From: Campylobacterales bacterium
Lineage (GTDB): Bacteria; Campylobacterota; Campylobacteria; Campylobacterales; Sulfurimonadaceae
Direction of reading: 5' to 3'
DNA: 55,249 nucleotides
Assembly: GCA_026390075.1 (NCBI GenBank)
Contig: JAPLGP010000017.1
Coordinates: forward strand, 1 to 55,249
Part shown: piece after piece, positions 1 through 55,249 of the stretch
Layout of the letters: each line of letters starts with the position of its first letter
How positions within the stretch are numbered: position 1 is the stretch's first letter
The notes under the pieces: generated by a model
What the model was told of the DNA's origin: nothing
Databases searched by the model: none
The model's input: the letters and a program-made list of their open reading frames with translations, nothing else
Program-made: the position numbers and the translations under genes

Positions 1-68
1 AGGAAGGAATGGTCGATTCAGACTTATATAAGTTTAAAGCAAAAAAATCAATAAAAGGAGTAAACTAA
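1..68 (+). CDS. 3' end of an unidentified protein (5' truncated by window edge)
   Basis: A frame open from the window edge (codons from base 3) runs to TAA at 66-68 and encodes a short lysine-rich tail ending KKSIKGVN. The fragment is too short to identify. It overlaps a second open frame in another phase (38-217) that looks like a coding remnant, so the original gene may have been longer and frameshifted here. Confidence 0.35.
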   Translation, partial: EGMVDSDLYKFKAKKSIKGVN

Positions 69-217
69 ACCCTCGTCGCTTAAGGTTACAATTCGTAATA
101 TTTCTTACAAAATCTGCCGAATTTAACTCCGCCGTTGACACCTTCGAAGAAATAGTAGAAGCACAAAAAGAGAGTTATGAAAAGGTTCAGGAGTTAGAGG
201 AAAAGTACAAAGCATAA
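38..217 (+). pseudogene. Start-less coding remnant with coiled-coil C-terminus
   Basis: This frame ends at TAA 215-217 and has no ATG, GTG or TTG start. Its C-terminal half is rich in Glu, Lys and Gln (FEEIVEAQKESYEKVQELEE) and reads like a genuine coiled-coil tail. It may be the out-of-frame continuation of the gene ending at 68, or the tail of a decayed gene. I cannot name a family. Confidence 0.3.
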
Positions 218-244
218 AATAGAGCTTATATTATAAAAAAATTA

Positions 245-270
245 TGGCATGTGGAAAGTTCCACATGCCA
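245..270 (-). terminator. Hairpin terminator built from an inverted GGCATGTGG pair
   Basis: TGGCATGTGGAA (245-256) and its reverse complement TTCCACATGCCA (259-270) form a 12-bp stem. It starts 4 bases after the stop codon of the leftward DUF3365 gene. Reading leftward, a run of T residues follows (complement of the A-run near 234-243), giving a classic intrinsic terminator. The stem is made of two copies of the 9-mer repeat family. Confidence 0.75.
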
Positions 271-274
271 GAGA

Positions 275-883
275 TTACTCATGCGTTATAGTAACAACAA
301 CTGCACCTCTTAAATCATTTAACTTATAATCTACTGCTTTATCGAGTGGATAGACTTTTGTTATCTCTCTTTGTAAATCGATATCTTTTGAAACCTTTCC
401 GTGGCATTCAAGACATGCGTTATCTGCAATCATGATAGGTTTGTAAAATTTATATGTTTTATTTGCCACTTTTTCTACAAGATACTCTGGCATAGCGACA
501 TTTAGGTCTCGTAAAGATTCAAAGGATTCTAAAATTTTTGCTTCATTTTCTTTTGGTGCATTGGCTGGATTACGGTATTTTAGGCTAATTCGTTTCGTAG
601 TTACGCCATGTGGAAGTTGGCTATTTACTTCACTGGTGATAGGGTATGCTTTATCTGAACAAAATTTAAGCGCACCCATAATATCGCCTTTTGACATATG
701 TTCTTTAAGGTTTTTCCCAAGTGTTTGGATGAGTAATTTTGAAGTTGATTCGCCAATTTCCACAGTTTTTTGTAGCTCTGTTTTTTGAACTTCTACAGGT
801 GTTTCAACTTTTTCTTCTTTGGGTGCTGCAAGTAAGACTGAAGCACAGAGGCTTATAAGTGTGATTGATTTGAGTAATTTCAT
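275..883 (-). CDS. DUF3365 periplasmic protein with one CXXCH haem-binding motif
   Basis: The 202-residue protein begins with a signal peptide (MKLLKSITLISLCASVLLAA) and carries one CLECH motif near residue 156, the pattern of covalent c-type haem attachment. The body, with residues such as KRISLKYRNPANAPKENEA and the C-terminal LRGAVVVTI, matches the DUF3365 (Tll0287-like) family of periplasmic haem or redox-sensing domains. It would be exported and loaded with haem in the periplasm. No sensor-kinase or cyclase domain is attached, so it may be a stand-alone electron carrier or sensor. A GGAG ribosome site precedes the start. It is monocistronic and closed by a hairpin at 245-270. Confidence 0.75.
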   Translation of the reverse strand: MKLLKSITLISLCASVLLAAPKEEKVETPVEVQKTELQKTVEIGESTSKLLIQTLGKNLKEHMSKGDIMGALKFCSDKAYPITSEVNSQLPHGVTTKRISLKYRNPANAPKENEAKILESFESLRDLNVAMPEYLVEKVANKTYKFYKPIMIADNACLECHGKVSKDIDLQREITKVYPLDKAVDYKLNDLRGAVVVTITHE

Positions 884-937
884 AGAGATTCTCCAAGTTG
901 ATTTGGAAAATTATAGTGTATATTTAGTTAAGGCAAA

Positions 938-1831
938 CTAATAAATATCTTCTATTTTATTTATAACCGAATCATCATACGGATCCATGTGGATTAAGAT
1001 ATGCGTTTTTTTATGTTCAAATATCTTTTTCAATTTTGCTTCAACTCTATCCGATATCAAATGTGCATCGTAAAGAGATATTTTTATATGAAAAACCGCA
1101 TGCACTGTAATGAAGACATGTGAACCAGCTTCTCTTGTTTTTAAATCATGGTAGGTTGTAATCTCTGGTTCTTCTTCTATAACTTTTTGTATTTTTTGTA
1201 TATCTTCTTCAGGTATAGCCGCATCAAGCAGCATCAAAACACCCTCTTTTATAATAGGAATAGAGGAGTAAATCATATAAAGTGCAATCCCAATACCTAA
1301 AATTGGGTCAATGAATTGTTCCCCTGTGTAAGAGATAAGCACGAGAGCTATAAGAACAGAGCCGTTTGAGAAAAGGTCGGTTTTATAGTGGAGTGCATCC
1401 GCTTTTATAACCATATTTTTTGTTTTTTTAGCGACATAATTTAAAAAAAACACTAAACACGCCGTGATGACAAAAGATGCAATCATAACCATAACACTCT
1501 CTCTTATGTGTTGCATAGGTTCGTTGTGGACGAATTTTTGAAGTGCCTCATAGAGAACAAACAAAGCAGAAAATGAGATTATCGTTCCTTCCACAACCGC
1601 AGCGAGAGGCTCTAGTTTACTTCTTCCAAAATGAAATAACTCATCAGGGTCTTTTTCTGCGTTGTTGAGTGCAAAGTAGTTAAAAAGTGAAACTGTCAAA
1701 TCTAAAAATGAGTCGATGGCAGAGGCAAGAACTGCAATAGAACCGCTAAAAATTCCAACAGTCATTTTTATCAATACTAATACACCGGCCACGGATGTTG
1801 ATACAACGGTGGCTTTTTTTTCTAATCTCAT
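938..1831 (-). CDS. Cation diffusion facilitator (CDF) divalent metal exporter, FieF-like
   Basis: A six-helix CDF transporter with a C-terminal cytoplasmic regulatory domain (297 residues from the chosen start). The membrane metal site is intact: D40 and D44 (AIDSFLDL) in helix 2 and H148 and D152 (HYKTD) in helix 5, the same spacing as D45/D49/H153/D157 of E. coli FieF. It should exchange Zn2+, Fe2+ or similar ions for protons across the inner membrane. The start MRLEKK at 1831 is chosen because AGGAAA lies just upstream; a longer frame to 1891 adds 20 residues unlike the family. It is divergent from cmoB, with TATAAT-like sequence in the shared 63-base gap. Confidence 0.85.
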   Translation of the reverse strand: MRLEKKATVVSTSVAGVLVLIKMTVGIFSGSIAVLASAIDSFLDLTVSLFNYFALNNAEKDPDELFHFGRSKLEPLAAVVEGTIISFSALFVLYEALQKFVHNEPMQHIRESVMVMIASFVITACLVFFLNYVAKKTKNMVIKADALHYKTDLFSNGSVLIALVLISYTGEQFIDPILGIGIALYMIYSSIPIIKEGVLMLLDAAIPEEDIQKIQKVIEEEPEITTYHDLKTREAGSHVFITVHAVFHIKISLYDAHLISDRVEAKLKKIFEHKKTHILIHMDPYDDSVINKIEDIY

Positions 1832-1894
1832 ACAATTTCCTAATACTATTTTTAGGATACAATTATAGTAAAATTTACCTAGATAAAGCATAAA

Positions 1895-2791
1895 ATGAAT
1901 TTAAACGAAATACGAACACAACGCAAAAAATGGATGAGTTGGAAAAATATTGCTCCACTTCGTGAGGCATTAGACTCCTTGGCGGATGGAACTTGGCATG
2001 TGGAACTTGGCGATATCGTGAAGATAAGTGGTGAGAGCGAAGATGAAGCACGAATCTATGAAGTGGCGAAGATGATGATGCCTTGGAGAAAAGGACCTTT
2101 TGAAGTTTGTAACACTTTTATAGACACAGAGTGGAAGAGTAACATCAAATATAATCTTTTAAGAAAGCATTTTAATTTAAAAGATAAGAGAGTTGCCGAT
2201 ATAGGGTGCAACAATGGTTACTATCTTTTTAGAATGCAAGAAGATGCACCAAAGTCTTTAGTTGGTTTTGACCCCTCAGCACTTTATAAAACACAGTTTG
2301 ATTTTATCAACCATTTTGTAAAAAGTGATATTGTGTATGAACTTTTGGGTGTGGAACATCTCGAGTTTTATGAGGAAAAATTTGATGTTATCTTTTGTCT
2401 CGGGGTGCTTTACCATCGAAGTGATCCCGTGGCGATGCTCAAATCTCTTTTTAAGGGCTTAGAAAATGGGGGCGAGGTTATACTTGACACATTTTATATT
2501 GAGGGCGAGGGTGAGATGTGTTTGTGTCCTGAATCTTCCTACTCCAAGATACCAAATATTTACTTTGTTCCAATGATTGGTGCTTTGAAAAATTGGTGTA
2601 ATAGGGCAGGATTTGAGGGTTTTGAAGTGTTAGAGCGTTCTGTGACCGATGCAAATGAGCAGAGAAAAACTTCGTGGATTGAGGGGCAATCTTTGGAGGA
2701 TTTTTTAGATCCAAATGACTCGAGCAAAACAGTAGAAGGCTACCCAGCCCCTGCGAGAGTTTATGTAAAATTAACTAAGGATAAAAAATGA
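1895..2791 (+). CDS. cmoB: tRNA U34 carboxymethyltransferase CmoB
   Basis: The 298-residue protein uses carboxy-S-adenosylmethionine to convert 5-hydroxyuridine at the tRNA wobble position into uridine-5-oxyacetic acid. Family hallmarks are visible: [10 protein letters not shown] near the N-terminus, the motif [16 protein letters not shown] (cofactor loop) around residue 100, [10 protein letters not shown], and the C-terminal [16 protein letters not shown]-like block (here [18 protein letters not shown]). Length is close to the epsilonproteobacterial form, which lacks some N-terminal sequence of the E. coli enzyme. It overlaps the next gene by 4 bases (ATGA), so the two are probably co-translated. 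One GGCATGTGG copy lies at 1995. Confidence 0.92.
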
Positions 2792-3276
2792 GCCAAAAGA
2801 ATGAGATGCACGATGATTTAGAACTCGATGATTATAGAGAACACGAAGCGGGCAAAGTTTTTTTGCAAACGCATCAAAGAATCAATCAAGAGTTATGTGG
2901 GGAAATCATAAAGCTAGAACAAGGGTATGTTGAAGTTTCACTTAGAACTACTGCTGATATGGTTGCAGATGAAATTGGTTTAATCCATGGTGGCTTTATA
3001 TTTGGTGCAGCGGATTATGCAGCGATGGCTGCTGTAAATGAAAAAAATGTTGTTTTAGTTGGAAGTGATGTTCAGTTTTTATCGCCTGTAAAAGTTCACG
3101 ATATTGTCAATGTTGTAGCTCGCGTTCGCCATAAAGAGGGAAGAAAAAGAAATGTTCATGTTGAGGCATTTGTTTTAGATATAAAAGTTTTTGAGGGAGA
3201 ATTTAAAACTGTCATCACTGAGAGACATGTTTTAAGACTGAATCTTCTTGATACGAAAGAACCACAAGAAGATTAG
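2788..3276 (+). CDS. Hotdog-fold acyl-CoA thioesterase-like protein
   Basis: The 162-residue protein has the hotdog-fold signature [21 protein letters not shown] around residues 64-84, as in PaaI/FapR-type thioesterases and acyl-CoA binding domains, followed by strands such as [14 protein letters not shown]. It would hydrolyse or bind an acyl-CoA in the cytoplasm; the substrate cannot be deduced. The N-terminal 20 residues are acidic and probably disordered. Start overlaps the cmoB stop (ATGA), which suggests translational coupling, though no functional link to tRNA modification is known to me. It is convergent with the following methyltransferase, with only 3 bases between stop codons. Confidence 0.75.
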
Positions 3277-3279
3277 ACT

Positions 3280-3876
3280 TTATTTTTTAGCAGTCAGTAA
3301 AAATATTCCGTAATTTTTTTCTGGCTTGTTGATGGTGTTTATGTTTTTAAACTTTATGTCTTTAAATCCACATGCCGACACAATGCGGCATAACTCTTTT
3401 TCATCAAATCCAAAGTGAAAAACATCACTATTATCAGAGTGAAAAGTTCCATCTTCACTCTCTAAATCGGCGATAGCAATAAAGCCATTTTCTTTTATAT
3501 TTTTGTAGATAGTTTTAAAAAACTTTTCCAAATCTTCGATGTGATGCAGAGTCATTGAGCTAATAATCCCATCAAACGATTGCAATAATGGCTCTTTGAT
3601 AATGTCTTGAGTAAAAGTTTCTATATGAAGTTCGGGCGTATTTTTTTCTATGAGTTTTTCAATCATACTGCGAGATACATCAACACCATAAACTTTTTTA
3701 GTTAGTTTTGCTATTTCAAAACCTAAAAGTCCTGTTCCAACACCAAAATCCATAATTTCCATCTCTTTTGTGAGCGAAATGGTTGCATGTATGGCATGTG
3801 CAATATTTTTTGCACCATCCACTCTCACGCTCTCTTCGTCCCAAGATTGTGCTTTTTCTTTAAAATGGTCTTTCAT
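3280..3876 (-). CDS. SAM-dependent class I methyltransferase
   Basis: A 198-residue Rossmann-fold methyltransferase. Motif I is EIMDFGVGTGLLGFEIAKL, motif II VYGVDVSRSMIEK, and the post-motif region is SFDGIISSMTLHHIEDLEKFF. This resembles small Methyltransf_11/25 proteins that act on small molecules, but the substrate cannot be read from the sequence. Translation starts at 3876 after an AAGGAAA ribosome site. It follows the MBL-fold hydrolase gene at 3886 with 9 bases between, so the two form a leftward operon. A CCACATGCC copy sits at 3368. Confidence 0.8.
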   Translation of the reverse strand: MKDHFKEKAQSWDEESVRVDGAKNIAHAIHATISLTKEMEIMDFGVGTGLLGFEIAKLTKKVYGVDVSRSMIEKLIEKNTPELHIETFTQDIIKEPLLQSFDGIISSMTLHHIEDLEKFFKTIYKNIKENGFIAIADLESEDGTFHSDNSDVFHFGFDEKELCRIVSACGFKDIKFKNINTINKPEKNYGIFLLTAKK

Positions 3877-3885
3877 TTTTTTCCT

Positions 3886-4479
3886 TTATAAGCTGTTTAT
3901 GAAGTAATCTGCGTGTTGCTGTTCTTGTTTTATAGTTGTTTTTTCGCCGTGTCCAGGGTAAATTATTTTGTCGAAATCGAGTTGTTTAAATTTTTCTAAA
4001 CTCTTTTTCATATCTTGTGGACTCGAGTAAGGAAAGTCAGTGCGCCCGATAGACCGTTCAAAAATAAAGTCTCCGCTAAACATAGCATCGCCTATTTCTA
4101 TAGTAGAACAACCCTGACAATGTCCTGGAAAATGGCGAAATTTTACCTTAACGCCATCAAAATCGATTTCCGCGTCACCCTCAACTTCATAATCAGGTGT
4201 TGAAGGTGGTAAATCTGGCATCCAACTACTATCACGAAGCATCATCACATCGCCTTTTGGCGTGTAAAGAGGGATTTTAAGCTTTTCTTGCAACTCTGAA
4301 TTGCTCCAAACATGGTCAAAATGCCCGTGCGTGTTTAAAATAGCGACTGGATTTGTTACATTGTTTATGACCCACTCTGTAGCGTTCACACCAGGGTCGA
4401 TGATAAAATCTTTACCATCCACTGTGACAATGTAGCAGTTCGTCTGATAAACACCCATTGGTTGCATTTTTATCTTCAT
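3886..4479 (-). CDS. Metallo-beta-lactamase-fold hydrolase (glyoxalase II-like)
   Basis: A 197-residue MBL-fold enzyme. The metal-binding motif is THGHFDH (H51, H53, D55, H56), with further ligands in FRHFPGHCQGCSTIE, the aspartate in AMFSGDFIFE and the histidine of IIYPGHGEKT. This is the small hydroxyacylglutathione-hydrolase-like group found in nearly all bacteria; the true thioester substrate is unknown. Two metal ions are expected. It begins the leftward operon with the downstream methyltransferase. The start at 4479 has AAGG upstream. Confidence 0.85.
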   Translation of the reverse strand: MKIKMQPMGVYQTNCYIVTVDGKDFIIDPGVNATEWVINNVTNPVAILNTHGHFDHVWSNSELQEKLKIPLYTPKGDVMMLRDSSWMPDLPPSTPDYEVEGDAEIDFDGVKVKFRHFPGHCQGCSTIEIGDAMFSGDFIFERSIGRTDFPYSSPQDMKKSLEKFKQLDFDKIIYPGHGEKTTIKQEQQHADYFINSL

Positions 4480-4570
4480 TTTAGACCTTTTTTAGTGTGA
4501 TTATATCCTATTTGGATTATCATAAAACAGTCAAAGATTACTTGATGAGATAAAAAATGTTCAAAAATAG

Positions 4571-4819
4571 TTATTTTTTCGTTACTTTATAAATAAAACT
4601 AAAAATCTCTGCAACTGCTTTGTAGAGCGCTTCTGGAACTTCTTTGTTGAGTTCTACTTTTGAGAGAAGTTCTATGAGGTCTTCATCTTTTCTTATGGGA
4701 AGGTTATGAAGTTCGGCGATTTTTATGATGTTCTCCGCTGTATTTCCTTGGCCTTTAGCAATAACTCTTGGAGCATTTTCTTTTTCTTTGTCATAGCGTA
4801 GTGCGGCAGCTTTTGTCAT
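4571..4819 (-). CDS. Stand-alone FlhB C-terminal domain protein (FlhX-like)
   Basis: The 82-residue protein matches only the cytoplasmic tail of flagellar export protein FlhB: AAALRYDKEKENAPRVIAKGQG, then LPIRKDEDLIELL and EVPEALYKAVAEIFSFIY. It starts immediately after where FlhB has its autocleavage NPTH loop, so it equals the cleaved C-terminal fragment. Such FlhB-C paralogues (FlhX in Helicobacter) can partly replace the cleaved FlhB tail in substrate switching of the flagellar type III secretion gate. The start overlaps the end of the FliK-like gene by 4 bases, linking the switch partner with the ruler protein. Confidence 0.85.
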   Translation of the reverse strand: MTKAAALRYDKEKENAPRVIAKGQGNTAENIIKIAELHNLPIRKDEDLIELLSKVELNKEVPEALYKAVAEIFSFIYKVTKK

Positions 4820-6396
4820 GCTTTTACCTCAAATCCTAAGTCTAAATGGTTGTAACTCTTTTCATACGGTGATGCTACATTCTTCTCGAGCGCATCAAAA
4901 AGGCGTATCTCTCTTGGCGTGATTTGCGACTCTATAAGTGCTGTGCGTAAAATGCCTATATTTTCTTTTATTATCTCTTTAAATTCACTATTGTTAGAGT
5001 AGATTTGAATGTTGATTTGGTTTTTGTCATAAAGAACCAGCTTTAACTTCAACTCTCCATACTCTTTGAGTTTTAAATCAATATCGCAGTAAAATTTGTC
5101 CTCTTTATCTTTTTTGAGGTTAATACTTCCCTCTTCGAGGCTATCCCATGAGAAAGGCAAATAGAGCGAAGAGGAGTTTGAAAGATGCGAAACAAGCTGG
5201 TAATAATCGATTTGGAGTGAGAGTTTATCTATCTGTTTTAACAACTCTGCTTGATTTGGATGCGAAGATTTACTGATTTCATCACTTGCTTTGAGCAAAA
5301 TAGATTTTAAATCTCCCGATAAAATTTCTTTCACATTTTCATGGGATGCTAATTTTTCTGGATTGCTAAAAGGTGCTAATTTATGTGCCAGAGTTACTGT
5401 TTCTTTTGAAAAAACAGGGTCGGCTTTTTCGATGAGGGCTTTGAGCGGTTCTGTGATATTTTTAATATCCTGTGGCACTTTTTTCTCAATCAAAGAATCT
5501 AACGCTGTTTTTGGCGTTGTGCTATTTTGCTCGATTTCTTTGAGTGTATCCATAACTTTTGTGAGTGATTCAAGCAAATCTTTGGCATGTGGATTTGTAC
5601 TTTGTGAGAGTTGTGCACTCAAAATTTGGAGTGTATCGGTTATAGATGCGAGTTTGAAATTTTCAGGTGTTAAAAGTTTTGGCGAGATAAAATTTTCAAG
5701 CTTTGAGAGTTGTGTGGCTACACTTTTTGTCAGTGTAGAATCCGCACTACTCAGATGTTCTTGAAGTTTTGAAAGAACACTCTCAACGCCTTTTGCAAGT
5801 TGTTTGAGAGCATTTGGGTCATCTTTTGAAGCTTGTAATAAAGAGCTGTTTGAAGCCTCTTTGAGTGTTGGACTGTTAAGCAACTCTTTGATTTTTTCAC
5901 TCAACACTTTTACGGTAAAAATATCACTTTTTGCGATACTTTTATCAAGTTCGCTCAAGAGGCTTTTTAACTCAACTTGAGGATTTTTTACATCTTTTAG
6001 TTTTGACTCTAAAAAAACACCAGAGTTTTCCAGTTTTTGTTTTAATATAGGTTCGTCTAACTCTTTGATGTCCACAAGAAAGTTTTTAAGTGTTGTCTCA
6101 ATCGGTAGAGGACTTTTGTCTGATTTGAGAGTTTGCAGTAAATCTTTTATAGTGCTTGAAACATTGCCGAGGTCTTTGAGCGTAGGGTTGTTTTTTGCAA
6201 GGTCTAAAAGTGTTTTGTCAGATTGTGAGCTTTGCGTACTCTCTTTAAGAAGAGAATTCATAATGGATTTTAAATCTTTATCTTTTGAAATAGTTTCAAG
6301 TTGCGCAGGAGTAGCTTGTTGCAGAACTACGCCCAAGGCTCGATTGGTACTCGGAGCAATGATATCAAGCTGTTTGTTGAGCGATAAATTAATCAT
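4816..6396 (-). CDS. FliK-like flagellar hook-length control protein
   Basis: About 526 residues. Most of the length is a low-complexity helical stretch rich in Lys, Leu, Ser and Asp, suited to a secreted molecular ruler. The C-terminal ~110 residues (YGELKLKLVLYDKNQINIQIYSN and IIKENIGILRTALIESQI) match the Flg_hook domain of FliK that contacts FlhB. The adjoining FlhB-C protein fits this pairing. I prefer the ATG at 6396 over one at 6411; neither has a ribosome site, and TATACT at 6402-6407 suggests a leaderless transcript from 6396. FliK is poorly conserved, so the name rests on the C-terminal domain and context. Confidence 0.65.
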   Translation of the reverse strand: MINLSLNKQLDIIAPSTNRALGVVLQQATPAQLETISKDKDLKSIMNSLLKESTQSSQSDKTLLDLAKNNPTLKDLGNVSSTIKDLLQTLKSDKSPLPIETTLKNFLVDIKELDEPILKQKLENSGVFLESKLKDVKNPQVELKSLLSELDKSIAKSDIFTVKVLSEKIKELLNSPTLKEASNSSLLQASKDDPNALKQLAKGVESVLSKLQEHLSSADSTLTKSVATQLSKLENFISPKLLTPENFKLASITDTLQILSAQLSQSTNPHAKDLLESLTKVMDTLKEIEQNSTTPKTALDSLIEKKVPQDIKNITEPLKALIEKADPVFSKETVTLAHKLAPFSNPEKLASHENVKEILSGDLKSILLKASDEISKSSHPNQAELLKQIDKLSLQIDYYQLVSHLSNSSSLYLPFSWDSLEEGSINLKKDKEDKFYCDIDLKLKEYGELKLKLVLYDKNQINIQIYSNNSEFKEIIKENIGILRTALIESQITPREIRLFDALEKNVASPYEKSYNHLDLGFEVKA

Positions 6397-6475
6397 GCAA
6401 AAGTATAGCAAAATAAAGAAGAGGGAATGAGTCTTGCTCCTAAAATTTTATATGAGAGATGTGAAAGGAGAAATT

Positions 6476-7435
6476 ATGAAAATAGAGAACTTTGCATTGG
6501 ATTTACACGCTGAATCATTCAAAAGCAGTAGTGTGAGTATTGTCAGTTTTGAAAGAGAACTTGATTCTCAAAATGTGAAACGATTGGAAGAAGTGGAGGC
6601 TTTAAATTCTCAAGTGGAGTTTTGTAAACGACTCGAATTTGAGTTGGTGCAACAGCTTTTATCTATGTTAAATTCAAAAACTTGCAGGTTTAAAGAGTTG
6701 AGCACAGAGCAGTTTAAAGCAAACCAAAGTCGTGAAGTGACGATTATGAAAGAGTATAAAGAGTCGCAAAGCCTTGATGTGAGCATGAGCGGATTTATTC
6801 AAATCGCAAATAAAAAAATAGAGTTAAATATTGATATCTCAATGTCACACTCTTTTGTGAGTTCAAATCAGATTTTACATCAGCAATTTTATGACCCTTT
6901 GGTACTCAATTTTAATGGCAAATTACCAGACCTAGATACACAAAATTTTTCTTTTGACATTGATTGTGATGGTGCATGTGAGCAAATATCGATGCTTAAA
7001 AATGGAAGTGGTTTTTTAGCTCTTGATAAAAATGAAAATAACAGAATTGATGATGGAAGTGAACTCTTCGGTGCATTAAACGGTAACGCATTTGCAGACC
7101 TCAAACGCTATGACAGTGACAAAAATGGCTGGATAGATGAGAGCGACCCGATTTTAGATAAACTGAAAATTTGGATAAAAAACAAAGATGAAAACCGCTT
7201 GGTGGCTTTAGGTGAACTTGGAATTGGTGCGATATATCTAGGTAAAAGTGAAGGTCAATTTGATATAAAAAGCGATACGAATGAAACACTTGGGCGCATC
7301 AGAGATACAGGATTTTTTCTTAAAGAAGATGGCACGAGCGGGATAATGTCGCAAATCGATTTTGCACGACAAAACGGAGAGGTTAATAAAATTTCAGACA
7401 TATCGCTGTTGAATGAAGTTTTAAAAATAGTATAG
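6476..7435 (+). CDS. Protein with paired EF-hand-like calcium loops
   Basis: The 319-residue protein starts at ATG 6476 with AAAGGAG upstream; a longer frame to 6434 lacks a ribosome site. The N-terminal third is helical with no signal peptide. The middle has two acidic loops: DKNENNRIDDGSELFG and, about 18 residues later, DSDKNGWIDESD, both like EF-hand or dockerin-type calcium loops. Proteins with the DxNxNxxIDDGSELFG signature recur in Campylobacterota and are often tied to the cell surface, but I know of no assigned function. It stands alone, next to the flagellar genes but on the other strand, and ends before a strong hairpin at 7469. Confidence 0.65.
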   Translation: MKIENFALDLHAESFKSSSVSIVSFERELDSQNVKRLEEVEALNSQVEFCKRLEFELVQQLLSMLNSKTCRFKELSTEQFKANQSREVTIMKEYKESQSLDVSMSGFIQIANKKIELNIDISMSHSFVSSNQILHQQFYDPLVLNFNGKLPDLDTQNFSFDIDCDGACEQISMLKNGSGFLALDKNENNRIDDGSELFGALNGNAFADLKRYDSDKNGWIDESDPILDKLKIWIKNKDENRLVALGELGIGAIYLGKSEGQFDIKSDTNETLGRIRDTGFFLKEDGTSGIMSQIDFARQNGEVNKISDISLLNEVLKIV

Positions 7436-7468
7436 ATTGATAACCTTGGTACCATAAGGGCATTTTCT

Positions 7469-7514
7469 CACTTCGCTTTGGCATGTGGAAATTCCCACAT
7501 GCCAAAGCGAAGTG
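7469..7514. terminator. Strong 20-bp hairpin containing an inverted GGCATGTGG pair
   Basis: Bases 7469-7488 and 7495-7514 are perfect reverse complements (CACTTCGCTTTGG then the repeat core), with loop AAATTC. One arm ends in GGCATGTGG (7480-7488), the other begins with CCACATGCC (7495-7503). It follows the EF-hand-like gene stop by 33 bases and can terminate transcription from either side. The same hairpin type, with the same AAAGCGAAG flank, recurs at 10469, and both are followed by recO 3' sequence. Confidence 0.75.
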
Positions 7515-7544
7515 AAAAATGTTTTTAAAAGAGTAAATAAATCT

Positions 7545-7620
7545 TTACAATCCTTCAAGCAAAATGTACCAAAGTCTATCGACTTCTAAAGCCTTTTTAT
7601 CGATACTGAGTGTGTGAACA
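7545..7620 (-). pseudogene. Decayed duplicate of the recO 3' end
   Basis: Read leftward, the end of this stretch encodes EVDRLWYILLEGL and a stop, nearly identical to the RecO C-terminus at 10553 (EVERLWYVLLEGL). Upstream residues SIDKKAL match SINKKAL of recO. Compared with the intact gene it lacks an internal 45-base block and two bases near 7612, so it is out of frame and has no start. The non-coding flank TTTTAAAAGAGTAAA to the left also matches. It marks one edge of the island inserted between here and the real recO. Confidence 0.85.
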
Positions 7621-7663
7621 TTTTTTTTATTTTGAACATTTTTTTGATTTAAATAGGATAATA

Positions 7664-7921
7664 TTAAATTCCTATTGGTCTGAAAAATTCGCAAATATCA
7701 ACTTTTAGTAGTTTTGAGATTTTATGTAAATGTTCTATATTGAAGTGCTTTTTATTCAGTGTTAGTTCTGCTTGTGAGACTAAACCTGAAGAATTATAGC
7801 CCATGGCTAAAGTGAGTTCAAGTTGGCTTACACCCTTCTCTTTTCTTATTTTCGCAACATTTTTTCCGATAATGCCATAAAACTCAGCTATTTCTTCATT
7901 GTTAAAATCTATTGCTTCCAA
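7664..7921 (-). CDS. XRE-family helix-turn-helix regulator
   Basis: An 85-residue protein with a Cro/CI-type HTH: GKNVAKIRKEKGVSQLELTLAMGYNSSGLVSQAEL, followed by LHKISKLLKVDICEFF. It has no other domain, so it is probably a repressor or activator of its divergently transcribed neighbours (PEGA lipoprotein, 8410 gene, DUF4105 gene) acting in the 110-base shared gap 7922-8031. It lies inside the segment bounded by duplicated recO ends and has no counterpart nearby that would mark it as a toxin-antitoxin partner. Confidence 0.8.
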   Translation of the reverse strand: MEAIDFNNEEIAEFYGIIGKNVAKIRKEKGVSQLELTLAMGYNSSGLVSQAELTLNKKHFNIEHLHKISKLLKVDICEFFRPIGI

Positions 7922-8031
7922 AATAATTTATAACTCACTATGTTTAAGTTTAATCACAGTTTAGAAGATTATAATTTTTACTTCAAGTAACTATAGTTAC
8001 CTGTTAAATTTTTTCTGAAGGGGTTTTTTTT

Positions 8032-8406
8032 ATGATAGAACGAATTTTATTAGGTTTGAGCGTATCAAGTGTATTATTGTTTACAGGATGTGCGACGATT
8101 GCTGGTGGCGGTGGGAAGCAAGCAGTTTCTTTTTCTTCAGAGCCGGCTGGTGCATCTGTAAGTGTTGGTGGTGCTCAAATGTGTACTACACCATGTCAAG
8201 TAACGCTTGATAGAAAGCAAGACCTTGTAATTAAAGTAGAAAAAGAAGGTTATCAGTCGATAACAAGACCTCTTGAAACTAAAATGAATACATGGGTTTT
8301 AGGTAATGTCATTATTGGTGGTTTGCCAGGAACAACGACCGACGCACTCAATGGTGCAACAGTTGAATATAGCCCAAACAATTATCACTTTGAACTAAAA
8401 AAGTAA
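8032..8406 (+). CDS. PEGA-domain lipoprotein
   Basis: A 124-residue lipoprotein. The signal peptide ends in lipobox LFTGC (lipidated Cys19), followed by a Gly-rich linker and one PEGA repeat: VSFSSEPAGASVSVGGAQMCTTPCQVTL. The rest (GYQSITRPLETKMNTWVLGNVIIGGLPGTTTDALNGA) resembles small outer-membrane PEGA lipoproteins annotated near surface-assembly genes. AAGGGG lies 8 bases ahead of the ATG. It is the first gene of the rightward island operon with the small exported protein and the DUF4105 protein. Molecular role unknown. Confidence 0.75.
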   Translation: MIERILLGLSVSSVLLFTGCATIAGGGGKQAVSFSSEPAGASVSVGGAQMCTTPCQVTLDRKQDLVIKVEKEGYQSITRPLETKMNTWVLGNVIIGGLPGTTTDALNGATVEYSPNNYHFELKK

Positions 8407-8409
8407 AAT

Positions 8410-8721
8410 TTGTTAATTTTTAGACTTCTCTGTCTATTCTTTACGGTCGCATTAAGTGCGACCACTCCTTGCAAAAGTATTACAATCAAAAAAGAAAGTT
8501 TAAACGAAAGACAAAGCGATGTGATGAGCTTTGTCCTGTTAAATAATGAAAGGTTACGAAATGAACTTGAAAATGGTAATTCAAAATTACTTGATAGTCT
8601 TATCTTTGAAATTGATGGTATAAATTACGAAACAACAAAGCAAAAAATAAAAGAGCTAGCACAACAAAAACAAAGCTCTTATGACTTTGCAAAAGCTATT
8701 ATCATGGAATTTTATAAGTGA
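8410..8721 (+). CDS. Small exported protein of unknown function
   Basis: A 103-residue protein with a TTG start 3 bases after the lipoprotein stop. A hydrophobic N-terminus (LIFRLLCLFFTVALSA) predicts a signal peptide with cleavage near residue 17, leaving a polar helical domain with a single cysteine. I do not recognise a family. It is sandwiched between the lipoprotein and the DUF4105 gene, with a 4-base overlap to the latter, so it probably works with them at the cell envelope. Confidence 0.6.
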   Translation: MLIFRLLCLFFTVALSATTPCKSITIKKESLNERQSDVMSFVLLNNERLRNELENGNSKLLDSLIFEIDGINYETTKQKIKELAQQKQSSYDFAKAIIMEFYK

Positions 8722-10448
8722 TACGCATATTATTTTTTATAGTCATGATAACAATACTCGTCTTTGCAGACGATATTTCAGTTACTACTGTAGCTGAAAA
8801 TATGGAATGGAAAAATCTACTTCATATTGGTGAAGATGGAAAAAGTGAAATTTCTGATAAAGATTTTTTTCTTTCATCAACACAAAATTTTTCAGCAAAA
8901 AATGAGTTAGAAAAATCGCTTGAAATTCTTAAGAGCAATAAAAAATGTGAAACTATATGTAAATTTCCTGCTAGATTTTCATATATAAGCAAGCAGTTTG
9001 ATTTAAATATAACATTAGAACATTGTACAGATTTACAAAAATTTCTTAAAAGTACAAGAGGTGAATCTGTAAGTTTAATATTTGCTTCGTCGTTTCTAGG
9101 CTCTCCTATTTCATACTTTGGTCATACTTTTTTGAGAGTGAATAAGCTAAATAATCCATATTTCTCACAGACATTAGGCTACGCTGCAGAAGTTGATTCG
9201 ACGATGAAAGTTCCTGAATTAGTATCTAAAGGCTTAAGTGGAAGACTTATTGGTAAATATATAATTGCACCATATTTTAAATTATACGAAAACTATAGTA
9301 CTGTCGAACAAAGAACACTTGTCGAATACAAATTAAACTTGACACAAGAAGAGATTGACAAAATGATTTTGCATGCCTATGAAGTTTTTGGTACTACTAC
9401 GGAGTATGGTTTCTTCCGTCAAAACTGTGCTTATCAGATGTTATGGCTTTTGGAAGTTGCAAGACCTATTTTGTCACTTAGAAATGATTACAAATTTTAT
9501 GCTATCCCCGCAGAGACAGTTCAGCAGATAAAAGATATAGGAATTACAACAGATGTTGTTACAAAATTATCATTGATAGACAGTGCATACTTGACATATC
9601 AAACACTTAGTGAGGATGAAAAAGAGTTTTTTGGCTATCTTCAAAATAGTAGTAATAAATCTGCAATGCTTGAAACTTCTGTGTTTGAGAAAAGTACAAA
9701 AAATAAATTTGCTTATTTGTTAAATGCTAACTACGATATTTTGTTTAAAAAATTCAAAACTAGTAAAGAAGACTATTTTGAAGTAAAAAAAATAAAATAT
9801 GAATCTTTAGATAAACAAAACTTCGGAGATACAACTAGAAATTCACAATCAATGAAAATAAGTCTTGGACGGACATTCTTGGATAATCAAAAATTAGACA
9901 CTTTAGAGTTTAGACCTATTTTATTTGATAGATTTGATACAAAAGATAGTGCTGTTGGAGAGGGAACGCTTGAATTTTTGAAACTTGGAGTGCAAAAACA
10001 GGGTACAAAAAATCGTTTAGAGTATTTAAATATTGTAGAAGTTGAATCACTTACGAGTAGATTCGATTTTTATAAACCATATTCTTGGAGACTTTATGCT
10101 GGAGCAAATCGTAACTTTAAAGATGAAAATCTTACACCAGCTTTGGAATTTGGTCTTGGCGAGGCATATACAGTGAATGAAGTTTTTGGATATTTATTGG
10201 CTCAAACTGGGGCATATCCGACGAATTCCAACATTGGTTTACAGGCACTTGGAGGTCTAAGTTTCTGGCATGAGGGCATACATTTTGGAGTTGATTTTAA
10301 GCGAAATCTTCTTTTTTTAAATAACAATAAGCCAGTTGATATGACAAAAATATATGTATTGTCTCCAATTACAAAAGCAACAAATATTGAAATATGGGCT
10401 GATTGGAACGCAAAAAAATATGGTGTTAAATTAGGTTTGAGGTTTTAA
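8718..10448 (+). CDS. DUF4105 envelope protein with outer-membrane-like C-terminus
   Basis: The 576-residue protein starts at GTG 8718, inside the stop region of the preceding gene. A signal peptide (MIRILFFIVMITILVFA) is followed by a DUF4105 (Lnb N-terminal-like) domain with SPISYFGHTFLRVNK near residue 135 and FFRQNCAYQMLWLLEVARP near residue 235. The conserved His and Cys resemble a papain/NlpC-like catalytic pair, so a peptidase or amidase role is possible. The C-terminal ~200 residues alternate polar and hydrophobic residues and end in phenylalanine (KLGLRF), as outer-membrane beta-barrels do. Related Campylobacterota proteins are uncharacterised. Confidence 0.7.
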   Translation: MIRILFFIVMITILVFADDISVTTVAENMEWKNLLHIGEDGKSEISDKDFFLSSTQNFSAKNELEKSLEILKSNKKCETICKFPARFSYISKQFDLNITLEHCTDLQKFLKSTRGESVSLIFASSFLGSPISYFGHTFLRVNKLNNPYFSQTLGYAAEVDSTMKVPELVSKGLSGRLIGKYIIAPYFKLYENYSTVEQRTLVEYKLNLTQEEIDKMILHAYEVFGTTTEYGFFRQNCAYQMLWLLEVARPILSLRNDYKFYAIPAETVQQIKDIGITTDVVTKLSLIDSAYLTYQTLSEDEKEFFGYLQNSSNKSAMLETSVFEKSTKNKFAYLLNANYDILFKKFKTSKEDYFEVKKIKYESLDKQNFGDTTRNSQSMKISLGRTFLDNQKLDTLEFRPILFDRFDTKDSAVGEGTLEFLKLGVQKQGTKNRLEYLNIVEVESLTSRFDFYKPYSWRLYAGANRNFKDENLTPALEFGLGEAYTVNEVFGYLLAQTGAYPTNSNIGLQALGGLSFWHEGIHFGVDFKRNLLFLNNNKPVDMTKIYVLSPITKATNIEIWADWNAKKYGVKLGLRF

Positions 10449-10468
10449 AAAGATGATTATCTATGTTC

Positions 10469-10497
10469 TTGGCATGTGGAAACTTTCCACATGCCAA
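10469..10497. terminator. Hairpin of inverted GGCATGTGG pair between convergent genes
   Basis: TTGGCATGTGGAAA (10469-10482) pairs with TTTCCACATGCCAA (10484-10497); in practice the loop opens to about 5-7 bases. It lies 20 bases after the DUF4105 gene stop and 55 bases beyond the recO stop on the other strand, so it can terminate both. Its right flank AAAGCGAAGCGACAAATG matches the flank of the 7469 hairpin. Confidence 0.7.
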
Positions 10498-10552
10498 AGC
10501 GAAGCGACAAATGCCTTTGGGATGCTAAGATTTTAAAAGAGTAAACAAATTT

Positions 10553-11173
10553 TTACAATCCTTCAAGCAAAACATACCAAAGTCTCTCGACTTCTTTATC
10601 ACTTAAAAAGAGGCTTGATTTATTGGTAAACAATTCAAGTAAAGCTTTTTTGTTGATGCTGAGTGTATGTGAACATGCTTTGTGTGTCGGTAGGTAGGCG
10701 CGTATGAGTGAAATCTCTTCCTCTTTAATGTCTTGGGAACATAAAAAGCAATTTAGCTCAGAGTGAAGTCTTCCCTCATGCGCTAAAAGTTTTACATAAG
10801 ACTCTACTGCCACTCTTTTTGGATTTTGTTTGTTCCATTCTCTTGAAGCATTATCGATAAGTTCAAAGTAAAAATCACCCAACTCTTCGGCATCTTTGAG
10901 GTGTTTATGAAAGAGTGTTAAAAAATCTTGCCAAAGTCTGAGAAGTTTGTAATCATTTATCCACTTAAATCCTATATGTATTACATCTTTTAATCGTGAG
11001 ATATTGGATTTGCCCGATGGCTCTTTTTCGTAGTCTATTTTAAAGCCTATATTTATAGTTCCATGTCTTGCTCCATAAAACCTATAAAGAGTATCTAAGT
11101 TACCCTTTGATATGATAGTAACTATTAAATCTTCATCTTTAACTTTGTTAAGATTTATGATGTAGCCCTGCAT
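10553..11173 (-). CDS. recO: DNA recombination mediator RecO
   Basis: A 206-residue protein with the short epsilonproteobacterial RecO layout: an N-terminal OB-fold-like region (MQGYIINLNKVKDEDLIVTIIS...LYRFYGARHG) followed by a helical domain and a CFLC pair near residue 142. RecO loads RecA onto SSB-coated single-stranded DNA with RecR, which matters for repair and for integrating transforming DNA. The assignment rests on overall pattern, as RecO diverges strongly in this phylum. AGGAAAG precedes the ATG. The last ~40 codons are duplicated in degraded form at 7545-7620. Confidence 0.8.
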   Translation of the reverse strand: MQGYIINLNKVKDEDLIVTIISKGNLDTLYRFYGARHGTINIGFKIDYEKEPSGKSNISRLKDVIHIGFKWINDYKLLRLWQDFLTLFHKHLKDAEELGDFYFELIDNASREWNKQNPKRVAVESYVKLLAHEGRLHSELNCFLCSQDIKEEEISLIRAYLPTHKACSHTLSINKKALLELFTNKSSLFLSDKEVERLWYVLLEGL

Positions 11174-11372
11174 TTTTTGTTCTTTCCTAGTTTCTTATAT
11201 ACACATTATTAAAATTTATTCAAAAAATATTCCTATAATTATACTTTTTTAAACCTTTAAAGTGTACAATAAAGCACTTTTTTCTAAATAGACTAAGTTT
11301 CTTTAAAAAGAGATTAAATTTAAAAAGAATTATCATTAATTTGCATAATTTACTAATAATGTAGGAGTTAAA

Positions 11373-14300
11373 ATGGTTGAACATCATGATTTATTGAGAT
11401 CGTTTAAAGATAACTGTGGCTTTGGTCTCATCGCAAACATTAAAAACAAAGCATCTCATAAAGTTTTAGATGATGCAGTTACTGCATTAGAGAGAATGAT
11501 GCACCGTGGTGCAGTTGCAGCGGATGGAAAAACAGGCGATGGAAGTGGTTTGTTACTTTCTATGCCAGAAGAGTTTATTCGCAATGAAGCATCTAATGGT
11601 GGAGTTGAATTGCCTAAGCAATTTGCAGTTGCATCTGTATTTACAAAAGATAGAGCGCACCTAGATGTGATAGAAAAAATTTGTGCGAATAACGACTTAA
11701 AAATAGTGTTTCGTCGTGATGTTCCAGTGGATACAAATGCCTTAGGTGACCAAGCTTTGGCTTCATTACCAAATATTGTTCAACTCATTATTACTCCAAA
11801 CTCTATTATGGCTACCAATAGATTTGATGCACTTTTGTATCTTTCTCGTAAAGAGTGTGAGCATGAACTTATTGCGGATAGAAACTTTTATATAGCATCA
11901 ATGAGCTCAAAAGTTCTTTCCTACAAGGGTCTTATTATGCCTACGCATATCAAAGAATTTTACAAAGACCTTCAAAATGAGAACTTTAAAATCTCTTTTT
12001 CACTTTTTCACCAAAGATTTTCAACAAATACACTTCCAGAATGGAGACTTGCACAACCATTTCGTGCAGTTGCTCACAATGGAGAGATTAACTCTGTTGA
12101 GGGAAATCGTATAAATGTTCAAATAAAATCAGAATCTATAAAAAGTGAAGTTTTTACAGATGAAGAGATAAAAAGGATTTTACCAATCTTACAACTCAAC
12201 GCATCTGATAGTGCGAGTGCAGATAACTTTTTTGAATTTTTAATCGTAAATGGTATGGATTTCTTTAAAGCTACTCGTGCGGTTATCCCATCAGCATGGC
12301 AAAATGCTCCTCACATGGATCCAGAACTTCGTGCATTTTATGAGTATCATTCTACTGTTTTTGAAGCATGGGATGGTCCAGCAGCATTTTCTGTAACAGA
12401 TGGTCGTTATATCGGTTGTGTTCTCGATAGAAACGGTCTTCGTCCTTCAAAATACATTATTACTAAAGATGACAATCTTCTTATTGCCAGTGAATATGGC
12501 GTTGTTGATATTGCAGAAGAGAATATCAAAGAGAGAGGTCGTCTTCAGTCTGGCGAAATGTTAGGACTTGATTTAAAGTTTGGAAAAATTCTCAAAAATG
12601 AACAAATAAATGATTATTTAAAAAGTTCAAACCCTTATATGAAGTGGTTAAATGAGCATATGGTTTATCTTCAAGAGCATGTGGAAGAGCAATATGTAGT
12701 GAAATGTGATTTTAATAGAGAAAATTTTGTAAAAAGACAGAGATTTTTCAATATCACTCAAGAGGTTGTTGAACAAGTTATTGAGCCTATGATAATTGAA
12801 GGTAAAGAAGCTGTTGGTTCTATGGGCGATGATACTCCTTTGGCAGCCTTTTCAAATAATCAAAGAGCTTTTACGGATTATTTTAAACAAAAATTTGCGC
12901 AAGTAACAAACCCACCGATTGATCCAATCCGTGAAAAAGTTGTAATGAGTTTAAATACAGGTTTTGGTGAAGTACATAATATTTTAAATGAAATTCCATC
13001 CCATGCACATCGTTTGAAATCGATTTCACCTATTATTACGAATGAAAAGCTTGAAGTATTAAAATCATTTGGAGATAAAAAGTCACCTCGTTATCAGGCC
13101 TTTTATCACAATACAACTTTTTCAACGGCATACAGTGGAAACCTTAAAGATGCACTCGATGCTTTGGTAACAAAAGTAATTCATTCTGTAAAAAATGATG
13201 GTACAAGAGTTGTAATATTGGATGATTATGAATTTAGTGCAAAAAATAAAATTATTCCTATGGCAATGGTTATTGGTCGTTTAAATTTTGCTCTTTTAAA
13301 AGCTAAAATCCGTCATCTTACTTCTCTAATTGCTATTACTGGAGAAGTGATTGATTCGCATAGTGCGGCAGTGCTTATCGGATATGGCGCAAGTGCTATC
13401 TATCCAAACTTGCTTTTTGCAACTACTATTGATATGTTAGAAAAATCAAAAGTTATCAAAGTTGATTGTCATGAAGCACTTAAATCAGTTCACAGTGCTT
13501 TAAATAGTGGAATTTTAAAAATTATGTCTAAAATGGGTATTGCTACTCTTGCATCGTACCGTAATGCGGGATTATTTGATGTTTTGGGTCTGAGTAAAAC
13601 AGTTGTAAAAGAGTGTTTTGAGACTTCGCATTCTGCTCTTGGTGGACTTGATTATGAAGATATAGACGAGAGAATTACAAGATACCACAAAGAAGCGTTT
13701 AACGAAGATGGTTTTAATAAAATTTTTCCACTCAATATTGGTGGATATTATAAGTTTTATAATGGTCAGGAACACCATGATTTTGGTCCTGAAGTTATTC
13801 ATGCTATTCATGCTGTTGCAGCAAGTGGGGATAAAAAAGATTACGATAAATTAAAAGATTTAGTCAACAAAAGAGGTCTTAAATTTATTCGTGATTTCTT
13901 TGAACTTAAATCGGATAGAAAACCTATAAATATCTCTGAAGTTGAACCAAAAGAGCTCATTTTTAAACGATTTGCTTCGGCTGCGATGAGCCTTGGATCA
14001 ATAAGTCCTGAAGCACATGAAACAATTGCAATGGCAATGAACAAAATAGGTGCGCAATCAAACTCTGGCGAAGGTGGAGAAGATGTTGCACGATTTGGAA
14101 CTGAGCGAAATTCAAAAATCAAACAAGTTGCTTCTGGGCGATTTGGTGTAACTCCAGCGTATCTTAGAAGTGCAGAAGAGATTCAGATTAAAGTTGCTCA
14201 GGGTGCAAAACCAGGGGAAGGCGGTCAGCTTTCAGGTCACAAAGTATCGCCTCTTATCGCAAAACTTCGTCATACAGTTCCAGGGGTTACACTTATTTCA

Positions 14301-15812
14301 CCTCCACCGCATCATGATATTTACTCAATCGAGGATTTGGCACAGCTCATTTTCGATATGAAACAAGTAAATCCACATGCCAGAGTTGCTGTAAAACTTG
14401 TTTCAACGATTGGTGTTGGAACAATCGCTGCGGGTGTTGCAAAAGCGTATGCAGATAAAATTATCATCTCTGGTGGTGATGGCGGTACGGGCGCTGCTCC
14501 ACTTACTTCTATCAAATTTGCGGGTAATCCATGGGAACTTGGTCTGAGTGAAGCGCATAATGCACTCAAAGCAAATAACCTCAGAGGACTTGTTGAAGTT
14601 CAAGCAGATGGTGGACTTAAATCTGGTCTTGATGTTGTGAAAGCTGCACTTTTAGGTGCAGAGAGTTATGCCTTTGGTACAGGTGTTTTAACAATCGTTG
14701 GTTGTAAAATGCTTAGAATTTGCCATGTAAATAAGTGTTCTGTAGGAATTGCTACACAAAATGAAAAACTTCGTCAAGAATTTTTCAAAGGGCATGTGGA
14801 TCAGGTTATAAATTACTTCACGCTTTTAGCTGAAGATGTGCGTTCTCTTATGGCTGAACTAGGGTTTGCAACTATGGAGGAGATGATAGGTCGTGTAGAT
14901 TTACTCAAAGTTGTAGATGATAAGTTTGCACAAAAATTTGATTTTTCTGCTGTACTCCATCAAGAGAGCGGTGTAAATACACATCAACAAAGAACAAATC
15001 CACCTTTTGATAATAACGAATTTGAAAAAGATGTTTTAAAGGAAGCTATGAGCGCTATAAAACATCCTGAATATCCAATAAGAATCAATAGAGAAATAGC
15101 AAATATTCATAGAAGTTTTGGCGCTTTAGTAAGTGGTGAAATAGCACACTTTTATGGCGACAAAGGACTCAAAGCAGATACTATTAGAATTACTTTAAAT
15201 GGTATAGCAGGTCAGGCACTCGGAGCATTTTTAATCCCTGGAGTATCTATTTATCTCAATGGTGTCGCAAATGATTACATTGGTAAAGGTATGCACGGTG
15301 GAAAAATTATCATCACTTCTAAAAATGAGGGTGAAAAATTTAGTGCCGGAGGTAACACTTGTCTTTATGGTGCAACAGGCGGTAAACTCTATATTTCAGG
15401 AAGTGTTGGCGAAAGATTTGCTGTTCGTAACTCTGGTGCATTAGCGATAGTTGAGGGTTCTGGAGATAATGCCTGTGAATATATGACGGGTGGTATCGTT
15501 GTCATCATTGGTAAAACAGGTATCAACTTTGGTGCTGGTATGACGGGTGGAGTGAGCTTTGTTTATGATGCAGATCATAGTTTTGTAGAAAATGTGAATC
15601 GTGAACTTGTTGAAGCTGTTCGTATAGATACAGATGAGGGTGATGATGCAAGACATCTTCTCAAAAGATTATTAAAAGATTATGTAGTGGAAACACAAAG
15701 TATTAAAGCAAAAGAGTTACTGGATAACTTTAGAGTTGAAGTGAGAAACTTTTGGCTTATTCGTCCTAAAAACTTAACTAAACTACCTCTTAATCTTGAG
15801 AATGGAGACTAA
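11373..15812 (+). CDS. gltB: Glutamate synthase (NADPH) large subunit
   Basis: A full-length (1479 residues) ferredoxin/NADPH-type glutamate synthase alpha chain. After a 14-residue propeptide comes the nucleophile C15 (NCGFGLIAN) of the class II glutamine amidotransferase domain, then the central domain, the FMN-binding synthase barrel (SGGDGGTGAAPLTSIKFAG), the 3Fe-4S cysteines (CKMLRICHVNKCSVGIAT) and the GXGXG C-terminal domain (GGKIIITSKNEG, GGNTCLYGATGGK). It makes two glutamates from glutamine and 2-oxoglutarate. TAGGAG precedes the ATG. The 199-base gap shared with recO holds AT-rich promoter sequence. Repeat copies at 14373 and 14791 encode PHA and GHVD. Confidence 0.97.
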   Translation: MVEHHDLLRSFKDNCGFGLIANIKNKASHKVLDDAVTALERMMHRGAVAADGKTGDGSGLLLSMPEEFIRNEASNGGVELPKQFAVASVFTKDRAHLDVIEKICANNDLKIVFRRDVPVDTNALGDQALASLPNIVQLIITPNSIMATNRFDALLYLSRKECEHELIADRNFYIASMSSKVLSYKGLIMPTHIKEFYKDLQNENFKISFSLFHQRFSTNTLPEWRLAQPFRAVAHNGEINSVEGNRINVQIKSESIKSEVFTDEEIKRILPILQLNASDSASADNFFEFLIVNGMDFFKATRAVIPSAWQNAPHMDPELRAFYEYHSTVFEAWDGPAAFSVTDGRYIGCVLDRNGLRPSKYIITKDDNLLIASEYGVVDIAEENIKERGRLQSGEMLGLDLKFGKILKNEQINDYLKSSNPYMKWLNEHMVYLQEHVEEQYVVKCDFNRENFVKRQRFFNITQEVVEQVIEPMIIEGKEAVGSMGDDTPLAAFSNNQRAFTDYFKQKFAQVTNPPIDPIREKVVMSLNTGFGEVHNILNEIPSHAHRLKSISPIITNEKLEVLKSFGDKKSPRYQAFYHNTTFSTAYSGNLKDALDALVTKVIHSVKNDGTRVVILDDYEFSAKNKIIPMAMVIGRLNFALLKAKIRHLTSLIAITGEVIDSHSAAVLIGYGASAIYPNLLFATTIDMLEKSKVIKVDCHEALKSVHSALNSGILKIMSKMGIATLASYRNAGLFDVLGLSKTVVKECFETSHSALGGLDYEDIDERITRYHKEAFNEDGFNKIFPLNIGGYYKFYNGQEHHDFGPEVIHAIHAVAASGDKKDYDKLKDLVNKRGLKFIRDFFELKSDRKPINISEVEPKELIFKRFASAAMSLGSISPEAHETIAMAMNKIGAQSNSGEGGEDVARFGTERNSKIKQVASGRFGVTPAYLRSAEEIQIKVAQGAKPGEGGQLSGHKVSPLIAKLRHTVPGVTLISPPPHHDIYSIEDLAQLIFDMKQVNPHARVAVKLVSTIGVGTIAAGVAKAYADKIIISGGDGGTGAAPLTSIKFAGNPWELGLSEAHNALKANNLRGLVEVQADGGLKSGLDVVKAALLGAESYAFGTGVLTIVGCKMLRICHVNKCSVGIATQNEKLRQEFFKGHVDQVINYFTLLAEDVRSLMAELGFATMEEMIGRVDLLKVVDDKFAQKFDFSAVLHQESGVNTHQQRTNPPFDNNEFEKDVLKEAMSAIKHPEYPIRINREIANIHRSFGALVSGEIAHFYGDKGLKADTIRITLNGIAGQALGAFLIPGVSIYLNGVANDYIGKGMHGGKIIITSKNEGEKFSAGGNTCLYGATGGKLYISGSVGERFAVRNSGALAIVEGSGDNACEYMTGGIVVIIGKTGINFGAGMTGGVSFVYDADHSFVENVNRELVEAVRIDTDEGDDARHLLKRLLKDYVVETQSIKAKELLDNFRVEVRNFWLIRPKNLTKLPLNLENGD

Positions 15813-15813
15813 T

Positions 15814-17199
15814 ATGAGAGAATTTTTAACAACAGAAAGACTAGACCCAACAAAAAGATTAGCAGTCGAGAGAACAAGAGATTTTGGTGAAATTTATGAA
15901 GTATTTAATCATTATGATGCGAGTTCGCAGAGTGAAAGATGTATCCAATGTGGCGATCCTTATTGTCTGAATAAATGCCCACTACATAATTATATTCCTC
16001 AGTGGTTAAAATCTATTGCAGAAAAGGATTTAGAGTTTGCATTTAAACTTTCAAATGAGCCATCGCCTTTTCCAGAGGTTATGGGGAGAGTTTGTCCACA
16101 TGATAGACTTTGTGAGGGCGACTGTAGTCTTAACGATGGACATGGTGCGATTACTATTGGCTCAATTGAGACGCATATTACAGAAGAGGGTTTTAAACAA
16201 GGTTTTAAACCTGATTTTCCAGGCATTACAACAGGTAAAAAAGTAGCAGTTATTGGAAGTGGTCCAGCTGGTCTCTCATGCGCTACATATCTTCTTCGTT
16301 CAGGTATTGCTGTAACTATGTATGAGAGAAGCGACCGTGCAGGTGGGCTTTTAACTTATGGAATTCCTAACTTTAAATTAGATAAAAAGATAGTAGAGCG
16401 ACGCGTTAAGTTACTCGTAGAAGCTGGTTTAAAACTCGTTGTAAATTGTGAAGTGGGCAAAGATATTTCGTTTGAAGAGATAGCGGATAATCACGATGCA
16501 ATGTTTATAGGTGTTGGTGCAACGAAAGGCAAAAAAGCTGGTTTATCTGGAGAACAAGCTCCTAATGTTTATGCAGCGATGGATTATTTAACACAAATTC
16601 AGAGAAAAAACTTTAAATTATCTTATGAGAAAAAATTTGATTTTAAAGATTTAAATGTAGTTGTGATTGGTGGTGGAGATACGGCTATGGATTGTCTAAG
16701 AACTGCAAAAAGAGAGGGTGCGAAAAGTGTAACTTGTCTGTATCGTCGTGATGCATACAACATGCCAGGAAGCCAAAAAGAGTACAAAAATGCGATGGAA
16801 GAGGGCGTTGATTTTACTTTTCTTGTCACACCAAAAGAGATAGTTTTAAACGAGAGTGGCAAAGCAGTTGCTGTAGAAGTTGTGAGAACAAACTTAGGTA
16901 TGAAAGATGAAAGCGGTCGCCAAAAAATGGAAGAGGTAAAGGGGAGTGAATACAGAGTAAATGCAGATGTAATCATCATGTCCTTAGGTTTTGACCCTGC
17001 CGTACCATCGTTTTTAGCAGAAAATGGAATAGAGACAAATAGTTGGGGTGGTATCATTGTAAATGAAAAAACGAATGAAACAACTACGACTGGAATTTAT
17101 GCTGGTGGAGACTGTTTTAGAGGTGCTGACTTGGTTGTAACAGCAGCGTATGATGGTCGTGAAGCTGCTAGAAATATTGCTAAATCTTTACTCAAATAG
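15814..17199 (+). CDS. gltD: Glutamate synthase small subunit (NADPH-dependent)
   Basis: About 461 residues. It carries the N-terminal cysteine clusters CIQCGDPYCLNKC and CPHDRLCEGDC for two 4Fe-4S centres, the FAD motif VIGSGPAGLSCATYLLRSG and the NADPH motif VVIGGGDTAMDCLRTA, ending with the GGDCFRGADLVVTA block typical of GltD. It feeds electrons from NADPH to GltB. I place the start at ATG 15814 (MREFLTTERLDP), with GGAG 7 bases upstream; a TTG at 15796 inside gltB would add six residues and has no ribosome site. The stop of gltB is 2 bases upstream. Confidence 0.95.
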   Translation: MREFLTTERLDPTKRLAVERTRDFGEIYEVFNHYDASSQSERCIQCGDPYCLNKCPLHNYIPQWLKSIAEKDLEFAFKLSNEPSPFPEVMGRVCPHDRLCEGDCSLNDGHGAITIGSIETHITEEGFKQGFKPDFPGITTGKKVAVIGSGPAGLSCATYLLRSGIAVTMYERSDRAGGLLTYGIPNFKLDKKIVERRVKLLVEAGLKLVVNCEVGKDISFEEIADNHDAMFIGVGATKGKKAGLSGEQAPNVYAAMDYLTQIQRKNFKLSYEKKFDFKDLNVVVIGGGDTAMDCLRTAKREGAKSVTCLYRRDAYNMPGSQKEYKNAMEEGVDFTFLVTPKEIVLNESGKAVAVEVVRTNLGMKDESGRQKMEEVKGSEYRVNADVIIMSLGFDPAVPSFLAENGIETNSWGGIIVNEKTNETTTTGIYAGGDCFRGADLVVTAAYDGREAARNIAKSLLK

Positions 17200-17207
17200 A
17201 TATTTAA

Positions 17208-17245
17208 ATTTCCACATGCCAAGTAATTCTGTGGCATGTGGAAAT
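17208..17245 (+). terminator. gltBD terminator: 14-bp stem of an inverted repeat-family pair
   Basis: ATTTCCACATGCCA (17208-17221) and TGGCATGTGGAAAT (17232-17245) are perfect reverse complements around a 10-base loop, starting 9 bases after the gltD stop. A T-rich stretch (TTTTTTC near 17254) follows. Both arms extend the 9-mer core by matching flanks, as in uptake-sequence terminators of Neisseria and Haemophilus. Confidence 0.8.
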
Positions 17246-17317
17246 GTTGCATTTTTTCTATAACTATCAAAAAATTCTTTTTAATAAGTAAAAATTTGAT
17301 AAAATAACCGCTATTTA

Positions 17318-17323
17318 TATAAT
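17318..17323 (+). promoter_or_regulatory. TATAAT -10 element upstream of accD
   Basis: A perfect sigma-70-type TATAAT lies 14 bases before the accD start and after the gltBD terminator, so accD and the genes behind it start a new transcription unit. The ribosome site AAGGA follows at 17326-17330. No good -35 is seen, which is normal in Campylobacterota promoters. Confidence 0.5.
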
Positions 17324-17336
17324 ATAAGGATGATTT

Positions 17337-18179
17337 TTGAACTTATTAAACCTTTTTACTCGATCAGATACTAAGCAACAAGCTACAAAAAGTGAAGCGC
17401 CTACTCACTGGATTAAGTGTAAATCATGTCAATCTTTGATGTACTATAAAGAGGTAGAAAATCAAAATTATGTATGTCCAAAATGTGGATATCATCTTCG
17501 TATAGGCGTAAAAGAGAGATTGGCACTTTTAACAGATGAGGGAACATTTATAGAATTTGATGAAAATTTAAAACCTGTTGACCCACTTAAATTTGTTGAT
17601 AAAATATCTTATGTTAAGAGAATAGAAGAGGGTGTTAAAAAAACTGGCAGAAGTTCATCTGTTGTGAGTGGCGAATGTAAAATCAATGGTGTTCCTGCGC
17701 AACTTGTTGTATTTGATTTCACTTTTATGGGTGGTTCTTTAGGCTCGGTAGAGGGTGAAAAAATTGTTCGTGCAGTCAATCGTGCTATACAAAAGAGAGA
17801 GGGTTTAATTATTATAAGTGCGAGTGGAGGGGCTCGAATGCAAGAGAGTACATATTCACTCATGCAAATGAGTAAAACTTCTGCTGCTCTAGCAAAATTA
17901 GCAAATCATAAAGTTCCTTATATCTCAATTTTAACAGACCCAACTATGGGTGGAGTAAGTGCATCTTTTGCAACGCTAGGAGATATTATTATCGCTGAAC
18001 CAGGTGCGCTCATCGGTTTTGCTGGACAGAGAGTTATTGAGCAAACGATTGGTTCAAGTTTACCAGATGGTTTCCAGCGAGCAGAATTTTTACTTGAAAA
18101 AGGTTCTGTAGATATGGTCGTAAATAGAAATGAGTTAAAAAAGACACTCTCAGACTTATTAACACTTCTAAAAAATTAG
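17337..18179 (+). CDS. accD: Acetyl-CoA carboxylase carboxyltransferase subunit beta
   Basis: A 280-residue AccD. An N-terminal zinc ribbon ([24 protein letters not shown]) is followed by the crotonase-like carboxyltransferase core, including [18 protein letters not shown] and [13 protein letters not shown] with the oxyanion-hole glycines. With AccA it moves the carboxyl group from carboxybiotin to acetyl-CoA, the first step of fatty-acid synthesis. The start is TTG at 17337, 6 bases after AAGGA; the ATG at 17330 is out of frame. It is followed one base later by the ThiE-like gene. Confidence 0.95.
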
Positions 18180-18180
18180 T

Positions 18181-18741
18181 ATGCGTTTATATGCCCTTTG
18201 TGATCAAGAATTATTAGATTTAAAAGGCATATCAGTTGAGGAATTTGTTGCTATTGCAAAGCAAAATAGTGCTGAAATCATTCAGTACAGAAATAAAACC
18301 GCTGATATAGCTTTTATAAAACAACAACTTATAAAAATCAGAAAAATATATGATGGCTTTTTGATAGTCAATGATGCGTATGAGTTGATAGAGTTTTGTG
18401 ATGGTGTGCATCTTGGTCAGGAAGATTTAAAATTAATAGATTCTGACATAAAAAATACAGTCAAAATTATACGAGCGGTCATAACAAAAGATAAAATTTT
18501 GGGTATTTCAACGCATAACATAGAAGAAGTGCTTCAAGCAAATGAGTGTAATTTAAACTACATCGGATTAGGTGCATATAGAAATACAAGTACAAAAGAA
18601 GTAAGTACGATTTTAGGCGATACGCTGGACTCTATTGCATCGCATTCAAAACATTTTGTAGCAGCAATTGGTGGCGTAAAAAAAAATGATAGTTTCACGC
18701 ATGTAACTTACCATGTGATTGGAAGCGGATTGGTATCATAA
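18181..18741 (+). CDS. Thiamine phosphate synthase/TenI-like protein
   Basis: A 186-residue TIM-barrel protein. Motifs of the ThiE/TenI superfamily are [60 protein letters not shown] and the C-terminal IGGV. ThiE joins hydroxymethylpyrimidine diphosphate to thiazole phosphate. The protein is shorter than typical ThiE (about 210) and several phosphate-binding residues deviate (IQYRNK where ThiE has VQLREK), so it could be a TenI-like homologue rather than a true synthase. It is tightly packed between accD and rlmH. Confidence 0.7.
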
Positions 18742-18742
18742 A

Positions 18743-19201
18743 ATGAATATAGATATTATTTCAATTGCAAAAAAAGAAAAAACTATTTATGACCCACTCT
18801 ATAAAGAGCTAACAAAAATGATTTCTCGCTTTGCAAAAATAGAAGATATCGAACTTTTTGATAAAGATGTAGCAAAATCACACACTATTTCACCAGATGC
18901 TTCACAGAAGGCTTATACAAAAGCTTTAACTCCCTATACTGGCAAAGAATTTTCTATAAGTTTACATCCTGATGGAAAATTAATCGATAGTTTTGAATTT
19001 AGTAAGCTTTTAAATGATAAAATGGCGGTGAAATTTTTCATCGGTGGAGCGTATGGCTTTGAAGATGATTTTTTAAAAAAATGTGATGTTGTTATAAGTT
19101 TAGGAAATATTACTATGAGTCATAAAATAGCAAAAATAGTTTTGCTAGAGCAGATTTATAGGGGTTTTTCTATTTTAAGTAACCATCCGTACCATAAGTA
19201 A
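18743..19201 (+). CDS. rlmH: 23S rRNA pseudouridine1915 N3-methyltransferase RlmH
   Basis: The 152-residue SPOUT methyltransferase methylates pseudouridine 1915 in helix 69 of 23S rRNA on assembled ribosomes. The C-terminal knot is clear: [26 protein letters not shown], and the ending [19 protein letters not shown], which matches the family's invariant YHK tail. The start ATG 18743 comes one base after the previous stop; a longer frame from 18719 has no ribosome site. Translation is probably coupled. Confidence 0.93.
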
Positions 19202-19225
19202 AATATAACACAGCAAGGATAGCAA

Positions 19226-19579
19226 TTGCAAGCAAGTGAGTTAAAGTACTTTAAAGAAATTTTAGAGGGTCGTAAGGCACAGATAATTAAAAATATCGTT
19301 GGTGTGAATGATGAATTAGACCAGTTGAATTCATTAGAATTAAATGATGAGGGTGATTATGCATCTGTCAATAATAATTCTATGGTTGAAAGTGCAATAG
19401 TGCATCAGCAAGAACAAGAGTTGAGAGAGATTAATGTTACTCTTGGAAAAATATCAAATGGTGATTATGGTATATGTGAGATGTGTGAAGATCATATAAG
19501 TTTTCAGAGATTAAAAGTAAAGCCACATGCCATTTATTGTATTGATTGTAGAGAAATAGTAGAAAAATCTAGAAAATAG
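19226..19579 (+). CDS. DksA/TraR-family zinc-finger protein
   Basis: The 117-residue protein has a coiled-coil N-terminal half, an acidic DEGDYA tip (the DxxDxA motif DksA inserts into the RNA polymerase secondary channel) and a four-cysteine zinc finger CEMCEDHISF...YCIDC. Small DksA-like proteins modulate transcription together with ppGpp. It starts at TTG 19226, 6 bases after AAGGA. It is followed 9 bases later by the membrane protein gene. A CCACATGCC copy at 19523 codes for PHA within the zinc finger. Confidence 0.85.
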   Translation: MQASELKYFKEILEGRKAQIIKNIVGVNDELDQLNSLELNDEGDYASVNNNSMVESAIVHQQEQELREINVTLGKISNGDYGICEMCEDHISFQRLKVKPHAIYCIDCREIVEKSRK

Positions 19580-19588
19580 GAATTTACA

Positions 19589-20605
19589 ATGCAGATTAAA
19601 AGATATACAATAGTTTCATTTTTATTCATTGCCATCGTTGGATTATTTATATATAACTATGTGAGTAAAGAGAGTACTGCTATAGATTTATTTGGTGTTC
19701 CTTTACCATCCTTATCTATTGCTATATGGGCAATTGTTCCTCTTGTGATATTTTATATTGCAAGTGTTGTGCATATATCTTTTTATTCACTTATTGGTAC
19801 TTTCAAACTTCGTAAGTATGATAAGGATTATGATAAATTAATAGATGCTATTGTGGATGCTTATCTTGGTAAGCTGAGTAGAAATCATGAATTTAAAACA
19901 CCTAGATACAAAGTGCTTGGATTACTTATTGATAATGTAACTATTTCTTCTGTAAAAGATGCTGGATTAGATATAGATAATGAAAAAATAAAAAATGTTT
20001 TAAAACTTATAGAAGATATAAAAAATAAAGAAGTAGTGGATTTAAAAAAATATTCTCTCTCTCTTACAAATCCTTTAGTGATACAAAATGAAAAAAATCG
20101 TTATATGAAAGGCGACATCAGTGCTGAAGATATTTTAAGTCATGCGGATAAGTACGATAAAAGTTTATGTGAAGAAGTATATGTTGATTTTTGTAAAACG
20201 GCTCTTTTAAATATGATAGAAAAATACAAAGCATTTTTAACAAAAGATGCCCTATTTGAAATTTTAGCTAGAATTAATGCAAATGATAACATTCTATCAA
20301 TCACAAATGATGCATTGATACATTTGTTATCAGGTTTAGATTTATCTGAAGCAGATTATTTAAAAATGGCAGCTATCTTATCTAATAGTATGATTCCAGA
20401 ACAAAGAATGAAATTATTTCATCTTCTAAGTGATGCGCATGAAGAAGCTATGAGTGCTTACTTATTTACTCTTTTTGATTTAGAAATGTTAGAACCAGCG
20501 GATGAAATTTTAGAAAACTCACAACCACAAGAATATCTAAATTTTAAATCTTATCGTGCGCTAAAAGAGTGTAATAGAAATTTTAATATAAACTTATTTG
20601 TTTAA
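19589..20605 (+). CDS. Conserved-looking membrane protein of unknown function
   Basis: A 338-residue protein with two N-terminal membrane helices (about residues 8-25 and 44-68), which should anchor a large cytoplasmic helical domain. The soluble part is rich in Lys, Asp and Leu with repeated helical pairs (for example DLSEADYLKMAAILSNSMIPEQRMKLFHLLSDAHEEAM). I do not recognise a family. Its position between dksA-like and dus genes in one dense rightward operon suggests a housekeeping role, but nothing more can be said. Confidence 0.7.
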   Translation: MQIKRYTIVSFLFIAIVGLFIYNYVSKESTAIDLFGVPLPSLSIAIWAIVPLVIFYIASVVHISFYSLIGTFKLRKYDKDYDKLIDAIVDAYLGKLSRNHEFKTPRYKVLGLLIDNVTISSVKDAGLDIDNEKIKNVLKLIEDIKNKEVVDLKKYSLSLTNPLVIQNEKNRYMKGDISAEDILSHADKYDKSLCEEVYVDFCKTALLNMIEKYKAFLTKDALFEILARINANDNILSITNDALIHLLSGLDLSEADYLKMAAILSNSMIPEQRMKLFHLLSDAHEEAMSAYLFTLFDLEMLEPADEILENSQPQEYLNFKSYRALKECNRNFNINLFV

Positions 20606-20614
20606 AGTTAGTAT

Positions 20615-21577
20615 ATGCCCAAATATTTAAAAAATTTTTCTTTTGATAAACCTGTATATGTATTAGCACCACTTGCTGGATATACAGACCTTCCTTTTCG
20701 GAGCGTAGTAAAAAAGTTTGGTGCAGATCTTACAGTGAGTGAGATGCTAAGCTCAAATGCTCTTGTGCATGGTTCTGCTAAAACATTCCACATGCTACAA
20801 AAAGCTTCCATTGAAGACCCATATTCTGTCCAAATAGCTGGTGCAGAAGTGGATGTAATAAAACAAGCTGTTGCAATTTTAAACGACCATGATGGCATTG
20901 ATATTATTGATCTTAATTGTGGTTGTCCTGTTCCAAAAATAGTTGGACATGGAAGCGGCAGTTCACTTCTTTTGAATTTACCATTGATGAGTGAGATAAT
21001 AAGAACCATTAAAGATACATCCAATAAAAGTTTAACAAGTGTAAAAATTAGACTTGGATTTGAAAAAAAGAATCATATAGATATAGCGAAAATTGTGGAA
21101 GATAGCGGAGCTGATTTTTTAGCGGTTCATGGGCGAACACGTGCGGGAAGATTTAAGTCAGCGGTTGATTATGATGCAATCAAAGAGATAAAAGAGGCTG
21201 TTTCTATTCCTGTCATTGCAAATGGTGATATAGACTCTTATGAAAAAGCTAAATGGGTTTTAGAACATACTGGAACGGATGGTGTGATGATAGGTCGTGG
21301 AGCTATCGGTGCACCTTGGATTTTTCATCAGTTAAAAAGTGGCGAAAGTGATATATCTGCATCGTTAAAACATGAAATCATTATGGAACATTTTGATAAA
21401 ATGATAGAGTTTTATGGACATAAAGGAGTACCAATGTTTAGAAAACATGCACATACTTATTCTAAAGGGTATAGAGGTGCGTCAGTTTTAAGAAATGAAA
21501 TAAATCGTATCGATGATGTTTTAGAGCTTAGAGGCGTGATAGATGAATTTTTTAAAAACAGTGAGATATTATTATAA
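20615..21577 (+). CDS. dus: tRNA-dihydrouridine synthase
   Basis: A 320-residue FMN enzyme of the Dus family that reduces uridines in tRNA. Visible signatures are LAPLAGYTDLPFR (FMN binding), the catalytic-cysteine region IIDLNCGCPVPKIVGHGSGSSLL, FLAVHGRTRAGRF, and IPVIANGDI...GVMIGRGAIGAPWIF for FMN phosphate. The subtype (DusB-like) cannot be fixed by eye. The stop overlaps the start of the next gene by one base (TAATG), implying coupled translation. Confidence 0.92.
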   Translation: MPKYLKNFSFDKPVYVLAPLAGYTDLPFRSVVKKFGADLTVSEMLSSNALVHGSAKTFHMLQKASIEDPYSVQIAGAEVDVIKQAVAILNDHDGIDIIDLNCGCPVPKIVGHGSGSSLLLNLPLMSEIIRTIKDTSNKSLTSVKIRLGFEKKNHIDIAKIVEDSGADFLAVHGRTRAGRFKSAVDYDAIKEIKEAVSIPVIANGDIDSYEKAKWVLEHTGTDGVMIGRGAIGAPWIFHQLKSGESDISASLKHEIIMEHFDKMIEFYGHKGVPMFRKHAHTYSKGYRGASVLRNEINRIDDVLELRGVIDEFFKNSEILL

Positions 21578-22719
21578 TGTTAAATATTTCTAAGTCTATT
21601 AAAGCATTAGACGATCTCGATATATCTGATAATCTCTTTCATTATGATTACAATACTAAACATCTTTTATCCCTTTTAGCAAAAAATACAGATGAAGAAG
21701 ATGTTCTCTATTTAAGTTCTTATCGCTCTTTTGAAGGTGAGGTTTTTGAAAACTATATTTATGAAAAACTTTTAAGATATGCTGAGCAAAGCGATGAAAT
21801 AGAGAAGTTTATTTTAAAAGGTTTTCATCAAAATAAAGAAAAATCAAATCCAAATACACTCTCAATAAGTGAAAAGCAACAGATAGTTTATAGAACAAAA
21901 AGTAGAGAAATTAGCGAATTTGATGCTATGTTTATTACCAAAGATAAAGAGCTCTATTTTGTTGAGATGACACTTGTAAAATCTGTTTTAAAACTCAAAA
22001 AAAGACTTAGAAAGAAAAAAGCACTTTTAGAAATTATATTTCCGCAGTATGAGATAAAAGCACTTATAATTTTAAATGAGGGTGCAACTGGAACAAAACA
22101 GTTGCCTGATTACTGCAAAGTATGGCTTACTAAAGAGTTTTCTGCGAAAAATGTTTTAGAACATATTAAATATCCACATGCCAAGAAGTTGGAAATTAAA
22201 GAAAAAATCACCTCTGAGAAAATGTTAGAAGCGCATTCTCTTAAACTTCATCCATTTCGATATTACAATACAATGACTTGGATAACAAAAACATTAAGAA
22301 GTCATAAAAAACATATTCTTGATATGACTTTTTTAATGACACAAAGCACTCAAAGATACCATGATTTGTATAATAAATTTTATATAGGTTATATGAGTGT
22401 AGCTGAGGCAAAAGAGTTACTGAGTTTAGATGAGAATAAATATGATGCCAATCAAAGAGTTGTAGTAGCCATCGAGAAAAAACATTCTGATGAGATAGTT
22501 TTAACTTACTATATACAAACAGCTCGTAAAAAGCTTTATTTATACTCTTTTGAGAATGAAGTGATGAGTAAAGAGACAAAAGACCCATATGGTATAACTG
22601 TTACAGAAGTTTTTCATATAAACAAAGCTATGGATGGGAGTTATGAGTTAAATATGGCAAATATAAAAGTGATTAAAAAGCTTCTAAAAGATAAGTTTGA
22701 AGAGAAAAAGCCAAGCTAA
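21577..22719 (+). CDS. Unknown protein with possible PD-(D/E)XK-like nuclease core
   Basis: A 380-residue cytoplasmic protein with no named family I can recognise. Residues around 110-140 (SREISEFDAMFITKDKELYFVEMTLVKSVLKLKKRLRKKKALL) have the order of a restriction-endonuclease-like core: Glu, then an Asp on one strand, then a Glu on the next strand followed by a basic helix. However, the usual ExK is ExT here, so it may be inactive or a different fold. It is coupled to dus by TAATG and is convergent with the FliO-like gene, only 2 bases apart. A CCACATGCC copy lies at 22174. Confidence 0.6.
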   Translation: MLNISKSIKALDDLDISDNLFHYDYNTKHLLSLLAKNTDEEDVLYLSSYRSFEGEVFENYIYEKLLRYAEQSDEIEKFILKGFHQNKEKSNPNTLSISEKQQIVYRTKSREISEFDAMFITKDKELYFVEMTLVKSVLKLKKRLRKKKALLEIIFPQYEIKALIILNEGATGTKQLPDYCKVWLTKEFSAKNVLEHIKYPHAKKLEIKEKITSEKMLEAHSLKLHPFRYYNTMTWITKTLRSHKKHILDMTFLMTQSTQRYHDLYNKFYIGYMSVAEAKELLSLDENKYDANQRVVVAIEKKHSDEIVLTYYIQTARKKLYLYSFENEVMSKETKDPYGITVTEVFHINKAMDGSYELNMANIKVIKKLLKDKFEEKKPS

Positions 22720-22721
22720 AC

Positions 22722-23606
22722 TTAGGCTCCATAGGATAAATACCCTGCTTTTTCCTTGTAAATTTGCAGAGGCTCTTTTTCTTCATCATCCCCTCTTAAA
22801 AAATTATCTAATACTTGATGTTTGTTTTGTAAAATCATTTCAAAATCATCTTGTGTTACTGGTTTATTATCTGTAAATTTGTCAAGTAAAAGATTGTTCG
22901 CTCCCATGACAACAAGGTAGCTTTGCGAAGAATATTCAAGCATTACGACACTATTTTGTTCATTGAGATTTTTTTGAAATCGAATAGTTACATTTTCACC
23001 AGATTGATTACTAGGAGTCATTAAGGGTGCGCTAACTTCTTGATTTGCATTAAACAACCAAGAATTATGATTCATTTTTGATTTATTTTGAGTAATTTTT
23101 TTATTGAGTAAAAAGAGAATTATTATACCTATTATTAAAATTATTATAACAATATAATAGCTCTTAGACATTTCATCACCTTTTTTTGTAGGTAATGCGT
23201 CAATTGAGTTTGCAATATTTTGCTCACTTGCAGAGTTTTCTTTTTGTGCGGCTTGATTTGAAAATCTTAATCTAAGACCATAGGAATCTGCTGTTTTAGA
23301 AGCTTTCAAAGTTACAGATGGTGGTACAGATGCAATTATTTGAGTGTATCCTGCGATTGGAGTAATGCTGAGTGAGTCAAGAAACTTTGATGTAAGTTCT
23401 TTTGTCTTTTGTGATTCTATTGTTGCATCTTCTAGTTTTATAATGATTTTAGAGGCATTTGCACTCTGCTTTATAGCCCCATTGTAAGGTGCATCAAAGG
23501 TAATCATAACATCAACTCTATCTGTTCTATCATAGACATTGTAACTTAAAATTTTAGCAGCATAAAGTGCAAACGGAAGGAATAAAATAAAAAATAATTT
23601 AATCAT
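22722..23606 (-). CDS. FliO-like flagellar export membrane protein
   Basis: A 294-residue protein with signal sequence (MIKLFFILFLPFALYA), a periplasmic beta-rich domain with AMIN-like spacing (residues 20-115), one membrane helix (YYIVIIILIIGIIILFLL near 150-167) and a cytoplasmic domain ending in VVMLEYSSQSYLVVMGANNLLLDKF, which resembles the FliO C-terminal fold. Helicobacter FliO has a similar large periplasmic N-terminal part. FliO helps assemble FliP in the flagellar type III gate. Its gene overlaps fliN by 4 bases. The assignment is by topology and context, not strong motifs. Confidence 0.6.
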   Translation of the reverse strand: MIKLFFILFLPFALYAAKILSYNVYDRTDRVDVMITFDAPYNGAIKQSANASKIIIKLEDATIESQKTKELTSKFLDSLSITPIAGYTQIIASVPPSVTLKASKTADSYGLRLRFSNQAAQKENSASEQNIANSIDALPTKKGDEMSKSYYIVIIILIIGIIILFLLNKKITQNKSKMNHNSWLFNANQEVSAPLMTPSNQSGENVTIRFQKNLNEQNSVVMLEYSSQSYLVVMGANNLLLDKFTDNKPVTQDDFEMILQNKHQVLDNFLRGDDEEKEPLQIYKEKAGYLSYGA

Positions 23607-23944
23607 AATCTCTCTTTTGAAAGGTGATATAAAACCGCACTAGAATCAAGGACTTCATTTATACGAATTGCAAGATTTTTTTCATATACCATAACCTCAC
23701 CCTTGCCTAAAATACGACCGTTAACATACGATTCAACGCTCTCTCCAGCTGGTTTTTTAAGGTCTATTATTGAGCCTTTATCGAGTTTTAATATCTCCGC
23801 AACACTGAGTTCCGTTTCACCTAAATCAGCTATAAACTCGACTTCCATATCTAGAAGTCCAGAATAGTTCATCCATGAAAGCTCTTGATCAGCATCATAT
23901 TCACTCTCTTTTGCACCAAATTTATGCTTACTTCGCTTATACAT
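23603..23944 (-). CDS. fliN: Flagellar motor switch protein FliN
   Basis: A 113-residue protein with a SpoA (FliN/FliM C-terminal) domain: LLDMEVEFIADLGETELSVAEILKLDKGSIIDLKKPAGESVESYVNGRILGKGEVMVYEKNLAIRI-type sequence, of which LSVAEILKL and NGRILGKGEV are diagnostic. FliN forms the lower C-ring, binds CheY-P and receives export cargo. It is overlapped by its neighbours on both sides (8 and 4 bases), so the three genes are co-translated. The highly charged first 25 residues are unusual but fit FliN linkers. Confidence 0.88.
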   Translation of the reverse strand: MYKRSKHKFGAKESEYDADQELSWMNYSGLLDMEVEFIADLGETELSVAEILKLDKGSIIDLKKPAGESVESYVNGRILGKGEVMVYEKNLAIRINEVLDSSAVLYHLSKERL

Positions 23945-24365
23945 CTAATTCCTTGATTGCGATAGTCATTTCATCATTTTTTATTTTGATTGTTCTCGTA
24001 TCATCATATGCAAAATTAAACATATCTATCTTTTCAAAATAGGGAGTGTTGATTGTGTAAGGATTTTCATTTTCTTCTTCAGCAATAACTTTAGCACTTC
24101 CAACGATTAGGTTTGTTGTTTCTAAAAGCATATCTATTAAAGTCTCCTCATCACTCTCATCTTCTTCTAAAAATAGTTTCGCAATTTTTTGTATAAAACT
24201 CTCTTGCGCGGCAACATAAACTCGATATTTTTTCTTATCATAGGTATCTATATCTATATAAGCAATAAGCGTTCTCTTTTTAGAGATACCTTTCTTTATT
24301 TTATGTGGCAACCTTATTTGATGAATGCAAAAATTTTCTGAGGCCTGAATTATAGTTTTTAACAT
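23937..24365 (-). CDS. CheX/FliY-N-like chemotaxis domain protein
   Basis: A 142-residue protein with an alpha/beta layout like CheC-CheX-FliY phosphatases: RTLIAYIDIDTYDKKKYRVYVAAQESFIQKIAKLFLEE, then SDEETLIDMLLETTNLIVGSAKVIAEE, the region that corresponds to the helix with the E-x2-N signature (ETTNLIVGSA). CheX-type proteins dephosphorylate CheY-P. Its position directly before fliN with an 8-base overlap suggests it acts at the switch, perhaps as a split equivalent of FliY (CheC-like domain plus FliN). Confidence 0.65.
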   Translation of the reverse strand: MLKTIIQASENFCIHQIRLPHKIKKGISKKRTLIAYIDIDTYDKKKYRVYVAAQESFIQKIAKLFLEEDESDEETLIDMLLETTNLIVGSAKVIAEEENENPYTINTPYFEKIDMFNFAYDDTRTIKIKNDEMTIAIKELDV

Positions 24366-24463
24366 TTATGTTGCCTTTATGATTGGTAAATGATTATACT
24401 TTATAAAGTATCAAAGTAAAATTAAACTCTCTATTATTGGCTTACTATAAAGAGTTCTTGGAG

Positions 24464-24469
24464 TATAAT
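24464..24469 (+). promoter_or_regulatory. TATAAT -10 element upstream of the TSUP permease
   Basis: TATAAT lies 26 bases before the ATG at 24496 in the 130-base gap between divergent operons. A short palindrome ACTTTATAAAGT sits upstream near 24398-24409 and could bind a regulator or be chance. No tRNA or other RNA is seen in the gap. Confidence 0.45.
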
Positions 24470-24495
24470 TCGCGAAAAATTAGAATGGTTACTTA

Positions 24496-25227
24496 ATGAT
24501 TGAGTTGATTTTACTTGGACTTGTTGTCGGTTTGCTCTCTGGCTTTTTTGGTATTGGGGGCGGGACTATTTTAGTTCCTCTTTTACTTTTACTAGGGTTT
24601 GAAACGAAGATAGCAATAGGTATTTCTGTTGTGCAGATGATGTTTAGTTCTTTTTATGGCAGTTATTTAAATAACAAAAAAGGCACTCTTGATGTTCCTA
24701 TGGTAGCTACTATAGGCGTTGGTGGCTTTATGGGCGCATTTTTAAGTGGTATCATTACTTCAAATCTCAGTGATAAAAGTTTAGAACTTATATTTTTAAG
24801 TTTTGCAATTTTCGCACTTGTGAGACTTTTTTTAAAACCAAAAGAGCATAAAGAACAAAAGCATGTCAATAGGCTCATACTCCTTGTAATCGGGATTTTT
24901 CTTGGAGCAATAGGCATGGCGATAGGAGTAGGTGGAAGTATGATACTTGTTCCTATCTTGGTTGGATTTTTGCATGTACCACTTAAAAAAGCAGTTTCCG
25001 CAGGGCTCTTTTTTGTAGTGTTTTCATCCATCGCAGGTTTTATTTCACATGCCACAGTAGGGCATGTGGATTTTAAAAGTGGTATCATCATAGGACTTGC
25101 TTCACTCTTTGGTGTCTATTTGGGCATACATTTAAAAGACAGAGTCGATGTTCATTTACAAAGAAGATTGATAGTCACTTTTTATGTAATTGTAGTAACA
25201 TATTTAACACAAAGAATATTTTTTTAA
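24496..25227 (+). CDS. TSUP/TauE-SafE family permease
   Basis: A 243-residue inner-membrane protein of the DUF81 (TauE/SafE, sulfite exporter) family. It has the two-fold repeat, each half with the Gly-rich motif: GFFGIGGGTILVPLLLLLGF near residue 17 and GMAIGVGGSMILVPILVGFL near 140. Members move sulfite, sulfoacetate, taurine-derived or other organosulfur anions; the substrate here is unknown. In a presumed sulfur oxidiser, sulfite export would make sense but is only inference. It is 12 bases upstream of uvrA, so the two may be co-transcribed. TCACATGCC (one mismatch) and GGCATGTGG lie close together at 25045 and 25061. Confidence 0.85.
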   Translation: MIELILLGLVVGLLSGFFGIGGGTILVPLLLLLGFETKIAIGISVVQMMFSSFYGSYLNNKKGTLDVPMVATIGVGGFMGAFLSGIITSNLSDKSLELIFLSFAIFALVRLFLKPKEHKEQKHVNRLILLVIGIFLGAIGMAIGVGGSMILVPILVGFLHVPLKKAVSAGLFFVVFSSIAGFISHATVGHVDFKSGIIIGLASLFGVYLGIHLKDRVDVHLQRRLIVTFYVIVVTYLTQRIFF

Positions 25228-25239
25228 GAGGGTTTTAGA

Positions 25240-28068
25240 ATGAAAAAAAAAGATTATATAAAAATTACGGGTGCGAGAGAAAATAATTTAAAAAATATTT
25301 CGTTAGATATTCCAAAGAATGAGTTGGTTGTGTTTACGGGACTTAGCGGAAGCGGAAAATCGACTTTGGCGTTTGATACGCTTTATGCTGAAGGTCAAAG
25401 ACGCTATATGGAGTCACTCTCTTCTTATGCAAGACAGTTCTTAGACCGTGTTGGAAAGCCTGATGTGGACAAGATAGAAGGGCTTACTCCAGCTATCGCA
25501 ATAGACCAAAAAACAACATCCAAAAATCCTCGTTCTACTGTTGGAACGATTACCGAAATATATGATTATTTTAGACTTTTATATGCCAGAGTTGGCGTGC
25601 AACATTGCCATAAATGTTCAAAAGTTATCTCACAGATGAGTGCTTCAGACATTATTGGCGAGGTTGCGAAACTCCCAGAGGGTGCAAAACTTGTTCTTTT
25701 AGCTCCAGTTGTAAATGAGAAAAAGGGTGCGTATGCTGATGTGCTGGAATCACTTGTGCATAAAGGGTATGTGAGAGCCATGATAGACGGCGTGATGGTG
25801 CGTCTCGATGAAGATATAGAACTCTCTAAAACTAAAAAACACACCATAAAAGTTGTTATCGACAGGGTTGTAGTAAACGCTGAAAATAAAGAAAGAATCG
25901 CGGCGGATGTTGAAAAAGCTTTAAAAGAGAGTTACGGTGAACTTGAGATTGATATTTTAAACCATGAAGAGTTAGGTTTGCAAAAATCCCACATGCACTA
26001 TTCCGAACACAATGCTTGTTTTGACTGTAAAATAAGTTTCGATCCTCTTGAACCCCTCTCTTTTTCCTTCAATTCTCCAAAAGGTGCATGTCCAGAGTGT
26101 GATGGATTAGGACTTCGTTACGCACTTGACCATGACAAAATAATCGACCAAGATTTGAGTGTAGAAACTGGTGCGGTGAAAATAGTTTATGGTTTCAATA
26201 AAGGCTATTACTTTACATTTTTAAAAGGTTTTTGTGCAGCGAACGATATCGATATTAAAATTCCATATTCAGAACTTCCTGAGTATAAAAAGAAGGCAAT
26301 TTTACACGGTGGTATAGAAGAAATTCCTTTTCTTTGGAAAGGTCATACTGTAAATAGAATGTGGCCTGGAATCGTAAAAATTGCTTATGATATGTTCAAA
26401 GATGAAAAAGAGTTAGCGGATTATATGAGTGAGAAAGTTTGTAATATTTGTGGTTCTCATAGATTAAAGCGAGAATCTTTAGCTGTTAAAGTTGGACAAA
26501 AAGGCATTGCTGAACTTTTGGATATGCCAATTTCTAAAAGCTATGAGTGGTTTAAAAATGAGGATAATTTCAAAGATTTTAATGCTCAAAACAGACAAGT
26601 GTCACAACCTATTTTAAACGAAATCAGAGAAAGACTTTACTTTTTATTTGATGTTGGACTTGGCTATATAACTCTAGGGCGAGATGCACGAACTATTAGT
26701 GGTGGGGAAGCGCAAAGGATTCGTATCGCTTCACAAATCGGGAGTGGTTTGACGGGTGTTTTATATGTTTTGGATGAACCGAGCATTGGGCTTCATGAGA
26801 GAGATACACTCAAACTTATCCGTACTCTGAGAAGTTTGCAAGAAAAAGGCAATAGTGTTATTGTTGTGGAACATGACAAAGAGACGATAGAAAATGCTGA
26901 TTTTATTGTAGATATCGGAAGTGGAGCAGGAAAATTTGGCGGAGAGGTGGTTTTTAGCGGCACTTTAGAGATGCTTAAAAAAGCGAAAACACTCACAGCG
27001 GATTATATGTTTGGAAGAAAAAAGATAGAGTATTTTTATAGACGACCACAAGAAAAATATATAGAAATCAAAAATGTAACGCTCAACAATATAACAAATT
27101 TAAGTGCAAAAATTCCACTCAATAATTTCGTATGTATTACAGGAGTGAGTGGAAGCGGAAAAAGTTCATTGATGCTTCAAACACTCCTTCCAACCGCCCG
27201 AGAACTCTTAAATCACGCCAGAAAAGTAAACAAAGTTGCGGGTGTTGAGATAACAGGTTTAGAGCATGTGGATAAAGTGATTTATCTTGACCAAAGCCCG
27301 ATAGGTCGAACGCCAAGAAGTAATCCAGCAACTTACACAGGTGTAATGGATGAGATACGAGAGCTGTTTTCTAAAACAAAAGAGTCGCAAATACGAGGTT
27401 ATACAACTTCACGATTTAGCTTTAATGTCAAAGGTGGACGATGTGAAAAGTGTCAAGGTGAGGGACAAATAAAGATAGAGATGCACTTTTTGCCAGACAT
27501 CATGGTAAAGTGCGACACTTGTCATGGAACGCGATACAACCAGCAAACTTTAGAAGTATTTTATAAAGGTAAAACTATCTCTGATGTCCTCAATATGAGC
27601 GTAGATGAAGCCTTTGAGTTTTTTAAACCAATTCCAAAAATACATCAAAAAATGCAGACACTTGTAGATGTTGGACTTGGTTATATTACTTTAGGACAAA
27701 ATGCTGTAACACTCTCAGGCGGGGAAGCACAAAGAATCAAACTTAGTAAAGAGTTAAGCCGAAAAGACACAGGACAAACACTCTACATTCTTGATGAGCC
27801 AACCACAGGACTTCACTTTGCGGATGTCGATAGACTCACAAGTGTACTTCATAAATTTGTAGAACTCGGCAATAGCGTACTCATCATAGAACACAATCTT
27901 GATATGATAAAAAATGCCGACTACATCATAGATATGGGACCAGAAGGTGGAAGTGGTGGCGGACTTATTATTGCCGAAGGAAGCCCTGAGGAGTTAGCAG
28001 CAACCTATGAAAAAACGGGTTCTTACACGGGTGAGTATCTTAAAAAAGAACTTGCACTCCATAAGTAG
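25240..28068 (+). CDS. uvrA: Excinuclease ABC subunit A
   Basis: The 942-residue protein has the full UvrA layout: first Walker A GLSGSGKSTLAFDTLYAEGQRRYMES, zinc cysteines CHKC and CFDC around the insertion, CPECDGLG, the first ABC signature ISGGEAQRIRIA, second Walker A GVSGSGKSSL, the zinc finger CEKCQGEG...CDTCHGTRY, second signature LSGGEAQRIKL and Walker B LYILDEPTTGLH. UvrA scans DNA with UvrB for bulky lesions. GAGGG precedes the ATG. It is closed by a complex hairpin region at 28076-28178. Confidence 0.97.
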   Translation: MKKKDYIKITGARENNLKNISLDIPKNELVVFTGLSGSGKSTLAFDTLYAEGQRRYMESLSSYARQFLDRVGKPDVDKIEGLTPAIAIDQKTTSKNPRSTVGTITEIYDYFRLLYARVGVQHCHKCSKVISQMSASDIIGEVAKLPEGAKLVLLAPVVNEKKGAYADVLESLVHKGYVRAMIDGVMVRLDEDIELSKTKKHTIKVVIDRVVVNAENKERIAADVEKALKESYGELEIDILNHEELGLQKSHMHYSEHNACFDCKISFDPLEPLSFSFNSPKGACPECDGLGLRYALDHDKIIDQDLSVETGAVKIVYGFNKGYYFTFLKGFCAANDIDIKIPYSELPEYKKKAILHGGIEEIPFLWKGHTVNRMWPGIVKIAYDMFKDEKELADYMSEKVCNICGSHRLKRESLAVKVGQKGIAELLDMPISKSYEWFKNEDNFKDFNAQNRQVSQPILNEIRERLYFLFDVGLGYITLGRDARTISGGEAQRIRIASQIGSGLTGVLYVLDEPSIGLHERDTLKLIRTLRSLQEKGNSVIVVEHDKETIENADFIVDIGSGAGKFGGEVVFSGTLEMLKKAKTLTADYMFGRKKIEYFYRRPQEKYIEIKNVTLNNITNLSAKIPLNNFVCITGVSGSGKSSLMLQTLLPTARELLNHARKVNKVAGVEITGLEHVDKVIYLDQSPIGRTPRSNPATYTGVMDEIRELFSKTKESQIRGYTTSRFSFNVKGGRCEKCQGEGQIKIEMHFLPDIMVKCDTCHGTRYNQQTLEVFYKGKTISDVLNMSVDEAFEFFKPIPKIHQKMQTLVDVGLGYITLGQNAVTLSGGEAQRIKLSKELSRKDTGQTLYILDEPTTGLHFADVDRLTSVLHKFVELGNSVLIIEHNLDMIKNADYIIDMGPEGGSGGGLIIAEGSPEELAATYEKTGSYTGEYLKKELALHK

Positions 28069-28075
28069 AATAGAT

Positions 28076-28178
28076 TTCCACATGCCGAAGAATATTCTAA
28101 AATGAAACGGTATGAGACGGCGAAAATAAAGTGAAAGGCTTCACTTTATTTTAGACTATGATTTCACGGCATGTGGAA
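28076..28178. terminator. Nested hairpins between uvrA and the convergent ferritin-like gene
   Basis: The outer arms TTCCACATGCCG (28076-28087) and CGGCATGTGGAA (28167-28178) are a perfect 12-bp inverted pair of the repeat family about 80 bases apart. Inside sits an independent 13-bp perfect stem (28123-28135 with 28140-28152, loop AGGC) rich in A on one side and T on the other, which alone makes a bidirectional intrinsic terminator. No open frame is seen here. Confidence 0.75.
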
Positions 28179-28199
28179 CTATTTTTCACATCTACAATA

Positions 28200-29009
28200 C
28201 TATAACAACCTCTTCATCAACTCTATATGATAGCTCTCTTGGTAGTTTATAAAGTCAAAAAACTTCGATAACTCTTCATCTTTTATAGCCGAACTCAGCT
28301 CTTTGCACATCGCTTTTGCAGCTTCTTCTTCGGCTATTCCATCGTGTACGAATTTCTCTAAATCTTTGATGACATAGGTAAGTTCATGTAGCTCTCTTGG
28401 GAGTGCTAAAATGCCTACTTTTGCCATCATGTTTCCAAAAGATTTTAAGTGAAAGTGTGACTCGTCTATAAGGTCTTGAAATACATTAAATTGGATGACT
28501 TTGTCCGTTCTTGCCTGCATAAAAGCATACACTAAAATAAGCTCATACTCTTTGTATGACTCTTCAAACAAGAACATTGTCAGGGCATCGATTTGCTCTG
28601 GAGCTAAGTTTGTATCGAGCCATTTTCTTTGCATATTAAAAGCTGTTACTTCTTTGTTGTTTTGACTGTTCTTTAAAATCTGTGCAAGATACTCCAAAAG
28701 GTAGGTATCATCTGTTTTCATTCTGTTTGCGAGTATATCATCTCCATAAATGCTTTGCGTTTCTATAACTGTTTCTACCAAATCTTCTATTACTTCAAAA
28801 ACAGACTCTTTTTTGTAAAGCAACATTTTTCTATCATAGTTGTAGTTATTTCCACATGCCAAGGTATCTGTTGCAATCCACTTCATATGACGAAATGCAA
28901 TTTGAGAAAAGTCATACAGCCTTGATTTTATCTCCTCATCATTGATGGCAAATGACGCAAATAATATACTTAACCATAACTCATGTTTTGCTTGATATAT
29001 TTTATTCAT
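28200..29009 (-). CDS. Ferritin-like helical protein next to an IscU homologue
   Basis: About 269 residues, nearly all helical. Candidate di-iron ligands are in the order of ferritin-like four-helix bundles: IAFRHMKWIATDTL near residue 38, FQDLIDESHFHLKSFG near 190, and FINYQESYHIELMKRLL at the C-terminus (ExxH-type pairs). A catalytic or iron-storage role is therefore possible, but I cannot name a family. I choose ATG 29009, which follows GAAGAG; a frame to 29036 adds nine residues. The start overlaps the end of the IscU-like gene by 8 bases, so the products are probably made together and may share iron chemistry. Confidence 0.55.
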   Translation of the reverse strand: MNKIYQAKHELWLSILFASFAINDEEIKSRLYDFSQIAFRHMKWIATDTLACGNNYNYDRKMLLYKKESVFEVIEDLVETVIETQSIYGDDILANRMKTDDTYLLEYLAQILKNSQNNKEVTAFNMQRKWLDTNLAPEQIDALTMFLFEESYKEYELILVYAFMQARTDKVIQFNVFQDLIDESHFHLKSFGNMMAKVGILALPRELHELTYVIKDLEKFVHDGIAEEEAAKAMCKELSSAIKDEELSKFFDFINYQESYHIELMKRLL

Positions 29010-29466
29010 TATTCTCTTCCCCTTCAGTAGTTTCACAACTCTCTTTCATTTTGAGCACATGCATCTCTTCAACTTTGCCATTTTGCAGGTTTTCGTAGTT
29101 CATCATAGAGGCTACAAAAGCACTCAAAACCATATCTGCACACACTTGTTGTTGAGGCGTAGTGCCACCTAATTTTTCATTCATTTTTTTAATCGCATCG
29201 TGTGCATATTCTGTGTTGTGGTCTATAATCATCTCTGTAAACATTGAACCAAGCACAACTGTATCTTGACAGCCATTTGTCGCAAACTTTGTACCTTTGA
29301 TAATATCGCCATCTAAAAGAGCGTAAAAAATGACATATTCGCCCGTCTTCTCATCTACAGCCACTCCAACTCCACTAGGATTTTCTAATTTTCCATAGTT
29401 TTTTGGGTTCATTAAATGTTCGAGTGTTTCAGGATTCATTCCCTCTGGAAGTTCAATGTTTTGCAT
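29002..29466 (-). CDS. IscU/NifU-N-like scaffold protein missing the first ligand cysteine
   Basis: A 154-residue protein with the IscU fold pattern: HLMNPKNYGKLENPSGVGVAVD at the N-terminus, KGTKFATNGCQDTVVLGSMFTEMI (second conserved Cys) and QQVCADMVLSAFVASMMNY (third conserved Cys). The first cluster ligand, in the usual G-x-x-x-CGD segment, is replaced by EKTGEYVIFYALLDGD, so it retains only two of the three Cys. A further Cys lies at the acidic tail (SCETTEGEENNE). It may be a specialised iron-sulfur carrier or an iron-handling partner of the overlapping ferritin-like protein rather than the main scaffold. Confidence 0.75.
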   Translation of the reverse strand: MQNIELPEGMNPETLEHLMNPKNYGKLENPSGVGVAVDEKTGEYVIFYALLDGDIIKGTKFATNGCQDTVVLGSMFTEMIIDHNTEYAHDAIKKMNEKLGGTTPQQQVCADMVLSAFVASMMNYENLQNGKVEEMHVLKMKESCETTEGEENNE

Positions 29467-29573
29467 AGTTATTCGCTTTTTTTAGTAAGATAAGTGAGCA
29501 TTTTAGTATTATTAACATAAGACTAACTAAAAAACAGTAAAATTACATTTTAAACTTTATGAAAAGAGAAAAT

Positions 29574-31601
29574 ATGAGTCTATTTTTAAAACTTCCAAAA
29601 CTTCTAAGATTTTTACTGATTTTTATTACTTCGCTTACACTTCTTTTTGTTTTTATGCGAGTTGCTTTTTTTATAGCTTTCAATGATCCATCTTCACCAT
29701 TAACTCTGCATGATTTATCAAAGTCCATGTGGCTTGGACTCAGATTTGATTTGCGTATGGTTGTTGTTATGATTTTACCTCTTTTTTTTCTGGGTTGGAT
29801 AAAGGGGCTTTCTCCTTTTAAATATAAAACGGCTCATTTTGCTTGGCTTGCATATTTAGCGATTATTTTTGCTGTTTATGTTATGTTTTATGTATTTGAT
29901 TTTGGACATTACGCATATCTTAGAACAAGACTTGACTTTACAGCTCTGAGATTTTTAGAAAATTTGGATATTTCAACTGAAATGGTTTGGCAGAGTTATC
30001 CTGTTGTTTGGATTGCTTTTGGCATACTCTTAACAAATCTTATATTTCTATTTCTAACAAGCAGACTTTTTAAAATAATCACAGAACAAAAAAATGTAAG
30101 CGTAACACTCACCAGCGGTCTCATTTTTTCTTTTCTAGCATTCTTAACTCTTGCAGTAGCGGGATATTCAAAATTTTCACAATATCCGCTTCGTTGGAGT
30201 GATGCAGCATTTTCAAAACATCCCTTTGCAACGCAACTCACTTACAATCCAATCCACTACTTTTTAGATACTTTTAAAAATGGCAGTGTCTCTTACGATG
30301 TTACGAAAGTGAGAGAGTATTATCCAATTGTTGCGGATTATCTGGGTGTTACTAACAAAGATGCAAAAACTCTTAATTATCAGCGAAGAATTATGCCAAC
30401 ACACCCGATAGGCAAACAACCAAATGTTGTAATTATCATAATGGAATCGTTTGCATCCTATAAATCAAGTATCTCAGGAAATCCTTTAAATCCATCTCCA
30501 AATGTAAAATATCTTGCAGATAATGGAATTTACTTTAAAAATTATTTCTCTCCAGCTACAGGAACAGCCCGTTCTATCTACTGCACGCTGACAAGTTTGC
30601 CAGATGTGGAGCTTCAAGGAACTTCTAGTCGTAATCCTCTCATTATAAATCAGCACTCTATTGCACATGATTTTAGTAGTTGTGAGAAGTCCTATTTTAT
30701 AGGTGGTTCTGCTTCGTGGGGAAACATTCGAGGGATGTTAAATCAATCTTTAGACAATCTCAACTTGTATGAAGAAGAGGCGTATTCAGCACCTCGAACG
30801 GATGTTTGGGGTATCTCAGATATTGACTTGGCTCGCGAAGCAAATGGATATTTATCCAAAATGAAAGAGCCATTTTTTAGTGTGATTCAAACTTCAGGAA
30901 ATCATAGACCTTATACTATTCCAAAAGAGAGTTATGGATTTAAAGAAAAACTTAACATAGACGAAAATGAGATTAAAAAGTATGGTTTTGAATCCTTGGA
31001 AGAGTACAACTCTTTTAGATTTATGGATTACTCCATTGGGCATTTTATGGAAGAAGCACAAAAAAGCGATTACTATAAAAATACGATTTTTGTCTTTTAC
31101 GGAGACCATGGAATCTCAGGAAATGCAGGACAACATGTAACCAAAGGTGAAAGTAGCAGTGCTTTAGAACTGGGAGCTTTACGCGTTCCTTTTATCATTT
31201 ACTCACCCCTTATAACCGAGCCAAAAGTGTATGAGAAAGTTGTGAGTGAAGTCGATGTTCTTCCAACCATTGCTTCCATGCTCAACATTTCTTATGTCGC
31301 TACAACGATGGGGCGTGATATGTTTGATGCGCAGTTTGACGATAAAAGATATGCCTTTACCATAACGCACTCTTCAAATCCTTTTATAGGACTTATTGGT
31401 GAGAAATACTATTTTAGAACAAGATATGATGGAACGATGAGTGGACTTTATGATATTTACAGCGATGAACCGCTGAGTAACCATGCCTCAGAACAACCAG
31501 AACTTTTCAAAAAGATGCAAGATTTAACTTATGGAATGTATGAAACTTCTAAATATATTCCCTACTTTAACAAACGAGAAGATGTGAAAAATATAAAATG
31601 A
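29574..31601 (+). CDS. LTA synthase-type sulfatase-fold phosphotransferase
   Basis: A 675-residue inner-membrane protein: about five N-terminal helices (to residue ~210) and a periplasmic alkaline-phosphatase-fold domain. Metal and nucleophile motifs are IIIMESFASYKS, SPATGTARSIYCTLTSLP (catalytic Thr near residue 330), TSGNHRPYTIP and FVFYGDHGISGN. The family transfers phosphoglycerol or phosphoethanolamine head groups from phospholipids onto envelope sugars. The start at 29574 (MSLFLKLP) follows AAAGAG; ATG 29559 has no ribosome site. It leads a four-gene chain in which every junction overlaps by 4 bases. Confidence 0.8.
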   Translation: MSLFLKLPKLLRFLLIFITSLTLLFVFMRVAFFIAFNDPSSPLTLHDLSKSMWLGLRFDLRMVVVMILPLFFLGWIKGLSPFKYKTAHFAWLAYLAIIFAVYVMFYVFDFGHYAYLRTRLDFTALRFLENLDISTEMVWQSYPVVWIAFGILLTNLIFLFLTSRLFKIITEQKNVSVTLTSGLIFSFLAFLTLAVAGYSKFSQYPLRWSDAAFSKHPFATQLTYNPIHYFLDTFKNGSVSYDVTKVREYYPIVADYLGVTNKDAKTLNYQRRIMPTHPIGKQPNVVIIIMESFASYKSSISGNPLNPSPNVKYLADNGIYFKNYFSPATGTARSIYCTLTSLPDVELQGTSSRNPLIINQHSIAHDFSSCEKSYFIGGSASWGNIRGMLNQSLDNLNLYEEEAYSAPRTDVWGISDIDLAREANGYLSKMKEPFFSVIQTSGNHRPYTIPKESYGFKEKLNIDENEIKKYGFESLEEYNSFRFMDYSIGHFMEEAQKSDYYKNTIFVFYGDHGISGNAGQHVTKGESSSALELGALRVPFIIYSPLITEPKVYEKVVSEVDVLPTIASMLNISYVATTMGRDMFDAQFDDKRYAFTITHSSNPFIGLIGEKYYFRTRYDGTMSGLYDIYSDEPLSNHASEQPELFKKMQDLTYGMYETSKYIPYFNKREDVKNIK

Positions 31602-32251
31602 TACACATTTCCACATGCCAGTTTCAATATGACAAAAAGAGTGTTTTAGATATAGATTCTTTGCATATAAAAGAGGGCGAACACATCTTTTTACATGGAA
31701 AAAGCGGAAGTGCAAAAAGTACATTTTTAAATCTTTTGTGCGGTATTTTAGAACCAACACACGGAGATATTGAGGTGTTTGGAACAAAACTCTCCTCTTT
31801 GAGTCTCTCACAAAAAGATAAATTTAGAGCAGATAACTTCGGTGTAATCTTTCAGCAATTCAATCTTTTGCCCTATTTGAGTGTTGAAGAAAATATTCTC
31901 TTGGCATGTGGATTTACAAAATCAAAAAAAATCTCAAAAGAAGAGATAAAGATTTTGCTCGATGCACTCGAACTCTCAGTTGATTGTAAAACAGCTGCGA
32001 TGAAGCTGAGTGTTGGGCAACAACAGCGGGTTGCGGTTGCAAGGGCATTGATAAACAGACCAAAAATTATTTTAGCAGATGAGCCAACTTCGGCACTCGA
32101 CAGCGATGCTAAAGAACGCTTTATGAAACTTCTTTTTACTCAAGCCTCGGCATGTGGAGCAACGCTTGTTTTTGTAAGTCATGACAAATCACTTGCCTCT
32201 CATTTTGACACGGTGTATGATTTTTCCACACTCAATAGGGCGTTTGTATGA
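31598..32251 (+). CDS. ABC transporter ATPase of MacB/LolD type with altered P-loop
   Basis: The 217-residue ATP-binding subunit is of the family that drives FtsX-like permeases. Unusually, the Walker A is HGKSGSAKSTFLN (the Gly before the catalytic Lys is Ala) and the signature is LSVGQQQRVAVARAL instead of LSGGQ. Walker B KIILADEPTSALD and the H-loop VFVSHDKS are normal. These changes may weaken ATP binding but Lys and Ser are kept. Three repeat-family copies (31611, 31903, 32149) fall in this short gene, encoding STCQ and two ACG tripeptides. It overlaps the sulfatase and permease genes by 4 bases each. Confidence 0.85.
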   Translation: MIHISTCQFQYDKKSVLDIDSLHIKEGEHIFLHGKSGSAKSTFLNLLCGILEPTHGDIEVFGTKLSSLSLSQKDKFRADNFGVIFQQFNLLPYLSVEENILLACGFTKSKKISKEEIKILLDALELSVDCKTAAMKLSVGQQQRVAVARALINRPKIILADEPTSALDSDAKERFMKLLFTQASACGATLVFVSHDKSLASHFDTVYDFSTLNRAFV

Positions 32252-33471
32252 TTTTTAACTTAACTTATAAAAGTATTTTAAATCGTAAAACCGCATTTTT
32301 CCTTTCTGTGTTTTCTATTGCTATCAGTGTTGTTTTGCTTTTAGGGATACAAAGAGTTGCAAAAAGTTCAGAGAAACATTTTTTAAACACTCTAAATGAA
32401 ACGGACATGATAGTCGGCGCTTCAAACGGCTCGATTGAAATTTTGCTCAACCTTGTTTTTCATATAGGCGATGGGCTTGGCGAAATGCAATATAGTTCGT
32501 ATGAAGAGATAGCAACGATGGATGAAGTTGCGTGGAGTGTGCCTCTGAGTTTGGGTGATAGTTTTAGAGGTTTCGAGGTAATGGCGACAAATGAAGATTT
32601 TTTTAAACGCTACAAATACGCCTCAGGAAAACTTTTAGAGTTTCAAGAGGGCGGTAATTTTGGCGGTTTTTATGATGTGATAGTTGGGTTTAATGTGCAC
32701 AAAAAACTCGATTTAAAGCTCTCTGACAAAGTACATCTTTCCCATGCAGATGAACATCACGAACATACAAACAGAGAATTTAGCGTGAGCGGAATCTTAA
32801 AGCCGAGCAACACCCCAAATGATGATTTGGTTTTTATTCAGCTCAAATCCGATGAAGCCATTCACTTGGAGTGGCAAAGCGGACATTTTGTGGATATGCA
32901 CATAGAGAGTGAGAAATTATCCCAGATGGATATTAAACTCAAACATGTAAGCGGAATGTTACTAGGGCTTAAAAATCCTTTACAAATTTTGGAGCTAGAA
33001 AATAAAATTAACCATTATAAAGGTGAAAATCTCAAAGCTGTTATTCCAGCAAAAGCCTTGAGTAAACTTTTCAAATTGATGCAAAGTTTTCAAAATGTTT
33101 TGTTCTTTATCTCAGTTGCAGTTTTTATTGTTGCACTTTTTACAATGCTTACTTCTATGTACGCAACCCTGATTGAGAGAAGAAGAGAGATAGCGATACT
33201 CAGAAGTTTAGGTGCAAGTGCAAAGGTACTCTTTGCACTTTTTGCCATTGAGTCGTTTCTTATCGTGGCATGTGGAATTGTTCTTGGAGTTTTCATATTG
33301 ACGCTTTTGATAGCTCTCATTCCATCCACACTTTCCATAAGCCACATGCCAGATATATATGAAATAGCTATGCTTTTGGTTATGGTGGCGATTTCACTTC
33401 TTGCAAGTCTGATACCCGCTTTAAGCTCCTACAAACAGAGTCTTCAAGATGGACTTATCGTCAAAATATGA
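32248..33471 (+). CDS. FtsX/MacB-like ABC permease with histidine-rich periplasmic loop
   Basis: A 407-residue four-helix permease: one helix near residue 20, a large periplasmic domain, then three helices (about 275-400) in the FtsX pattern, including ATLIERRREIAILRSLGAS. The periplasmic domain contains HLSHADEHHEHTN (near residue 170), a His/Asp/Glu-rich loop typical of metal-binding segments in zinc-related ABC systems. This, plus the DUF3299 neighbour, recalls the Vibrio ZrgBCDE cluster, so a zinc-linked role is plausible but unproven. It overlaps both neighbours by 4 bases. Confidence 0.8.
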   Translation: MIFNLTYKSILNRKTAFFLSVFSIAISVVLLLGIQRVAKSSEKHFLNTLNETDMIVGASNGSIEILLNLVFHIGDGLGEMQYSSYEEIATMDEVAWSVPLSLGDSFRGFEVMATNEDFFKRYKYASGKLLEFQEGGNFGGFYDVIVGFNVHKKLDLKLSDKVHLSHADEHHEHTNREFSVSGILKPSNTPNDDLVFIQLKSDEAIHLEWQSGHFVDMHIESEKLSQMDIKLKHVSGMLLGLKNPLQILELENKINHYKGENLKAVIPAKALSKLFKLMQSFQNVLFFISVAVFIVALFTMLTSMYATLIERRREIAILRSLGASAKVLFALFAIESFLIVACGIVLGVFILTLLIALIPSTLSISHMPDIYEIAMLLVMVAISLLASLIPALSSYKQSLQDGLIVKI

Positions 33472-33995
33472 AAATATTTTTTGTACTTTTACTTACCGCA
33501 TTTCTCTTCATTTCCTGTTCCAATGAGCCAAGTTATGAATTGGATAACTGGAGTGTTTTAATCGACCCAAACTTCAACCAAGAAAAAATAGTCCAGATTT
33601 ATAAAGAGAAAATAGCCAATGTAAAAGAGAACTCAAAAGAGGAGAGTCTTATTTACGCCGAGCTTCAAGAAGAACTAAAAAAAGCTGGAAATAATAGTTC
33701 TGTCAATGGAAAAAAAGTAAAACTCGAGGGCTATTTAGTTCCCGTGGATACGGATGGCAAAAAGGTAAATAAGTTTCTCTTTTTTCCAAATCAAGCAGCA
33801 TGTATCCATGTTCCAGCCTCACCCGCAAACCAAACCATCTTTGTCACAACAAAAAAAGAGGAAGGTGTTTTGATGGAAGATGCGTATGAAAAAATCACTC
33901 TCTACGGCACAATACATTTAGAAACCGCAAAAATAGCCACAGCAACTGCATCATTTGTGATAAAAGATGGCATTACTCGTTTAGCGCATCATTGA
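33468..33995 (+). CDS. DUF3299 lipoprotein
   Basis: A 175-residue lipoprotein. The signal peptide ends with lipobox LFISC (Cys17). The mature part has the DUF3299 core: NGKKVKLEGYLVPVDTD, then NKFLFFPNQAACIHVPASPANQTIFV, with the Cys-His pair (ACIHVP) that recurs in the family and could bind metal. DUF3299 proteins sit beside MacB-like ABC genes in several proteobacteria, often in zinc-responsive operons. It ends the sulfatase operon and is followed by a MITE/REP-like element. Confidence 0.8.
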   Translation: MKIFFVLLLTAFLFISCSNEPSYELDNWSVLIDPNFNQEKIVQIYKEKIANVKENSKEESLIYAELQEELKKAGNNSSVNGKKVKLEGYLVPVDTDGKKVNKFLFFPNQAACIHVPASPANQTIFVTTKKEEGVLMEDAYEKITLYGTIHLETAKIATATASFVIKDGITRLAHH

Positions 33996-34017
33996 GTGTC
34001 TCTTTTGATAGAGTTAT

Positions 34018-34133
34018 TAGACTTCTTGTAAAACTCTCTCATAAGATTGCTTCGCTTTGCTCGCAATGACCGTCATTGCGAGTCGGCGTGAAGCAATCTA
34101 AAAAGGGTTTTTGCAAGAAATATATTATATAAT
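34018..34133. repeat. MITE/REP-like element, copy 1
   Basis: The outer arm AGACTTCTTGTAAAAC (34018) is matched by an inverted counterpart TTTTTGCAAGAA near 34109-34120; the inner part has GATTGCTTCGC, then the palindrome TCGCAATGACCGTCATTGCGA (split at its centre 34071), then GAAGCAATC. Two more copies occur at 48941 and 50668. It sits directly after the DUF3299 stop and its right edge includes TATAAT (34128-34133), 30 bases before the USP gene, so it may supply a promoter element. Confidence 0.75.
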
Positions 34134-34163
34134 GTTCTAAAATAATAATATTATGGAGTTTAC

Positions 34164-34970
34164 ATGAGAGTAGTTAGTCTAATAAATTCAAATATGATTT
34201 GCGAAACCTCTTCCACATATGCCTTGTATTATGCAAAAAGTCTCTCTTTAAAGTTGAGTTTGGTTCATATTAAAGAGAATGAAAAATTACCTCTTGTAGA
34301 AAAAAATTTTGTTGATATAAAAAAGTTGGCTACTTTGCTTGAAGTTGAAGTTGACTTGATTGTTTATGAAAGTCTTCAAGAACTTGAGCAGTTCATTATA
34401 AATAAAAATGTGGATATTGTTTTTTGCTCTACAAAACATAAGCACTCTATGCTTGAAGAGTCATTTGTAAAAAGAGTTATAAAACTAGACATGAGAGTGG
34501 ATTTAGCAATAGTAAAAGTTGTGAAATTTGCCACTGCAAATAGCGTTGATAAGATAATAATGCCTATCCGTGGTCATCACCTCTCTGTGAATAAATTTAC
34601 TTTTTTTAGCACTTTAGTGAAAGCCTACCACTCAAAAGCTGAAATATTTTCTGTGGATGAGATAAAAAAACATCAAATGGCACCTTTGGATGCTAAAGCG
34701 ATAAAAGTTAAACTTCAAGATGTGATATTTAATCTTAGACACTATTTTAGATTAGCAGATATTATAAATATGAAGTTCACTATGAAACATCGTTATGCCC
34801 TGAGTGAGGAAGATGAACTACAAGCTCACATTACAAAAAACAGTTATGATTTAGCAATTGTTGGTGGAGATCATAAAAAAAACTTTTTTTATCGTCATTC
34901 AATAGAGACTCTTTTAGAAAAACCAATCATAAATACTATTTATTTTATACCCTTTAATGACAATATATGA
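34164..34970 (+). CDS. Tandem universal-stress-protein-like protein
   Basis: A 268-residue protein with two alpha/beta USP-like halves (MRVVSLINSN...IVFCSTKHKHSMLEESFVKRV and DKIIMPIRGHHLSVNKFTFFSTLV...YDLAIVGGDHKKNFFYRHSIETLL). The nucleotide-binding G-2x-G-9x-G(S/T) motif is not clearly present, so it may not bind ATP. Its stop overlaps the P-type ATPase start by 4 bases, which links it to ion transport, as USP-type domains regulate other cation pumps and antiporters. GGAG precedes the ATG by 7 bases. Confidence 0.7.
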   Translation: MRVVSLINSNMICETSSTYALYYAKSLSLKLSLVHIKENEKLPLVEKNFVDIKKLATLLEVEVDLIVYESLQELEQFIINKNVDIVFCSTKHKHSMLEESFVKRVIKLDMRVDLAIVKVVKFATANSVDKIIMPIRGHHLSVNKFTFFSTLVKAYHSKAEIFSVDEIKKHQMAPLDAKAIKVKLQDVIFNLRHYFRLADIINMKFTMKHRYALSEEDELQAHITKNSYDLAIVGGDHKKNFFYRHSIETLLEKPIINTIYFIPFNDNI

Positions 34971-37620
34971 AAAGTTTTGAATTAAGTAAATTAGAACTTT
35001 TTGACAAGTTTAGAAGTTCTAAAAATGGCTTAAACAGCTCCGAAGTCAAAACAAGACAAGAGCAGTTTGGTAAAAATATCATTGAGAAAAAAGCCAAAAA
35101 AAACTACATTAAAGAGTACTTCAAACAATACATTCAATTTTTTCCAATGATTCTTGAAGTCGCTGGCTTGTTGGCTTTTGTGGCGGATTATTATGAGCCA
35201 AAGAGTAGTTACGATATTTTAGGATATGCGATTTTTGGAGCGGTATTTATAAATGCTTCGTTTTCATTTTGGCAATATTTTAAAGCCGATAGAGCCATGG
35301 AAGCACTTTTAAAACTTATACCAACAAATACAAAAGTAAAAAGAGACTCTATTATCCAGCGGGTGGATGCAACTGAGTTAGTTGTTGGCGATATTGTGGT
35401 TATAGAAGAGGGCGACAAAATTGCAGCGGATGCTGTTTTGATAGAGGTAAATGAACTTTATATCAATGTATCGTCGCTTAATGGCGAATCAAAACCGAGT
35501 AAAAGAGAGTTGGCATGTGGAAATGCTTCAAGAAGTATCGACGCAAAAAACATGGTGTATGCAGGAACAAGTGCAGTCAATGGAAGTGCAATCGCTATCG
35601 TTGTTGCAACGGGTATGGCGACAGAGTTTGGTAAAATTGCTACACTTACAAGTACTATACAAAAAGGTATGTCACCTCTTGAAAAAGAGATAGTGAGTAT
35701 GACAAAAATTTTCACTACCATAGCACTCGTCGTTGGGGCTATTTTTTTCGCCTTAGGCTATTTTTCAGATAGAGGTTTTTTGATTGCAGCCATTTTTGCA
35801 CTCTCTTTGATAGTAGCAAATATTCCTGAGGGTCTGCTTCCAACCATTACACTCTCCCTCTCCATCGCCTCACAAAGAATGGCAAAGAAAAATGCACTCA
35901 TTAAAAATCTTGCTTCCGTTCAAACGCTTGGCAGTGTTACAACTATCTGTACAGACAAAACAGGAACACTTACAAAAAATGAGATGACACTTCAAGAGGT
36001 TTATCTCAGCAGTGGTGAAAAAATAAAAATAAGTGGCGGTGGATATGACCTTGTGGGTGCATTTAGTTTTGAGAATGAAAATAGTAATTCTGGGGAGTAT
36101 TTAAAAAAGTTACTAGAATCTGTGCTGTTTAACTCTCGTGCTTTCATTGAAGATGGCAAAAGAGTTGGAGACCCAACGGAGTTAGCTTTAGTCGCAGCAG
36201 CTCATAAATACAAGATAGTGAACACTTTTCATAAAATAAAAGAGAATCCATTTAGCAGTGAACGAAAAATGATGTCCTCTTTTGGTGCGATGGATGGCGA
36301 AAATAGACTTTTTGTCAAGGGTGCTCCAGAGGCAATTTTTGCAAAAACAGCGTTTTATCAAGATGTGGATGGTGTTCAAGAGTTCGATGATGAGGCAAAA
36401 CAAAAAATAGAAAAAGAGCTTTTGGCTTTTGAAAACAGAGCCTATAGAGTTTTAGCGGTTGCTGTAAATGATAAAGATGCAGAAGAGGGCTTAACGCTTT
36501 TAGGTTTGGTAGCAATCATGGATATAGCGCGTCCAGAGGTAAAAGAGGCTTTGCAAAAATGCCACAGTGCTGGAATTCGTATTATGATGATTACTGGAGA
36601 CAATGCAAATACTGCGGCTGCAGTTGGTAGGGATATCGGACTTCGTTTTGATGCTGTTTTAACTGGAAAAGAGGTCGAAAAACTCAGCGATGAGACACTC
36701 CAAGAGATGCTCAAAGAGAAAACTTTTATATTTGCGAGGATGGCGAGTAACCAAAAGCTCCGCATCGCTGACTTGCTGCAAAAAAATGAAGAGGTCGTTG
36801 CAATGACGGGAGACGGGGTAAATGATGCACCCTCACTTAAAAAAGCTGACATCGGAATTGCTATGGGAAGTGGGAGTGATGTTGCTAAAGAAGCGGGCGA
36901 TATGATTCTTTTGGATGATAATTTCAACTCGATTGTTTTAGCCATAGAGGAGGGGAGAACGGTTTATTATAACATCAAAAAAGTTGGAATGTGCCAGAGA
37001 TTGTTCCTTATGTGTTTTCATTTTTTCTTAAAATCCCGAATCCACTCTCAGTGATACAAATGTTATCCATAGATTTAGGCTCAAATATGATACCAGGGCT
37101 TGGATTAGGAAGTGAAGAACCAGAGAAAAATATTATGAAAAAACCACCAATCTCAAAAAATGAAAAAATACTGGATTGGGAAGTGTTTAAAAGGGGATAT
37201 TTCTTTATAGGCATCATTGAAGCGAGTGCGGCTATGTTTGCATTTATAACATTTTTACTGCATCATGGTTGGCAATATGGGCAAGTTGATTTGCATGACC
37301 CACACCTTCAAGCACAGGCGATGACCATGACTCTTCTTGGTGCAATAACGACGCAACTCGCAAACTCTTGGAGTTTGAGAAGTTGGGATTTTAATATCTG
37401 GACGCTGAGTTTGACATCCAACAAAACACTTATCTTTTCATCTTTTAGCGTTTTAGTTTGGATGTGGGCTCTCTTAAATGTCGCGTCAGTTCAAAAAGTT
37501 TTCAACACAGCACATGTGGACGCAGTAGATTTGTTGCTGCTTGTGCCGTTTCCGATACTACTTTTGGTATCGCATGAGGCATATAAATATTTTAGGCTTA
37601 AAAAATTGGATATATCTTAG
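34967..37620 (+). pseudogene. P2C-like cation P-type ATPase, broken by a deletion in helix M5
   Basis: The first frame (34967-37054) contains the N-terminal cation-ATPase domain, a dephosphorylation motif SSLNGESKPSKRE (usual TGES altered to NGES), PEGLLPT in helix M4, phosphorylated D330 in CTDKTGTLT, and TGDGVNDAP. It reads NIKK and then leaves frame. The continuation (PEIVPYVFSFFLKIPNPLSVIQMLSIDLG to 37620) is in another frame from about 36991. Against Na,K-ATPase-like M5 (NLKK + 10 residues + PEI) only 11 bases remain where 30 are expected, so about 19 bases are lost. M5 carries ion ligands, so the pump should be inactive unless the read is wrong. It overlaps the USP gene by 4 bases. Confidence 0.8.
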
Positions 37621-37656
37621 TATTTAAGAAAAATAGGTGTCACACACATTTTGATT

Positions 37657-38010
37657 TTATGCACCAATCAAAGATTCATACGGAACATGTAGCTGAGCAT
37701 GGAGATTGCGAATCATTGCAATTGAGAGTTGTCGTTTATGATTGAGCACTTCTGAGACTTTGGAGCGTGAGCCGATAATTGGTGTCAGATCTTTAGGTTC
37801 CAAGCCTAACTGCTCCATTCGAAATTTGATTGCTTCTACAGGGTCACATATGGGCATTGGGTAGTGTTTTGCCTCATATGCTTCAACCAATGTCACAAGA
37901 ATATCAAGCTCATCTCCCTCTACTGTTGCTGGTTCTGCGTTCATTAATTCATCTATTCGTGTCAATGCCGCATCATAATCATTTTCTGTTCGGATAGGAA
38001 AAATGTTCAT
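37657..38010 (-). CDS. higA: HigA-type antitoxin (XRE HTH)
   Basis: A 117-residue antitoxin. The N-terminal half (MNIFPIRTENDYDAALTRIDELMNAEP...VTLVEAYEAKHYPM) is the toxin-neutralising region of the HigA/MqsA-like group; the C-terminal HTH is AIKFRMEQLGLEPKDLTPIIGSRSKVSEVLNHKRQLS. It should bind HigB and repress the operon through the palindrome at 38321-38347. The gene lies 2 bases after higB. The pair sits between the broken ATPase and truA and lacks the uptake-like repeat, as expected for a mobile module. Confidence 0.9.
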   Translation of the reverse strand: MNIFPIRTENDYDAALTRIDELMNAEPATVEGDELDILVTLVEAYEAKHYPMPICDPVEAIKFRMEQLGLEPKDLTPIIGSRSKVSEVLNHKRQLSIAMIRNLHAQLHVPYESLIGA

Positions 38011-38012
38011 AT

Positions 38013-38306
38013 TTATATCTCCTCTGCTTTTATTTTGTCGTACTGGGCATGGGTTCCCACAAAGCGAATATATACCGTACTGTAAGGGTAATTAATCTTT
38101 ACAATCAGGCGGTATTTATTTCCGCCAATATTGAAAACTACACGATTGTCCCGTAAAAAACTGGCAGTTTTATACTGAGACTTGATATCCTGCGGGGATT
38201 GCCAAGAAGCTTTCATCGCTTCGGCATACCATCCTGCCAATAGACTCATAGCATCGGGATGATTATTCCAAAAATCTTGTAATGTTCGCTTGCTGATTAC
38301 TCTCAT
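38013..38306 (-). CDS. higB: HigB-type mRNA interferase toxin
   Basis: A 97-residue toxin of the HigB (PF09907) family: MRVISKRTLQDFWNNHPDA at the start, YKTASFLRDNRVVFNIGGNKYRLIVKINY in the core and VYIRFVGTHAQYDKI at the end, the last with the conserved Thr-His segment. These toxins cleave ribosome-bound mRNA. The ATG at 38306 is chosen over 38333 because it begins at the family's conserved start and lies 6 bases after a TATAAT -10; no ribosome site is seen, so the mRNA is probably leaderless. Toxin-first gene order is typical of higBA. Confidence 0.9.
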   Translation of the reverse strand: MRVISKRTLQDFWNNHPDAMSLLAGWYAEAMKASWQSPQDIKSQYKTASFLRDNRVVFNIGGNKYRLIVKINYPYSTVYIRFVGTHAQYDKIKAEEI

Positions 38307-38312
38307 AAAAAT

Positions 38313-38347
38313 ATTATAGCACATATTTCCCAAATTGGGAAATATGT
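38313..38347 (-). promoter_or_regulatory. higBA promoter and palindromic operator
   Basis: Reading leftward, a -10 TATAAT occupies 38318-38313. ACATATTTCCCA (38321-38332) and TGGGAAATATGT (38336-38347) form a perfect 12-bp inverted repeat around AAT, covering the spacer and the -35 region. This is the expected layout for HigA autorepression. The start codon follows the -10 by only 6 bases. Confidence 0.75.
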
Positions 38348-38384
38348 TAACATTTTAAGCTAAGTTTAGTTCAGTTTCCAAAAT

Positions 38385-39095
38385 CTAATACTTAATTTTA
38401 CTCAGATACAGCCCATTACTGGGTGCGGGTTTTATCTTATGGTTTTTTACACATGCCAACTGTTCTTCTATCTCTTGGCATGTGGATTTTAGGAGTGCTC
38501 CTACCATGAGGCGGATTTGGCTTCTTAAAAAACCGTTGGCTTCAAAGTTTAAAACGATGATGTTTTTGTGTTTGTAAGCAAATGCTTTATAGATAACTCT
38601 TGTGGTGGTTTTGACATCACTTCCCGTCTTCATAAAAAACTTAAAATTATGTTCGCCTACAAAGAGTTTAATATTTTGCTTTATTGCTTCAAAATCCACA
38701 TGCCGAACAAATGTGACAAAATCATTTTCAAATGGATTACTCTGTGCATTTTTGATGATGTAACGATAAACCCTTCTTTTGGCACTATATCTTGCGTGAA
38801 AATCATCGCTCACTGCTTTGATGGATTTGATTTGTATGGCATGTGGAAGTATCTGGTTTAGAACTCTTTGAAGTTTTTTTAAGTCGTTCCAAAAAGGGGG
38901 TAAATCCACATGACAAACTTGTCCAGTGGCATGCACACCTTTGTCTGTTCGCCCTGAAGCTATTACTTTTGAGTGTATGGATATTTGTGATAAAACATGC
39001 TCGAAGTTGCCTAAAATAGTATTTTTAGACTCCGTTTGCGTTTGAGAACCTAAAAAACTTGTTCCGTTATAGGCAAGGGTAATCGCACAACGCAT
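38385..39095 (-). CDS. truA: tRNA pseudouridine(38-40) synthase TruA
   Basis: A 236-residue TruA. It has ITLAYNGTSFLGSQTQ, the catalytic Asp in IASGRTDKGVHATGQVCHVD, the AKRRVYRYII strand and the FLRSQIRLMVGALL motif. It isomerises U38-U40 in the anticodon arm. The gene holds three exact copies of the 9-mer (38477, 38696, 38838) plus one-mismatch copies at 38449 and 38906, the densest cluster in the window. It follows lptF directly. Confidence 0.95.
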   Translation of the reverse strand: MRCAITLAYNGTSFLGSQTQTESKNTILGNFEHVLSQISIHSKVIASGRTDKGVHATGQVCHVDLPPFWNDLKKLQRVLNQILPHAIQIKSIKAVSDDFHARYSAKRRVYRYIIKNAQSNPFENDFVTFVRHVDFEAIKQNIKLFVGEHNFKFFMKTGSDVKTTTRVIYKAFAYKHKNIIVLNFEANGFLRSQIRLMVGALLKSTCQEIEEQLACVKNHKIKPAPSNGLYLSKIKY

Positions 39096-40115
39096 CTAAA
39101 ATCGAGCTACTATCGTCTTTTTATAGAGAGAGTAAGTTGCTCCAAGCCAGACAAGCGCGACAAGCGGAATTGTGTAAAAAGATAAGAGTTCTTGAAGCCC
39201 CATCGAAGCTCCATAAAAAATCAAAATTCCTAAAAAAAGATAAAGATAAATACGACCTTTTTGATGTCTCACATGCACAATTGAGATACTTGCAACCAAA
39301 AACAGAGATAAAATCGGAAAAAGTGCTAACAAAGTATCTGTTATGAGCATATGTCTTTTGCTCTCTTTTCTGTCGTCCGAGAGCCAATACTCTAGCGGAG
39401 TTCGATACTGTGTCAAGTCCGTTGAGAGCGTGTCATTGATGTTCATTACTTTAAAATTCATTTGTGAAAACTTCTCTTTTGAGTAGCTATAACCCTCTCC
39501 ATCTGTGAGTTTAAGTCGTAAAATCCCTGAATCGTTGATGATTTCACCTTTTTTAGCATTGATAAGCATCTCTTCTGTTTTATTTTTATTAAACAAAAAG
39601 AGGTCTGCGTACGAGCCATCAGGGTTATTTTTGCCAATATAAAGTAACCAATCTCCAAAACTATGCCCAAATTCAGAGGCGGAGAGGTTAAATTTTGCTT
39701 CACTTTTTTTATAAGAAATAAAATTGCTTGACAAAACCGTGGCATGTGGAAAAAGAATTAAAAAGTCAAAAAACAATACAACAGATAAAAGCAGGGCGGG
39801 CTTGAACAATGTTTTTATAATGAATTTTGGATGAATTCCAAGTGCAAAAAGTACAACAATTTCATTATCGGTTGAGAGTCTAAAAATGGTGAGCGTAGCC
39901 GCTATGAAAAAAGTTACAGGCAGAGTGTAAAATAAAATTTCAGGTAAAACAAAAAAGTAAAGCTTTGACATTTCCCAAAGTGTGAGTTGAATAACTGCTG
40001 TGTAGGTAGCGAGTTTAATCATAAAAATGACAGAAGCGATGGAGAAAAGCGGTAAAAATATCGACAAAAAGAGAATGGATAAGTTGTTGATGATGTATTT
40101 TTGAAGTCTATTCAT
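39096..40115 (-). CDS. LptF/LptG-family lipopolysaccharide export permease
   Basis: A 339-residue YjgP/YjgQ-type permease: three N-terminal membrane helices, a periplasmic beta-jellyroll (about residues 125-245), then three C-terminal helices. Typical phrases are LPVTFFIAATLTIFRLSTDNEIVVLFALGI and TPLEYWL. It works with LptB and its partner permease to pull LPS from the inner membrane. Whether it is LptF or LptG is uncertain; single-copy position before truA in Campylobacterota suggests LptF. Its stop abuts the truA start. Confidence 0.85.
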   Translation of the reverse strand: MNRLQKYIINNLSILFLSIFLPLFSIASVIFMIKLATYTAVIQLTLWEMSKLYFFVLPEILFYTLPVTFFIAATLTIFRLSTDNEIVVLFALGIHPKFIIKTLFKPALLLSVVLFFDFLILFPHATVLSSNFISYKKSEAKFNLSASEFGHSFGDWLLYIGKNNPDGSYADLFLFNKNKTEEMLINAKKGEIINDSGILRLKLTDGEGYSYSKEKFSQMNFKVMNINDTLSTDLTQYRTPLEYWLSDDRKESKRHMLITDTLLALFPILSLFLVASISIVHVRHQKGRIYLYLFLGILIFYGASMGLQELLSFYTIPLVALVWLGATYSLYKKTIVARF

Positions 40116-40117
40116 GG

Positions 40118-40936
40118 TTAATAATTTGCCTCAATATAAGCTAAAATAGGGCTGTCAAGCAGATAAACTATAAAAGTAGCCATTGCTAAAAATGGAACAA
40201 AAGGAACTTTTTGTTCTTCTGGTGTGCGACCTCGCAAAAGAAGCATCACAGGAAGTGCTAAGAGTGCTGATAAAAAGATGGCAACAAGTGTGAGTTTTAC
40301 TCCAAGAAGTGCGCCCATCGTTGCCGCGACCATGATATCACCTTCGCCCATAGCTTCGATAAAAGGGTAGGTGTGATAGTTTTTTGTCCAAGAAGTTTGC
40401 GTTTTTTTTGCTTCTCTATGTGCGGATGCAGTCAAAAGATAGGAGAGCGTAAACCGAAGAAGTGTAAAGCCACCAGCAAAAAGAAGTGCATTTTGTAGAT
40501 TTGTAAAAATTCCACCTATACTCCAAGAGCCTAAAACAGCAAATAAAATTGCTAAAAGGTTTAAGCTATCAGGAACCATTTTGTATTTAAAATCTATCAT
40601 GGAAAGAGCTAAAAGCATCAAAAAACTAAGTCCTATGAGAAAAATAGGAAAACTGATGCCGAATTTATACGCTAAAATTAAAAAAATGAGACCTGAAAAA
40701 AGTTCGATAGCAGGGTATTGCATAGATATTTTAGAATCACAAAAATAGCATTTTCCTCTTAAAACTACCCATGAAAAAAGAGGAATATTGTGCCAAGCTT
40801 TAAGAGAATTTCCACATGCCGTGCAGTGTGAAGATGGGAAAATAATGCTTTCATCTTTTGGAATTCTAAAGATAACAACATTCAAAAATGAGCCGATGAG
40901 TGTTCCAAATATAAAAGCAAAAAGGAGTTGTTCCAT
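40118..40936 (-). CDS. pilD: Prepilin peptidase (type IV leader peptidase)
   Basis: A 272-residue polytopic aspartic protease that cleaves and N-methylates type IV pilins and pseudopilins. It has the N-terminal methylase part with two cysteine pairs (CTACGNSL and CYFCDSKI), the first catalytic Asp in MIDFKYKMVPD and the second in MGEGDIMVAATMG (G-x-G-D). It is the only gene here directly tied to DNA-uptake machinery. The start overlaps the end of uppS by one base. CCACATGCC occurs at 40812. Confidence 0.93.
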   Translation of the reverse strand: MEQLLFAFIFGTLIGSFLNVVIFRIPKDESIIFPSSHCTACGNSLKAWHNIPLFSWVVLRGKCYFCDSKISMQYPAIELFSGLIFLILAYKFGISFPIFLIGLSFLMLLALSMIDFKYKMVPDSLNLLAILFAVLGSWSIGGIFTNLQNALLFAGGFTLLRFTLSYLLTASAHREAKKTQTSWTKNYHTYPFIEAMGEGDIMVAATMGALLGVKLTLVAIFLSALLALPVMLLLRGRTPEEQKVPFVPFLAMATFIVYLLDSPILAYIEANY

Positions 40937-41613
40937 TATTTTAAGCCTCCAAAACGGCGTTCAATTGTAGTAAACTCTTTGATAATTTTTTCTAAATCAT
41001 TTGTTGTAAAATCAGGCCACAAAGTGTCGCAAAAGAAAAGTTCCGCATACGCTGATTGCCAGAGTAAAAAGTTTGAAAGTCTGTGGTCGCCACCTGTTCG
41101 GATAAGCAAATCCACATCATGTTGGCAGTCAAGTGCGTTACTTAGCATCGCTTCGGTTATGTCATTTTCACAATTTTTTATTTTGTTGACAGCTCGTAAA
41201 ATCTCATCTTGCGCACCATAGTTGAGTGCTAAAGATTGGACTAAACCATCGCAATGGGCAGTTTTTTCTTTGACTTCTTGGATAGTTTTTTGGAGTGATG
41301 AGGAAAAAGCTCGAATATCGCCGATATGTTCGAAACGAACATTGTTTTGCAGATAAACTGGCAACTCATTTTTGAGGTAACTCTCAAGTAGTTTCATCAA
41401 AAACTCGACTTCTAACCTAGGTCTTTTCCAATTTTCAGTAGAAAAAGCATAGAGTGTTAATCTTTCAATATCTTGATGGTTGGAGCAGTAGGTCGTTATC
41501 TCTTTAACCACTTTTGCTCCAGCCTCATGCCCTTTAACTCTTTTTTTACCCTGAATTTCAGCCCAACGACCATTTCCATCCATGATAATAGCGATGTGTT
41601 TGGCTTGATTCAT
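40936..41613 (-). CDS. uppS: Undecaprenyl diphosphate synthase
   Basis: The 225-residue cis-prenyltransferase makes the C55 carrier lipid for peptidoglycan and LPS. It shows the signature HIAIIMDGNGRWAE with catalytic D12, LTLYAFSTENWKRP, and the C-terminal DLLIRTGGDHRLSNFLLWQSAYAELFF. It is coupled to coaBC by a 4-base overlap and to pilD by one base, forming the coaBC-uppS-pilD-lptF-truA leftward operon. Confidence 0.96.
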   Translation of the reverse strand: MNQAKHIAIIMDGNGRWAEIQGKKRVKGHEAGAKVVKEITTYCSNHQDIERLTLYAFSTENWKRPRLEVEFLMKLLESYLKNELPVYLQNNVRFEHIGDIRAFSSSLQKTIQEVKEKTAHCDGLVQSLALNYGAQDEILRAVNKIKNCENDITEAMLSNALDCQHDVDLLIRTGGDHRLSNFLLWQSAYAELFFCDTLWPDFTTNDLEKIIKEFTTIERRFGGLK

Positions 41614-42878
41614 AGCTGTTTTGCCTGTTCGAGTATTCCAAAAGCAACGCTTAATTTGTCGGCATGTGGAATGGACTCTATTTTTTCATGCGTGATAAAC
41701 TCTATTTTATTTGTGTCGCTTCCAAAGCTTGATGCATCTTGAAGCAGATTGAGACAAACAGCATCTATATTTTTAGCTTTAAGCATATTTGAGGCGTTTG
41801 AGATAGCATTGAACTCATCCATTTCAGCTTTAAATCCCACAGTTGTGATGCCTTCTTTGTCTATGGAACTTAAAATATCTATGTTTTTCTTCATGCCAAG
41901 TTCCCATTTTTCACCCAATATCTCTTTTTTGAGTTTACCACTTTGTGCAAACTCAGGAACATAATCACTTACAGCTGCCACCATAAAAAGATAAGGTTTT
42001 TTTTGTATAAGGTGAATTTGCTCATCTCTCATAAGTGTTGCTTTCGAGAGCTTTCCTTTTTTGGCAATGCGAATAGAATCTACTAAATACTCTTGCATTT
42101 CAAGCGTGTCTTCTACGGCTATTTTGTGCATATCTGTTGGTAAATTTTCTTCAAATTTTGTAGCGATGAGATTAACATCCGCACCTTTGCAGTAGAGTGC
42201 AGCAGCTAAACTTGAAGCCATTTTTCCACTTGAAAAATTGGAGATATAACGAACATCATCAATCTTTTCTACAGTTCCACCACCCGTGACTATAACCATT
42301 CTATCTTCCCAAAATTCCTCTTTTAGAAGCACTTTTGCACACTTAAAAAAGATGTCGATAGGTTCAGCCATCGCACCATCGCCTGTAGTTTTACATGCTA
42401 ACTCTTTTGTTTGCGTGTTTACAATCGTGTAATTTGCAATGGCTAACATTTTGAGATTTGCTTGTGTTATAGGGTTGTTCATCATATTTGTGTTGGCTGA
42501 AGGAGCGATTATTTTGGCATGTGCAAATGCTAGAGCGCATTGAAGAAGCATGTTATCAGCGATGCCATTTGCAAGTTTTGCTATGGTGTTAGCAGTCGCA
42601 GGAGCTATAACAAACAAATCCGCCCACTGCGTAGTTTTTATGTGGTTGTGGTCGTTTACCCATGACTCGTTTGTGTCATCAAGAACCTGATTTGAAGTAA
42701 GAGTCTCAAAAGTAAGCGGTGTGACAAATTTTTTAGCAGATTCACTCATCACAACTTTAACCTCAGCCCCAGCTTTTATAAAGAGTCTCACTAACTCGAG
42801 TGATTTATAAACAGCGATAGAACCAGTGACTCCAAGAAGTATCTTTTTGTTTTGTAACAAGTTGGATGGAATAAGCAT
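41610..42878 (-). CDS. coaBC: Bifunctional phosphopantothenoylcysteine decarboxylase/synthetase
   Basis: About 422 residues. The N-terminal CoaC domain binds FMN (LLGVTGSIAVYKSLELVR; IAPATANTIAKLANGIADNMLLQ; APSANTNMMNNP with the conserved Asn). The C-terminal CoaB domain has GGTVEKIDDVRYISNFSSGKMA, MVAAVSDYVP and TVGFKAE. Together they convert phosphopantothenate to phosphopantetheine for coenzyme A. The start is ATG 42878 or an adjacent ATG 42884; AGGGTT upstream favours 42878. It begins the leftward operon. Confidence 0.95.
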   Translation of the reverse strand: MLIPSNLLQNKKILLGVTGSIAVYKSLELVRLFIKAGAEVKVVMSESAKKFVTPLTFETLTSNQVLDDTNESWVNDHNHIKTTQWADLFVIAPATANTIAKLANGIADNMLLQCALAFAHAKIIAPSANTNMMNNPITQANLKMLAIANYTIVNTQTKELACKTTGDGAMAEPIDIFFKCAKVLLKEEFWEDRMVIVTGGGTVEKIDDVRYISNFSSGKMASSLAAALYCKGADVNLIATKFEENLPTDMHKIAVEDTLEMQEYLVDSIRIAKKGKLSKATLMRDEQIHLIQKKPYLFMVAAVSDYVPEFAQSGKLKKEILGEKWELGMKKNIDILSSIDKEGITTVGFKAEMDEFNAISNASNMLKAKNIDAVCLNLLQDASSFGSDTNKIEFITHEKIESIPHADKLSVAFGILEQAKQL

Positions 42879-43068
42879 ATGCAACCCTATTTTATAAAAT
42901 CATTTGAGTTTTATTTTAGCATGAAAAGACTTAAGTGCTTTAGAGAAACGCTCTGAAGGAAGAATTACTCACATTGAAGTGATATGTGTTAGAAATATTG
43001 TAAAATTAGAACACACTAAAAAAGCTTAGAAGTTTGGCATGTGGAGAATTGGAAAAAAATTCAGTTGT

Positions 43069-43127
43069 TTCCATTTTGGAACATACTGCTAAAATCATGA
43101 ATATAGCAACTCTTTCCATTTTGGAAA
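43069..43127 (+). promoter_or_regulatory. Twin palindromes, candidate operators of the defence pair
   Basis: TTCCATTTTGGAA occurs twice: at 43069-43081 and, as TTTCCATTTTGGAAA, at 43113-43127. Each is an inverted repeat (arms TTCCA/TGGAA) around TTT, with centres 45 bases apart, about four helical turns. They lie 44-90 bases ahead of the ATPase gene, where a repressor could bridge them. No regulator gene is adjacent, so it would act from elsewhere. Confidence 0.55.
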
Positions 43128-43170
43128 CAGTTTCAACTGCTGATAAAAAGCTATAAAGGAAGTGATTATT

Positions 43171-44733
43171 ATGGAATTAGTTTATTTATGGGTTAAGGAT
43201 TATAAAAATATTCAAAAACAAGGGTTTAATTTTTCGCCTAAGTTTGAGTGTGAGTTTAAGCCTGAGTATGAAAAAGATGCAAATGGCAAAGAAAAATTAA
43301 AAGATAATTGTGAATTGGTTATCAAGCCTAAAGAGTATTTAGAAAACTTTTTTGGTAAGAATATTAATGTTACTGCTATTGTTGGAGAGAATGGGAGTGG
43401 GAAGAGTAGGATTTTAGAATGTCTTGAAAAAATAATATTAGCAGATAATGAACAAGATGTAGATGAGCTTAAATATATTTTAGTTTATCATAAAGAAGTG
43501 CCGTCTTATATCTCTAATATTACGATAAGCACTTTCCTTGAGCAAAAAACTGTATTTAGTGACATTTGTTCATTGGTTTATAAATATTATGTTTCAGATG
43601 AGGAAATACATCAAGCAAAATATTATAGCTCTGCGAATTTACATTATTTTACACTTGAAAAAGAAGGAATAGTGAACATACTCTCTGCCAAGCAAGACAG
43701 TATGAACTCTTTTCATATTTCTTCATTTATGTATGAACCAGTAAAAGTAGAAATTTCATTAAAATCTTATGACAAACTTATTCAAGAACATATATCTTTT
43801 CTTGATTTTAAAAAGCGTGATGAAATAGAAGAAATATTAAAAGCAATAACTGATTTATATCATCAATATTTATCGATTTGCTATATTGAGCAAAAAGACT
43901 TAGATGTAGATTCTAAAATACTTAGCGATAAAGAGTTGTTAATACAAAATACAACTACTTCTTTGTCACAAAATGATTTCAATACTTTTTTCACGACTGT
44001 AATAATGATGAAAGAATATGAAATATCTAAGATGTCTCAAGAACAAAAAGATATTTATTTTCATAAAGATTATTGGCATTATTTTGAATTTGATTTTATT
44101 GATGAAAAAGAGAGAAGATATAATCATTTAAGTCATGGAGAAAAAGTTATTTTTTCTCAACTTCTAAGTATATTTTTTTACATAAATGCAAATGAAGAAT
44201 TATTATTCTTATTTGATGAGCCAGAGATAGCTTTACACCCTAATTGGCAAAAGCAATATTTAAATGAAGTAATTAATTTATTGCAAAAGATGCCTAAAAA
44301 ATATCATTTTATTTTTACAACACATTCTCCCTTCTTGTTATCTGACTTAGCTAAAGAAAATATCATATTTTTAGAAAAAGATAAAGAAACTGGTAATTGC
44401 AAAAATGTAAGTAAATATGTAAATATAAATTCATTCGGAGCAAACATCCATACTCTGCTTTCTCACGGATTTTTTATGAAAGATGGGCTTATGGGGGAGT
44501 TTGCGAAATGTAAAATTGATAAAGCTATAAAATATTTAAACCAAAAAAGTTTATCAAAAGAAGAGATAGATTATTGTGAAAATATTATCTCTATAATTGG
44601 TGAGCCTATTATAAAAAATCAACTTCAAAGAATGTTAGATAGTAAAAAATTATCTGAGATTGATGTTATAAAAAAACAGATACAAGAACTTCAAGGTGAA
44701 TTAGCAAAAAAAGAAAATAAAAAAGATGACTAA
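43171..44733 (+). CDS. Septu-like (PtuA-type) AAA/ABC ATPase
   Basis: A 520-residue ATPase with an OLD/RecN-like split nucleotide-binding domain. Walker A is GENGSGKS (72-79), the signature is NHLSHGEKVIFSQLL, Walker B is LLFLFDEPEIALHP and the switch His is in FIFTTHSPFLLSDLA. The charged middle section is a likely coiled-coil insertion. Paired with an HNH nuclease it matches the Septu anti-phage architecture. ATG 43171 is chosen, 10 bases after AAAGGA; GTG 43162 is too close to that site. Base composition is AT-rich and it holds no uptake-like repeat, unlike its flanks. Confidence 0.8.
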   Translation: MELVYLWVKDYKNIQKQGFNFSPKFECEFKPEYEKDANGKEKLKDNCELVIKPKEYLENFFGKNINVTAIVGENGSGKSRILECLEKIILADNEQDVDELKYILVYHKEVPSYISNITISTFLEQKTVFSDICSLVYKYYVSDEEIHQAKYYSSANLHYFTLEKEGIVNILSAKQDSMNSFHISSFMYEPVKVEISLKSYDKLIQEHISFLDFKKRDEIEEILKAITDLYHQYLSICYIEQKDLDVDSKILSDKELLIQNTTTSLSQNDFNTFFTTVIMMKEYEISKMSQEQKDIYFHKDYWHYFEFDFIDEKERRYNHLSHGEKVIFSQLLSIFFYINANEELLFLFDEPEIALHPNWQKQYLNEVINLLQKMPKKYHFIFTTHSPFLLSDLAKENIIFLEKDKETGNCKNVSKYVNINSFGANIHTLLSHGFFMKDGLMGEFAKCKIDKAIKYLNQKSLSKEEIDYCENIISIIGEPIIKNQLQRMLDSKKLSEIDVIKKQIQELQGELAKKENKKDD

Positions 44734-45631
44734 AATCACTCCTTCAAACTTGGAACAAATTGTTTCTGACCATGTGAATGAAGTAAAAAAATATATTAAT
44801 TTTGATGCTCTACAAAATAGAGAAAAAAAATATATTAAACAGCATCTCGATGATATTTTAAGAGCAAATCCCAAAGAACTAGACAATATTATCAATAATG
44901 CGAAGTTCCATAATATTGATTCCGATAGACTTAAAAAAACTTTTGTTGGCGGTTCAAAATATGGTGGAAGTATTGGTTATACAAAATTTTCATCAAAAAA
45001 TATACCAACATACAATGCTTATGATTTAGCTCAAAGCTTAAATGTAAATGTTTGCCCATATTGCAATAGAAACTATACTTTTACAATAAAAAATAAACAT
45101 GCAAAATCTACTCGACCAGATTTTGACCACTTTTATGATAAAGACACTTATCCGATTTTGGCACTCTCTTTTTATAATTTAATTCCATCATGTATATTGT
45201 GTAATTCAAGATTAAAAAGTACAGCAAAATTTTCAACAGCAACTCATTTACATCCATATCAAGAGAGCTTTAATAATTATGCAAAGTTTAAACTCAATAT
45301 TGAAAATAGTAGTTTTTATTATGATGAAAAAGGGTTTGATATTGAACTTAAAACCTCAGATAAAAGAGCAGAAAATATCAAAGAAGCTTTTGCCTTAGAG
45401 GTACTTTATAAAGAACACAAAGACATAGTTCTAGAACTCATCCAAAAAGCAGAAATTTACAACGACAGCTACATAGACGAACTTATGCAAAAATACGAAG
45501 GAACTTTATTTAAGAACCGTGAGGATTTACTTAGGCTTGTGACATATGGATATGTGAGTGATGAAGACCTGCACAAACGCCCACTAAGTAAACTTATAAA
45601 AGATATTTCAGAGGAATTAAAATTACTATGA
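44726..45631 (+). CDS. Septu-like (PtuB-type) HNH endonuclease
   Basis: A 301-residue protein with a zinc-stabilised HNH nuclease centre: CPYC (110-113), DFDHFYDKDTYPILALSFYNLIPSC with catalytic H135 and Asn151, and CILC (156-159) followed by HLHP. The N-terminal ~100 residues are helical and may contact the ATPase. It overlaps the ATPase gene by 8 bases, as expected for a two-subunit complex that degrades invader nucleic acid when activated. It also resembles effectors of retron-type systems, but no reverse transcriptase is nearby. Confidence 0.8.
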   Translation: MTKITPSNLEQIVSDHVNEVKKYINFDALQNREKKYIKQHLDDILRANPKELDNIINNAKFHNIDSDRLKKTFVGGSKYGGSIGYTKFSSKNIPTYNAYDLAQSLNVNVCPYCNRNYTFTIKNKHAKSTRPDFDHFYDKDTYPILALSFYNLIPSCILCNSRLKSTAKFSTATHLHPYQESFNNYAKFKLNIENSSFYYDEKGFDIELKTSDKRAENIKEAFALEVLYKEHKDIVLELIQKAEIYNDSYIDELMQKYEGTLFKNREDLLRLVTYGYVSDEDLHKRPLSKLIKDISEELKLL

Positions 45632-45688
45632 TTTACTTTTCCACATGCCAACAATAAAATCTAAACTCATTAAAAAAGGAAAAATAAA

Positions 45689-46705
45689 ATGAACTACAGA
45701 TACATCGGAAAAACTGGGCTTCGTGTGAGTCCTATTTGTATGGGGACTATGACTTTTGGTTCGCAGTGCGATGAGAGGGAAGCTTTTAAGATTTTGGACA
45801 AGGCGTATGAAGCTGGGGTAAATTTTTACGATACCGCTGAAGTCTATCCGATTCCTCCGAGTGCCGATAAAGTGGGTTTGACTGAGAAGATAGTTGGCAT
45901 GTGGATGAAGACAAAACCTCGTGATAGCATTATTTTGGCGACAAAAGTCGCAGGTGCGGCAAATGGGTGGTTTGTTCCGCCTATTCGCCATGGTTTGACT
46001 GCGATTGACAGCTTTCACATCGAGAGAGCGATTGAGGGAAGTTTAAAAAATCTTGGCACGGATTATATTGATTTGTATCAGATGCACTGGCCTGATTCTA
46101 TTGTGCCGATTGAAGAGAGTATGAAGGCGTTTGATAGACTTGTCCAAAGCGGAAAAATGCGTTACATCGGCACTTCAAATGACACAGCGTATGGCACGAC
46201 CAAAGCTTTGATGACCTCGGCACACAAAGGTTACGCAAGATTTGAGTCCATCCAAAACAACTTCTCACTTCTCAACCGTCGCTTTTTGGATGAACTCGCA
46301 ACCGTGGCAAGAAAAGAGCAGATTTCACTTTTGCCGTATTCACCACTTGCAGGGGGAGTTTTGAGCGGAAAGTATAATCAGGCACATGTTTTGGGCGGTC
46401 GTTTTAGAGACTATATAAACTCTCCAACTCAGCGACTTCGAGTGATGGCGGATAGATTTATGAACGAGAGAACTCTTGCTTCAACACAAAAATATCTTAA
46501 AATCGCACAAGAACATGATTTGCATCCCGTTACAATGTCGATTGCATGGTCAAAACAGTTCGATTTTGTGGCTTCTACCATCATCGGAGCGACTTCGGCA
46601 GAGCAGTTGGATGCTAGTTTGGCGGCGATAGATTTGGTGCTCAGTGCTGAAGTTTTGGTCGCTTGTGATAAAGTACATCATGAAATTTTATATCCGATGG
46701 GTTAA
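45689..46705 (+). CDS. Aldo/keto reductase
   Basis: A 338-residue NADPH-dependent reductase with a TIM barrel. The catalytic tetrad is D48 (NFYDTAEVY), Y53, K86 (ILATKVAG) and H133 (YQMHWPDS), all present. The sequence resembles the YajO/Tas-like group (MNYRYIGKTGLRVSPICMGTMTFG), which reduces small aldehydes or ketones. The physiological substrate is not known. AAGGAAAA precedes the ATG. A repeat-family copy at 45896 encodes GMW. It is 11 bases ahead of the histidine kinase, and may be co-transcribed with it. Confidence 0.88.
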   Translation: MNYRYIGKTGLRVSPICMGTMTFGSQCDEREAFKILDKAYEAGVNFYDTAEVYPIPPSADKVGLTEKIVGMWMKTKPRDSIILATKVAGAANGWFVPPIRHGLTAIDSFHIERAIEGSLKNLGTDYIDLYQMHWPDSIVPIEESMKAFDRLVQSGKMRYIGTSNDTAYGTTKALMTSAHKGYARFESIQNNFSLLNRRFLDELATVARKEQISLLPYSPLAGGVLSGKYNQAHVLGGRFRDYINSPTQRLRVMADRFMNERTLASTQKYLKIAQEHDLHPVTMSIAWSKQFDFVASTIIGATSAEQLDASLAAIDLVLSAEVLVACDKVHHEILYPMG

Positions 46706-46715
46706 GGAGTTTTAG

Positions 46716-47927
46716 ATGTTAAATCAGTACAAAGAAGCGATTGAGAAGAGTAACATCATATCAAGAACAGATAAAGATGGGATTATTACTTTTGTAAATG
46801 ATGAGTTTTGTGCTATCTCAGGTTATACAAGAGAAGAACTTATCGGTGCAAACCACAACATAGTCAGACATCCTGACATTCCAAATGCTCAATTTAAACT
46901 TCTTTGGGACACGATAAAAAGTAAAAATATATACAAAGCCACTGTAAAAAATCGTGCAAAAGATGGTTCGACTTTTTTTGTAAATACAACAGTCGTTCCT
47001 CTGCTCGATGAAAATGAAAATATTGTAGAGTTTATAGCCGTGCGTTATGATGTTACAAAAGAAGTTTTTTTGACTATAGAACTTCAGATGAAAGAGATAG
47101 AGTTTGAAGAGTTAAACAGAACTTTAGAGATACGAGTAGAAGAAAAAACAAAACAGTTACAAGAGTTAAATCAAACGCTTGAACTTCGAGTAAAAGAGGA
47201 AATTGCGAAAAATGAAGAGAAACAGCGCGTTATGTTTTGGCAATCAAGACATGCGAGTTTAGGTCAAATGCTTGCAAATATTGCACATCAATGGAGACAG
47301 CCTCTTACAGAGCTGAATCTTACTCTGTTTAACATCAAAAAAGCAGTAGCAAATGATGATAAAGAGGATGTTGTAAAGCTCTACAACGATAGTAAAACAA
47401 TCATAAAAAATATGTCAAACACCATAGATGATTTTACAAACTTTTTTAAACCAGACAAAGAAAAATACTATTTTAATCTAAGCAATAGCATCAATGAATC
47501 TATTCAAATTTTAGAGAATTTTCTTAAATCAGAGATGATTTGTGTTAAAACAGATTTTGAAGATATTAAAGTTCTTGGAATTGCAAATGAGCTATCTCAG
47601 GTGATAATTAACCTTATGAAAAACTCAAAAGACGCTTTTGTCCATAATGCTATTTTAATTAGAGAGATACATATCAGAACCTATCAAGAAAAAGGATTTG
47701 GGGTTATTGAGATAGAAGATAATGCAGGCGGAATTAAAGAAAAAGATATTGATAGAATTTTTGAGCCCTATTTCACAACAAAACATACAAGTCAGGGAAC
47801 AGGACTTGGACTTTTTATGTCAAAAATGATTTGTGAACAGGGTTTAAATGGTTCGATTGATGTTAAAAGTAAAAAAGGCAGAACAACTTTTAGTATAAAA
47901 ATTCCTTTGGAGAGAGAAAATGGGTAG
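46716..47927 (+). CDS. PAS-domain sensor histidine kinase
   Basis: A 403-residue cytoplasmic kinase without membrane segments. An Aer-like PAS domain (SRTDKDGIITFVNDEFCAIS, then ANHNIVRHPDIPN) spans residues 8-118 and probably senses redox state or a small ligand. A coiled coil (about 120-175) with a duplicated ELNQTLELRVKEE-like phrase links to the phosphoacceptor region (SLGQMLANIAHQWRQPL) and the HATPase domain (LSQVIINLMKNSKDA, IEDNAGGI, GTGLGLFMSKMI). GGAG is 8 bases upstream. It overlaps the response regulator gene by 8 bases. Confidence 0.92.
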   Translation: MLNQYKEAIEKSNIISRTDKDGIITFVNDEFCAISGYTREELIGANHNIVRHPDIPNAQFKLLWDTIKSKNIYKATVKNRAKDGSTFFVNTTVVPLLDENENIVEFIAVRYDVTKEVFLTIELQMKEIEFEELNRTLEIRVEEKTKQLQELNQTLELRVKEEIAKNEEKQRVMFWQSRHASLGQMLANIAHQWRQPLTELNLTLFNIKKAVANDDKEDVVKLYNDSKTIIKNMSNTIDDFTNFFKPDKEKYYFNLSNSINESIQILENFLKSEMICVKTDFEDIKVLGIANELSQVIINLMKNSKDAFVHNAILIREIHIRTYQEKGFGVIEIEDNAGGIKEKDIDRIFEPYFTTKHTSQGTGLGLFMSKMICEQGLNGSIDVKSKKGRTTFSIKIPLERENG

Positions 47928-48603
47928 TAAACTTTTAAAAGAGTTAAAGGTTTTGTTAGTTGAGGATGAAGAAAAATTATCAAGTTTACTAAAAAGTGCG
48001 ATTGGAGATAATTTTTATGCTTTTTATGTTGCAAATAATGCAAACGATGGGATGCAGAAGTTTTTAAAGCTCTCGCCAGATATTGTTATAACAGATATTA
48101 TGATGCCAGAAGTTACGGGTCTTGAGATGGCGAAAGAGATAAAAAGAGTCAACCCAAATATGCCTATTATTATATTGAGTGCATTTAGTGAACGAGATAA
48201 CTTTTTAGATGCTATTGATGTTGGTGTTGTAAAGTATTTTATAAAACCATTTGACCCAGATGAACTTTTAGAATACATAGAATCCCTGAGTGAGACGATA
48301 GGAAGTAAAGTTATTATGCTCGGTGATGGATTTTCTTTTAATAAAACAGCAAAAAGTTTATACAAAGATGGCAGATATGTAGCACTTTCAAAAACTGAAA
48401 ATAAGTTTATACAACTTCTGCTTCAAGAGTATGCAAACCATAAAAATGTAGTAGAGGATGAGACCATTAAAAATACTCTTTGGATGGGTAAAGAATCGAG
48501 TGATGAAAAACTTAGGACTTTTATAAGAAGGTTACGAGCAAAAACTTCAAAAGATTTGATTGTAAATCAAAAAGGACAGGGGTATGAGATAGTTGTTTTT
48601 TAG
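47920..48603 (+). CDS. OmpR-type response regulator
   Basis: A 227-residue regulator: receiver domain (VLLVEDEEKLSSLL; phosphorylation Asp in DIVITDIMMPEVTG; Lys in FIKPFDP) followed by a winged-helix DNA-binding domain (ENKFIQLLLQEYANHKNVVEDETIKNTLWMGKESSDEKLRTFIRRLRAKT). It is the cognate partner of the overlapping kinase. Targets are unknown; the divergent or adjacent genes include a small secreted protein at 48660-48812. A hairpin follows its stop. Confidence 0.92.
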   Translation: MGSKLLKELKVLLVEDEEKLSSLLKSAIGDNFYAFYVANNANDGMQKFLKLSPDIVITDIMMPEVTGLEMAKEIKRVNPNMPIIILSAFSERDNFLDAIDVGVVKYFIKPFDPDELLEYIESLSETIGSKVIMLGDGFSFNKTAKSLYKDGRYVALSKTENKFIQLLLQEYANHKNVVEDETIKNTLWMGKESSDEKLRTFIRRLRAKTSKDLIVNQKGQGYEIVVF

Positions 48604-48616
48604 ATTGTTTTACTAA

Positions 48617-48650
48617 ATAGGCTTTTCATAGGAGAGTATGAAAAACCTAT
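48617..48650. terminator. Bidirectional hairpin terminator
   Basis: ATAGGCTTTTCATA (48617-48630) pairs with TATGAAAAACCTAT (48637-48650) with one C-A mismatch and a GGAGAG loop. It lies between the convergent response regulator and the 50-residue secreted protein gene and can serve both. Confidence 0.7.
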
Positions 48651-48659
48651 CGATAGAAT

Positions 48660-48812
48660 TTACTTACCTTTTGTGTTGGTATGTATGTCATTATTTGGGT
48701 AGTTTGGTTTACTCATCTCAGGCTTTTTTGTCTCATGCGTGTCGTAGTGAACTACATCCTCTGCTTGAAGTGCGCTAAGTGTTAAAACTACTGCTAATAC
48801 GATTGTTTTCAT
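48660..48812 (-). CDS. 50-residue secreted protein
   Basis: ATG at 48812 (leftward) follows AAAGGA by 7 bases and runs to TAA at 48660-48662, giving 50 residues. The first 17 form a signal peptide (MKTIVLAVVLTLSALQA, cleavage before EDVV). The mature ~33 residues are polar, with VHYDTHETKKPEMSKPNY and NTKGK, no cysteine and no membrane segment. It resembles tiny periplasmic proteins of unknown role in Campylobacterota. It has its own ribosome site and is closed by the hairpin at 48617. I do not recognise a family. Confidence 0.6.
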   Translation of the reverse strand: MKTIVLAVVLTLSALQAEDVVHYDTHETKKPEMSKPNYPNNDIHTNTKGK

Positions 48813-48940
48813 GGTGTTTCCTTTGGTAAGAACAAATTATGCTCTAGAATTTTAAATCGGACAAATTTTATCTGATTTAACTTTTAGGAGTAGATAGTTA
48901 AATGAAGTAGTGTATTTGTGTAAGATATATTTTATATAAT

Positions 48941-49086
48941 AGACTTCTTGCATAACTAAGATTGCTTCATTCCTCGCAATGACGAACGAATTGTTTTTCA
49001 CACATAACCAATGATAAAAGTCTTAACTTAATGACGGTCATGTGCCAAGGAAGAACGACGAAGCAATTTTAGTTATGCAAGGACTC
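48941..49086. repeat. MITE/REP-like element, copy 2 (longest)
   Basis: The left arm AGACTTCTTGCATAAC (48941-48956) is matched by AGTTATGCAAGGACT at 49071-49085. The interior has GATTGCTTC and CTCGCAATGACG on the left and GACGAAGCAAT on the right, like copy 1, but a longer centre. TATATAAT precedes the left arm, as in the other copies. It covers most of the 273-base gap 48813-49085; I see no gene there. The right arm touches the TAG stop of the following hydrolase gene. Confidence 0.75.
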
Positions 49087-49847
49087 TACTTTATAGCCTT
49101 GTTTATTTCACTTACAATTTCTGCATCCCACAGAAGTTCTTTATGTGATAAGTTGTCTAACTCTTTGTAAAGTGCTAGATTTTTCACATGACTTTTGAGA
49201 TTTCTTGCGTTTTGTATGGAAACTATCTCATCACTTTTGCTTACAAAGAGATAAGTTTTTGCATCAATATTTTGCACAAACTCTCTGTTGTCAAATTTAT
49301 ATCTCAAACACCAAGATAAATCTAAGCTATACTTTTCTTTTGCTACTTGTGCGATAGAGTCAAATGCACCGACTAAAAAAACTCCTAAAACATCCGTTTT
49401 ACTTGCAACAAACGAGGCTACACTTGCACCTATGGAAAATCCTAAAATATAAAAATCACCATAGTTCTTTTTTACTAATTGAGCTATTTTGAGACCGTCA
49501 TTTAAGATGTTTTTTTCATTTAAAGAACCGCTATTTTTTCCATAGGAACGGTAGTTAAAGGTTATGATTCTGGCATGTGGAAATATTTTGGATAGTCTTT
49601 TGATAAGCCCTACGCTATCATGCGAACGACCTCCAAAGAAGAGAAGTGTTGCAGAAAAATTCTCTGGCTCATACACTACACCCTCAAGGAGAACTCCATC
49701 ATCGGTGGTCATACTTAACATCAAAAAACTCTCATCAAGCACTTCTTCACGATAGTAAATCGGAGAAAAAACTATATAGTATTGCCACTCGTACAGTACA
49801 AATGCTAAGATAAAAAAGGTAAAAAGTGAAAATAGTGTGTACATCAT
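49086..49847 (-). CDS. Alpha/beta-fold hydrolase with N-terminal membrane anchor
   Basis: A 253-residue protein. One N-terminal helix (YTLFSLFTFFILAFVLYEW) would anchor it in the inner membrane; the rest is an alpha/beta-hydrolase: oxyanion region FFGGRSHD, nucleophile elbow GFSIGASVA (Ser), acid and base near SKSDEIVS and LSHKELLW (His). It is probably an esterase or peptidase-like enzyme of the BEM46/YfhR type. The stop TAG coincides with the end of the repeat element. A TATAAT at 49855-49860 lies 7 bases before the ATG and no ribosome site is seen, suggesting a leaderless mRNA. Confidence 0.75.
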   Translation of the reverse strand: MMYTLFSLFTFFILAFVLYEWQYYIVFSPIYYREEVLDESFLMLSMTTDDGVLLEGVVYEPENFSATLLFFGGRSHDSVGLIKRLSKIFPHARIITFNYRSYGKNSGSLNEKNILNDGLKIAQLVKKNYGDFYILGFSIGASVASFVASKTDVLGVFLVGAFDSIAQVAKEKYSLDLSWCLRYKFDNREFVQNIDAKTYLFVSKSDEIVSIQNARNLKSHVKNLALYKELDNLSHKELLWDAEIVSEINKAIK

Positions 49848-49854
49848 GTCGTTG

Positions 49855-49860
49855 ATTATA
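49855..49860 (-). promoter_or_regulatory. TATAAT -10 very close to the hydrolase start
   Basis: Leftward TATAAT lies 7 bases before ATG 49847. Transcription starting about 7 bases downstream would begin at the start codon itself, so the mRNA is likely leaderless, as for higB and the FliK-like gene. Confidence 0.45.
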
Positions 49861-49926
49861 GCATATTCACATGTGCAATGGCTTCTTTTTTGCTATACTT
49901 CCACAAAAGAAACTATGGATTAAAAG

Positions 49927-50661
49927 ATGCAAATATTCGGAAAATTTTCAACAAATTTTGATGTAGAGTACTTAGTTGAACACTATATTTACGCGCCAAA
50001 TGAAGATGAAGTTATAGATGTAGAGCAGTTTGAAGCTCTCTTAAAAAACAGACGCAAAACAGTTGCTGGAACTATGTTTTTCTATAACCCAACAATGTCG
50101 CCTGTGGGTTATAACACGAACTCTAAGCTTATTGACCAAGGGTATGAGTTTGATGATACATATTGTGAATTAAACTCGGACGACATGGCGCATTTAGTAG
50201 CAAATGCAACTAAGAGTGAGTATAAAGGTAAACTCATAGAGATTAAATATCTCTTCAATATAAACAAAGCAAATATCGAACAAATGCCTATTTTAGAGGT
50301 GTTTGAAAATGATTTGAATATTTACAATAGTTTTCAGCTCACTCGTTTTGACAAAGAACTCAATTATCAAGACTATCTTAACCTTCGTCTAAGCGGTAAA
50401 TTTGTTTTCTTTGGTTGGGGACATAAATATGAAAAACACCACAAAAGCATTCTAACCTATGCAAGAAACATCGCGATTCAAGCTGAAAAGTTGGGAAAAG
50501 AGATAGTCTATATGTACGACAATACTTTTGACAAGCAAGAGAGTAAAGAGAATGCACACTTCTTATCTCCACTCGCTACTGGAAAACTCAGACTTGTTCG
50601 TGCGAATGCCTTTAAAAATGCGTTTAGAACAAATCCACCGACTATTCAAAAGATAGGGTAG
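49927..50661 (+). CDS. Unknown cytoplasmic protein
   Basis: A 244-residue protein with no signal peptide or membrane helix. The N-terminal half is acidic (VEQFEALLKNRRKTVAGTMFFYNPTMSPVGYNT). The C-terminal half (GKFVFFGWGHKYEKHHKSILTYARNIAIQAEKLGKEIVYMYDN) has the alternation of an alpha/beta sheet, ending with a His-Pro-like substrate pocket. I do not recognise a family; a distant likeness to DUF1643-type domains is possible. AAAAG upstream of ATG is weak. It is alone between divergent and convergent neighbours. Confidence 0.6.
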   Translation: MQIFGKFSTNFDVEYLVEHYIYAPNEDEVIDVEQFEALLKNRRKTVAGTMFFYNPTMSPVGYNTNSKLIDQGYEFDDTYCELNSDDMAHLVANATKSEYKGKLIEIKYLFNINKANIEQMPILEVFENDLNIYNSFQLTRFDKELNYQDYLNLRLSGKFVFFGWGHKYEKHHKSILTYARNIAIQAEKLGKEIVYMYDNTFDKQESKENAHFLSPLATGKLRLVRANAFKNAFRTNPPTIQKIG

Positions 50662-50667
50662 AAATAC

Positions 50668-50746
50668 TAATCTTCCTCGCAATGACCGTCATTGCGAACG
50701 AAGTGAAGCAATCTAAAAAGGGGTTATGCAAGAAGTCTATTGTATA
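50668..50746. repeat. MITE/REP-like element, copy 3 (left end missing)
   Basis: CTCGCAATGACCGTCATTGCGA is present (split palindrome around 50690), then GAAGTGAAGCAATCTAAAAAGG, then the right arm GTTATGCAAGAAGTCTATTG followed by TATAAT. It matches the right half of copy 1 almost exactly, while the left outer arm is absent. It sits in the 99-base gap between the convergent 49927 gene and the RDD gene and can form a terminator stem. Confidence 0.75.
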
Positions 50747-50760
50747 ATTTCTTCCATCTC

Positions 50761-51264
50761 TTAAAAACTTGAGACATCTCTATCATCATAAATTACAGCA
50801 GTTTGCGCTAAAAAATCATGAAAAGTTCTTTTGTCTCTTCTAAAAGCTGCAATAATAAAACCAAATAAAAATGGTAAGCTAGAGAGAATATAACCAAAGG
50901 AACGGATAATGGCTTGTTTGTTGCTAATATCTTGAAATGTTTTTGCATCGACTATCTTAACATTGAGTAGTTTTTTCCCAGGTGTTGCACCACGCCATTT
51001 TTTCCAAAAAATCATAGTAACGCTCAAAACAGCAACTTCAAAAAGGAGTTCCCATTTCGTTGAAGTGTGTGGCGTTACATTCATGGCATGTGGATTTCCA
51101 TTCATAGCATTAGCCATATTCTGCCCAAACTGTGAAAAGTCAAACCAAGCCCCATCACTTAAAAAGTAGATGAGTATCCCAACAGGAACAGCCAAAAACA
51201 AAGTGTCCAAAAGCGAAGCTAAAAAGCGAATCCAAAAACCAGCATATGTTATATTTTCTTTCAT
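50761..51264 (-). CDS. RDD-family membrane protein
   Basis: A 167-residue inner-membrane protein with three helices: GFWIRFLASLLDTLFLAVPVGILIYFL (with the RDD motif R...LD), LLFEVAVLSVTMIFW, and RSFGYILSSLPFLFGFIIAAF. Typical phrases are GATPGKKLLNVKIVDAKT and RTFHDFLAQTAVIYD. RDD proteins are thought to be small transport or assembly proteins, with proposed Na+/H+ exchange in some bacteria. One GGCATGTGG at 51085 encodes HM/P in the loop after helix 1. Confidence 0.85.
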   Translation of the reverse strand: MKENITYAGFWIRFLASLLDTLFLAVPVGILIYFLSDGAWFDFSQFGQNMANAMNGNPHAMNVTPHTSTKWELLFEVAVLSVTMIFWKKWRGATPGKKLLNVKIVDAKTFQDISNKQAIIRSFGYILSSLPFLFGFIIAAFRRDKRTFHDFLAQTAVIYDDRDVSSF

Positions 51265-51355
51265 ACTTTTATCATACCATATTTATATAAACAATATTTC
51301 AAACAAAATGGTATGATTATAAAAATATCTACACAAGCACTTCATGGGAGATTTT

Positions 51356-52816
51356 ATGAAAAAAAGTAAAAAGCAAACAAAAGTTCTTTTTGTCTCAAGT
51401 GAAGTGTATCCGTATGCAAAAAGTGGTGGTTTGGCGGATGTCTCTTTTGGTTTGCCAAAGGCAATGTTAGGTGCGTTTGATGTCTCAATTATTATGCCTC
51501 TGTACGGCTCTATCGATATAAAACGATTTAAGATACGGCATGTGGAAGTTTTTGATATTTTTCTTGGAGCGAAAAAGTATAAAGTTGAACTTTTGAGCAC
51601 TACTTATGAGAGTTTGAAGTGTTATTTTGTAGGTTCAAAAATTATTACAGATAAAAAATCTCTTTATGGCACACCTCAAAGTGGCTACAAAGACAACGAC
51701 CTTCGTTTTGGACTCTTTTGCAAGGCGGTTGTTGCTTTTGCTCAGAGTAAAAACTATGATTTACTCCATCTCAACGACTGGCAAAGTGCTTTGTGTGCGC
51801 TTTTTATCAAGGAAGATGCTACTTTAAAAATTCAAACACTTTTTACAATACACAATCTTGCCTATCAAGGTATTTTTGAGAAAGAGAGCTTAGAAAAACT
51901 TGGACTCAAAAATGAGTATTTCCACATGGATGCGTTGGAATTTTATGGTGGCATAAGTTTTATGAAAGCGGGTATCGCTTACTCAGATGCCGTTACAACA
52001 GTAAGTCCAAACTACGCAAAAGAGATACTGACGCAAGAGTTTGGATGTGGGCTTGAGGGCTTTTTAAGCAAACATGAAAATAAACTCACAGGCATTTTAA
52101 ACGGAGTGGATTTGTTTCATTTTGCACCAAAAACTGACACAGCACTTTTACAAAACTATGACGCTACGAGTTATGATAAAAAAGTAGAGAACAAAAAAGC
52201 GTATCTCCAAGAGAGAAATTTTGAAAATGAGCAACTGCCTCTTTTTATTTTTATAGGTCGTTTTACTTGGCAAAAAGGTGTGGATTTACTCATCGAAGCT
52301 TTACAAGAGTTAAGTCAAATGAAGCTTAATATCGCCATTTTAGGCGAGGGGGAATCTAAATATCATAAGCAGATAAAAGTTCAAACAGCCAAAGCTAAAA
52401 ACATGGATATCTGTTTTGGCTACGATGAAGTACTTTCCCACAAAATGTACGCTTCGGCAGATTTTCTTCTTATGCCATCACTTTTTGAGCCATGTGGATT
52501 GAACCAGCTTATTTCTATGAGTTATGGGGTTATTCCACTTGTGAGCAGTGTTGGCGGACTTAAAGATAGTGTGCATTCTTTGAATGATTATGATAAAAGT
52601 ATGGCATGTGGAAATAATTTAGGATATGGATTTTCTTTCGATAAAAATGAACCAAATGCACTTATAAAAACTATACAAGAAGCCCTAATCTTGTATGAAG
52701 ATAAAAAGCGTTTCAAAGAGATAAATATGCACAACATGTCGTGTGATTTTTCTTGGGATGCGAGTGCTAAAGTATATACTTCTCTTTACAAATCTCTTTT
52801 GGAGCAAATAGTATGA
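51356..52816 (+). CDS. glgA: Glycogen synthase, first copy
   Basis: A 486-residue GT5 glycosyltransferase that extends alpha-1,4-glucan from ADP-glucose. It keeps VSSEVYPYAKSGGLADV (substrate loop K22-x-GGLAD), HLNDWQSAL, FIGRFTWQKGVDLL and the catalytic EPCGLNQ near residue 377. ATG 51356 follows GGGAGA; a frame from 51344 adds four residues. It overlaps the ROK kinase gene by 4 bases. A second glgA lies at 53645; the two share motifs but are clearly diverged (for example SFGLPKAM versus VGALPKAL). Confidence 0.92.
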   Translation: MKKSKKQTKVLFVSSEVYPYAKSGGLADVSFGLPKAMLGAFDVSIIMPLYGSIDIKRFKIRHVEVFDIFLGAKKYKVELLSTTYESLKCYFVGSKIITDKKSLYGTPQSGYKDNDLRFGLFCKAVVAFAQSKNYDLLHLNDWQSALCALFIKEDATLKIQTLFTIHNLAYQGIFEKESLEKLGLKNEYFHMDALEFYGGISFMKAGIAYSDAVTTVSPNYAKEILTQEFGCGLEGFLSKHENKLTGILNGVDLFHFAPKTDTALLQNYDATSYDKKVENKKAYLQERNFENEQLPLFIFIGRFTWQKGVDLLIEALQELSQMKLNIAILGEGESKYHKQIKVQTAKAKNMDICFGYDEVLSHKMYASADFLLMPSLFEPCGLNQLISMSYGVIPLVSSVGGLKDSVHSLNDYDKSMACGNNLGYGFSFDKNEPNALIKTIQEALILYEDKKRFKEINMHNMSCDFSWDASAKVYTSLYKSLLEQIV

Positions 52817-53652
52817 AACTCTCTATCGATGTTGGCGGAACAAATTTACGAAGTGAAATCCACATGCCTGCAGAAATAATTTGTGAGGATGTCTCTTCAC
52901 AAGAAAATGACCTCATTGACTTCATTGAAGCCAAACTCAGAACTTATCCATCCATTTCGTTTATAGGCATCTCTTTTGCTGGGCAAGTTTACAAAGGCGA
53001 AATCCTCTCAGCTCCAAATCTTCGCGTAAGAGAGCCAAAAATCAAAGAATATTTTGAGTCAAAATACAATCTCAAACTGGAAATTGACAACGATTTAAAC
53101 TGTGCTGTCAGGGCAGAAGCGCATTATTTTAAATCAGATTCTGTTTTAGCTTTGTATGTTGGAACAGGCTTGGGAAGTGCATTTATGGATGATGGACGAT
53201 TAGTTCTTGGAGCTAAAAATCAGGCGTTTGAGATAGGGCATATTCCCTACAAAAAAACTATTCTGGCATGTGGATGTGGAAAAACAAACTGTATTGAACT
53301 CTATGCTTCGGCTTCTGGTTTAAATAAATGGATGAAATATTTTAACATTCCAAAAGTATCGCTTTTTGAACTTGAAAACTCGCCAGATATGCAAAGTAGA
53401 GAGATTGCTTTTGAGTTTAAGGAAGCACTTTTGTTTGCGGCTGCAACACTTATCACGATTGCAAATCCGAAGATTATGGTTCTTGGCGGTGGTGTTATAA
53501 AGCGTAATCCATATCTGCTCGAGTGGCTCAAAGAAAATCTTAAAGGACAGGCTTTTTCTGCTTCACTTGATGATGTTGAAATAGTTATGTCAGAATTACA
53601 AAACGGCGCAATAAGCGGAGCAAAACTTTTAGAGGAAAATAAGAATGAATAA
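52813..53652 (+). CDS. ROK-family sugar kinase
   Basis: A 279-residue ROK kinase, probably a glucokinase. ATP-binding motifs are IDVGGTNLRSE and YVGTGLGSAFMDDGRLVLGA; the zinc-binding cysteine cluster is CGCGKTNCIELYAS. Catalytic Asp is in EIDNDLNCAVRAE. In a glycogen operon it may phosphorylate glucose released by glycogen breakdown. It overlaps both glgA genes (4 and 8 bases). Repeat copies at 52860 and 53265 encode HMP and ACG. Confidence 0.88.
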   Translation: MKLSIDVGGTNLRSEIHMPAEIICEDVSSQENDLIDFIEAKLRTYPSISFIGISFAGQVYKGEILSAPNLRVREPKIKEYFESKYNLKLEIDNDLNCAVRAEAHYFKSDSVLALYVGTGLGSAFMDDGRLVLGAKNQAFEIGHIPYKKTILACGCGKTNCIELYASASGLNKWMKYFNIPKVSLFELENSPDMQSREIAFEFKEALLFAAATLITIANPKIMVLGGGVIKRNPYLLEWLKENLKGQAFSASLDDVEIVMSELQNGAISGAKLLEENKNE

Positions 53653-55111
53653 GCTAAAAATTTTAATGGTGGCATCTGAAGTTGTTCCTTTTGCAAAAAC
53701 AGGCGGTTTGGCAGATGTGGTTGGTGCTTTGCCAAAGGCTCTTAGAGCACTTGGACATGATGTGAGAGTTGTTATGCCTCGTTATTATGTGGTCGATAAA
53801 AACTCCTTGAAAGCCTTAGATGGTGCTTTAGGTGTGGATATGGGACGCGATGGAGAGGCGTGGGGCTTGGTGCTTGAGGGCGTTTTGCCAAACACGGATA
53901 TTCCTATTTATTTTATAGAACATGAAGGTTTTTTTGGTCGAAGCGGACTTTATGATGCGGGAGAAGATGCGTATAGTGACAATCCTGAGAGATTTATATT
54001 TTTCTCAAAATCTGCTTTGCAACTGTGCAAAAAGATAGATTTTCAACCCGACATTATCCATGCAAATGATTGGCATACGGCGGTAATTCCTCTGCTTTTA
54101 AATGTAGTGAATGATGATTATTTTCATAACACTGCTTCGATTTTGAGCATACACAACCTGCAACACCAAGGGCGTTTTAGCAAAGATGTTATGGAAGTTT
54201 TAGGCATTGGCTGGGGCAATTATAACACTTATGAGTTAGAAGATTTTGGTGGAGTAAACTTGCTCAAAGGTGGAATTGTCCATGCCGATGCTATCACAAC
54301 TGTAAGTCCAAAATATTCCCAAGAGATACGAAGTTACGAGTATGATTGGGGGCTTAAAGATGTTTTAAATGCACATGCCAACAAACTTCACGGCATTTTA
54401 AATGGTGTGGATTATGAAGAGTGGAGTCCAAAAAACGACCACTATATAGCAAAAAAATATAGTGCGAAAAATTTGTCTGGCAAAAAAGTGTGTAAAGCAG
54501 AGCTTCAAAAGTTTTTTAATCTTCCCGTGAGAGAGGATGTTCCACTTTTTGGTTTTGTAGGGCGACTTGCAGAGCAAAAAGGTTTGTCGCTTATTGCAGA
54601 AGAGATTTGGAATTTGCTTGAGATGGATGTGCAAATCGTTCTTTTAGGTGCAGGAGAGAAGTGGGCTGAAGGCTTTTTTAGCCATGTAGCCGATGTCAAA
54701 CGAGATAAATTTGGCTGTTACATCGGTTATAGAAATGATTTAGCACACCAGATAGAAGCGGGATGTGACTTTTTTCTTATGCCTTCACTTTTTGAGCCAT
54801 GCGGACTGAACCAAATCTACTCTCTAAGTTATGGAACTTTGCCGATTGTACGAGCGACAGGTGGACTGGATGATACGATTGAAAACTTCAATCCACATGC
54901 CAACACAGGAACAGGATTTAAGTTTTATGATGCAACGCCACATGCCTTTTATCATACTGTAGCTTGGGCGGTGGACACTTGGTATAACAACAAAGATGCC
55001 ATAAAAGCACTCATTCAAAATGCAATGAAAAAACATTTTGGCTGGGATGATACCGCGAAAGTGTATGAGAGTGTGTATAATGAAGCACAACAACAAAAGC
55101 GTCAAAGGTAA
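53645..55111 (+). CDS. glgA: Glycogen synthase, second copy
   Basis: A 488-residue GT5 glycogen synthase. Motifs are VASEVVPFAKTGGLADVVGALPKAL, IIHANDWHTAVIPL, FVGRLAEQKGLSLI and SLFEPCGLNQIYSLSYGTLPIV. Length and motifs match standard bacterial GlgA. Having two glgA genes in one operon suggests division of labour (for example glycogen versus another alpha-glucan or nucleotide-sugar preference). It overlaps the ROK kinase by 8 bases. Two CCACATGCC copies (54893, 54938), 36 bases apart, encode PHA in NPHANTG and TPHAFYH. Confidence 0.95.
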   Translation: MNKLKILMVASEVVPFAKTGGLADVVGALPKALRALGHDVRVVMPRYYVVDKNSLKALDGALGVDMGRDGEAWGLVLEGVLPNTDIPIYFIEHEGFFGRSGLYDAGEDAYSDNPERFIFFSKSALQLCKKIDFQPDIIHANDWHTAVIPLLLNVVNDDYFHNTASILSIHNLQHQGRFSKDVMEVLGIGWGNYNTYELEDFGGVNLLKGGIVHADAITTVSPKYSQEIRSYEYDWGLKDVLNAHANKLHGILNGVDYEEWSPKNDHYIAKKYSAKNLSGKKVCKAELQKFFNLPVREDVPLFGFVGRLAEQKGLSLIAEEIWNLLEMDVQIVLLGAGEKWAEGFFSHVADVKRDKFGCYIGYRNDLAHQIEAGCDFFLMPSLFEPCGLNQIYSLSYGTLPIVRATGGLDDTIENFNPHANTGTGFKFYDATPHAFYHTVAWAVDTWYNNKDAIKALIQNAMKKHFGWDDTAKVYESVYNEAQQQKRQR

Positions 55112-55123
55112 AAGGGCTAATTT

Positions 55124-55249
55124 ATGAACTATGCAATACATTACGATATGACACTTTTTAGTGACTATGATATTTACCTTTTTTTAAATGGAAATCACGC
55201 AAAACTTTATGATAAGTTTGGTTCTCATTTTATGCAAAGAGCAAGAAGA
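55124..55249 (+). CDS. glgB: N-terminus of glycogen branching enzyme (cut by window edge)
   Basis: ATG 55124 after AAAGGG opens a frame that runs off the window (42 codons): MNYAIHYDMTLFSDYDIYLF, then a GNHAKLYDKFGSH segment. This matches the start of 1,4-alpha-glucan branching enzyme, where D-x-YLF-x-x-GNH-x-x-LYEKLG(A/S)H is characteristic. It lies 12 bases after the second glgA and completes the synthesis module. Only the first 42 residues are visible, so domains cannot be checked. Confidence 0.75.
   Translation, partial: MNYAIHYDMTLFSDYDIYLFLNGNHAKLYDKFGSHFMQRARR

Follow-up and report, generated by a model that had tools for sequence, protein, structure and literature searches.

An abundant nine-letter word resembling DNA uptake sequences in a Campylobacterales genome, and a recO relic that may record an import

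Only two families, the Neisseriaceae and the Pasteurellaceae, have known uptake words according to a 2025 paper (PMC12616744). The USS of the Pasteurellaceae (Hin AAGTGCGGT, Apl ACAAGCGGT) has a 9-bp core, is present in more than 1,000 copies on both strands, is A/T-rich on its 3' side, forms mirror pairs at gene ends and shows a reading-frame bias (PMC2346458). The DUS dialects of the Neisseriaceae occur in ~900-3,200 copies, form inverted pairs and are spread clade by clade (PMC3630211). The word described here, GGCATGTGG, is like the USS and the DUS in these respects but is unrelated to either as a word. It differs from the USS also in its host, a member of the Campylobacterota, in having no clear bias toward gene termini and in that its part in uptake is putative. 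It differs from the DUS in having no convincing dialects, with only weak leads in two other genomes, G055 and G068. We found no report of an uptake word in the Campylobacterota (Sulfurimonas, Epsilonproteobacteria, Campylobacter) in the open-licence literature.

Two other described systems resemble parts of this case. REP/RAYT elements, like pairs of GGCATGTGG, are intergenic palindromes in many copies, but GGCATGTGG is not tied to Y1_Tnp genes and is found mostly as single copies within genes. Homology-facilitated illegitimate recombination in competent bacteria, which combines a homologous joint with an unrelated one, would leave a partial duplicate (PMC3240628); unlike the known examples, the recO case presented below is read from one old scar. 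We think it quite likely that the hairpins beside recO are pairs of a DNA-uptake-sequence-like word, and we give about even odds to the recO relic being a trace of DNA imported in this way.

The window, i.e. the whole stretch of DNA that was analysed (55,249 nt), contains 42 copies of GGCATGTGG where 0.22 would be expected. On the forward strand they lie at 246-254, 1995-2003, 5584-5592, 7480-7488 (half of hairpin 1), 10471-10479 (half of hairpin 2), 14791-14799, 17233-17241, 25061-25069, 28168-28176, 31903-31911, 32149-32157, 33267-33275, 35512-35520, 38477-38485, 38838-38846, 39741-39749, 41661-41669, 43036-43044, 45896-45904, 49572-49580, 51085-51093, 51537-51545, 52603-52611 and 53265-53273. 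On the reverse strand they lie at 261-269, 3368-3376, 7495-7503 (the other half of hairpin 1), 10487-10495 (the other half of hairpin 2), 14373-14381, 17212-17220, 19523-19531, 22174-22182, 28078-28086, 28852-28860, 31611-31619, 33342-33350, 38696-38704, 40812-40820, 45641-45649, 52860-52868, 54893-54901 and 54938-54946.

The whole genome carries 1,427 copies of this 9-letter word, 724 on one strand and 703 on the other, whereas the reversed word, used as a control, occurs once on each. Within 440 kb, GGCATGTGG was the most over-represented 9-mer (275 copies, where a third-order Markov model predicts 1.24), and its single-letter variants were far rarer than perfect copies. The consensus over the same 440 kb is YTYGGCATGTGGAAWT, i.e. 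YTY-GGCATGTGG-AAWT, which is extended and asymmetric with an A/T-rich 3' side. A second over-represented word in this genome, GTCATTGCGA (41 copies in 440 kb), is likely a separate repeat family.

Placement was analysed in 700 kb, where 298 copies of GGCATGTGG fell within ORFs and 129 outside, a 4.5-fold intergenic enrichment. The genic copies were biased in reading frame, 121 of the 298 being read as CCA CAT GCC. Uptake words are 9-12 bp long, occur hundreds to thousands of times, well beyond chance, lie on both strands alike, are dispersed in and between genes, and show a bias of orientation or frame within genes; GGCATGTGG was found to have each of these properties. Its abundance, placement, pairing and frame bias are the marks of the uptake words of the Pasteurellaceae and Neisseriaceae (PMC2346458, PMC3630211, PMC2734928).

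Mirror pairs of GGCATGTGG account for 51 palindromes genome-wide, each of the form GGCATGTGG...CCACATGCC. Convergent gaps held 23 of 47 mirror pairs, compared to 40 of 295 (p 6e-9). Two of the palindromes lie at the recO locus. Hairpin 1 (7464-7519) is a mirror pair whose arms reach 28 nt (CACTTCGCTTTGGCATGTGGAAA...), and hairpin 2 (10469-10497) is a mirror pair with a shortened left arm and no T run. Both fold more stably than shuffled sequence, hairpin 1 very strongly so (z -10.5). No Rfam match was found within 6400-11400. The sequence-only reading of this stretch had taken the two hairpins for a duplicated pair at recO, a view that gives way to their membership in the set of 51 palindromes of a genome-wide word. 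The placement of the pairs agrees with that of the inverted uptake-word pairs that act as terminators at gene ends; the terminator role here is putative, and pairs at gene ends would double as stem-loops where convergent transcripts end.

The number of palindromes, their preference for gene ends and their stable RNA stem would also suit a mobile palindrome of the REP/MITE kind, or a terminator specific to the lineage, of which the single words would be remains. We consider this very improbable. Only about 100 of the 1,427 words are in mirror pairs, the copies share nothing beyond the 9-mer and a handful of adjoining letters, and the single genic copies show the reading-frame bias. Y1_Tnp, the REP transposase, is absent from the word-rich genomes G072 and G075, and G045 and G077 likewise have words and pairs without a Y1_Tnp match. 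The missing T run of hairpin 2 also counts against this reading.

A word of this kind could instead act inside the cell, either as a signal for recombination or repair in the manner of Chi or by binding some other protein, and be kept by that function. Like Chi, GGCATGTGG is non-palindromic, abundant and present inside genes, and its conservation in the relative G106, described below, would follow from any strong function. However, the orientation of GGCATGTGG in 700 kb was unrelated to GC skew (rho -0.08, p 0.54). The words also pair as stem-loops at convergent gene ends and are enriched between genes, neither of which, to our knowledge, is expected of Chi, and their conservation is gone in a lineage with a split comEC. 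We regard a Chi-like role as quite improbable.

The word was counted in 135 species of the genus. Eleven species, including our own, have at least 411 copies, the ten others carrying 411-1,393; eight species have 50 to 226 copies and the remainder 27 or fewer. In a tree of recO and gltB, our genome is followed by L111 (genome G106) and then by L112 (G133) together with L113 (G069). These nearest kin have 1,393, 226 and 179 words, respectively. The tree requires three or more changes to account for the word-rich rows, so that a gain followed by losses and repeated gain both fit. Candidate word dialects in G062, G068, G055 and G031 gave weak signals that were unconvincing as uptake words. In G055 (L284, L285, L307-L309, L171), TACATGTA with flanks TTC/GAA was counted 50 times on both strands in 100 kb, compared to 2.6 expected; it shares CATGT with GGCATGTGG and is possibly a dialect or an operator. 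In G068 (L278, L279, L293-L299), AGCATCTA is mildly over-represented and lies nearly always in genes.

ComEC is the membrane channel for incoming DNA, and a ComEC family match was present in 15 of 15 genomes searched. The gene is intact in our genome (G000). In G106 it reaches a contig end, so that half of it is visible. In G069 it is split into two halves ~8.1 kb apart (contig C15, L359:1217-1762 and 9853-10605, the N- and C-terminal halves), and in G133, a 99% complete genome, no match to comEC was found. A pilin-like gene and further unrelated genes lie in the ~8.1 kb between the halves in G069.

Conservation of the word was compared with that of 9-mers flanking it and of 9-mers of the same composition. 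Where our genome aligns with G106, 18 of 19 words were identical, as against 27 of 86 flanking 9-mers (31%) and 35 of 149 of the same composition. Between our genome and G069, only 5 of 31 words were identical, as against 33 of 176 flanking 9-mers and 28 of 242 of the same composition; relative to L112, the figure was 1 of 8 words. On these 19 sites for G106 and 31 for G069, the word is preserved in the pair formed by our genome and G106, and preservation has stopped in the branch with damaged comEC, where words are lost at the neutral rate. Uptake bias predicts both outcomes, the word being kept in the first case and eroded in the second. Since L112 and L113 form a sister pair, word erosion and comEC damage may date from a single past event, and their association could be coincidental. 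Uptake words are expected where the host has uptake genes and to decay when competence is lost, and this is the pattern seen here, but five word-poor genomes with 50-165 copies (G095, G035, G041, G036 and G080) retain a full-length comEC, and thus a low word count needs no comEC loss.

Conservation of the word and the state of comEC tie it to DNA uptake, which is itself putative. It is likely that GGCATGTGG represents a third, independently evolved system of self-DNA uptake words, in which a Sulfurimonas-type clade of the Campylobacterota takes up kin DNA by this word and loss of comEC erodes the words in sister species. The competence machinery of the lineage would prefer word-bearing DNA, and the words would spread and persist through transformation with DNA of kin.

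Read from the left, the recO locus shows an EF-hand-like protein gene (6476-7435, forward strand) and hairpin 1. A relic of the recO 3' end with its 3' leader follows on the reverse strand (7523-7622; 45-nt deletion, 2-nt gap), and then a small gene of the XRE helix-turn-helix type (7664-7921, reverse strand) that belongs to a multi-copy family, with six matches in its own genome and as many as nine in other genomes. Three genes on the forward strand come next: a PEGA-domain lipoprotein gene (8032-8406; PF08308, E 7e-9), a gene for a small exported protein, p103 (8410-8721), and a DUF4105/Lnb_N protein gene (8718-10448; PF13387, E 7.9e-36). Hairpin 2 and intact recO (10553-11173, reverse strand; NF010483, E 8e-82) complete the locus. 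The four genes that the sequence-only reading had placed in the ~2.9 kb (XRE, lipoprotein, small exported and DUF4105) are thus all confirmed. The PEGA-p103-Lnb trio recurs in G055, away from recO and beside unrelated genes, with ~44% identity in Lnb. Carriage of the inserted genes by a phage or plasmid was considered and rejected (one weak phage match for XRE, only distant plasmid matches for Lnb). The inserted stretch (7504-10470) contains no GGCATGTGG; about 1.7 copies would be expected at mean spacing, so the absence is not significant.

Positions 7523-7587 match 10531-10595 at 92% over 65 nt in direct orientation with a spacing of 3008. When 7400-7720 was compared with the whole genome, the recO end was its best non-self match (E 1.2e-27) and reciprocally so, which means that the resemblance proposed for 7545-7620 is not due to chance. 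When both recO ends were aligned with those of three relatives, the relic showed the very 45-nt deletion and 2-nt gap that had been proposed for it. Both copies end in GGATTGTAA; this stop context, the common 3' leader and the hairpin are absent in L111, L112 and L113. The alignment therefore indicates that the two recO ends are each other's nearest kin and that the duplication is local, fairly young and younger than the split from these three relatives. Each of the two copies has substitutions: at one codon the relic retains GAT (Asp), as in the relatives, and intact recO reads GAG, and at another place TATGTT is retained by intact recO and replaced by TACATT in the relic. On the left, homology between the copies stops inside the left arm of hairpin 2. 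The duplicated stretch thus has its left edge inside a palindrome, which may have been the joint of the import.

The surroundings of recO were compared among relatives. The adjacency of recO and gltB is kept in most of 54 named relative loci, but what lies 3' of recO varies among 57 loci, with many different genes intervening; the commonest 3' neighbour is a methyltransferase followed by carboxynorspermidine decarboxylase. The EF-hand gene adjoins fliK in most relatives examined and recO in none, and an empty site, with the EF-hand gene directly beside recO, was looked for in the 54 relative loci and found in none. Within the sampling, the gene order of the window is therefore specific to its own species. 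The absence of this order from every relative and the variability 3' of recO support an insertion by which recO came to have its end in duplicate. On the 3' side of recO in L112 (10618-10720) lies a different hairpin (AAGTGAAGC...GCTTCACTT) and then one word. In another species (G003, L055:3989-4219), a broken partial recO copy adjoins intact recO, so such duplicates are not unique to our genome.

Several histories of the relic were weighed. The sequence-only reading offered target duplication by a mobile element, for which there is no support because no integrase, transposase or recombinase is present among the ORFs of 7620-10450. The same absence counts against a site-specific element that integrated at the recO end, displaced its 3' end and later lost its integrase. 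Insertion at a gene 3' end, a duplicated end in direct orientation and an XRE gene in the gap would suit such an element, but many unrelated genes occupy the recO 3' site in relatives and the trio also occurs elsewhere, at a place where recO is missing; we find this history unlikely. The kinship of the two recO copies would suit a history in which the recO end was duplicated in tandem and other genes were later inserted between the copies. That course requires two events, and the left edge of homology inside a palindrome is directly explained by one crossover near a word pair, which makes it a doubtful alternative as well.

The other suggested origin, in which homologous recombination brought in a recO end from another strain, gives the best fit, although the donor and recipient copies are indistinguishable. 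Incoming DNA carrying XRE-PEGA-p103-Lnb and a recO end would have formed a homologous joint in recO on one side. The other, left joint would have been unrelated, as in homology-facilitated illegitimate recombination, with no recombinase needed. The resident sequence, hairpin 1 together with its recO end, would have been left behind to decay as a relic. In Neisseria, loss of DUS-flanked blocks has been reported (PMC2734928). That the relic is the scar of such a one-sided homologous import seems to us about evenly balanced, and we are less sure of it than of the word.

By itself the recO scar is ordinary. If the reading of the word is true, it would be a third case of uptake words, in another phylum, and self-tagging of DNA would have evolved repeatedly, also outside host-bound bacteria. 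Closely related species that differ in whether comEC works would allow a direct comparison on the question of whether the words are both built up and maintained by uptake bias.
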